Made by a program: the position numbers and the translations under genes. 35,502 nt of DNA from Dehalococcoidia bacterium. GTDB taxonomy: Bacteria; Chloroflexota; Dehalococcoidia; Dehalococcoidales; JAUVZA01. The stretch spans positions 1-35,502 of the forward strand of contig JAUVZA010000007.1 of assembly GCA_030602805.1 (NCBI GenBank), written 5' to 3'. Below the pieces are notes generated by a model. That model was not told where the DNA came from, made no database searches, and worked only from the letters and a program-made list of their open reading frames with translations. Below are positions 1-35,502 of the stretch, piece after piece (position 1 is the first letter of the stretch; each line of letters begins with the position of its first letter).

Positions 1-525
1 TATTATATCAGTGCGAAACACTTGTGGCGTCTGCACTGCCCATAGATTTTGACGTGGTGGCGTCTGGTGGACTATTCTATCATCTCCCGCCAGCTTAATG
101 GTATCCGTAACTGGAACGGCGGCTACGGCGGCACCGGTTTCCTTGGCTGCCTCCAGCCCACGGGCAATCAAGTCCACAGTCACTAGCGGTCGGGCGCCGT
201 CATGGATTACCACCCAGTCACAATGGCTAAGCTGGCTAAGTCCAGCCGCCACTGAATCCTGACGTCGCCTGCCCCCGGGACAAACATCGGTTATCTTTGA
301 CCACTCCTGCTCGGACACCAACTGCTGCCCCCTCTCAAGGTTCTGCTCACTCAGGACGACAATAATCTGGCCAACAGGGTTACACCTTTGAAAGGCATCA
401 ACCACCCGGGCTAAAATAGGCTTCCCACCCAATAGAGCCAAGACCTTATCCACCCCGCCCATCCGCTGACTGCTGCCAGCAGCGGCAATAACTGCTCCTA
501 CTCTCTGCTGATTACCTGTTTTCAT
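1..525 (-). CDS. ispD: 2-C-methyl-D-erythritol 4-phosphate cytidylyltransferase, 5' part
   Basis: Catalyses CTP + MEP to CDP-ME in the cytosolic non-mevalonate isoprenoid pathway. The 175 visible codons start at an ATG (523-525 on the complement) and run off the left edge, so the C-terminus is missing. Visible motifs are the N-terminal nucleotide-binding loop AAAGSSQRMGG near residues 14-24, a central HDGARP and TPQVF close to the edge; together these are diagnostic of IspD. The Shine-Dalgarno is weak (TAAGG). It lies on the same strand as radA and clpC at the far right; in Dehalococcoidia I remember radA and ispD as near neighbours, which would make the intervening 25 kb an insertion. That last point is inference. 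Confidence 0.95.
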   Translation of the reverse strand, partial: MKTGNQQRVGAVIAAAGSSQRMGGVDKVLALLGGKPILARVVDAFQRCNPVGQIIVVLSEQNLERGQQLVSEQEWSKITDVCPGGRRRQDSVAAGLSQLSHCDWVVIHDGARPLVTVDLIARGLEAAKETGAAVAAVPVTDTIKLAGDDRIVHQTPPRQNLWAVQTPQVFRTDII

Positions 526-593
526 GCCTTACCAGATTATAAAGCAAAACCAGTGTTATATCTACCACTACAAAACCATTACAAAATAAGCGA

Positions 594-616
594 AACCCTA
601 TCCCCTTTATCCCCTT
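594..616 (+). repeat. C-rich repeat, possible left end copy
   Basis: AACCCTATCCCC followed by TTTATCCCCTT closely matches the outer part of the repeat at 31771 (AACCCCATCCCCC then TTTATCCCCCTT), each C-run being one shorter. An inverted relative ends at 24877. No hairpin half follows here, so it is either a degenerate copy or a chance C-rich match. Confidence 0.45.
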
Positions 617-800
617 GGCGAACTGATAATCCGAGCAGTGAAATACCATTCGCCAGTGCGATAGATATTCAATCTTACAATAAATTAAAGCGAAAGAAAA
701 ATGGCCGACTATCTCATCGATCAGATAAGTAACAGGTTTTTAAATATATTTATCGCAGAGGCATTTGCCTTTTCGAGATCAGAACGGCATATATACAATT

Positions 801-846
801 GACTGTAGAGTAACGGAATTTCAGGAGTTCGAGTCCCCTTAGCTGG
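801..846 (+). other. tmRNA/tRNA 3'-end-like remnant
   Basis: GACTGTAGAG, then GGAATTTC at 814-821, then a T-loop-like TTCGAGT flanked by GGAG and CCCC, resembles the 3' end of tmRNA (TGTAG..GGAATTTC..T-arm) more than a protein gene. The T-stem has an A-C mismatch, there is no CCA end and no 5' partner, so it is not a functional RNA. The tail overlaps an almost perfect inverted repeat, GTCCCCTTAGCT (833-844) and AGCTGAGGGGAC (847-858). Possibly an attachment-site scar; uncertain. Confidence 0.35.
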
Positions 847-899
847 AGCTGAGGGGACGGAACAAAGAACTTTCCAGTTAAAATTCAGTTTAATATTAT

Positions 900-946
900 G
901 ACTTTTAATCAGGGTGTCACAGGTTCGAGACCTGTACGGCCTACCA
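900..946 (+). pseudogene. tRNA-Lys(UUU) 3' fragment
   Basis: The stretch reads as the 3' half of a tRNA: anticodon loop CTTTTAA (902-908 region, anticodon TTT), anticodon 3' stem TCAGG, variable loop GTGTC, a perfect T-arm ACAGG-TTCGAGA-CCTGT (919-935), acceptor strand ACGGCCT and ACCA (943-946). The expected D-arm and 5' acceptor strand are absent upstream. Such 3' fragments are typical of integration into tRNA genes, where the far attachment site retains only the 3' end plus the original terminator, which is present here at 959-979. The intact partner is not in the window. Confidence 0.65.
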
Positions 947-958
947 AGGCTAGAAGAC

Positions 959-979
959 CTTCCCTGTCGGGGAGTTTTT
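959..979 (+). terminator. Rho-independent terminator after tRNA fragment
   Basis: Stem CTTCCC / GGGGAG with a TGTC loop is followed directly by TTTTT. It begins 12 bases after the tRNA-Lys fragment, as expected for the original tRNA terminator. Confidence 0.6.
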
Positions 980-984
980 GAAAG

Positions 985-1034
985 AATCAGAGTGTCAAGA
1001 CACTAGGTCAACCGACACCCTGATTTTACTGTTT
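985..1034 (+). terminator. Stem-loop repeating tRNA-fragment sequence
   Basis: AATCAGAGTGTC (985-996) pairs, with one mismatch, with GACACCCTGATT (1014-1025), followed by TTTTACTGTTTTT. The right arm on the minus strand reads AATCAGGGTGTC, identical to 12 bases of the tRNA-Lys fragment (907-918). It may act as a second terminator or be a rearranged tRNA piece. Confidence 0.4.
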
Positions 1035-1259
1035 TTATGTATAAATTTCAAGATTTAATGTTGAGTTAATTTTTAATGCATTTTCTTCAGTTGGCTTTGT
1101 CAAGGTAGATCTTTCTAAAATGCGTCAAAATAAGTACACATAAATATGGATTAACAAATGGAGTTGCTTCGCATCCGGCGAAATTAGAATTAGCGATGTG
1201 CTTATGAAAAGATCACTTCACTTTTATTCACTACTCACATTTCATAGCTGTAAGAGTTA

Positions 1260-1281
1260 GCGTATAATCCATGTTATACGC
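1260..1281. repeat. Perfect 8-bp inverted repeat
   Basis: GCGTATAA and TTATACGC flank a 6-base spacer. No adjacent gene explains it. The rest of 1035-1340 shows no gene or other recognisable signal. Confidence 0.4.
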
Positions 1282-1344
1282 AGAGCCTCGCAAGTTGTGT
1301 TATTGAACCATATGTCATGCAAGGCGGGTATTAAATTCTATCTC

Positions 1345-1375
1345 GCTTGGTCACACCAACTCGGCGTGACCAAGC
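1345..1375. repeat. Perfect 10-bp inverted repeat
   Basis: GCTTGGTCAC (1345-1354) and GTGACCAAGC (1366-1375) form a hairpin with an 11-base loop. It stands just beyond the terminator of the surface-protein gene and could back up termination or be a protein-binding site. Confidence 0.45.
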
Positions 1376-1382
1376 AGTTTCA

Positions 1383-1420
1383 CACAAAAGAAGGCCGAGG
1401 CTCTCGTTAGCCCCGGCCTT
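1383..1420 (-). terminator. Terminator of the surface-protein gene
   Basis: Read on the minus strand, AAGGCCGGGGCT (1420-1409) pairs with AGCCTCGGCCTT (1402-1391), one mismatch, and is followed by CTTTTGTG. It lies 39 bases beyond the stop of the minus-strand Ig-like gene. Confidence 0.7.
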
Positions 1421-1458
1421 ACTTATCACCCATGGGGGCTGCCTTACTCAGCTTCCGT

Positions 1459-4374
1459 TTACCCCTTGTGGATAACGATGTTGCCACCCGCAATGCTAGT
1501 GGTGGGATCCGTGCCATCAGCGGCATCCATCTGGTTGTCATAGACTATGGTGTCGGTGTCCCTGTCCCAGATCTTGATGCGGAACTTGTCGACATCGGTG
1601 CTGCTAAGTGTTAGCTTTGCGTCAATGGCGGTGAGCATGAACCCGTAGTTGCCTTCACCATTGATAGTGCCAGTGCCCTTGTACATGGCACGCGCACCGG
1701 CAACCACCAGCCACTGATAGGTGTCGGAGTGAAATTTCAGGTCAGCTACCTGGAACTGGAACTCCGTCTGACCAGTCGGGGTAGTAGCTCCCTTCTTGTA
1801 CTTGGAGACGAAGCCGAAGTTGGCTCGCCCGGTGAGTGTCGGCTCAGCCACGCACGCCCCCTCCGGAGAGTCTATCCAGCCGCCGCCGGTGACAAAGCCG
1901 CCCTCAGGGTCGTAGACAGCGCCGAGCACAGTCGCCGCCGTGGAAGCCTGATGCAGGTCATCGCCAGCGAAGTCGGCGGTAATCTCAAAGACACCAGCAT
2001 CGGGGGGTGCCGGTACCTCCAGGCTAGCCACCCCGTTTGTGTCTGTGAATGCTGAAACGTCTAGGCCGTCAACCTGGAAAGTAATTTCGGCATCTGAAAT
2101 GGGTTGCCCGTCCTCATCCACCAGTAATGCTGCCAAAGTCGCAACACCATTCACCTGAACCAGGGTATCACCGGTATAGGTGAGGGTGGTGGGCGTGTAG
2201 ACGGTGAGGGACGCAGTCGCCGTGGAACCCTGATGCTGAGCATCGCCAGCGAATTCCGCGGTAACATTATAGACGCCAACAGTATCGATTGTCACCTCAC
2301 AGCTAGCCACTCCGTCTGTGTCTGTGACTGCTGAAGCGTCTAGGCCGTCAACCTGGAAAGAAATCGTCGCGCCCGAAATCGGCTGACCCTCACCATCCTC
2401 CAACATTGCCGACAAGGTCGCCGGGGTGTTCACCTGAACCGAGGTATCGCCCGTATAGGTGAGAGTGGTGGCGGTAGTGACCTCCGTCCGGGTGACAGTC
2501 AATGTCGCAGTGACCGAATGTGGGGTCGGGTCGACGTCCGTGGCGACAATGGTTATGGTGTTCACTCCGACATCCAGGCTGACCGGATGGCTAAATGAAA
2601 CTTCATTGTCCGGACCGCCAGTGGGGGTTAAAGTCACCGGCTCGCCGTTTATTGTTATCGAGGCTATGCCCTCAACATCGGTGGCGGTGCCCTCGACGAA
2701 AACGCTGTCGTCAGTAGTCTCGGCTCCGTCAATTGGGCTGGTTACCTGTATCGTCGGGCGCCCTAGTCCGCCTATCACCATCGTATCACCCTCATCCACG
2801 GTAACAGTGAAGGTGCCAAATTCCGGTACGGAACCATCCTCGACAGTGGCGAAGGCCTCTATGGTCCATGTTCCCGGGAACAGGGTGCCGATGGCTTGCC
2901 CCTCGGTCGTTACTAAGTGAGAGCCCCTAGCATAGGCGGTGGGGTATGTGAGCCCTTCCTTCGTAGCTTGGTAATAGGGCAAACTGAGCTCGCCCCCGCC
3001 CTCAACGCCCTCAACGTAGTAGTACAGCCTGACCGTAGCCGTGCCGAATGTCGCATCGACGTCCGACAGTGTCTCACCGGAGGCTACGGTGTACGGATCA
3101 AGGAAATATCCCGACTGATTGATATAGGACCACAGATAGGGATCCGGGTCAGCGGGGTAATCGAAGCGAAGATACAAATAATTGTACCGCCAGGAATCCC
3201 CGGGGGAGGCGACAAACATGTACTCCCCGGTGTCGGGATGGATCCGGACTTGCATGTACCCATTGGGCGCTGAATAGGCCTGGATGTATGAGTACTGCCA
3301 GATGTCGGTGCTGGCACCGGTGAGGCTTAAAGTCCCGGTAATAAAGCCGGGGTCGATGATGAAGTCAAAGTCCTCTAAATGCTGCCCCGCGGTAAGCGTT
3401 ACTGGCGTCCTGGGAGGATTAAGGAAACCATATAGGCCGCTCAGGTCGCCCGTCTCGCCCGTCTCGCCCGTCAGATGATAGTAGAAATAAGGGTGCACAT
3501 ACCAGGTGTCGGCGTCGACATTCAGGGTATACGCGCCGGTAGCTATGTCGGCTATCTCGGTATTGGCGTACCTGGTGGGATTAGGCGCGTACCCACGTAC
3601 CAAAGCATCGTATACGTCTGTTGCTGGTCCCAGCAGGGTGGCGTTTCCGGAGATGGTGGCTGCGGTCACGTCAATCGAGATATTCTTGGTTAGGGTTCCT
3701 CCCGCAGCAAGCGGACCAACGGTTTCGTTGGGGAAGTAATACTGTATGCCGTTTACGGTGACCCAGCCATAGAAGTAATAGTCAAGCTCCGGTGCCACCA
3801 GCAGCGTGTAACCCCTCCCCGGCTGCCCCGGTACAGTTAGGAGAGAAGCTGTGGTTCGGTTTTGGAAAGACATGCCGGGGAATTCGGGTGGCCAAATATA
3901 GGCGTATATGTTGAAACCCTGTATTGTGTTGCCACCATCGGTGGTGGTTGATATGGTCCCCGAGATGAAGGCCGGGTCCACAGACAGGTTTTGTGTAACC
4001 GTACCTCCTATCGGGACATTCACCGTCCCGTGCACCGGAAATATCACCCGGGTATAGTCTGTGGCGACGACCTGTGCATCGGCTATTACATAATAGTCGC
4101 GGTCGCCCTCCACAGTCAGGGTGTAGTCGATGCTGGAGGCTCCTCCGGGAACACTGACGCTTACATACGCCGAAAACACCCCGTCTGTGTCCATGGCTCT
4201 GACGGTTACCTGGGTAATATCATAGCCGTCAACAGTTACTGAGCCGGTCAAATCACCCGGATGCAGGATGACACCGCCGTTAGCCAGAGCTGGCGCTGGC
4301 ATTCCTGCTATAGACACCAGCAACACCATTGATAAGACAAGCCCCAGTATTTTGCTCCTTCTACCTGGTTTCAT
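1459..4374 (-). CDS. Secreted multi-domain Ig-like surface protein
   Basis: A 971-residue exported protein. An N-terminal signal peptide (KPGRRSK, a hydrophobic core, then APALA near residue 31) is followed by about 500 residues of beta-rich carboxypeptidase-regulatory-like repeats with aromatic-rich strands, a glucodextranase-B-like Ig domain (ITSPIDG-type start near residue 545), two tandem Big_1-type Ig repeats that share the strings LTYTGDT and FQVDGLD, and a conserved C-terminal domain beginning VTGGGWIDSPEGA with KFRIKIWDRDTD. That last domain I associate with secreted Chloroflexota proteins. No membrane anchor, LPXTG or S-layer domain is visible, so attachment is unclear. The ATG is preceded by a strong AGAAAGGAG. 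Its base composition is GC-richer than the accessory genes to the right. Likely adhesion or cell-envelope role, unproven. Confidence 0.85.
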   Translation of the reverse strand: MKPGRRSKILGLVLSMVLLVSIAGMPAPALANGGVILHPGDLTGSVTVDGYDITQVTVRAMDTDGVFSAYVSVSVPGGASSIDYTLTVEGDRDYYVIADAQVVATDYTRVIFPVHGTVNVPIGGTVTQNLSVDPAFISGTISTTTDGGNTIQGFNIYAYIWPPEFPGMSFQNRTTASLLTVPGQPGRGYTLLVAPELDYYFYGWVTVNGIQYYFPNETVGPLAAGGTLTKNISIDVTAATISGNATLLGPATDVYDALVRGYAPNPTRYANTEIADIATGAYTLNVDADTWYVHPYFYYHLTGETGETGDLSGLYGFLNPPRTPVTLTAGQHLEDFDFIIDPGFITGTLSLTGASTDIWQYSYIQAYSAPNGYMQVRIHPDTGEYMFVASPGDSWRYNYLYLRFDYPADPDPYLWSYINQSGYFLDPYTVASGETLSDVDATFGTATVRLYYYVEGVEGGGELSLPYYQATKEGLTYPTAYARGSHLVTTEGQAIGTLFPGTWTIEAFATVEDGSVPEFGTFTVTVDEGDTMVIGGLGRPTIQVTSPIDGAETTDDSVFVEGTATDVEGIASITINGEPVTLTPTGGPDNEVSFSHPVSLDVGVNTITIVATDVDPTPHSVTATLTVTRTEVTTATTLTYTGDTSVQVNTPATLSAMLEDGEGQPISGATISFQVDGLDASAVTDTDGVASCEVTIDTVGVYNVTAEFAGDAQHQGSTATASLTVYTPTTLTYTGDTLVQVNGVATLAALLVDEDGQPISDAEITFQVDGLDVSAFTDTNGVASLEVPAPPDAGVFEITADFAGDDLHQASTAATVLGAVYDPEGGFVTGGGWIDSPEGACVAEPTLTGRANFGFVSKYKKGATTPTGQTEFQFQVADLKFHSDTYQWLVVAGARAMYKGTGTINGEGNYGFMLTAIDAKLTLSSTDVDKFRIKIWDRDTDTIVYDNQMDAADGTDPTTSIAGGNIVIHKG
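2090..2480 (-). repeat. Tandem Big_1-type Ig repeat within surface gene
   Basis: Two neighbouring coding units of roughly 280-290 bases encode near-identical segments (LTYTGDTSVQVN versus LTYTGDTLVQVN; FQVDGLDASAVTDTDGVAS versus FQVDGLDVSAFTDTNGVAS). The similarity extends to DNA, so unit number may vary by slippage or recombination. Confidence 0.6.
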
Positions 4375-4414
4375 TGCAAATCTCCTTTCTAATGGATTCT
4401 AGCTTTCAAAACAT

Positions 4415-4443
4415 AATCTAAGTCTATTTGACCTTTGTCTCAA
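4415..4443 (-). promoter_or_regulatory. Putative promoter of the surface-protein gene
   Basis: On the minus strand TTGAGA (4443-4438) and TAGATT (4420-4415) are separated by 17 bases, 41 bases upstream of the start codon. The match to a sigma-70 promoter is fair. Confidence 0.4.
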
Positions 4444-4555
4444 TGCCGTATAACTGACCTCCTTTCTTTTTAAGATTTCTTTATCGCCCCTCGACCTGGA
4501 GCAGACTAATGCTTTGTCTACTTTTCTTCAGAAACCACTCCCACTTTCGTAAAAC

Positions 4556-4623
4556 AAAAACCGACCTTTTGGGTCGGTTTCACTATTGGCTTCTCACTAC
4601 TTGAGTGGCTGCCACAAGTAGTG
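4556..4623 (-). ncRNA. Double hairpin ending in a terminator; possible small RNA 3' end
   Basis: Read on the minus strand, a perfect 9-bp stem (CACTACTTG 4623-4615 with CAAGTAGTG 4603-4595, 11-base loop) is followed after 14 bases by AAACCGACC/GGTCGGTTT (4580-4558) and a TTTTTGTTTT tract. That is a complete intrinsic terminator, yet no minus-strand gene lies upstream of it before 5645. It may end a small RNA or an untranslated leader. Confidence 0.4.
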
Positions 4624-5188
4624 GTTTGCTACTGCTATTACCATGATGCCGGTCAAAATGCTTGCTCATCTCTTGCCCTTACTGAAAACCTTTATTCCAG
4701 CGGCCTACAATTGTGACCACAATCTTCCCATATCCCTGTAAAATAGTCAACTTAGCTGAGTTTCCCAAAATTGGCTATTGCGGTGCTGCGAACTGCAGAA
4801 GTTGCTCGTGATGCCAAGAACTTTACTTTTCTTTATCGACCTCCTTCGCTAGGAAGCCCGCCTCTAAACTAGCCTGATTAGCAGGGTTGTCAAAGTATGT
4901 GTCGAATCTGCTTGGGACCTTGAGATTGAACGAACCGTCAACTGGTTAGCCCGCGCCCCGTCCGAATCCCAGCGTATGAGTAGTGTTACACGCATATGAT
5001 ACCCTGACTTAGGTTCAGGGTCTCGTGTGCCAGATTAGCTTAAATAACGTATATCATCTTACTCAAATTGACAGACGGTTATGTTATGCTAGATTCGAGT
5101 CCTAATGAATATTTATAGACATAAATTTGCAGCCCTTTTCTGTAACAGTTATTACTAGCTATAGCGAGGCTGCGGGATAATACTGTGA
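4624..5188. other. Gene-free stretch
   Basis: I see no convincing coding frame on either strand. The only clear structure is a 7-bp hairpin ACCCTGA/TCAGGGT at 5001-5021. Confidence 0.5.
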
Positions 5189-5450
5189 AACACTGAAAAA
5201 TAACAACTCTGCAACACCGTGGAACAACCCTGTAACAAAGTGAAACAACCCTGAAACAACTCCGTAACATCGCATAACAACTCCGTAACACCGTTATAAC
5301 ACTCAATAACACTGTTATAACAGCGAAACAGTTAGCTTCAATAACAAGAAACATAACAAATGTTGTAACAACGAAATAGAAGCTATTTTACTGTTATAAC
5401 AGTGTTGTTACGTATTCCTGTTACAGGTTGTTGTACTGCTCGCTGTTACC
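5189..5450 (+). repeat. Helically phased AACA array with inverted TGTT flank
   Basis: The triplet AAC, nearly always as AACA in contexts such as GTAACA or GAAACA, begins at 5202, 5213, 5223, 5234, 5244, 5255, 5266, 5276, 5287, 5298, 5308 and 5319: twelve copies with an average spacing of 10.6 bp, one helical turn. Further copies occur at 5189, 5327, 5343, 5355 and 5367. From 5361 the complementary TGTT takes over (5392, 5403, 5406, 5419, 5429, 5444). Embedded palindromes include ACTGTTATAACAGT near 5390-5403 and CCTGTTACAGG near 5417-5427. Such phasing puts all motifs on one DNA face, as in iterons, type II partition centromeres or curved DNA. No matching binding protein is obvious nearby. 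Confidence 0.75.
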
Positions 5451-5452
5451 AG

Positions 5453-5526
5453 GCCTAACTGTTCGTTAGGCTTGAATTAGGCTTCAGGAAAAATAACGTA
5501 TCTTATTTTTCGATTTATCGAAAGTA
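5453..5526. repeat. Cluster of three short inverted repeats
   Basis: GCCTAAC/GTTAGGC (5453-5471), GAAAAATAA/TTATTTTTC (5488-5511) and TTCGA/TCGAA (about 5509-5524) follow the phased array and precede the DUF1648 gene by about 120 bases. They could be operators or terminators; no T-tract strongly favours the latter. Confidence 0.45.
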
Positions 5527-5644
5527 ACAAAAAGATGAAAAGTGCAATGGCATACTTTCTGGCTTATTGTGCACCCATCCAATTCATCTTTTATTGCATT
5601 GGGAGTAGAGATTCGGGCATACTGTAGCTGAAAGTCAGGTAACT

Positions 5645-6187
5645 ATGTGGCAGAAGCTAAGCAAATGCTACCCACCCCAGGTTGAGCTTATTTCCCTAAT
5701 ACTTCTAGCATTTGCTTTCTATATAGTCTTATCTAACTATGCTATACTCCCTGATACCATACCGACTCATTTCGATGCTCGAGGTATTCCTGATGATTGG
5801 AGCAGTAAGAATACAATTTTTCTTTTCCCTAGCCTAAATGCTTTTATATATTTAGGCTGTACTTTCCTGAATATCTGGTTTGCTATCGTTGAGGATCCAA
5901 GGCGGCTGATAAGCCTTCCCCAAAAGAGGTTAGCAAGGTTAACCGAGGAACAGACCGAAAAGCTACGCATCTTTCTAAACCGTTGTCTTTTCCTGCTAAA
6001 AATACTCATCCAAGGCCTGACAGTCTATGGTGTCTATATTACGATTGAGATAGCTTTGGCCAAGGCAACTGGCCTCGGAACTCCATTCCTCCTATTCATG
6101 GGAGCAATAATAGCTCTTGCTAGCTTTATGATATGGCAGAGTTTTCGCATTACTAGTACCCACGGGTCAGATGTAAAACTTAGTTAG
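5645..6187 (+). CDS. DUF1648-domain membrane protein
   Basis: A 180-residue integral membrane protein. A first hydrophobic helix near residues 15-33 is followed by the DUF1648 signature LPDTIPTHFDARGIPDDW, then further membrane segments near 57-80, 108-132 and 143-162. DUF1648 is found in SdpI-type immunity proteins and in many uncharacterised membrane proteins, so immunity or signalling roles are possible but not shown. The ATG has only a weak purine stretch (CAGGTA) upstream. The RND exporter follows 132 bases later on the same strand. The gap 6188-6319 holds no other recognisable feature. Confidence 0.75.
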   Translation: MWQKLSKCYPPQVELISLILLAFAFYIVLSNYAILPDTIPTHFDARGIPDDWSSKNTIFLFPSLNAFIYLGCTFLNIWFAIVEDPRRLISLPQKRLARLTEEQTEKLRIFLNRCLFLLKILIQGLTVYGVYITIEIALAKATGLGTPFLLFMGAIIALASFMIWQSFRITSTHGSDVKLS

Positions 6188-6319
6188 CACCACCTTACAA
6201 AGGTAATTTATCACTAGCTGGATACGGACTGCACAGTATGACGGATTGTTCAACACTTATACTACCTACCGATTCATCACTATTTGAGGTATTGACGCTC
6301 AACAGGCAAAGGTTTAATA

Positions 6320-9142
6320 TTGGTGACAAGAGTAATGCGAAGAGCTAAGAATGAAAGAGACGGAACACCTTTACCTTTCTTCACCAAGATAGGTGGCTTT
6401 CTCGAACAGTACTCAGGTAGAGCCATACTAATAGCGGCGGCTCTCACTCTCCTACTAATCATCCCCCTCTTAATGATGGGAAGCGATGAGCAAGCATCAG
6501 AGGACCCAACAGGAGAAGTCTTCGATCTGAGGGATGACATCAACGAGCGTTTCGCCCCAAGTGTTCATGGTGCATACTTCGTCGTTGAATCCCAAACCGG
6601 TGACATCCTCACCCAAGCCTCTCTCTGGGAATTGTATCAGAATGAGCAACAACTGGGGGAGGATGACCAGAGAGGAACACTGGCACCAGAGAACCTGCCC
6701 ACGCAGTCTTACCTGTACGAGGCGTTTAATATCGGTGCGAACCAGCCGTTCTTCGGTGTGTATAGCCTTGCTGATGCGGTACAGGATGTACTGACGAGCG
6801 ACCCACGCTTCAGCACTACACTAGAGACTGCTACCGACGAGCAAGTCAAGTTAGCGTTGCACCAACTCTTCGCCAATCCAAGTACAAGTGGGCTGCAAGA
6901 TGACCTTTCAATCCAAGCTGAGAGTGAGAAACGTATTGTCGGCGGGACGGAGATCGACTACTGGACCTCCCCAGCTCTGATGTTCGGCGTTTTAGCCGAT
7001 AACGAGAAGTTAGGTGGTGGTACTCTTGAGATCGGGGTTGGTGGTGGTGAGACAGTGCAAAATAAGGAGGAGTTCAGTCGTAACGTCCAACGGGTACTAC
7101 GGGGTGATGAAGAAACATTCCGCCTCTGGGGTATTGCGATTGACGTTAATCTGGAAGCGGGTGAGGAAGGGCAGATAGCTGGCTATTTTATCATGGCCAC
7201 CGTCATCGCTGTAATATTGATTGCCGGGATTAGCCTGCGGTCCTACTGGGCTACAGCTTTGACTGGTGCGGGTCTGGGGTGCCTGATGATTTGGCTCAAC
7301 GGCATCTCCAACCTAGTGGGTCTCAAGGGTGGGCTGGTTATTGACATGATCGTTCCCATCGCCATGATATCACTAGGCGTCGACTTTGGTCTGCATGCCA
7401 TGCGGCGTTACCGAGAGGAAAGGCATCGCGGCTACACCCCGAGAATGGCATTGCGAGCGGGCTTCGCCGGTGTGCTGGGTGCGCTTGTACTGGCGATGGC
7501 AAGCGACAGTATTGCCTTCCTATCCAATACATCATCCGGGATAGAGGCAGTCATCCACTTCGGCATCGCGGCAGCGATAGCCGTAATCTCATCCTTTATC
7601 ATCCTCGGTGTGGTGCTCCCGTTGGCCATGACGCACATAGACAGATTACAGCGACATCATCTGACCTCACATTCGAAGCGTAAATCCTTTATGACAGTCC
7701 TCAATAGTGTTGGTGTGGCGGTTGGAACTGGCACTGGTGTCATCTTTCTAGTGGCGGTCAGCGAGGGACTTGGTGTTGCAATCCTACTCGCGGTGATTGT
7801 TGGATACCTATTAGTGCCCCTATTGATCATGTATCGCCGACGGTCCCGTCAACCACCAGCACCGACCGCAACTCAGCTAGAAGCAAATACACTAGCCCGT
7901 GGAGCAGCAGACAACTGGTTCGTTAATCTGGTTGCCAGGATTGCACATTACCGCATCTTAGTCTTACTTATCACCGTCGGGATAACCACCGTAGCAATTC
8001 TGTTAGCCATCAGGCTGGAGGCAACTTTTGATGTTAAGGACTTCTTTAGCAGCAATTCAGATTTCGTGGTAAGCCTGGATAAGCTGGATGAGCATGTTGG
8101 GGAAACGAGTGGCGAACCAGGTACCGTCTATATCAAGGGGGATCTAACCGATCCCCGGGCACTAGCATCCATTAACCAGTTCATCACCGATTCCGAGATG
8201 CAGATAGAGTCACGAACGATCGTTGACATACTGGAGCGTGTTGTAGTTAGTGAGTACGCGGTAACCCGCGTCGCTACGGTCACGGGGACGGAGATCACCG
8301 ATAGTGATGGTGACGGCTTACCAGATTCCCAAGCACAAGTTGAAGCTGCCTACGCCTATATGCTAACTGAAGGTGTGCACCTGGATGAGAATACGCTAGT
8401 CTACACCCCGGGTCAGATACGCGAGGTGCTTTTTCATGATCCTAGAAGTGACCAAGAAGACGTAACCATCCTGACTATCGGGATCCCAGGTACACGCGAG
8501 CAGCAAAATGTAGTCAGGGCACGCGATATACTTACCAATAACCTCAAAGTCATACGAGAGAGCCCAGCGGTCACCTATGTGGGACTCACTGGCTCGCCGT
8601 TCACTCGGTTGGCTCAACTAGATGCTAGCACCAAGACGCTGCAAAGATCCTTGCCGATAGCGGCAGTGGCATCATTGATGCTCCTGCTTATCGTGATGCG
8701 CTCTTTCCGGTATGCAGTGGTTACTATCATCCCGATTGGGCTGGTCGTGGCATGGCTCTACGGGCTCATGTATATGATTGGTTTCCCACTAAATTACGTG
8801 ACTGCCACTATTGGCGCTGTGTCGCTTGGCGTGGGAATCGACTACTCCATCCATGTCACAGAGCGTTTTCGGGAGGAGATGCACAGAGCACCAAACAAGA
8901 TGCAGGCGCTCCGACAAGCGGCTAACGGAACGGGTGTGGCCTTGTTAGCGTCCGCTATATCTAGCATCGTGGGCTTTGCTATTATGGGATTCGCACCGAT
9001 GCCTATGTTCTCAACTTATGGAATACTGACAGCCGTTATGATCTTCCTGGCCATGTTGGCGTCCTTAGTAGTGCTACCCTCGCTCTTACTAGTGGTGACA
9101 CGCGAGAAGACAGCGAAGAAAACTCAAGGCAAGTCCCGATAA
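6320..9142 (+). CDS. RND-superfamily exporter with two MMPL domains
   Basis: About 940 residues with the duplicated RND plan: one transmembrane helix (residues 33-53), a large external domain, a five-helix bundle, then the same again. Each half carries the MMPL/sterol-sensing helix signature, SLGVDFGLHAMRRYREER in the first and SLGVGIDYSIHVTERFREE in the second. It is closest in plan to HAE3/MMPL hydrophobe exporters driven by ion gradients and probably moves lipids or hydrophobic compounds; the substrate is unknown. An insert in the second external domain reads DSDGDGLPDS, like a calcium-binding thrombospondin-type loop. The start is uncertain: TTG 6320, GTG 6323 (both after AAAGG) or ATG 6335. 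No membrane-fusion partner is present. Confidence 0.85.
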   Translation: MVTRVMRRAKNERDGTPLPFFTKIGGFLEQYSGRAILIAAALTLLLIIPLLMMGSDEQASEDPTGEVFDLRDDINERFAPSVHGAYFVVESQTGDILTQASLWELYQNEQQLGEDDQRGTLAPENLPTQSYLYEAFNIGANQPFFGVYSLADAVQDVLTSDPRFSTTLETATDEQVKLALHQLFANPSTSGLQDDLSIQAESEKRIVGGTEIDYWTSPALMFGVLADNEKLGGGTLEIGVGGGETVQNKEEFSRNVQRVLRGDEETFRLWGIAIDVNLEAGEEGQIAGYFIMATVIAVILIAGISLRSYWATALTGAGLGCLMIWLNGISNLVGLKGGLVIDMIVPIAMISLGVDFGLHAMRRYREERHRGYTPRMALRAGFAGVLGALVLAMASDSIAFLSNTSSGIEAVIHFGIAAAIAVISSFIILGVVLPLAMTHIDRLQRHHLTSHSKRKSFMTVLNSVGVAVGTGTGVIFLVAVSEGLGVAILLAVIVGYLLVPLLIMYRRRSRQPPAPTATQLEANTLARGAADNWFVNLVARIAHYRILVLLITVGITTVAILLAIRLEATFDVKDFFSSNSDFVVSLDKLDEHVGETSGEPGTVYIKGDLTDPRALASINQFITDSEMQIESRTIVDILERVVVSEYAVTRVATVTGTEITDSDGDGLPDSQAQVEAAYAYMLTEGVHLDENTLVYTPGQIREVLFHDPRSDQEDVTILTIGIPGTREQQNVVRARDILTNNLKVIRESPAVTYVGLTGSPFTRLAQLDASTKTLQRSLPIAAVASLMLLLIVMRSFRYAVVTIIPIGLVVAWLYGLMYMIGFPLNYVTATIGAVSLGVGIDYSIHVTERFREEMHRAPNKMQALRQAANGTGVALLASAISSIVGFAIMGFAPMPMFSTYGILTAVMIFLAMLASLVVLPSLLLVVTREKTAKKTQGKSR

Positions 9143-9197
9143 GTAAATATCTAGTTGATTTAGATAAGCCCTGTGTTTGGCAGTCAATGTAAGAAAT

Positions 9198-9281
9198 GAA
9201 CGTTTTTATACTGCTTAAGAGGTCATCTGAAAGACTATAGACATAGTCTTTTAACGGCCTCTCAACTACTATAAAACGTTC
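9198..9281. repeat. 84-bp imperfect inverted repeat with palindrome core 1
   Basis: The outer arms GAACGTTTT..AAGAGG (9198-9222) and CCTCTC..AAAACGTTC (9258-9281) are largely complementary. The centre is the 22-bp palindrome AAAGACTAT-AGAC-ATAGTCTTT at 9230-9251, the first of four related palindromes. It may work as a strong hairpin after the exporter gene or as an element end. The following stretch to 9510 shows no gene. Confidence 0.6.
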
Positions 9282-9510
9282 CTTTATTCATAAGCAAGGT
9301 TGAACATATCGCTAATTTGTTTAATGAGCGAAATGAGTTAAGGGCACTCTTTGTTTAAACAACACTTAAATGTAGAATCACCCGCTCTGCCACACAAGAA
9401 TCATAAACCGGGTCACGGCTATCTGCAGTCTCTCCTTCTTCTCAAGGTGTTGACCTATGTTGCTAACGTCCGTGGTTTTTTCAGCCAACCATGCACGAGG
9501 TGATACCATC

Positions 9511-9539
9511 TTGACATTTATGTAAAAAGCGTATATACT
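9511..9539 (+). promoter_or_regulatory. Sigma-70 promoter of the RHH-methyltransferase operon
   Basis: TTGACA at 9511-9516 and TATACT at 9534-9539 are separated by exactly 17 bases. Immediately downstream GTTTA/TAAAC half-sites (9540-9555) could be the operator for the RHH protein encoded next. Confidence 0.7.
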
Positions 9540-9609
9540 GTTTAAAAGATATAAACGTTATTAATTCTAGAAACTATCGGGAGTCTCTGACTTAAAGGCG
9601 GAATGAATC

Positions 9610-9834
9610 GTGGGAAGACCACCAACTAGCAAGATAAAGGAGCGAAAGAAGGTCAACTTCTATTTAAAAAAAGAGGTTGACACGCTTGTAGAGCAGCGGC
9701 ATATAGAAGTCCAGAGCCGCCTTGGCCGCAGAGTAGATAAGGCGCTTTTCCAAGAGGCATTAGTCAAAGCTGGTCTTGATCGCACTGATGAGGTGATAGA
9801 GCTCTTGAGACAAGATGTTGAATCAAGCGGATGA
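9610..9834 (+). CDS. Small ribbon-helix-helix-like DNA-binding protein
   Basis: A 74-residue basic protein. A charged N-terminus (RPPTSKIKERKK) leads into VNFYLKKEVDTLVEQ, a short beta-strand followed by helix, then a second helix with an arginine cluster, the layout of ribbon-helix-helix regulators. It starts at GTG 9610 after AAAGGCGG; the earlier ATG 9603 is in another frame and stops quickly. It is the first gene after a good promoter and 25 bases before the methyltransferase start, so autoregulation of the operon, as by controller proteins of R-M systems, is a reasonable inference. Confidence 0.6.
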   Translation: MGRPPTSKIKERKKVNFYLKKEVDTLVEQRHIEVQSRLGRRVDKALFQEALVKAGLDRTDEVIELLRQDVESSG

Positions 9835-9859
9835 AGAGGGGACTTTGCAGGAGGTCAGT

Positions 9860-10777
9860 ATGAACAATATTTTTGACAATTCCTTAGAACCATACTATAC
9901 CACAGACTACGGTACGGCGTATCTTGGTGATGCGCTAGAGTTAATAAAGCAACTCCCTGATGCATCCATCAACCTGATAATGACCTCTCCCCCCTTTGCT
10001 TTAACAACGAAGAAGGCTTATGGTAATGCAGATTCAGGCAAGTATATAGAGTGGTTTAAACCTTTTGCCCATGAATTCTGGCGTGTTTTGAAAGAAGACG
10101 GTAGTTTAGTGATACACCTAGGCGGAAGTTGGGACAAGGGACGCCCCACTCGTTCTCTCTACCACTTTGAATTACTCTTAGACCTTTGTCGTAACAGTCA
10201 CGAGGCAAGATTCTACCTAGCCCAAGATTTCTATTGGTTCAATTACGCTAAATTGCCTCTTCCCGCGGAATGGGTAACTGTCCAGAGAATCCGAGCAAAG
10301 GATGCTGTAGATCCAATTTGGTGGCTTTCAAAATCTCCATTCCCTAAAGCTGATAACCGCCAGGTTTTAAATCCTTACAGCGAAAAGACAGATAAGCTTC
10401 TGAAGTTAAAACAGGGACAACGTGGTCCTTCCGGTCATAATAGCTCTTTAAAGTTCAAGAGAAAGCTTGACGGAGCTATCCCTCCGAATCTTCTCTACAT
10501 AGCAAATAGTGAATCGAACAGTCAATATTTATGCTCTTGTCGTAAAGTTGGAATGCGACCTCATCCTGCGCGATACCCGGTGGAATTACCTAAATTCTTT
10601 ATCGAGTTCTTAACAGATCAGGATGGCATCGTTTTAGACCCGTTTGGAGGCAGTAATGCCACCGGTGAGGCTGCTGAGAAAACAAAGAGGCAGTGGATTT
10701 GTTTTGAATTACGAGAAGAGTATCTGAAAGGCTCTAAATATAGATTTCGGTTGCCTGAAGAGTCTAAAGATAACTAG
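9860..10777 (+). CDS. DNA N4-cytosine-type methyltransferase (beta class)
   Basis: A 305-residue S-adenosylmethionine-dependent DNA methyltransferase. The catalytic motif TSPPF is at residues 42-46 and the AdoMet-binding motif DPFGGSNATGEAA at 260-272; catalytic-before-AdoMet order is the beta class, and SPPF is typical of PvuII-like N4-cytosine enzymes, though some N6-adenine enzymes share it. The start at 9860 is chosen because AGGAGGT lies 5 bases upstream; an in-frame ATG at 9815 has no such site and overlaps the preceding gene. Nearly the same 20-base leader is found at the internal start of the HD gene (16931). No recognisable endonuclease adjoins; the next gene cluster is a GHKL ATPase. 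Likely host-protection methylase. Confidence 0.9.
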   Translation: MNNIFDNSLEPYYTTDYGTAYLGDALELIKQLPDASINLIMTSPPFALTTKKAYGNADSGKYIEWFKPFAHEFWRVLKEDGSLVIHLGGSWDKGRPTRSLYHFELLLDLCRNSHEARFYLAQDFYWFNYAKLPLPAEWVTVQRIRAKDAVDPIWWLSKSPFPKADNRQVLNPYSEKTDKLLKLKQGQRGPSGHNSSLKFKRKLDGAIPPNLLYIANSESNSQYLCSCRKVGMRPHPARYPVELPKFFIEFLTDQDGIVLDPFGGSNATGEAAEKTKRQWICFELREEYLKGSKYRFRLPEESKDN

Positions 10778-10894
10778 CTATTTCTACCAGTGAATGTAAT
10801 CCTCCTAGGTCCTCTTCTCCGTAGTAGCTACAAGAGTCCTCCTTTTTAACTGCAATGTTCAAATATTTACTCCTATTCTTACTCCTAAACTACG

Positions 10895-10957
10895 ACCTGT
10901 TATTAACAGGTTATGAAGAATGCTTGACAAAATAACAATAATATGATAACCTGTTAT
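10895..10957 (+). promoter_or_regulatory. Promoter with palindromic operator for the GHKL operon
   Basis: A perfect palindrome ACCTGTTA-T-TAACAGGT (10895-10911) and a second copy of its half-site TAACCTGTTAT (10947-10957) flank a -35-like TTGACA at 10924-10929; the -10 is weak (TAACCT at 10947, 17 bases on, inside the half-site). The repressor would cover both promoter elements. This suggests control separate from the methyltransferase. Confidence 0.55.
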
Positions 10958-11001
10958 AAATATAACTAGTACTAATATAACGAAATCGGAGGTGATTGTG
11001 A

Positions 11002-11226
11002 ATGACAAAATCTATAGAGGATAGGAGAGAGGCTTTTCAAAGATTAGCGACTAGAAGGACGAATGAAGTGTTGAAGCGACTGCGAGTTCTGGGCCACTGC
11101 GCTAATCCCCAGCTTTATGAATACACGGAAGGAGAGGCCAAAAAAATATTCCAAGCTATAGACAAAGAGTTGAAGGTTGTAAAGATAAAATTCCAGAACT
11201 CGGGTAGGACAGAATTCCGACTATAG
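11002..11226 (+). CDS. Small protein of unknown function ahead of GHKL ATPase
   Basis: 74 residues, charged, mostly helical in appearance, with no motif I recognise (KSIEDRREAFQRLATRRTNEVLKRLRVLG at the start exceeds no known signature; key features are many Arg/Lys and a single Cys). A clear GGAGGTGAT precedes the ATG by about six bases. It ends 17 bases before the ATPase start and so is almost certainly co-transcribed and co-translated with it, perhaps as a partner or regulator. Confidence 0.65.
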   Translation: MTKSIEDRREAFQRLATRRTNEVLKRLRVLGHCANPQLYEYTEGEAKKIFQAIDKELKVVKIKFQNSGRTEFRL

Positions 11227-11243
11227 GAAGGAGGTTGTGTGCG

Positions 11244-13949
11244 ATGTTTCAATTATTTCCGGCTGAAGTACATAGACTTTTCAATATGCGTAAACCAAAG
11301 GAGGTTGAGTCATTTATCCAATCTCTTTCACAACGGAATCCTGAAGGATGGGATTGGCGTAATTTGGGGGACTTAGACAATAATTCTGGAAATGTCAGGT
11401 TCTCAGAGGAACCGGGACTGCCGGTTGTAGAGCGCATCATAAACATGCAAGAGGCGTTACTCGAACTTGCCTACTATGAAGCGGGCAAACCGAAGATTTT
11501 TCCCTCTACCCCACGAAAAGCGGTTGAAGAATGGTTCAAAATCCCCGGGGGTTCTGTAAATGCGAGTGAGGACAAATCCTTCCTAAAAGAATTAGCTTCA
11601 AAACTTAGGGTTGACGTTTATGACTCAGGCATTGAGAAAAGACCATCGATTGCTTTTCATGATAAGGGGATTGGTCAGCATCCTGATGATTTACCCACCA
11701 CTATTCTCAATTTAACTGGTGGCAACAAGCTTGATAAACTGTATCTATCCGGGGCTTTTGGGCATGGGGGGTCTTCAGCTTATGCTTGGTGCAGATATAG
11801 CATTATCGTATCTCGCCGAAGGCTACAACATACCGGGGGGAAACCAGATTTAGTAGGCTGGACAATCGTCCGAGAATACGATTCTCAATCCATTAAGCTT
11901 CCTATCTACCAATATCTCGTTACTAAAGACCGAAAAGTGCCGTCTTTTGCTCCCTCTTGCCTAAAGGACACGGCCTTTGATTTTGGCACCTATATCATAC
12001 ATGTAGCCTATAACCTAGGGCGCTTGAGCAGTCCGTGGGCTTTCGTAGGTTATCGCTATTTTGACAACCTTTTATTTGACCCCTTACTCCCCTACATAAT
12101 TAGCGACGATCGGTATCATGATAAACCTGAATACAGAGCCAAAGATATGACGATGTACGGAGGACGAAGGCACCTTTCTGAGGTGGTAATAGACTATGGC
12201 AAGGATGTTTATTATAAGCCCTATACATTTAACCTTGATGGAAAAGGCAGTTTAACAATCAGATTCTGGGTTTTTAAAAGACAGCGCTCGCGGAGAGGAG
12301 AAAAAGAGGGAGCTCCCAAGATAACCTCTTACCTTGAAACTGAAAGGTCACCACGCACGGTGATAATAACCTTAAATGGACAAAGGCATGGCTATCTAGA
12401 TAAACCATTTGTAAACGGAGTAGCTGGCTCTACTCCTTTAGCTGACCGTCTGCTTATGCAGGTTGACTGTGATGACTTATCTTTGAGTCTAAAAAAGGAA
12501 TTAATAACCTCCACTCGCATGAGATTGAGGACAGGCGAGCATCTTGACTTTATTAAGGAGTGTATCAGGAAGGCTTTGGAGGATGACGAACTCCGGCAAA
12601 TTAAGGGAGAACTCTGGCAACGCGAATTTGCCGAGGCAGGCGAAGGAGATGAACAAGCTCGGAGTATTCTAAACAATCTTGTCAAGGCTGGCAGAAAGAT
12701 AGAGAAAGGTCCCGGTCCGCAGAAAGGTAAGAGCAAAGGGCAAGGTGGAAAAGGCTCCAAAAGTTACAAAGCAAAAGACCCTCCGTCTTTCTTTAAATTC
12801 GCTGAAGAGAAGGAGACACTCCAAGTCGAGCCAGGAGAGTATCGTTTCCTCGATATACGTACGGATGGGCCAGATAATATGTTCTCTCGTAAAAACCGGA
12901 GATCCAGAGACAATTTAGAGGTTGTTCCTAATGACCAAAGTATACTCGTGTCAAGAGGTGAACTTCATAACGGCCGCCTAAGTGTGATAGTCAAGGCTAG
13001 CGAAGCAGCAAAAATAGATTCGTACTACACTTTAAGAGCCCAACTAGAAATTGAGGGTGGGGTATATCTCCTCCCGCTGACCGAGCGCAAGTGCAAGGTG
13101 GTTGCTCCCCCACCTCCTTATGTCGGGAAAGACCCCCCTACTGAACTTCAAATTGTAACAAGAGGAGGCGTTCTTAAACTTAAACAAGGACGTATCACCC
13201 GAGTTTCGGTCAGAACTAATTGCTCTGATGATTTACTAGCTCGCGCATACCAACCCGGTAAGATTCATGAAAGTTGCTCAATTAAAGGAACTAGGTTGGA
13301 AGCTGTCGGAGGACCTACTAAAGGAGAAATAGAACTTCGCTATGAGGTTCCTCAAAATATCCCAATTGGAACCCGAGGGGATTTAGAGGTAATTCTTATC
13401 TTAGGAGATGGGACCAAACTAAATGACTCAAAACCTTGCATAATAGTTGAGGCACCACTAACTGAGCATAAAGAAGGGCAAAAACAGGTTGTAGAATCAA
13501 ACTTCAAATTTATAGAGGTATGGAAAAAGCTACCCTCTGACACTTCTGGCAATTTCAATACTTGGGACCAATTAGAACCAATATGGGATGAGACGAAGGT
13601 TGGAGATTATCAGACCAATAAGCAGAATGGTGAAAAGGAGTTCGTCTTCAGAATAAACATGGATTTCTCAGATTATGCCAAAGAAAGGGGGCGGTTTTAT
13701 AGGAGATTATCAAGCCCAACAATGAATAGACTCAAAGACAAATACAAAGCCTACGTTTCATATTATCTTTGGCAGCTTGAGCGTTCTTTACTAGATAAAA
13801 AAGATTCGCTCAAAACATCTGAGGAAGAAGGGCAAAATCAGTTTGATGAAGAGCAAATTGAGGAAGAGAAGCGCAGAGTTGCGAAAACCATTCTCGCAGC
13901 AATACGCCCCGAAAAGGAGCTTGTCGAAATCTTGCAGAGTCCAGAATGA
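11244..13949 (+). CDS. GHKL (Bergerat-fold) ATPase, MutL/MORC-like candidate defence protein
   Basis: 901 residues with a full set of Bergerat ATP-binding motifs: N-box VERIINMQEA (residues 62-71, with E63 and N67), G1 box HDKGIG (D140-x-G-x-G) and G2 loop GAFGHGG (170-176). A long mid-region follows, then a Lys/Gly-rich linker (GPQKGKSKGQGGKGSK, near 490-507), beta-rich segments and a charged helical C-terminus. The ATP site places it with Hsp90, gyrase, MutL and MORC; Iyer and colleagues described MutL/MORC-like GHKL proteins encoded beside DNA methyltransferases, which fits its position after one. The middle and C-terminal parts I cannot assign. ATG 11244 is chosen because AAGGAGG lies 9 bases upstream; the upstream TTG 11235 abuts that site. 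Possibly an ATP-driven DNA-clamping effector of a restriction-like system; unproven. Confidence 0.75.
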   Translation: MFQLFPAEVHRLFNMRKPKEVESFIQSLSQRNPEGWDWRNLGDLDNNSGNVRFSEEPGLPVVERIINMQEALLELAYYEAGKPKIFPSTPRKAVEEWFKIPGGSVNASEDKSFLKELASKLRVDVYDSGIEKRPSIAFHDKGIGQHPDDLPTTILNLTGGNKLDKLYLSGAFGHGGSSAYAWCRYSIIVSRRRLQHTGGKPDLVGWTIVREYDSQSIKLPIYQYLVTKDRKVPSFAPSCLKDTAFDFGTYIIHVAYNLGRLSSPWAFVGYRYFDNLLFDPLLPYIISDDRYHDKPEYRAKDMTMYGGRRHLSEVVIDYGKDVYYKPYTFNLDGKGSLTIRFWVFKRQRSRRGEKEGAPKITSYLETERSPRTVIITLNGQRHGYLDKPFVNGVAGSTPLADRLLMQVDCDDLSLSLKKELITSTRMRLRTGEHLDFIKECIRKALEDDELRQIKGELWQREFAEAGEGDEQARSILNNLVKAGRKIEKGPGPQKGKSKGQGGKGSKSYKAKDPPSFFKFAEEKETLQVEPGEYRFLDIRTDGPDNMFSRKNRRSRDNLEVVPNDQSILVSRGELHNGRLSVIVKASEAAKIDSYYTLRAQLEIEGGVYLLPLTERKCKVVAPPPPYVGKDPPTELQIVTRGGVLKLKQGRITRVSVRTNCSDDLLARAYQPGKIHESCSIKGTRLEAVGGPTKGEIELRYEVPQNIPIGTRGDLEVILILGDGTKLNDSKPCIIVEAPLTEHKEGQKQVVESNFKFIEVWKKLPSDTSGNFNTWDQLEPIWDETKVGDYQTNKQNGEKEFVFRINMDFSDYAKERGRFYRRLSSPTMNRLKDKYKAYVSYYLWQLERSLLDKKDSLKTSEEEGQNQFDEEQIEEEKRRVAKTILAAIRPEKELVEILQSPE

Positions 13950-14434
13950 AGCTATCCGTCTGTAATACCTTTTCTCCGGCCTCAAGCTAGGACTTTTACG
14001 ACGGACAGTTCGTCATTTAGTGATATAAGACGGCAGTTGCGCTGGGAATCTGTATATAGTAACAATTATCTGAGCATTAGGGCCGAAGGCTTGTAAGCAG
14101 GAGTTAATTGATGACCCAATAAGCCAATTGTGGTAGTCATATTCCGGCAAGCTTAGCCATAGGCTATCTTGAGGTAAAGGCAAATATTGCCTTAAAGACC
14201 ATGTCTGCGGTTCTATCTATGGAACCCATCGGCCTACCATATACAGGACTCGAACCATACAACCCCTACTACCAGCAGTAGACTATATCTATAGTCTACG
14301 GTTTACGGAGTCGGCGCATAAGCCCAAAGTCTATATTAGTGTTTACTTAAATACTTCTTCAAAGGTAACAATATACTAGATTGTTGGATACAAGTACTAC
14401 TGGACGGACATCGGGATGTGTGTCACAGAGTAAC
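13950..14434. other. Convergent intergenic stretch with short palindromes and tRNA-like motifs
   Basis: No gene is seen. It holds an AAGGCAA/TTGCCTT hairpin near 14174-14192, a copy of CGGCCTACCA at 14230-14239 (also the last 10 bases of the tRNA-Lys fragment at 937-946), a reverse-strand T-arm-like GGTTCGAGTCC (14244-14254 on the complement), and palindrome copy 2. Confidence 0.45.
14278..14299. repeat. Shared 22-bp palindrome, copy 2
   Basis: GTAGACTAT-ATCT-ATAGTCTAC. It lies between the converging GHKL ATPase and ImmA-like genes. Arms and 4-base centre spacing are the same as in copies 1, 3 and 4. Confidence 0.8.
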
Positions 14435-15343
14435 TTAGTTTCCATCCCGCTTTGTTTGTAAGCCAATCTTAGGCCAAACGATAGATAACACTGACTTAGG
14501 TGTACTGTTGATTCGGTTATTTGAATCTGTCTCTTTACTGTGATAACCCTTGGCTTCGATAATGAAGTCGCCTTGGAGAGCACCCAGTTTTAACCTAGCT
14601 TCTTCTCTTATAAGCCCACTTCTCAGAGAAGCACGCATGAACGCGGTATCTTCTGATGCAGGTTTATCAGGCCAAACAAAGTAGTGTTTGCCATCCTTTA
14701 ACGGTACACTCCAGTCCACTCGTAGCTTGATGTCTTTTTCATCTTTAAGCTTCGATTTCCAGCTCCACCTGATAATAACTGGCCCATCTAATATGCCTAG
14801 TTCTACAACCCTTTCAGTGACAGCACGCATACTGACATTGTACAACGACCTAAGCTGAAATAATGTCTCACACCAAATGCCCGTATTATTAAAGATTGTG
14901 AGCGCATCTTCTCTAAACGTTTTCTCGGGCATAAGAAGCTCGGCAGCAAATATGTCACAGAGCTTCTCCTCAGCATCACTACCTATATCTCTCTGCAAAC
15001 GGATTGGTGTAGCAGCTTCAATGTCGTAGAAAAAAGTATGTCCAATCTCATGGGCTAAAGAAAAAACGTCTCGTGAACCCGCCGCTCGTTTTACAGCGAT
15101 TATGAATCCTCCCTTTACTGGTGTAAGCTGACTATTTGAAGCGCTATCAGAGTATTTTATTGAAGTGACCTTACGTAGGGGTGCTATCTTCTTTGGATTA
15201 AATGGAGCGATAACCATATTAGCAGCCAGGAGGAGTTTATTAGCTTCAACCTTTACTGCTGCCTCAGGGTCAGTTTCCCCCGCTCTTCTTAAAAAAGAGA
15301 GAATAGCCGGGCTTTTCCAGTAATCAAGCCGTTTCTTTGGCAT
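14435..15343 (-). CDS. ImmA/IrrE-type zinc metallopeptidase
   Basis: 302 residues. HEIGH at residues 98-102 is the zincin HEXXH site, and the helix EEKLCDIFAAELLMP near 125-139 supplies the third ligand and the family-typical AAELLMP. ImmA/IrrE peptidases cleave repressors or regulators, commonly in mobile elements and stress responses. The C-terminal 140 residues (from about WSWKSKLK) form an extra domain I do not recognise. The ATG at 15343 is chosen over a TTG at 15370; it lies within the last codons of the HD gene, a 20-base overlap implying coupled translation. Substrate could be a regulator in this island, such as the XRE protein, but that is inference. Confidence 0.85.
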   Translation of the reverse strand: MPKKRLDYWKSPAILSFLRRAGETDPEAAVKVEANKLLLAANMVIAPFNPKKIAPLRKVTSIKYSDSASNSQLTPVKGGFIIAVKRAAGSRDVFSLAHEIGHTFFYDIEAATPIRLQRDIGSDAEEKLCDIFAAELLMPEKTFREDALTIFNNTGIWCETLFQLRSLYNVSMRAVTERVVELGILDGPVIIRWSWKSKLKDEKDIKLRVDWSVPLKDGKHYFVWPDKPASEDTAFMRASLRSGLIREEARLKLGALQGDFIIEAKGYHSKETDSNNRINSTPKSVLSIVWPKIGLQTKRDGN

Positions 15344-17249
15344 TTTTTCTTTCGTACCAACTCTCAGCAAACTGGCGTAGCCTACTTCGGATTAAGAGTC
15401 TGTCTGAGCTTGTATTATCATGTTTTTCAGGCCTCGTGCTTGGAGCATGAAGGGATAGCTCTCGTTGTAATTCATCTTTCTCACTTTGCTTCAGGTCCCT
15501 GTCTCGGCAGAACTCTTCAAGAACATCATCAGCGGTCAGCAGGAGTTCAAATCTAGGCGAAGGCCTTCTATCCATAGCATTTTCGAGGAAAATACCCTCA
15601 CTCTTCATTTGTGCCTTAAACTCCTCTGAGACTTGTTTAGATAGATGATAATAGCGTGGGTCTATTACTATGTACATTATCCATAATGCTGAATGCTTAT
15701 CACTCAGAGTGGTAACTTCGCCAGAAATCTCTTTTTCATTTAGATCGCTAAGCTTCACGGATTTCGTACCTCTTCTCCTTACGACAAGAACGTCCGCCGG
15801 TTTAAATAACATCTTCTTATCGGGACAATAAATAACTATAGAGCCCTCATCCATTTGAAAATACTGTTCAAGACGTTTCTCGAACTCCAAACGCTTGTCA
15901 GGATGCTCATAAAACAACGAGTGCAATTCTGTTTGCCTACTATCAATTTGTGCGTCTTCCCAAGGAACGGTGAAGAATATTTTATACAGCTTACGGGTTT
16001 GTAATGCTTTCGCCAGCGCTATGACAGATGGTGGCATGGGTTCCTTGGTAAGCTGTACCAAAAGCTCTTCTTGGCCCATGTACAGAATATCAGTTTCGGA
16101 CAATCCCGAAAGCTGGAATGCTTTGGCCAACATTGCACTACCTATCAATTTCGTGTGATGGAAGATTACCTTTTCAGCTAAGCTGTAGCGATTTCTTAGT
16201 ACAGTGAGTAATTCTGACACATTATCTCTTCTATGTTGCCCGTGTTTTTCTAGGTGCACGACTACACGAGAGTCTTGAATATCAAAATACCTAAAGATTC
16301 TATCGTCATATTCTAAATTGAGTCCGCATGAAAGCCCATCTCTCTTCAGGTAATCTAGTAAATCAGCACATATCGTATTGCCAACCAAGTCTGAGATGAA
16401 AAGAGGAACGTCACCCTGCTGATGATTTGTGTCTAAAGCTATCAGTGCGGATTTGACATCATCATATAAACCTTTTGCACCAAGGATCCTCGCTATAGCG
16501 CTTTTAGGGCCTAAGTAATTCTCTAAACGTTGCCATTGATCATGGCGTGTTTTTATTAAGTTACATTCCTTTTCGAGTGTATGTCCAAAAGGCAAGTGTC
16601 CCATATCGTGGAGCAAAGCAACTGCTCTGATAATTTCCTCTACTCTAGGTTCAATGATTTCCTGTGAACCGTTATTGTGTCTAATGAAATCAATCATGGT
16701 CTGAGCAACGAAAACCGTGCCTATTGAATGAAGAAAACGGTTGTGTACCGCGCCTGGATAGACTAAGTCAGCAGATCCCAATTGCTTTATGTGTTTGAGC
16801 CTCTGAAACTCCGGGGTATTAACAATATCTACCTCCCATCCTCGCAATTCAATATCTTTATGTACAGGGTCTCGGAATATTTTGCTATCACTCGTTATTA
16901 TTAGTTCGGCTTCTGATTTAGCATTGGTCATACTGACCTCCTTCTTAGTAAGTGTGGGAGGATTGTTATCGATTGGTAAAGGTGTCTGAGCCTTGGATAA
17001 TGGTCTTTTGTTTTTATTCTTGGATCGCTGAGCTTGACAGTCGGGACAGTACTTACTTTGCTTTAAGTTCTGAGTAAATACTCTTATCTGACGATGGCAG
17101 CATTCACAGTTCTTTTCGACGATGTTCTTGTGATCCTTGTCGACCCTTGTACCCCAGGAAGTAACATTAGGGTCAGAAGGCAGTTCTGACAAGACCGCCC
17201 TGCAGTATTCACATACTTGTCCATTTTGCAATCCGACACTTGCAATCAT
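15324..17249 (-). CDS. HD-domain dNTPase-like protein with N-terminal zinc motifs
   Basis: 641 residues from the upstream ATG. The core resembles SAMHD1/dGTPase-type HD hydrolases: FRDPVHKDIEL start, QRLKHIKQLGSADLVYPGA, then metal ligands H174, H214-D215 (ALLHDMGH) and D296 (CADLLDYLKRD). Bacterial enzymes of this type deplete dNTPs, and some act in anti-phage defence. The first 106 residues hold CEYC and CECC...YCPDC motifs, probably two zinc ribbons. Two starts are supported: ATG 17249 after GGGAGGC, and in-frame ATG 16931 (residue 107) after AAGGAGGT, whose leader nearly matches that of the methyltransferase. The gene may thus yield 641- and 535-residue forms. It overlaps the ImmA-like gene in one operon. 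Confidence 0.85.
   Translation of the reverse strand: MIASVGLQNGQVCEYCRAVLSELPSDPNVTSWGTRVDKDHKNIVEKNCECCHRQIRVFTQNLKQSKYCPDCQAQRSKNKNKRPLSKAQTPLPIDNNPPTLTKKEVSMTNAKSEAELIITSDSKIFRDPVHKDIELRGWEVDIVNTPEFQRLKHIKQLGSADLVYPGAVHNRFLHSIGTVFVAQTMIDFIRHNNGSQEIIEPRVEEIIRAVALLHDMGHLPFGHTLEKECNLIKTRHDQWQRLENYLGPKSAIARILGAKGLYDDVKSALIALDTNHQQGDVPLFISDLVGNTICADLLDYLKRDGLSCGLNLEYDDRIFRYFDIQDSRVVVHLEKHGQHRRDNVSELLTVLRNRYSLAEKVIFHHTKLIGSAMLAKAFQLSGLSETDILYMGQEELLVQLTKEPMPPSVIALAKALQTRKLYKIFFTVPWEDAQIDSRQTELHSLFYEHPDKRLEFEKRLEQYFQMDEGSIVIYCPDKKMLFKPADVLVVRRRGTKSVKLSDLNEKEISGEVTTLSDKHSALWIMYIVIDPRYYHLSKQVSEEFKAQMKSEGIFLENAMDRRPSPRFELLLTADDVLEEFCRDRDLKQSEKDELQRELSLHAPSTRPEKHDNTSSDRLLIRSRLRQFAESWYERKNAKETA
16929..16946 (-). 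promoter_or_regulatory. Internal ribosome-binding site and start in the HD gene
   Basis: On the minus strand AGGAGGTCAGTATGA spans the in-frame codon 107. The same 15 bases occur at 9849-9863 before the methyltransferase, and 4 of the next 5 bases agree as well. This makes residue 107 a likely real start. Confidence 0.65.
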
Positions 17250-17315
17250 GAAAGCCTCCCGACAACCGTATACATTAGTTCAATACATACAGTTTCTACC
17301 ATTATCCTTATGTCT

Positions 17316-17343
17316 ATTATAACATACCCCCTAGACTAACCAA
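17316..17343 (-). promoter_or_regulatory. Putative promoter of the HD-ImmA operon
   Basis: Minus-strand TATAAT (17321-17316) with TTGGTT (17343-17338) 16 bases upstream, about 67 bases before ATG 17249. Confidence 0.5.
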
Positions 17344-17431
17344 CACAGACTGAAAACGATTGCATTTTCATTACTAGCTAATTCTCATGTTTATAGTTTA
17401 ACGTGAGCTACATCCCTTATATAGACGGTCC

Positions 17432-17679
17432 TCATTTGGATACCCTTCCCTTTATTATTCTTGCATATGCTGGATTCAACTCTATCCGTATCGTATTCCA
17501 CCCCATCTCCAACGCCACCTTTATCGTCGTGCCAGAACCAACAAAAGGGTCAAGCACTACCCCGCCGGGTGGGTAACTCGACAGAACCGGTCTTATACCA
17601 AGAGCCTCAGGATAAACGGCAAAATGAGCTCCTGGAAACAGTTTTTGTCGTATTTCCCAGAAATCTCCTAATGAATCAA
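17432..17679 (-). pseudogene. DNA methyltransferase C-terminal remnant
   Basis: A minus-strand frame ending in TGA at 17434-17432 encodes about 82 residues with the motif DPFVGSGTTIKVALEMG preceded by FPGAHFAVYPEAL and followed by IRIELNPAYARII: the C-terminal AdoMet-binding part of a beta-class DNA methyltransferase (GSGTT form). It has no start codon; in-frame TAG and TGA stops lie just upstream (about 17680 and 17720), although KNLGD before the TAG hints at an older extension. The N-terminal catalytic SPP region is missing. It differs from the intact methyltransferase at 9860 (DPFGGSNATG), so it is a relic of another R-M or orphan methylase in this island. Confidence 0.8.
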
Positions 17680-17950
17680 CCTAAACCATATCGCCTAGAT
17701 TCTTACAGATTTTTAAAACTCACAGAGTAATTAGTCTATAACCAACTGGCTAATTTAACCCGGACACTATTTATGTATTGAGTATTTCGCTTCATACACT
17801 CTATCTCGAGGGGGGGTGATAATTTGGCTATTTCTTGAAATTTCACCTTATGGCTTTTTGTTGGACAATGAAGCTGAAAATCAAGCTAGGTTCTCAGATA
17901 TAACAAAAGCCCTTTTTGTAGCGGGGTTTTCTAAAAAGAAATTGTGTAAA

Positions 17951-17970
17951 TAGACTATATCCATAGTCTA
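17951..17970. repeat. Shared palindrome, copy 3
   Basis: TAGACTAT-ATCC-ATAGTCTA, flanked by A and C so that the outermost pair of the 22-bp form is lost. It lies between the HD/ImmA module with its methyltransferase relic and the phosphatase-HD module. Confidence 0.8.
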
Positions 17971-18151
17971 CTGGCCTCATAATTACACTCATCATCGAAC
18001 CACCCCCCAGAGGCTCTCAAAGGTTAGGGACAACACAATGCTCTCATTACATCGACAATGCCAAGACGGAAAAATAATGAGATGGTGTAATGGCTTGACG
18101 AAAAAAGGATAAAGTGATGACGGAAAGTTGATATACCCTACACCCTGGTTT

Positions 18152-18185
18152 TATCCGGACTGTCCGGATACTTTTTGTGTATAAT
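18152..18185 (+). promoter_or_regulatory. Palindrome plus -10-like box
   Basis: TATCCGGA-CTG-TCCGGATA (18152-18170) is followed by CTTTTT and then TATAAT at 18180-18185. It is either an intrinsic terminator or an operator just upstream of a promoter for the small reading frames at 18359-18657. The -35 is not clear. Confidence 0.4.
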
Positions 18186-18358
18186 ACGAAGGTGGATAAA
18201 ATCTTCAACCACTTTTGAGCCTTGTTATTGTCATTGTCATCGCTTTTTCATCCCCTGTTCGTCCGCCTTGCAGTGGACATGAACAACCCTCGAGTACCGA
18301 CTATAAGCGCGTTGATACTGCGGAATTCGAAAAAGACACTTATTAACTAGTCCGCTAC

Positions 18359-18550
18359 GTGGAAGAAGTCGAGGTTCGATGTCGATCATCGATACCCCCT
18401 ATCTATGACCTAATTAACGTTAGGTCACTCAAACTATCCTATACCGTACCAAAACCAAGTCTTTTTGGTAAAGGCAATTATACACCCTTTGTCAGGAGTC
18501 AACAAGACATAACCCTTTTGGTACTATTTACCGTAGGAGGTAAGGTATGA
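18359..18550 (+). CDS. Possible small ORF, 63 codons
   Basis: Begins with GTG and has no ribosome-binding site, so it is doubtful. Its TGA overlaps the ATG of the next small ORF (ATGA at 18547-18550), as in coupled genes. No motif is recognisable. The stretch also carries inverted repeats TGACCTAA/TTAGGTCA (18406-18427) and GTACCAAAA/TTTTGGTAC (18446-18454 and 18516-18524), which more likely have a regulatory role. Confidence 0.25.
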   Translation: MEEVEVRCRSSIPPIYDLINVRSLKLSYTVPKPSLFGKGNYTPFVRSQQDITLLVLFTVGGKV

Positions 18551-18657
18551 CGGAGGTATTTACGTGTATTCAGGAGCGTCAACGAGAGTGGGCATTGCAC
18601 GAAAACCAATTTGTGTCTTGGGTTAATTACTCTACACCAAAGAAACCCAACTCTTAG
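18547..18657 (+). CDS. Possible 36-residue small protein
   Basis: AGGAGG at 18535-18540 lies six bases before ATG 18547, a near-ideal site. The frame encodes 36 residues (begins MTEVFTCIQERQREWALHEN, three Trp in all... two visible as REWAL and SWVNY) and ends TAG at 18657, overlapping the 3' end of the opposing phosphatase-HD gene by 26 bases. No family recognised. The strong site is the only support, together with the palindrome-bearing leader upstream. Confidence 0.4.
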   Translation: MTEVFTCIQERQREWALHENQFVSWVNYSTPKKPNS

Positions 18658-19813
18658 CCGATCCAGACAGCCAGAAGCTTAACTCACCGAACGTTGCCTC
18701 AAATACTTCTCTTTTACCATAGGCATGTAGTGCCATGCTTTTAACTTCCTTATTCTTGCGTGGAAACAGTCGACATTCCACTCCCGCTGGTGTTCTAACC
18801 ATTGCTACTTTCTCCAGCACATCTGGCGAGCCCTTTGACCAGCCGTAGTCCAGACCATCAGCAACCCGAAGCAAAGACACTAATTCCGCGGCAGTACTAT
18901 AATCTTCAAGTGGAATGCCATTCAGAGGCTTAAGCCTTCCATCGGGAATATGGTCTCTATGGTAGAAAACGGCATACATTACTATAGCAAGCAGGTTCTT
19001 ACGGTCAGAAGAAAGTCCTTCATTCCATAGCCCTTCCTTGAGCAGTTGCCAACCGACGACATGATGAGGGCCTTCACCGCGCTTTTCTTTATAAACTCCA
19101 ATGTCATGGGACAATCCGGCTATCTCGGCAAGCTTACCTTTGTCGGGGGCGTCACTAATAAACCCAATGTCTTTCATGTCACGGTACATATTTAGCATGA
19201 GGCGAGTGACGGTTTTGGAATGTTCACCCCGCCCAAAGTTTACTTCTTCGGCAATTTTGAGTATTTCACGATAAACCCAGTCGGCAGTAATTCGCGGCTG
19301 CATGCCATGTTTCTTCAGAAATTCCGCCACAACCCCTTTGCGAGAGACAGTAGGTAGCTGTGCCTTAGTTTTCTGAACCAATGAGACCACTTCATATACC
19401 TGTGGCCAAATGTTCTCAAAGCTTTGTTTTATTGCGGCAGCACACGCTTTGTATCCCTCCTTGTCTGAGCCCCATGGGTCTGGAATTCCAAATGCAATTA
19501 CTTTGTTTGCGGGGAGATTAGCTTTCATATAGTCTTCCATAACTATTATAAGATCTGCCTCATCTGTCATCGTTTTGGTAAGCTTTTTTGGTGTATGGCG
19601 TTCCAGTAAGTCTATTCCATAGAGTTCTTTGATAGCTTGCCGAGCGTTTGGATGAGATGAGGCGCCGCTAGGCTCTCCATAGGCAGCACTATCTATCTTA
19701 AATTGCTTCTCAAGCTCTTCACTCTTAATCCTTTGTTCCAAAACAACCTTGGCCATTGGTGAACGACATGTGTTCCCCTCACAAACAATAAGGATTTCCT
19801 TTGGATTTCCCAT
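18632..19813 (-). CDS. Low-molecular-weight phosphatase fused to an HD domain
   Basis: 393 residues. The N-terminal 140 form an LMW protein-phosphatase/arsenate-reductase fold: P-loop CEGNTCRS (C11, R17) and general-acid loop DPWG near residue 114. A Thr in this loop (NTCRS) is the feature that favours arginine phosphate in YwlE, so protein-arginine phosphatase activity is possible. After a helical linker comes an HD domain of the Ppx/GppA C-terminal type: GEHSKT, LSHDIG, GPHHV, YHRDH and RVADGLDYG. Such a fusion joins dephosphorylation to a metal-dependent phosphohydrolase and is not a standard architecture I know. ATG 19813 follows GAGGAGG by about 10 bases. Divergent to an XRE regulator across a palindromic operator, which likely controls both. 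Confidence 0.8.
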   Translation of the reverse strand: MGNPKEILIVCEGNTCRSPMAKVVLEQRIKSEELEKQFKIDSAAYGEPSGASSHPNARQAIKELYGIDLLERHTPKKLTKTMTDEADLIIVMEDYMKANLPANKVIAFGIPDPWGSDKEGYKACAAAIKQSFENIWPQVYEVVSLVQKTKAQLPTVSRKGVVAEFLKKHGMQPRITADWVYREILKIAEEVNFGRGEHSKTVTRLMLNMYRDMKDIGFISDAPDKGKLAEIAGLSHDIGVYKEKRGEGPHHVVGWQLLKEGLWNEGLSSDRKNLLAIVMYAVFYHRDHIPDGRLKPLNGIPLEDYSTAAELVSLLRVADGLDYGWSKGSPDVLEKVAMVRTPAGVECRLFPRKNKEVKSMALHAYGKREVFEATFGELSFWLSGSAKSWVSLV

Positions 19814-19883
19814 TCCTCAAGTTCCTCCTCAGATAGCGTCGAAACTAGTTTTGTGTCTTATTATATTACTTCCTGCAAGTATC

Positions 19884-19918
19884 ATTATAACACGGAATGT
19901 TCTAGGTTGGAACATTCC
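19884..19918 (-). promoter_or_regulatory. Divergent promoter with XRE-type operator
   Basis: GGAATGTTC (19894-19902) and GAACATTCC (19910-19918) form a perfect inverted repeat with a 7-base spacer. On the minus strand TATAAT (19889-19884) sits just downstream, so the repeat covers the -35 of the phosphatase-HD gene; it is also 31 bases ahead of the XRE start. This is the pattern of an autoregulatory repressor site. Confidence 0.7.
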
Positions 19919-19948
19919 AATACTTATTTCCCGCTAAAATTCAACTAA

Positions 19949-20197
19949 ATGGCTCGAAGAAATGTTATCGGAGAAAGAGTCCGGCTAGCGAGAGAAAGAG
20001 CTAAGCCGCGAATCACTCAAGTAGACTTGGCGGCGCGCCTGCAAATTAAGGGCCTACGGCTCGAGCGTGTCGCTATCTCGAAAATTGAGACGGGATACCG
20101 TGAGGTTACTGATGTGGAGGCCATAGTAATTGCAAAGGCCTTAGGTGTGACTATCAGCTGGCTATTGGGTGAGAGTGAAGAAATCAAAAGCAAGTGA
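19949..20197 (+). CDS. XRE-family HTH transcriptional regulator
   Basis: 82 residues. An N-terminal Cro/C1-type HTH: GERVRLARERAK, TQVDLAARL (helix 2), RVAISKIETGYREVTDVEAIVIAKALGV (recognition helix and the typical KIE.G.R continuation), then SWLLG. No effector domain. The ATG has no Shine-Dalgarno; TAAAAT at 19935-19940 could be a -10 with a nearly leaderless mRNA. Probably represses the divergent phosphatase-HD gene and itself through the operator at 19894-19918, and could be a target of the ImmA-like peptidase. Confidence 0.9.
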   Translation: MARRNVIGERVRLARERAKPRITQVDLAARLQIKGLRLERVAISKIETGYREVTDVEAIVIAKALGVTISWLLGESEEIKSK

Positions 20198-20305
20198 ATT
20201 TTAGAGTGCTCCCGACCACAGAGCAGCCTAGAAAGCTCTTAAATTAACAGATTCCTAGAGGGCGACGGAGAAGTCGATTATTAAGAACCGCTGACTGGAA
20301 GCAAA

Positions 20306-20327
20306 GTAGACTATAGCCATAGTCTAC
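20306..20327. repeat. Shared 22-bp palindrome, copy 4
   Basis: GTAGACTAT-AGCC-ATAGTCTAC, between the converging XRE and HTH-coiled-coil genes. All four copies keep the arms AGACTAT/ATAGTCT, a 4-base centre beginning with A on the plus strand, and intergenic placement. Confidence 0.8.
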
Positions 20328-20362
20328 CGGGGTTCACCAGGACTTAATTAGGGTCTCAGGAG

Positions 20363-21952
20363 CTAACCGTCGCCTTTATCCATTAATTGGGGTTTTACGG
20401 ACATTGGGGTTATTGAATACTTTGGAGGAGCCAACGCTGCTTTCAATATTGTAAGAGCGTCTTTATCAATTTTAACGTTGGAGGATAATCCACATATTGG
20501 GCAGTTATAATCGCCTCCTATATTGGAGGGCTTATCAACGACGAAGTTAGCCTTACACGAACTGCATTTCAAGACCTGTAATGTATCCCCGGTAAGGTTT
20601 CGTATTATCATTTTCCGCAGTAATTCAGGCGAGTGTTTCCCGGCTTTTATGAGGCTAAGTTGGTATGGCAGTCCTTCAATAAAATTCTCCAAGTGCGGGA
20701 TTGAGGATGATTGCACCAAGCCGATGAAGCTCTCGAATATCTCCAGCCGTCTTTTTTCCTGCTTTAGTTTTGCCTTAGTTTCAGAAAGGCTAGCTGACAC
20801 CACATCGTGTTCTGCCTTCAGTTCCTTAAGATCACCGGTCTTCTTTTCCTCGGACTTAATATCTTCACTCAGGGAGCTCTTGAAGGTTTCCAATCCGGTA
20901 ATCTCTTTCTCGAGCCCGTCTTTCTTCTCGACTAAGGAACTGATATCACTCTTGATGTTATCCAGCTTGTTCTTCTGGTCGTAAAGCTGGGAGACATAGG
21001 CTTCGAGGCTGGCTTTTTCGGCCTTAAGTTCGGTTATATTACCCTCTATCTCACCCTTTAATTGGGCCTTTTGGTCGAGATTGCTAGTTTCCTTCTCTAA
21101 TAATTGGACTTTGACCTTCAACGTTTTGTTGGCCTCGCTAAGGCTACCATATTCTGCCAGCATCTGAAGCAGGCCTTCTCCATGGTCTTTAGAGGTAACC
21201 ACGTTAGCCTTTTCCAGAATAGATACAAAAATACCAATACTAATCCCTGCCTCGTTGAGTAGTTGCTGCCTCTGGACATAATCCTTCAAATTTTCATTTG
21301 AGACACCTGCTTTTTTCAGTGTAGGGGCCAACTCCTCCACCAGTGCAAGTCTGTTCATGTCTACGCCTATCTGCTGCATGTGCGCCTGCAGGTCCTGGCT
21401 GGCCAGCTGTTTCTGATTCTCAATAGCTACCAGATCTTCCTTAGAAGCATTCAGCTTCCCGGTCACAATCTGTAGGTCTTGCTGGTCATTTTTGAGCTGT
21501 TGATATGTATCGGCAGACTGGGTAACAATCTCCTCATGGGTCATACCGGTGCTTTTCTCCAGCTTATTAAGTTCCACAGCTGATTCAAGAAACCCTTCGT
21601 TTTTCAGCTTGGTGGCTGCCTGTATAACATCCTGATAGTCTTCTGCTTTGACCCCGAACTTCTGGAATGATGACACCATTTTGAAACCAACCTTTGCCTC
21701 CTCAACAGTCAGTTTGGCCTTTTTCAACTCGGCAGCTAAACTGTGTAATGATTCTACTTCATCCATGATTCCATACTCCTTTGCAGTGACTTTGAGCCCC
21801 TGCTGGTCTACCAAAGATTTGAACTTACTTAAATGCAAGGAAACCGTACTCTGATCTACATTGAGTTTATTGGCTATCGCGGACTGGGAATAACCCTCAA
21901 AATATAGCGCCATCATCTTGCTTTTTTTATAAGGAGAGATTTTTTGCGTCAT
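20363..21952 (-). CDS. HTH - coiled coil - zinc ribbon protein
   Basis: 529 residues from ATG 21952. Residues 1-45 are an HTH of the sigma-r4/resolvase type (YFEGYSQSAIANKLNVDQST). The middle, about residues 60-430, is a long coiled coil rich in Lys/Glu/Leu, SMC-like in appearance but without ATPase motifs. Near 465-500 lies a zinc ribbon, CSSC...YNCPICG. A DNA-binding or scaffolding role is suggested; the family has relatives in Dehalococcoidia and archaea as far as I recall. The GTG at 21964 is an alternative start, but GAGGTG 9 bases ahead favours the ATG. Upstream are a TAAAAT -10-like box and a CCACG-type palindrome. Function unknown. Confidence 0.75.
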   Translation of the reverse strand: MTQKISPYKKSKMMALYFEGYSQSAIANKLNVDQSTVSLHLSKFKSLVDQQGLKVTAKEYGIMDEVESLHSLAAELKKAKLTVEEAKVGFKMVSSFQKFGVKAEDYQDVIQAATKLKNEGFLESAVELNKLEKSTGMTHEEIVTQSADTYQQLKNDQQDLQIVTGKLNASKEDLVAIENQKQLASQDLQAHMQQIGVDMNRLALVEELAPTLKKAGVSNENLKDYVQRQQLLNEAGISIGIFVSILEKANVVTSKDHGEGLLQMLAEYGSLSEANKTLKVKVQLLEKETSNLDQKAQLKGEIEGNITELKAEKASLEAYVSQLYDQKNKLDNIKSDISSLVEKKDGLEKEITGLETFKSSLSEDIKSEEKKTGDLKELKAEHDVVSASLSETKAKLKQEKRRLEIFESFIGLVQSSSIPHLENFIEGLPYQLSLIKAGKHSPELLRKMIIRNLTGDTLQVLKCSSCKANFVVDKPSNIGGDYNCPICGLSSNVKIDKDALTILKAALAPPKYSITPMSVKPQLMDKGDG

Positions 21953-21986
21953 GGAAATGGGCACCTCGCGATTATTTTATCTGACT

Positions 21987-22024
21987 CCACGGGTAGTGTT
22001 TTCCACGTACATGTCCGTGGAAAA
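21987..22024. promoter_or_regulatory. CCACG-type operator upstream of the HTH-coiled-coil gene
   Basis: TTTTCCACG (21999-22007) and CGTGGAAAA (22016-22024) form a 9-bp inverted repeat with an 8-base spacer; a third CCACG half-site lies at 21987-21991, 16 bases before. Position just upstream of the minus-strand gene suggests an operator, perhaps for its own HTH. From 22025 to 22310 no gene is seen, only AT-rich sequence with CATAA repeats. Confidence 0.5.
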
Positions 22025-22324
22025 AATTGGACGACTCCATAACAATCATAAGAATCATAAATTTCATAATAACCGTCATATCTTTCATGCCCAAAATATC
22101 TATGCTTCCTTAAAGATAAAATATAAGGATATGTCCGCATTCCTCACTACTCTCGGACGAGATCTGATATCGACTATATTCACTTGTGACGCCGTCGGGA
22201 TTAATGTTAGTGATACCGAATTTCAGAGTACCAATACTTATACCATTTAGTAATTTACTTTACTCGTTAAGTATGTTACTATGATAATGTGTATTTGTCA
22301 ACCGCTTAGGAGGTAACAGCAATC

Positions 22325-22786
22325 ATGAAAGAAGTATCATTCAGTGTTCCCGTTTCTGGAGTAGTGCGTATTAACGGAGATTCAATAACAATCATTGTCA
22401 ATAAGGCGGAGACTAACATTTCACTCACGCCCGAAACCCAGAAGGGGAAACACATATCTCTGGAGCCGGGACAGACCTTGTATGATGTTATTCTGGAGGT
22501 AGCCAGGGAGGTTGTCAGGAAGAAAGGATTCAACAGATTCTCAGCCCCGGAACTGTATCAAGAAGCGTTGGATAAGTATCCGGAACTTAAAAGGAACAGT
22601 TTTATAACCCGTGTCATTGCGTGTACCCCTAACCACTCATCGTATAAGCATTACATCTCCAAAAGGGACTACCTTTCCTATATAGGGCCGGGCCTTTATA
22701 CACTCAACGACCAATACAAGGAGAAGCAGGACCTATTCCAGAATGCTAACGTCCAGAATATAAACTCGAAGAGAGAAACAGTATAA
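22325..22786 (+). CDS. Winged-helix-like protein of unknown function
   Basis: 153 residues. The first 45 residues look beta-rich (SFSVPVSGVVRINGDSITIIV). Residues 50-125 resemble a winged-helix module (LYDVILEVAREVVRKKG, FSAPELYQEALDKYPELKR, then a wing-like IGPGLYTLND) of the sort attached to nucleases and phage proteins. TAGGAGGT lies 11 bases before the ATG. It ends 12 bases before the serine recombinase and is probably co-expressed as an accessory or directionality factor; that role is inference. Confidence 0.6.
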   Translation: MKEVSFSVPVSGVVRINGDSITIIVNKAETNISLTPETQKGKHISLEPGQTLYDVILEVAREVVRKKGFNRFSAPELYQEALDKYPELKRNSFITRVIACTPNHSSYKHYISKRDYLSYIGPGLYTLNDQYKEKQDLFQNANVQNINSKRETV

Positions 22787-22798
22787 ATTGGGGAGGAA

Positions 22799-24523
22799 AT
22801 GATGAATAAAGGAGACACCAGTCAGCAGATGGTCGCTGCATACGTAAGGGTGAGTTCGCAGGAGCAGGCTGTCGATGGAGTTTCGATTGATGCCCAACTG
22901 GCGGCTCTCCGTGCTTATGCTAAAAGCCAGGGCTGGGAAATCACCGATGAGTATATCGACGGCGGTTGCAGTGGAGGTACCGACGATAGACCGGCCTTGA
23001 AGCGTCTCCTCGCCGACGCGAAACAGCATCGGTTTAACGTCATCGCGGTATGCAAGCTGGATCGATTTTTCCGCAACCTCAGGCTGCTACTTAACCATCT
23101 CCACAGTTTGGAGCAACTGGGGATAAAGTTTATATCCACCCAGGAGGGGCTAGATACCTCCACACCATACGGTAAATTCGCTGTGCAGATGATGGGGGTA
23201 ATTGCCGAATTCGAGCGGGGCAGGATCGGCGAGAGAGTGAGGGACAGCCGCCATTACCTTGTCGGCAATGGGAAATGGCCGGGAGGGAAGACATTATATG
23301 GCTACCGGTGGCTGGCGGAGGAGAAGAAATGGGAGGTAGTGTTGGAGGAAGCGGAGACCGTCCAGAGAATCTACCACCTGTACCTAGACCAAAAGAAAGG
23401 GATGGACACCATCGCCAGAATCCTGAACGATGATGACTCGCACACCCGTAATGGTAACCCATGGAAGACGGGTACAGTTCGTTCCATACTTATCCATTCC
23501 GCCTATAAAGGCCAGCACCCGATGGGCATACCGGTACCGGTCATCATCGATGAGAACACATGGCAGCTCGCCCAGCAAAAGCGGGAGAATGCCCGGACCC
23601 TGACTACTGACCCCAAGGGCTGGCTACTCCAGGGGATGTGCTACTGCGGTCAGTGCGGCCATGTCTTAAAATGCCTTCGGAAGAGACGTCAAGACCCTAG
23701 TTACTACGCCTGCAGGGGTCGAATACAACCCCGTGTTATGCAAAATGATGATAAGCGCTGCGACCTGCCGTTTATAAGAGCCGACTGGCTGGAATGGGGA
23801 GTGTGGAGAAAAGTTAAAGAGGTCCTTAACGACTCCGATAAACTGATCGAATGTGTTAATAAAGCCCTTCTTGAGTTGGAGGAACGAAAGGTACACATCG
23901 GGGCTGAGATAGTGGATGTGGATGGCAAGCTTGAAACGCTCAGGAGGAAGGTGGAGCGACTGGGGATGGTGTTTGCCGACGGAGCCATGGAGGAAAGTGC
24001 CTATAAATCGAAGTTGAAGCAGCTGAAGAAAGAGGAGGCATCCCTTGTCAAATGCCGCCATAACATAGACCCTCTGGAGTTGACCGAATTGGCCGAACTC
24101 GAAGGGCGCATTGCTATGGTACAAAACGTCTTAAGTCAAGGCAAGCTCAGCGTTAACGAATTTGGTATATTCGGCGAAAAAGATAGTGAATATATTCCTG
24201 CTGGCTTCAATGCCTGGCGGGAATGCGATGGTGAGCTGACAATCGGCGAAGTAACTGAGAAGGATTACTTCCGCTTAGAAGGCACCGATATGTACATGAG
24301 GGGTATAGACGCGCCACCCGGTTTCTGGGAATGCGGTGACTATGGGGAACAGTCCAAGATAATCAAGAAGAATATGAGAGCTATATTACAGCTTTTCAAT
24401 ATCAGGGTGATTGTTTTCCCCGACCGTGTCGAAATAAAGGGAACTATTCCGCAACAGGTCCTGTATCAGGGGGAAGTACCGGAGCCGGAAACTGCGCTCT
24501 TTGTTAGTTCGGCTTCCCCTTAA
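22799..24523 (+). CDS. Large serine recombinase (integrase/resolvase family)
   Basis: 574 residues. Resolvase catalytic domain: YVRVSSQEQ with the nucleophile Ser near 19, DEYIDGGCSGG, KLDRFFRN and EFERGRIGERVRD. A recombinase domain follows (GYRW...AETVQRIYHLYL, IARILND), then a zinc ribbon (CYCGQCGHVLKC...YYACRG...RCDLPFI) and a coiled-coil region near 350-420. This layout is that of large serine integrases which insert mobile elements without tRNA bias, though in Dehalococcoides such enzymes target ssrA. GGGAGG precedes two adjacent ATGs (22799, 22802). It appears intact. Candidate mover of the island or of a smaller part of it; its att sites are not identified. Confidence 0.92.
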   Translation: MMNKGDTSQQMVAAYVRVSSQEQAVDGVSIDAQLAALRAYAKSQGWEITDEYIDGGCSGGTDDRPALKRLLADAKQHRFNVIAVCKLDRFFRNLRLLLNHLHSLEQLGIKFISTQEGLDTSTPYGKFAVQMMGVIAEFERGRIGERVRDSRHYLVGNGKWPGGKTLYGYRWLAEEKKWEVVLEEAETVQRIYHLYLDQKKGMDTIARILNDDDSHTRNGNPWKTGTVRSILIHSAYKGQHPMGIPVPVIIDENTWQLAQQKRENARTLTTDPKGWLLQGMCYCGQCGHVLKCLRKRRQDPSYYACRGRIQPRVMQNDDKRCDLPFIRADWLEWGVWRKVKEVLNDSDKLIECVNKALLELEERKVHIGAEIVDVDGKLETLRRKVERLGMVFADGAMEESAYKSKLKQLKKEEASLVKCRHNIDPLELTELAELEGRIAMVQNVLSQGKLSVNEFGIFGEKDSEYIPAGFNAWRECDGELTIGEVTEKDYFRLEGTDMYMRGIDAPPGFWECGDYGEQSKIIKKNMRAILQLFNIRVIVFPDRVEIKGTIPQQVLYQGEVPEPETALFVSSASP

Positions 24524-24548
24524 TAAGGGGAAGGGGAATCAATTATAT

Positions 24549-24877
24549 AAGAGAGGCTTCGCCTCTCTTTGACTCTCCTTCGAAGGAGAGGGAGAGATAA
24601 AGAAAAAAGGGCTTTGCCCCTGTTAAACACTCCATATAGAAGGACAAGGGGAAGCTATTTTAAAAGAGGCTTCCCCACTTATACCCCCTTATTAATAAGC
24701 AGTCTAATTACCAATTGTGTACTCCTACAAAGGAGAGTGGGGAGATTTTAGAGGCTTTGCCTCTCTTTGACTCTCCTTGCTTTGGATTAGTAATACGAGA
24801 AGTTTAAGAGGGGCGTTAGCCCCTCTTTATAAATCTCCCCCTTCCCTTAATAAGGGAAGGGGGACAGGGGGATAGGT
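24549..24877. repeat. Cluster of hairpin repeats after the recombinase
   Basis: Seven hairpins in 330 bases: AAGAGAGGC/GCCTCTCTT (24549-24569), the perfect palindrome CTCTCCTTCGAAGGAGAG (24573-24590), GGGGAAGC/GCTTCCCC (24648-24676), AGAGGC/GCCTCT (24750-24764), AAGAGGGGC/GCCCCTCTT (24806-24827) and a 13-bp stem TCCCCCTTCCCTT/AAGGGAAGGGGGA (24836-24864). GCCTCTCTTTGACTCTCCTT occurs twice exactly (24561 and 24759). The right end, GGGGGATAGGTT, matches the ends of the P63C cassette. The first hairpin may terminate the recombinase transcript. Confidence 0.75.
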
Positions 24878-24920
24878 TGTTAGACAATCTCGAACAAGTT
24901 AGGTGTGAATTAGGAGATGG

Positions 24921-24926
24921 TATAAT
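24921..24926 (+). promoter_or_regulatory. -10 box of the cupin gene
   Basis: TATAAT 34 bases before the cupin start; the -35 region is not clear. Confidence 0.45.
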
Positions 24927-24959
24927 AGGAGCAGTAATTAAATATAAAGGAGGCTGTTG

Positions 24960-25289
24960 ATGAAAGTAAGTAGTTATCTTGATACCAAACCTATTCAAGA
25001 GTTACCCGGAGTAGTCAAGCGTGAGGTTATTACCGCTGATGATGGAGCACCAAATTTCTGTATGCGTGTCTTTGATGTTGAGCCAGGTGCCTTCACCCCA
25101 TCTCATGAGCACCCCTGGGAGCACGAGGTATATGTTCTTTCCGGTCGTGGGGTGATGGTAGGTGAGCAAGGAGAAACTCAGATAGCCAAAGATAGCGTTG
25201 TCTTTGTCCCCCCCAATGAGCACCACTGCTTTATTAATAACAGTAATGAGATTCTGCGCTTTATATGTGTTATACCGATAATTACTTAG
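24960..25289 (+). CDS. Single-domain cupin protein
   Basis: 109 residues forming one beta-barrel cupin. Motif 1 is seen as SHEHPWEHEVYVLSGRG (metal ligands His, His, Glu) and motif 2 as PPNEHHCFIN (the fourth His). Small cupins of this type bind a divalent metal and have varied enzymic or sensory roles; none can be chosen here. AAGGAGG lies 6 bases before the ATG. The 3' end overlaps the opposing small gene by 8 bases. Confidence 0.85.
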   Translation: MKVSSYLDTKPIQELPGVVKREVITADDGAPNFCMRVFDVEPGAFTPSHEHPWEHEVYVLSGRGVMVGEQGETQIAKDSVVFVPPNEHHCFINNSNEILRFICVIPIIT

Positions 25290-25638
25290 AAAAGCCAATC
25301 TTTCTCGGCTTCTCAGAGGTAATGATTTCAAAATAGCCAAGAATAGCATCCAGTTTAGTCAGTATGAATGACCGCTCGACGCAAATATCTCCCTTGGAGG
25401 AAAAGATCTCCTTGCCCTCCACATACATGCTAGCCCCAGGTTTAGGCTTCAGCGCTGAATCTGGGATACGGAACTCGGAAACCTCCTTCCTAATGCCTTC
25501 CAACCTATCAAGCGCAGTATGAAATTCATGCACATATTTCTCTGGAACAGAGCAATCAGTCATTTGGCCAATGTTTTCTCGGAGTGATGAAAGCGTTGCT
25601 AAGGCTCGCGCAAGTTCATCCTGTTTGTTTTCTGTCAT
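25282..25638 (-). CDS. Conserved-looking small helical protein
   Basis: 118 residues, not recognised. The N-terminal 60 residues look helical (ELARALATLSSLRENIGQ, FHTALDRLEGIRKEV), followed by a short beta-like part and a final helix. A clear GGAGGTG precedes the ATG by 6 bases. It begins 26 bases after the radA stop on the same strand, so is likely the last gene of that transcription unit. Confidence 0.7.
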   Translation of the reverse strand: MTENKQDELARALATLSSLRENIGQMTDCSVPEKYVHEFHTALDRLEGIRKEVSEFRIPDSALKPKPGASMYVEGKEIFSSKGDICVERSFILTKLDAILGYFEIITSEKPRKIGFSK

Positions 25639-25664
25639 ATCTGCACCTCCAATATATGACTTAC

Positions 25665-27044
25665 TTACTTCTTAACCAGTCCCACCCCTATCGCTTCCCT
25701 CAGGGTGCTGACCGGGATAAGCTCTATGTCTTTGGAGGCTGGGCTAACCCTAGCACCAACTTTAGGCACCAGGCAGCGTTTGAAACCTAGCCTGGCTGCC
25801 TCATTTACCCGCCTGTCTAGCTGAGAAACGGCTCTTAATTCACCGCTCAATCCCACCTCCCCCACCGCCGCCAGTTGCGGGTCAACCCCGACATCACGGA
25901 AGCTGGAGGCAATAGACAGGGCAATACCTAAGTCAGCCGCCGGCTCCCTGATTCTAAGCCCGCCGGTAGCATTAGCTATAATATCTTGATTACCGAGCTT
26001 TAAACCGACCCGTCTGGTCAGCACGGCAGTAACCAGCAACAACCGACCAAAATCAACACCGTTGGCAGTGCGTCGTGGTAAACCAAAGCTGGTAGGATTA
26101 GTCAGGGCTTGAATCTCCACCAGCAGGGGGCGGCTACCTTCAAGGGTAGGCACTACCGCTGAACCTATTGCCTCACCCCACCGCTGCGATATGAATGCCT
26201 GCGATGGGTTATCTACCTCAACCAGCCCCTGTTCCTTCATCTCAAAGACACCTACCTCATTAGTAGAGCCAAAGCGGTTTTTCACGCAACGCAGTAGCCG
26301 ATAGGCACTAAACGGCTCACCCTCAAGATAGAGCACCACATCAACAATATGTTCCAGAACCCGGGGACCAGCAATAGCACCATCCTTAGTTACATGCCCA
26401 ACAATGAAAACGGGCACCGCACTGAGCTTTGCCCATTGCTTAAGCCGCTGGGTACACTCTCGCACCTGGGTTATGTTACCCGGTGCTGTATCCAATTCCG
26501 GGAGGTAAATAGCCTGAATGGAATCAATGACTACCAGGCGGGGTTGCAGCTGCTCAACCTGGTTCAGGATAACATCAAGATCAGTCTCAGCCAGAAGGTA
26601 GAGCTTCTCGCCCTTTACCCCCAGACGCTCCGACCTGAGCTTAATCTGATGCAGCGTCTCCTCACCAGAAACATAAACCACCTTACCCTGAGCCTGAGCT
26701 ATTTGAGCTGAAGCCTGAAGCAGGAGGGTTGATTTACCAATACCGGGGTCACCGCCTATGAGCACCAGAGAAGCGGATACTAATCCTCCGCCAAGCACCC
26801 GGTTAAACTCAGCCAGAGGCAGTGGAAAGCGGTCTGCCGCCTCAATAACGACCTGAGATAGCTCTTGAGGTGGGTTAACTGGGAAAACAGATTGCAAAGA
26901 AGTAGGAGGAGCGGTTACCGTTTTCTCTACAAAGCTGTTCCATTCCTGGCAATTGGGGCAGCGTCCCAGCCATTTTAGGCTCTCCTTGCCGCATTGCTGG
27001 CAAACAAAGATAGTCCTGGCGCTGGATTTAGCCGATTTGCTCAT
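25665..27044 (-). CDS. radA: DNA repair protein RadA
   Basis: 459 residues, usual length. A C4 zinc finger (CQQC near 15-18, CPNC near 29-32), a RecA-like ATPase with Walker A GGDPGIGKST near 97, the RadA-specific KNRFGST, and a C-terminal Lon-protease-like domain. RadA promotes branch migration in recombinational repair. It follows oadB on the same strand by 84 bases with only a weak ribosome-binding sequence. In related genomes I recall ispD next to radA; here ispD is 25 kb away. Confidence 0.97.
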   Translation of the reverse strand: MSKSAKSSARTIFVCQQCGKESLKWLGRCPNCQEWNSFVEKTVTAPPTSLQSVFPVNPPQELSQVVIEAADRFPLPLAEFNRVLGGGLVSASLVLIGGDPGIGKSTLLLQASAQIAQAQGKVVYVSGEETLHQIKLRSERLGVKGEKLYLLAETDLDVILNQVEQLQPRLVVIDSIQAIYLPELDTAPGNITQVRECTQRLKQWAKLSAVPVFIVGHVTKDGAIAGPRVLEHIVDVVLYLEGEPFSAYRLLRCVKNRFGSTNEVGVFEMKEQGLVEVDNPSQAFISQRWGEAIGSAVVPTLEGSRPLLVEIQALTNPTSFGLPRRTANGVDFGRLLLVTAVLTRRVGLKLGNQDIIANATGGLRIREPAADLGIALSIASSFRDVGVDPQLAAVGEVGLSGELRAVSQLDRRVNEAARLGFKRCLVPKVGARVSPASKDIELIPVSTLREAIGVGLVKK

Positions 27045-27128
27045 AGATTGACTTTACTTGATTTTAGGCAATAAGGCAAGGGGGTAATTCGGGTTAAAAG
27101 AAATTTGAGCTAGGGTGAAATAGCTAGT

Positions 27129-28277
27129 TCAGCCCAGCATACCCAAGAATATGCCAGCGGCGGTAGCCGTGCCGATTACTCCAGCAACATTAGGACCCAT
27201 AGCATGCATTAATAGGAAGTTTCTTGGGTTGGCTTGCTGCCCCATCCGCTGCACTACCCGAGCTGCCATTGGTACCGCTGAAACACCAGCAGCACCTATC
27301 ATCGGATTAATCTTCTCTTTAGAAAAAAGGTTCATCAACTTGGCCAGGATTATGCCAAAGGCGGTAGAGGCAGCAAAGGCAATTACGCCCAAGGCAAATA
27401 CCAGCAGGCTCTCAGGCTTAAGGAAAGCCTCAGCACTCATAATGGCACCAACGGACAGGCCAAGGAGAATGGTAAGTATATTCATAAAGGCGTTAGCCGC
27501 AGTATCAGCCAGCCTCTCAGTAACCCCAGAAGCATATAGCAGATTACCAAACATAAACATGCCGATGAGGGGGGCTGATTTGGGTACCAGCAGAATAATA
27601 ATAACCGCAGCGATTAAAGGAAACAGGATTTTCTCAGTCTTAGACACCGTCCTTAGCTGGGGTTTCATGTATATTGCCCGCTCTTTTTTAGTGGTGAGCA
27701 ATTTTATAACCGGGGGCTGGATAACAGGCACCAGTGCCATATAGGTATAAGCGGCGACAGCGGTCGCCGCAATAAAATGAGGGGCGAGCCTATTAGTCAG
27801 ATAGATAGTAGTTGGTCCATCGGCACCGCCGATGATGCCGATAGAGGCGGCTTCTTTAATACCAATCTTGACTACATCGGGAAAGGCACCTCCTATGAGC
27901 AGGGCAATGAAGAAGGCAAAGTAAACACCGAATTGTGCTCCGGCACCAAGAATTAGGGTCTTGGGATTAGCGATAAGGGGCCCGAAGTCAGTCATCGCCC
28001 CCAAACCCAGAAAGATAAAACAGGGGATTATCTCCCAGACAAGTCCGTAGCGAAATATACGGGAAAGTAAGCCAGCCGGCTCGCCACCGATGGTCTCCGT
28101 CAAACCACCGAGAGGTAAATTAACCAGAACAACACCAAAACCAATAGGCACCAGTAACAGGGGCTCCATCTTTCTGGCAATGCCCAAGTATAACAGCAGG
28201 CAGCCGAGAAAAATCATCAAAATGGGACTAGGCCACCCCCCGAGATTGCCGAATCCAGTCTCAAAAAAGCCTAGCAC
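27129..28277 (-). CDS. oadB: Na+-transporting decarboxylase beta subunit
   Basis: 382 residues of a multi-helix membrane protein matching OadB/GcdB/MmdB: the conserved SIGIIGGADGPTTIYL segment, FLGLGAMTDFGPLIANPK and AAGVSAVPMAARV. In sodium-pumping biotin decarboxylases this subunit couples CO2 release from carboxybiotin to Na+ export. It begins with GTG at 28277 after AAGGGGA and lies 10 bases after the biotin carrier. A carboxyltransferase (alpha) gene is not in the window and must be encoded elsewhere. Confidence 0.93.
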   Translation of the reverse strand: MLGFFETGFGNLGGWPSPILMIFLGCLLLYLGIARKMEPLLLVPIGFGVVLVNLPLGGLTETIGGEPAGLLSRIFRYGLVWEIIPCFIFLGLGAMTDFGPLIANPKTLILGAGAQFGVYFAFFIALLIGGAFPDVVKIGIKEAASIGIIGGADGPTTIYLTNRLAPHFIAATAVAAYTYMALVPVIQPPVIKLLTTKKERAIYMKPQLRTVSKTEKILFPLIAAVIIILLVPKSAPLIGMFMFGNLLYASGVTERLADTAANAFMNILTILLGLSVGAIMSAEAFLKPESLLVFALGVIAFAASTAFGIILAKLMNLFSKEKINPMIGAAGVSAVPMAARVVQRMGQQANPRNFLLMHAMGPNVAGVIGTATAAGIFLGMLG

Positions 28278-28287
28278 TTTATCCCCT

Positions 28288-28509
28288 TTAGTATTCTATA
28301 ACAGCTACTAAATCACCTGCCTCAACCACCTGCTCTGAAGAAAGGTTTATCTCTATAATCGTACCCCCCACTGGAGCTAATATGGGATTCTCCATCTTCA
28401 TTGACTCCAGTAGACAAAGTAAATCTCCCTCCTTAACCACACTCCCCTGGCTAACATCCACACTAATAATCTTACCCGTTATAGGAAACTCTACTTTCTC
28501 CTGTGCCAA
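28288..28509 (-). CDS. Biotin carrier protein of the decarboxylase
   Basis: 73 residues, a single biotinyl domain. ESMKMEN holds the biotinylated lysine; the barrel strands before and after it are typical (PITGKIISVDV, GDLVAVIEY). It lacks the proline/alanine linker and alpha domain of larger subunits. TTG start at 28509 after GGGAG; between the gamma-like (3 bases) and beta (10 bases) subunit genes. Confidence 0.92.
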   Translation of the reverse strand: MAQEKVEFPITGKIISVDVSQGSVVKEGDLLCLLESMKMENPILAPVGGTIIEINLSSEQVVEAGDLVAVIEY

Positions 28510-28512
28510 TAT

Positions 28513-28677
28513 CTAATCTCCCTTCTTCTTGTTACTAGCTTCAGCCTTACCAATGCCGATTTTACCAAGCACCAGCCCGGTTAGCCATATAGCTAGAGCT
28601 AGAATAATTAATACCGCAAAGACGAGACCGAAGCCAATTCCACCAATTTGCCCGGCAAAACCCCAATCTACTGCCAT
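28513..28677 (-). CDS. Small gamma-like (OadG-type) membrane subunit
   Basis: A 54-residue protein: ATG 28677, TAG at 28515-28513. One membrane helix (about residues 17-37, GLVFAVLIILALAIWLTGLV) is followed by a short Lys-rich tail. Size, single helix and the position just upstream of biotin carrier and beta subunit match the gamma subunit of Na+-pumping decarboxylases, which anchors the complex. Sequence of such subunits is poorly conserved, so the call is mainly by context. Confidence 0.7.
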   Translation of the reverse strand: MAVDWGFAGQIGGIGFGLVFAVLIILALAIWLTGLVLGKIGIGKAEASNKKKGD

Positions 28678-28712
28678 ATCTTCACCCGCTTTTTCCCCTA
28701 TTTTGGGCGAAT

Positions 28713-28754
28713 AAAAAGGGCGGTTATTTCATCATCTGAGTTCCCCCGCCCTTT
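28713..28754 (-). terminator. Terminator of clpC
   Basis: Minus strand: AAAGGGCGG (28754-28746) pairs with CCGCCCTTT (28723-28715), followed by TTATT. It separates clpC from the decarboxylase set. Confidence 0.7.
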
Positions 28755-28787
28755 CTATTGCACGCCGGCTTTATCTATCATGATAAC

Positions 28788-31490
28788 CTATAATTTATCA
28801 TCTCCAAGCAATGCTCCTACGGCTGCTGGATGCACTACAAATTTCTCCCCTATTTTCAGCACAATCTCATTCTCTCCCACATCAACTAATGCTTTGGAAG
28901 TATAGCTCTGCATCTTTATATGATCCAAAAGACCATCGTTGTCCTTGATTGTCTTTTCTATTTGAGATTTCAAATCCTCCGAGCAGTAAATAGTCAGCAA
29001 ATCTTCAGACCTGTCTACACTAAGGACATCCTTCATTACCTTGATAGCATCAATGATAGTTGAAGTAATTTCTGTCATCTTAACTTCAACAACAAAAACC
29101 CTCTCAAAAACCTTAAATTCGCCTCGGAGTACAGCATCTGATAGTTTATCTTCAACCATATCTTGAATTACCCGGCGTAATGGCCGAGCCCCGAAAACCT
29201 CATCATAGCCCTTTTCACCCAGAAAATCTTTAGCCGCATCGGTTACCTCCAGCTTTATCTCCTTCTCAGCCAGTTGCTGACTTACTGTAGCCAGCATCAA
29301 ATCAACTATCTTTCGGATATGCTCTTTGGTCAGGGGATGAAAGACAACGATGCCATCAACGCGATTGAGAAACTCGGGGCGGAAGGCTTTCTTTACTTCG
29401 CCGAGCAACTTTTCCTTCATTCTTTCGTAAGTCTCCTGCTGAGTTTTAGCCTCATCGCTGCGAGCAGCGAAACCAATAGTGGTGCCTTTCCTGATAAGCT
29501 CGGCACCGATATTGCTGGTCATAACAATAATGCTGTTACGGAAATCGACCCGGCGACCCTTGGCATCACTCAGGTGACCATCATCAAATATCTGGAGCAA
29601 TATATTAAACACATCAGGGTGAGCCTTCTCAATCTCATCTAGGAGTATACAACAATACGATTTACGCCTTACTGCTTCAGTCAACTGCCCGCCTTCCTCA
29701 TAGCCAACATATCCTGGCGGTGCCCCAACCAGTCGGGATACAGCGAATTTCTCCATAAACTCAGACATGTCAAGCCTAATTAGGGTGTCCTCACTGCCAA
29801 ACATAAACTCAGCCAAGGCTCTAACCAGCTCTGTCTTACCGACACCGGTTGGACCGAGAAAAATGAAGTTGCCTATGGGATGTCTCGGGTCTTTGAGCCC
29901 GGCTCGGGCTCGCCTAACTGCTTTAGAGATACTATTAATAGCCTCATCCTGACCAATAATGCGACGATGCAGTACTTCCTCCATATTAAGCAGACGACTG
30001 GTTTCATCACCAGCCAACTGCACCACTGGAATCCCAGTCCACATACTCACCACCTCAGCGATGTCCTCAGCAGTTACCGCTACCTCCTCTTGCTCTTGCT
30101 CAGCATGCCACTCCTCCTCCAGCCTCTTTAATTTCCCCTCAATTTGAAGCTCCCTTTGGCGCAGTTCAGCGGCATAGTCATACTGCTGAGTAGCCAGGGC
30201 AGCATCCTTATCCTTACGCACACTATCCTCAGCTTGCCTGGCTTCCTTCAAGGTAATAGGTATAGCCCGGTGTCTAATCCTTACCCTTGATGCTGCCTCA
30301 TCAACTAGGTCGATAGCCTTATCAGGCAGAAAACGGTCAGGTATATATCTAGAGGCTAATGTTGTTGCTGAACTCAGCGCCTCGTCGCTTATTGTCAGCT
30401 TGTGATGCTCCTCATATCGTTCTTTAATCCCGCGTAAAATCTCCAGTGTTTCCTCCGTTGAAGGCTCCTCTACCAAAACAGGCTGGAAGCGGCGTTCCAG
30501 AGCGGCATCCCGCTCCACATACTTACGGTAATCATCAAGAGTGGTGGCGCCAATACATTGTATCTCCCCTCGTGCCAGCGAGGGTTTGAGGATATTAGCG
30601 GCATCAACCGCCCCCTCAGCTGCCCCAGCACCGACAATAGTGTGGAACTCATCAATAAAGAGCAGGCAGTTTCCCGCCGTTTTTAGCTCATCAAGAATCT
30701 TCTTTAGCCGTTCTTCAAACTCACCCCGGTACTTCGTCCCAGCCACTACCATTGCTATATCCAGTGTTACTAGCCGCTTCCCTTCCAATGTTTCGGGAAC
30801 ATCACCAGCGACAATACGGTGAGCCAAACCCTCAACAATTGCCGTCTTTCCCACCCCTGGCTCACCGATAAGAGCTGGGTTATTCTTAGTTCGGCGGCTG
30901 AGAATCTGAGTTACTCGCTCAATCTCCTTCGCCCGCCCAATAACTGGGTCAAGTTTCCCAGCGCGAGCAGCCGCGGTTAGGTCCATGCTCAGCTGGTCTA
31001 AAGTGGGGGTACGACTTGTAGCGCGGGCAAGCCTGGACTTAGGTGCACCTTGACTAAGAATACGAGTAATTTCAGCACGTGCTCGCTCAAGGGTGATACC
31101 AAGACTATCTAATACACCAGCGGCTACTCCTTCCCCCTCACGCAGCAATCCTAATAGAAGATGCTCAGTGCCAATATAATTATGACCAAGGTGGCGTGCC
31201 TCGTCTATAGCCAGTTCAATGACTTTTTTCGCTCTAGGGGTAAGCCCGATTTCACCACTACTGGATTTCTCACCATGACCAATAATGAATTCTACCGCTG
31301 AGCGCACCTTGCTCAAGCTTACACCTAGATTGACTAGAACCTTAGCGGCTACCGCCTCCTCCTCCCGCACCAGACCAAGCAAAATATGCTCCGTGCCAAT
31401 ATAGCTGTGGTTAAGGTGCCGCGCCTCTTCTTGAGCTAAGGTGAGAACCCTACGAGCTCGTTCTGAGAATTTCTCAAATCGGCTAGCCAT
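28788..31490 (-). CDS. clpC: ClpC-type AAA+ unfoldase
   Basis: 900 residues. Two Clp-N repeats at the start, a first AAA+ module (Walker A GEPGVGKT), a UVR-like coiled segment ([17 protein letters not shown]), a second AAA+ module (GPTGVGKT) and the C-terminal D2-small domain: the ClpC layout of a ClpP partner. After the point where ClpC normally ends (VFVVEV, about residue 805) there is an extra tail of some 95 residues that I do not recognise. ATG after AAGGAG. It follows the rRNA genes on the same strand, the order remembered for Dehalococcoidia. Confidence 0.96.
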
Positions 31491-31554
31491 CTTTTCTCCT
31501 TAATTTAATCCTACCACACCTCTCCACACAAAAGCAATAACTAGTTATTAAAGC

Positions 31555-31675
31555 CTCCTGGCAGTGGCATATTTTCCACAAGGAGTTACCCCCTCAGTAT
31601 CGTCTGCGCTGGGGCGTTTCACTTCCGTGTTCGGGATGGGAACGGGTGGTGCCACCCCGCTCTAACCACCAAGAG
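31555..31675 (-). rRNA. rrf: 5S ribosomal RNA
   Basis: The minus strand carries conserved 5S segments CCCATCCCGAACACGG and GTGAAACGCCC. The terminal helix CTCTTGGTGG (5') pairs along its length with CTGCCAGGAG (3'). Ends are approximate to a few bases. It is separated from 23S by an unusually long 1.6-kb spacer carrying a gene. Confidence 0.92.
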
Positions 31676-31768
31676 ACTATTTATATTTTAGCACATTTGT
31701 AAATACTAAAAAAGCCCAACCCCGGTAACTCAGTTTTTACTCTACCTCACCCTCTTAAGTTTTATCTG

Positions 31769-31855
31769 GTAACCCCATCCCCCTTTATCCCCCTTCCCTT
31801 CACCAATTCCCAAGGGAAGGGGGAAGAAAAAGAAAGAGGGGCTTCCGCCCCTCTT
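31769..31855 (+). repeat. Left terminal repeat of the P63C cassette
   Basis: Starts GGTAACCCCATCCCCC, followed by the stem CCCCCTTCCCTT/AAGGGAAGGGGG (31789-31823) and a second stem AAGAGGGGC/GCCCCTCTT (31834-31855). Inverted relative of the right repeat ending GGTTACC at 33195, and of the cluster at 24806-24877, which has the same two stems. Confidence 0.75.
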
Positions 31856-31923
31856 GGACACTCAACAAATTATTTTCCCGTTTGCTCAGAACACCTATTT
31901 AGACAACTTTACGATAGCAGTCA

Positions 31924-32988
31924 TCATTCCTCTGGTATGTCTAATTGAAAATTGTCTCCAAACTTAGGTAAGGCTCTTTGTAGCAGTCTACGAAATACTA
32001 ACATATTTGTTGATGCCTTCATCAGTGTAATGACATTTGATAAATGTTCCTGTAGCTTCGGATGCCCTATATCTTCAGTAAACAATTGATGGTATCTAAA
32101 TTTACGTCTCCCTTTTTCATCTTTAGGCGTCCTAGCTTTTAGTTCATTTAAAATACCTGGGGCAAGTCTAGAATAGACTACATCATTTGTCATAGTTCCT
32201 ATGATGCTTGGCCGTCTTACGGAACTCGGATTATATGGCCATTTCTTAAGCTTAAATATCTGTCTGTAAAATTCATCAGGAAACCTTTTTGCCCATTCCG
32301 CTTCATAGTCTAGCAGGTATTTATCGAGTATCTCCTGTAAAGCAATTCTGTCTCTTATTTCTTGGTAACCTGTAACTTCGTCAACAAGGGCAATAATACC
32401 TACTGTTGCAAAACCCTTCATGAGTGCGTAGGCTCTCTCAGCAGTCTTTACTTGCTCATTGTTCAAAGCACCATCTTCTCTGGCTGTTATCCAAACATCA
32501 CATATTTCTGGTAGTACGGTGGCGTCCACACCTGTTGTTAATCTACCATTCTGATTAATATACCTAATAGGTTGCTCCAACTTCTTTTTTAACTCATCAC
32601 TGACGTAATCCTTCAGGTACAGAGGCGAAACATATGATGGTAGCAAAGCTTTTTTCCCATCCTTTCTCTTTCTCGCCCAATAAGCACCACTTCCCTTGCT
32701 ACCTAATGCGTTTGCCATACTACGTTCCACTAGAACTCTTTTTCCGTTATCTAATACTGCACAAGTTATCTGATAACCACCTAAGTCTAATTTACCAACG
32801 AATTTTCTTGCTCTCGGGATTACTATTCCGCTTTGCTCCTCCTCCCGTCCCCACCTAATTTCTGCAGCTTGCCTAGCAATCTCCTGACGTTTCTCTTTGG
32901 TGAGCCGAGCAGCTCGTGCCTTACCACCTTTATGTGCTCCTATTGCTGATAAAGCCCGTGCGTGCTCACTTGCATCATTTTGACTCAT
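31924..32988 (-). CDS. P63C-domain protein
   Basis: 354 residues. The N-terminus has the AIGAHKGGKARAARLT..RQEIARQAAEIRW segment common in P63C proteins, followed by the phage P63C domain (GAYWARKRKD, PEICDVWITAR, DEVTGYQEIRDRIALQEILDKYL, EWAKRFPDEFYRQIF). These proteins occur in phages and mobile elements; their function is unknown. ATG 32988 is preceded by GGAGGG; longer upstream starts run through the promoter and are rejected. It lies alone in the 23S-5S spacer between inverted repeats, under a consensus promoter, and is co-directional with rRNA transcription. Confidence 0.88.
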   Translation of the reverse strand: MSQNDASEHARALSAIGAHKGGKARAARLTKEKRQEIARQAAEIRWGREEEQSGIVIPRARKFVGKLDLGGYQITCAVLDNGKRVLVERSMANALGSKGSGAYWARKRKDGKKALLPSYVSPLYLKDYVSDELKKKLEQPIRYINQNGRLTTGVDATVLPEICDVWITAREDGALNNEQVKTAERAYALMKGFATVGIIALVDEVTGYQEIRDRIALQEILDKYLLDYEAEWAKRFPDEFYRQIFKLKKWPYNPSSVRRPSIIGTMTNDVVYSRLAPGILNELKARTPKDEKGRRKFRYHQLFTEDIGHPKLQEHLSNVITLMKASTNMLVFRRLLQRALPKFGDNFQLDIPEE

Positions 32989-33019
32989 AATAAACCCTCC
33001 ACAATTAATAGTTAAGTAC

Positions 33020-33069
33020 ATTATACATGCACGAGCAAGCATTGTCAAGTTGCATAGCCGAGCAAGCAT
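33020..33069 (-). promoter_or_regulatory. Consensus promoter and direct-repeat operator of the P63C gene
   Basis: Minus strand TTGACA (33048-33043), 17 bases, TATAAT (33025-33020): a perfect sigma-70 match. ATGCTTGCTCG occurs twice, in the spacer (33042-33032) and upstream of the -35 (33069-33059), 27 bases apart, suggesting a repressor site. Confidence 0.8.
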
Positions 33070-33090
33070 ATCATAATTTGTATACTCTTT

Positions 33091-33195
33091 AGGGGATTAA
33101 AAGGGACGCTAACCCCTCTCCAATTATTTCCCCATTCCCTTCACCATCCTTCCACAGGAAGGACCAAGGGAAGGGGGTCAGGGGGATAGGTTACC
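33091..33195 (-). repeat. Right terminal repeat of the P63C cassette
   Basis: Read on the minus strand from 33195: GGTAACCTATCCCCCTGA, CCCCCTTCCCTT, an inner stem (TCCTT/AAGGA) and AGGGGTTAGCGTCCCTTTT. Imperfect inverted copy of 31769-31855, and its outer bases match 24860-24877. Confidence 0.75.
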
Positions 33196-33278
33196 ACCAC
33201 CAAAAACCCCATAAAAAAATCTACGGCAGCCAAAACCACCATAGATTTCTCTTTTTGGCTAATATCAACTCTGAAGCA

Positions 33279-35502
<2,224 letters not shown>

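Follow-up and report, generated by a model that had tools for sequence, protein, structure and literature searches.

A helically phased AACA array in a genomic island of a Dehalococcoidia bacterium as a candidate origin-type site

Twelve AACA motifs lie one helical turn apart within a genomic island of a Dehalococcoidia bacterium (contig JAUVZA010000007.1 of assembly GCA_030602805.1). This contig of 35,502 nucleotides, one of the 104 in the 1.51-Mb genome, was analysed whole and is called the window below. The array is real and probably functional as a protein-binding array; its likeliest nature is that of an origin-type iteron array whose own initiator was lost or never present. In its full form, the reading that this stretch is an iteron-type array of multiple protein-binding sites, and the origin-type site of a mobile element without an initiator gene, is one that we hold tentatively, at somewhat short of an even chance. 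Feature coordinates are collected in Table 1.

Table 1. Positions in the window of the array, its associated repeats and its surroundings
Feature	Position	Strand	Remark
Genomic island	600..24520		separates ispD from the cupin/ORF118-radA genes; about 24 kb, with approximate edges
Outlying AACA	5189..5192	+	out of step, 13 bp before the array
AACA array, 12 motifs	5202..5322	+	mean spacing 10.63 bp; flanks tRt-AACA-aC; partly a 21-bp (two-turn) repeat
Dyad GTTATAAC	5293..5300		right half is AACA number 10
Long imperfect inverted repeat	5298..5416	+	34-nt arms, 79% complementary; array end and the TGTT copies that follow
Dyad TGTTATAACA	5313..5322		21 bp after the previous dyad; right half is AACA number 12
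Third dyad ACTGTTATAACAGT	5390..5403		perfect palindrome
TGTT-rich stretch	5392..5463	-	helically unphased
DUF1648 membrane-protein gene	5645..6187	+	first gene downstream of the array
Large serine recombinase gene	22799..24523	+	abuts the right island edge

The AACA array and its helical phase

The twelve copies start at positions 5202, 5213, 5223, 5234, 5244, 5255, 5266, 5276, 5287, 5298, 5308 and 5319, with gaps of 11, 10, 11, 10, 11, 11, 10, 11, 11, 10 and 11 bp in that order. A spacing of 10.63 bp fits best, with every copy within 0.48 bp of it, and of the 330 possible orders of these gaps only 7 hold the phase as well. The original observation of twelve copies about 10.6 bp apart, all on one face of the helix, is borne out by these values. 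Measured against dinucleotide shuffles, autocorrelation of the array reached z = 8.0 at 21 bp and z = 6.0 at 32 bp (shuffle maximum about 4.6), and the phase score at a period of 10.6 was 43.1 against a best of 18.4 among 300 shuffles, which makes the array the top stretch of the window. Chains of four copies of any 4-mer at 10/11 bp were found nowhere else in the window, save for shifted readings of the array itself (TAAC, ACAA), nor in 123 kb of related loci, and the array's 10/11-bp triplets occur just once elsewhere in the genome.

The AACA core is conserved at all 48 of its 48 positions, while the other 11 columns of the unit match their consensus in 53% of cells. In 100,000 trials, simulated neutral decay of a tandem repeat to the observed divergence of 0.63–0.70 never produced such a run. 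Because all other columns of the unit vary, the core and its phase look to be under selection. As had been proposed from the letters alone, coding does not seem to explain the array: every plus-strand frame through it is interrupted by stops, and we read the 91-aa antisense ORF that overlaps it (5079–5354) as a by-product of the 21-bp, seven-codon tandem repeats that the array contains. The accompanying claim that the motif then switches strand to TGTT holds for the letters, TGTT being frequent at 5392–5463, but not for the phase (p = 0.32).

The array is also predicted to be strongly curved, in a manner that depends on its phase. Under a first dinucleotide wedge model no other 128-bp stretch of the window is as curved, the end-to-end ratio being 0.497 against a median of 0.931, and under a second model, which gives a weaker result, it falls within the most curved 0.2%; re-spacing the units by 3 or 5 bp abolishes the predicted curvature. 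We give this prediction moderate weight. Phased A-tracts of four or more are absent from the array, the units of which have AA or AAA only. An earlier suggestion of curved DNA is thus upheld as far as predicted shape goes, but it says nothing on function, since phasing of any unit gives curvature.

Phased arrays at Lin1244_N loci of phages

A search for five spaced AACA copies, run independently of any gene, showed the pattern to be common in public genomes and viral contigs. Many of the matches in genome contigs, mostly from cyanobacteria and Bacteroidota, were perfect 7-, 14- or 21-bp repeats and were set aside. Among the 45 viral arrays that lie within genes, 26 are in proteins of the Lin1244_N family (PF14297, DUF4373) and others are in Phage_rep_org_N, DUF1376 and DnaB_2 proteins; because 21 bp make seven codons, such an in-gene array is also a peptide repeat. 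The five-copy pattern is missing from every other genome in samples of 392 from the class and 399 from the phylum, the array was not found in the sampled genomes of the same order, and blastn of the array against plasmids and named phages returned no similar DNA. The spacing is therefore not conserved across order, class or phylum, although it recurs in unrelated phages.

A second pattern, AACANTGTTATAACAG, derived from the final part of the window array, retrieved loci with the same dyads at the same spacing. Dyads of GTTATAAC stand in phase and 21 bp apart in the window (5293–5300 and 5314–5321) and likewise in the arrays of loci L418 and L216. Two arrangements occur: in L418, L386 and L421 a Lin1244_N gene is followed by a primase-helicase gene and then a noncoding array, and in L216 and L380 the array lies within the Lin1244_N gene. 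Positions 5286–5323 match L418 at 89.7% over 39 nt, with an E-value that is inflated because the loci had been picked for a 16-mer inside the match.

This circularity was removed by fetching loci through the Lin1244_N protein alone, with single proteins as queries. AACA/TGTT chains of at least four copies were present in 15 of the 49 loci so obtained, several of the 15 being near-identical phages and thus not independent, and the other 34 had no AACA chain by this strict test. The chains lay either about 2.15 kb past the start of the gene, just after the primase-helicase, or 360–395 nt into the gene. The same test found chains in 7 of 118 loci chosen by the 16-mer, several of these 7 being among the loci named above.

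Other Lin1244_N phages carry phased arrays of other motifs, namely GGCT, GCGA/ATGC and GCAA, at the same places as the AACA arrays (L493 5644–5702, L507 3880–3936 and L517 3388–3424). In Enterococcus phage EF62phi a gene annotated as encoding a replication initiation protein holds a GCAA array with GCTATAGC dyads, which resembles the window array in layout. Phased TAACA arrays were also seen shortly upstream of small-terminase or small-terminase-like genes (L181 8010–8077 and L224 229–356); the one in L181 directly follows the primase-helicase gene and may serve as either an origin or a packaging site.

The adjoining initiator and primase-helicase genes suggest that the phage arrays act as origins. 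The window array shares with them AACA at 10/11 bp (twelve copies, such arrays being defined by four or more copies of a short motif), GTTATAAC dyads 21 bp apart and, in one of their two versions, a noncoding position. It differs in copy number, the phage arrays having 4–8 copies, and in its flanks, the first eight window units reading tGtAACAaC against tATAACA in the viral ones. Above all, an initiator gene adjoins the phage arrays, in one version together with a primase-helicase, whereas the window array has neither. No Lin1244_N gene overlaps the array or lies within about 2.2 kb of it, and the window as a whole was found to contain no known initiator gene, Lin1244_N or other, and no primase or helicase gene. 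Because this defining neighbour is absent, the array is not a proven member of the Lin1244_N-origin class.

The host genome does contain two Lin1244_N genes, on contigs C22 and C24 only, one of them adjoining a DnaC-like helicase loader and other phage-like genes, and these indicate that such phage-type elements enter this lineage. Neither has an AACA array beside it, and the phages found here with such arrays are not known to infect the lineage. Plasmid-type iterons, one of three kinds of site suggested at the outset, nonetheless fit best, as the closest matches in both sequence and layout are the phage arrays beside replication initiators, and it is on this closeness that we take the array to be an origin-type site.

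What the sequence shows is the array, its phase, the uneven conservation of its columns, the island and the return of the layout at Lin1244_N loci; binding by a protein, which protein that is, and origin activity, here as in the phages, we infer. In the mechanism that we propose, each AACA would be one protein contact, all copies would face the same side of a naturally bent helix and some would form one half of a TGTT-N-AACA dyad. The protein would most likely assemble cooperatively along the array, wrapping or bending the DNA further, and this assembly would open or mark the adjoining A+T-rich DNA. The putative origin-type site would now reside in a serine-recombinase island with its initiator gene missing.

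The surrounding island

In nearly all relatives examined, where the contig reaches far enough, oadB, radA, ispD and a cupin or ORF118 gene are clustered within roughly 1 kb of each other, whereas ispD and radA are 24 kb apart in the window. Homology to the relatives ends near 570–616 on the left and restarts near 24,510–24,740 on the right. These breaks at both flanks and the split of ispD from radA place the array inside an acquired island, which on such comparisons is a gain of this lineage. The island encodes an Ig-like-domain surface protein, the DUF1648 protein (next to the array, as originally noted), an MMPL transporter, a DNA methyltransferase, an HD/dGTPase-like protein and an ImmA/CapP-like peptidase. 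The island may be composite, G+C content being higher in its left third than in the remainder.

Two further island proteins stand out in scans against Pfam, PHROGs and PADLOC: one of 904 aa (11235–13949) had no match, and one of 533 aa with an HTH and a coiled coil (20363–21964) had weak matches only. Fragments resembling tRNA 3' halves lie at 907–946, 830–850 and 5088–5107. The stretch 920–946 includes a complete T-arm, the acceptor strand and CCA, and the other two resemble T-loops only; ARAGORN found no tRNA at any of them. Their interpretation as attachment duplicates was rejected, 920–946 and 5088–5107 having no second copy in the genome. Phage-gene remnants were likewise rejected, as translated comparison of the island with the viral loci gave methyltransferase-type matches only. 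A strong terminator-like hairpin on the minus strand (4557–4581), 180 bp upstream of the 971-aa surface-protein gene, may terminate an unseen transcript of that strand or be an attenuator.

Alternative readings and significance

The strongest competitor, which we consider unlikely though well worth weighing, is an operator array for a small protein of winged-helix or MerR-like type, able to form head-to-tail polymers (an excisionase or RDF such as Apl, Cox or Xis, or else BldC), that would control island excision or transcription of the DUF1648 and MMPL genes. Proteins of this sort bend DNA and bind to direct repeats spaced by one helix turn, and the array, which has this layout and a single orientation, lies upstream of DUF1648 within an island. 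Serine-integrase directionality factors work differently, however, and the island's integrase is of the serine type. Apl of phage 186 has five and seven operators at 10–11 bp (PMC7498355), fewer than the twelve sites here, and RdfS of ICEMlSym and BldC act likewise on helix-turn-spaced direct repeats (PMC11963761). Unlike the Apl system, the window has no recognised tyrosine integrase, att core or RDF gene, and nothing on the contig matches HTH_17. One relative, G006, does combine a gene for a 61-aa HTH_17-like protein, a phased array and DUF1648. Its array (L046 200–370) is weaker, with CAAT and ACATTCA motifs at a period of 10.8 bp, and lies between the HTH_17-like gene and a membrane-protein gene, adjoining DUF1648. 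The BldC-like partner that this locus suggests was rejected as a general explanation, a phased array being present at 1 of 19 homologues of the G006 protein and at none of the nine HTH_17 genes of the array's own genome. A DUF1648 orthologue in another relative, G012, has no array alongside.

It is improbable that the array is a relic or structural DNA without present function, either a 21-bp minisatellite or a dead origin. The 21-bp tandem repeats, the missing partner gene and the absence of the array from every sampled relative are what such a relic would show. Neutral decay, however, should strike all columns equally, and here the core is perfect while the flanks have drifted, with the phase kept despite varying gaps.

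We give a similarly small chance to the more specific idea that the array is a phage origin deliberately copied into the island but lacking the initiator, either as a phage satellite that would borrow the initiator and replisome of a helper phage or as a decoy that would titrate the initiator of an invading phage and so protect the cell. In lactococci, cloned phage origins confer resistance. The methyltransferase, the HD/dGTPase-like protein and the ImmA/CapP-like peptidase are encoded in the same island. The PLE phage satellites of Vibrio cholerae show that a large-serine-recombinase island can carry such an origin, there within a large noncoding region, but PLE itself supplies the RepA gene (PMC7145576), whereas the window has no recognised initiator and no helper phage is known for it.

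More doubtful still is a partition site, a centromere of type Ib or type II plasmid style for a ribbon-helix-helix protein. Plasmid parC sites, such as those of R1 and pB171, consist of tandem repeats of about 10 bp to which RHH dimers bind along wrapped DNA (PMC5016525), and the window array has this layout. The operon of an NTPase and an RHH or HTH adaptor that adjoins such centromeres was not seen among the window ORFs, the main proteins of which were scanned for families, and there is no ParA, ParM or TubZ gene in the window, in agreement with the original statement that no partition ATPase is seen. The island RHH protein of the original note, of 74 aa (9610–9834), is RHH-like by eye, but it matches no family in Pfam, PHROGs or PADLOC, is encoded 4 kb from the array beside the methyltransferase, and has no phased AACA upstream of its gene. 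The ParR-type suggestion is weakly supported, by the repeat layout.

Finally, it is very improbable that the feature works at the RNA level, as a long imperfect hairpin within a transcript: the inverted repeat folds with z of about −4.8 on either strand, a minus-strand terminator-like hairpin lies at 4557–4581 and the Rfam model WsnRNA46 scores 38.7 bits, but this is far under its gathering score of 65.3, unrelated microRNA models match too and point to a generic hairpin (so that any Rfam identity was rejected), the fold follows directly from AACA facing TGTT, and it leaves the phase of the first eight units unexplained.

Judged by title and abstract, none of the literature that we found naming Lin1244_N or DUF4373 is about replication. 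If the origin-type reading of these arrays is right, the large group of phages with Lin1244_N (DUF4373) proteins follows a general rule and marks its origins by helically phased arrays in which the motif varies by clade and the phase and position stay. Phased arrays would then give a way to locate origins and to read initiator specificity from sequence, and the orphan array of this host island would be a further case, possibly a satellite origin or a natural decoy for initiators.
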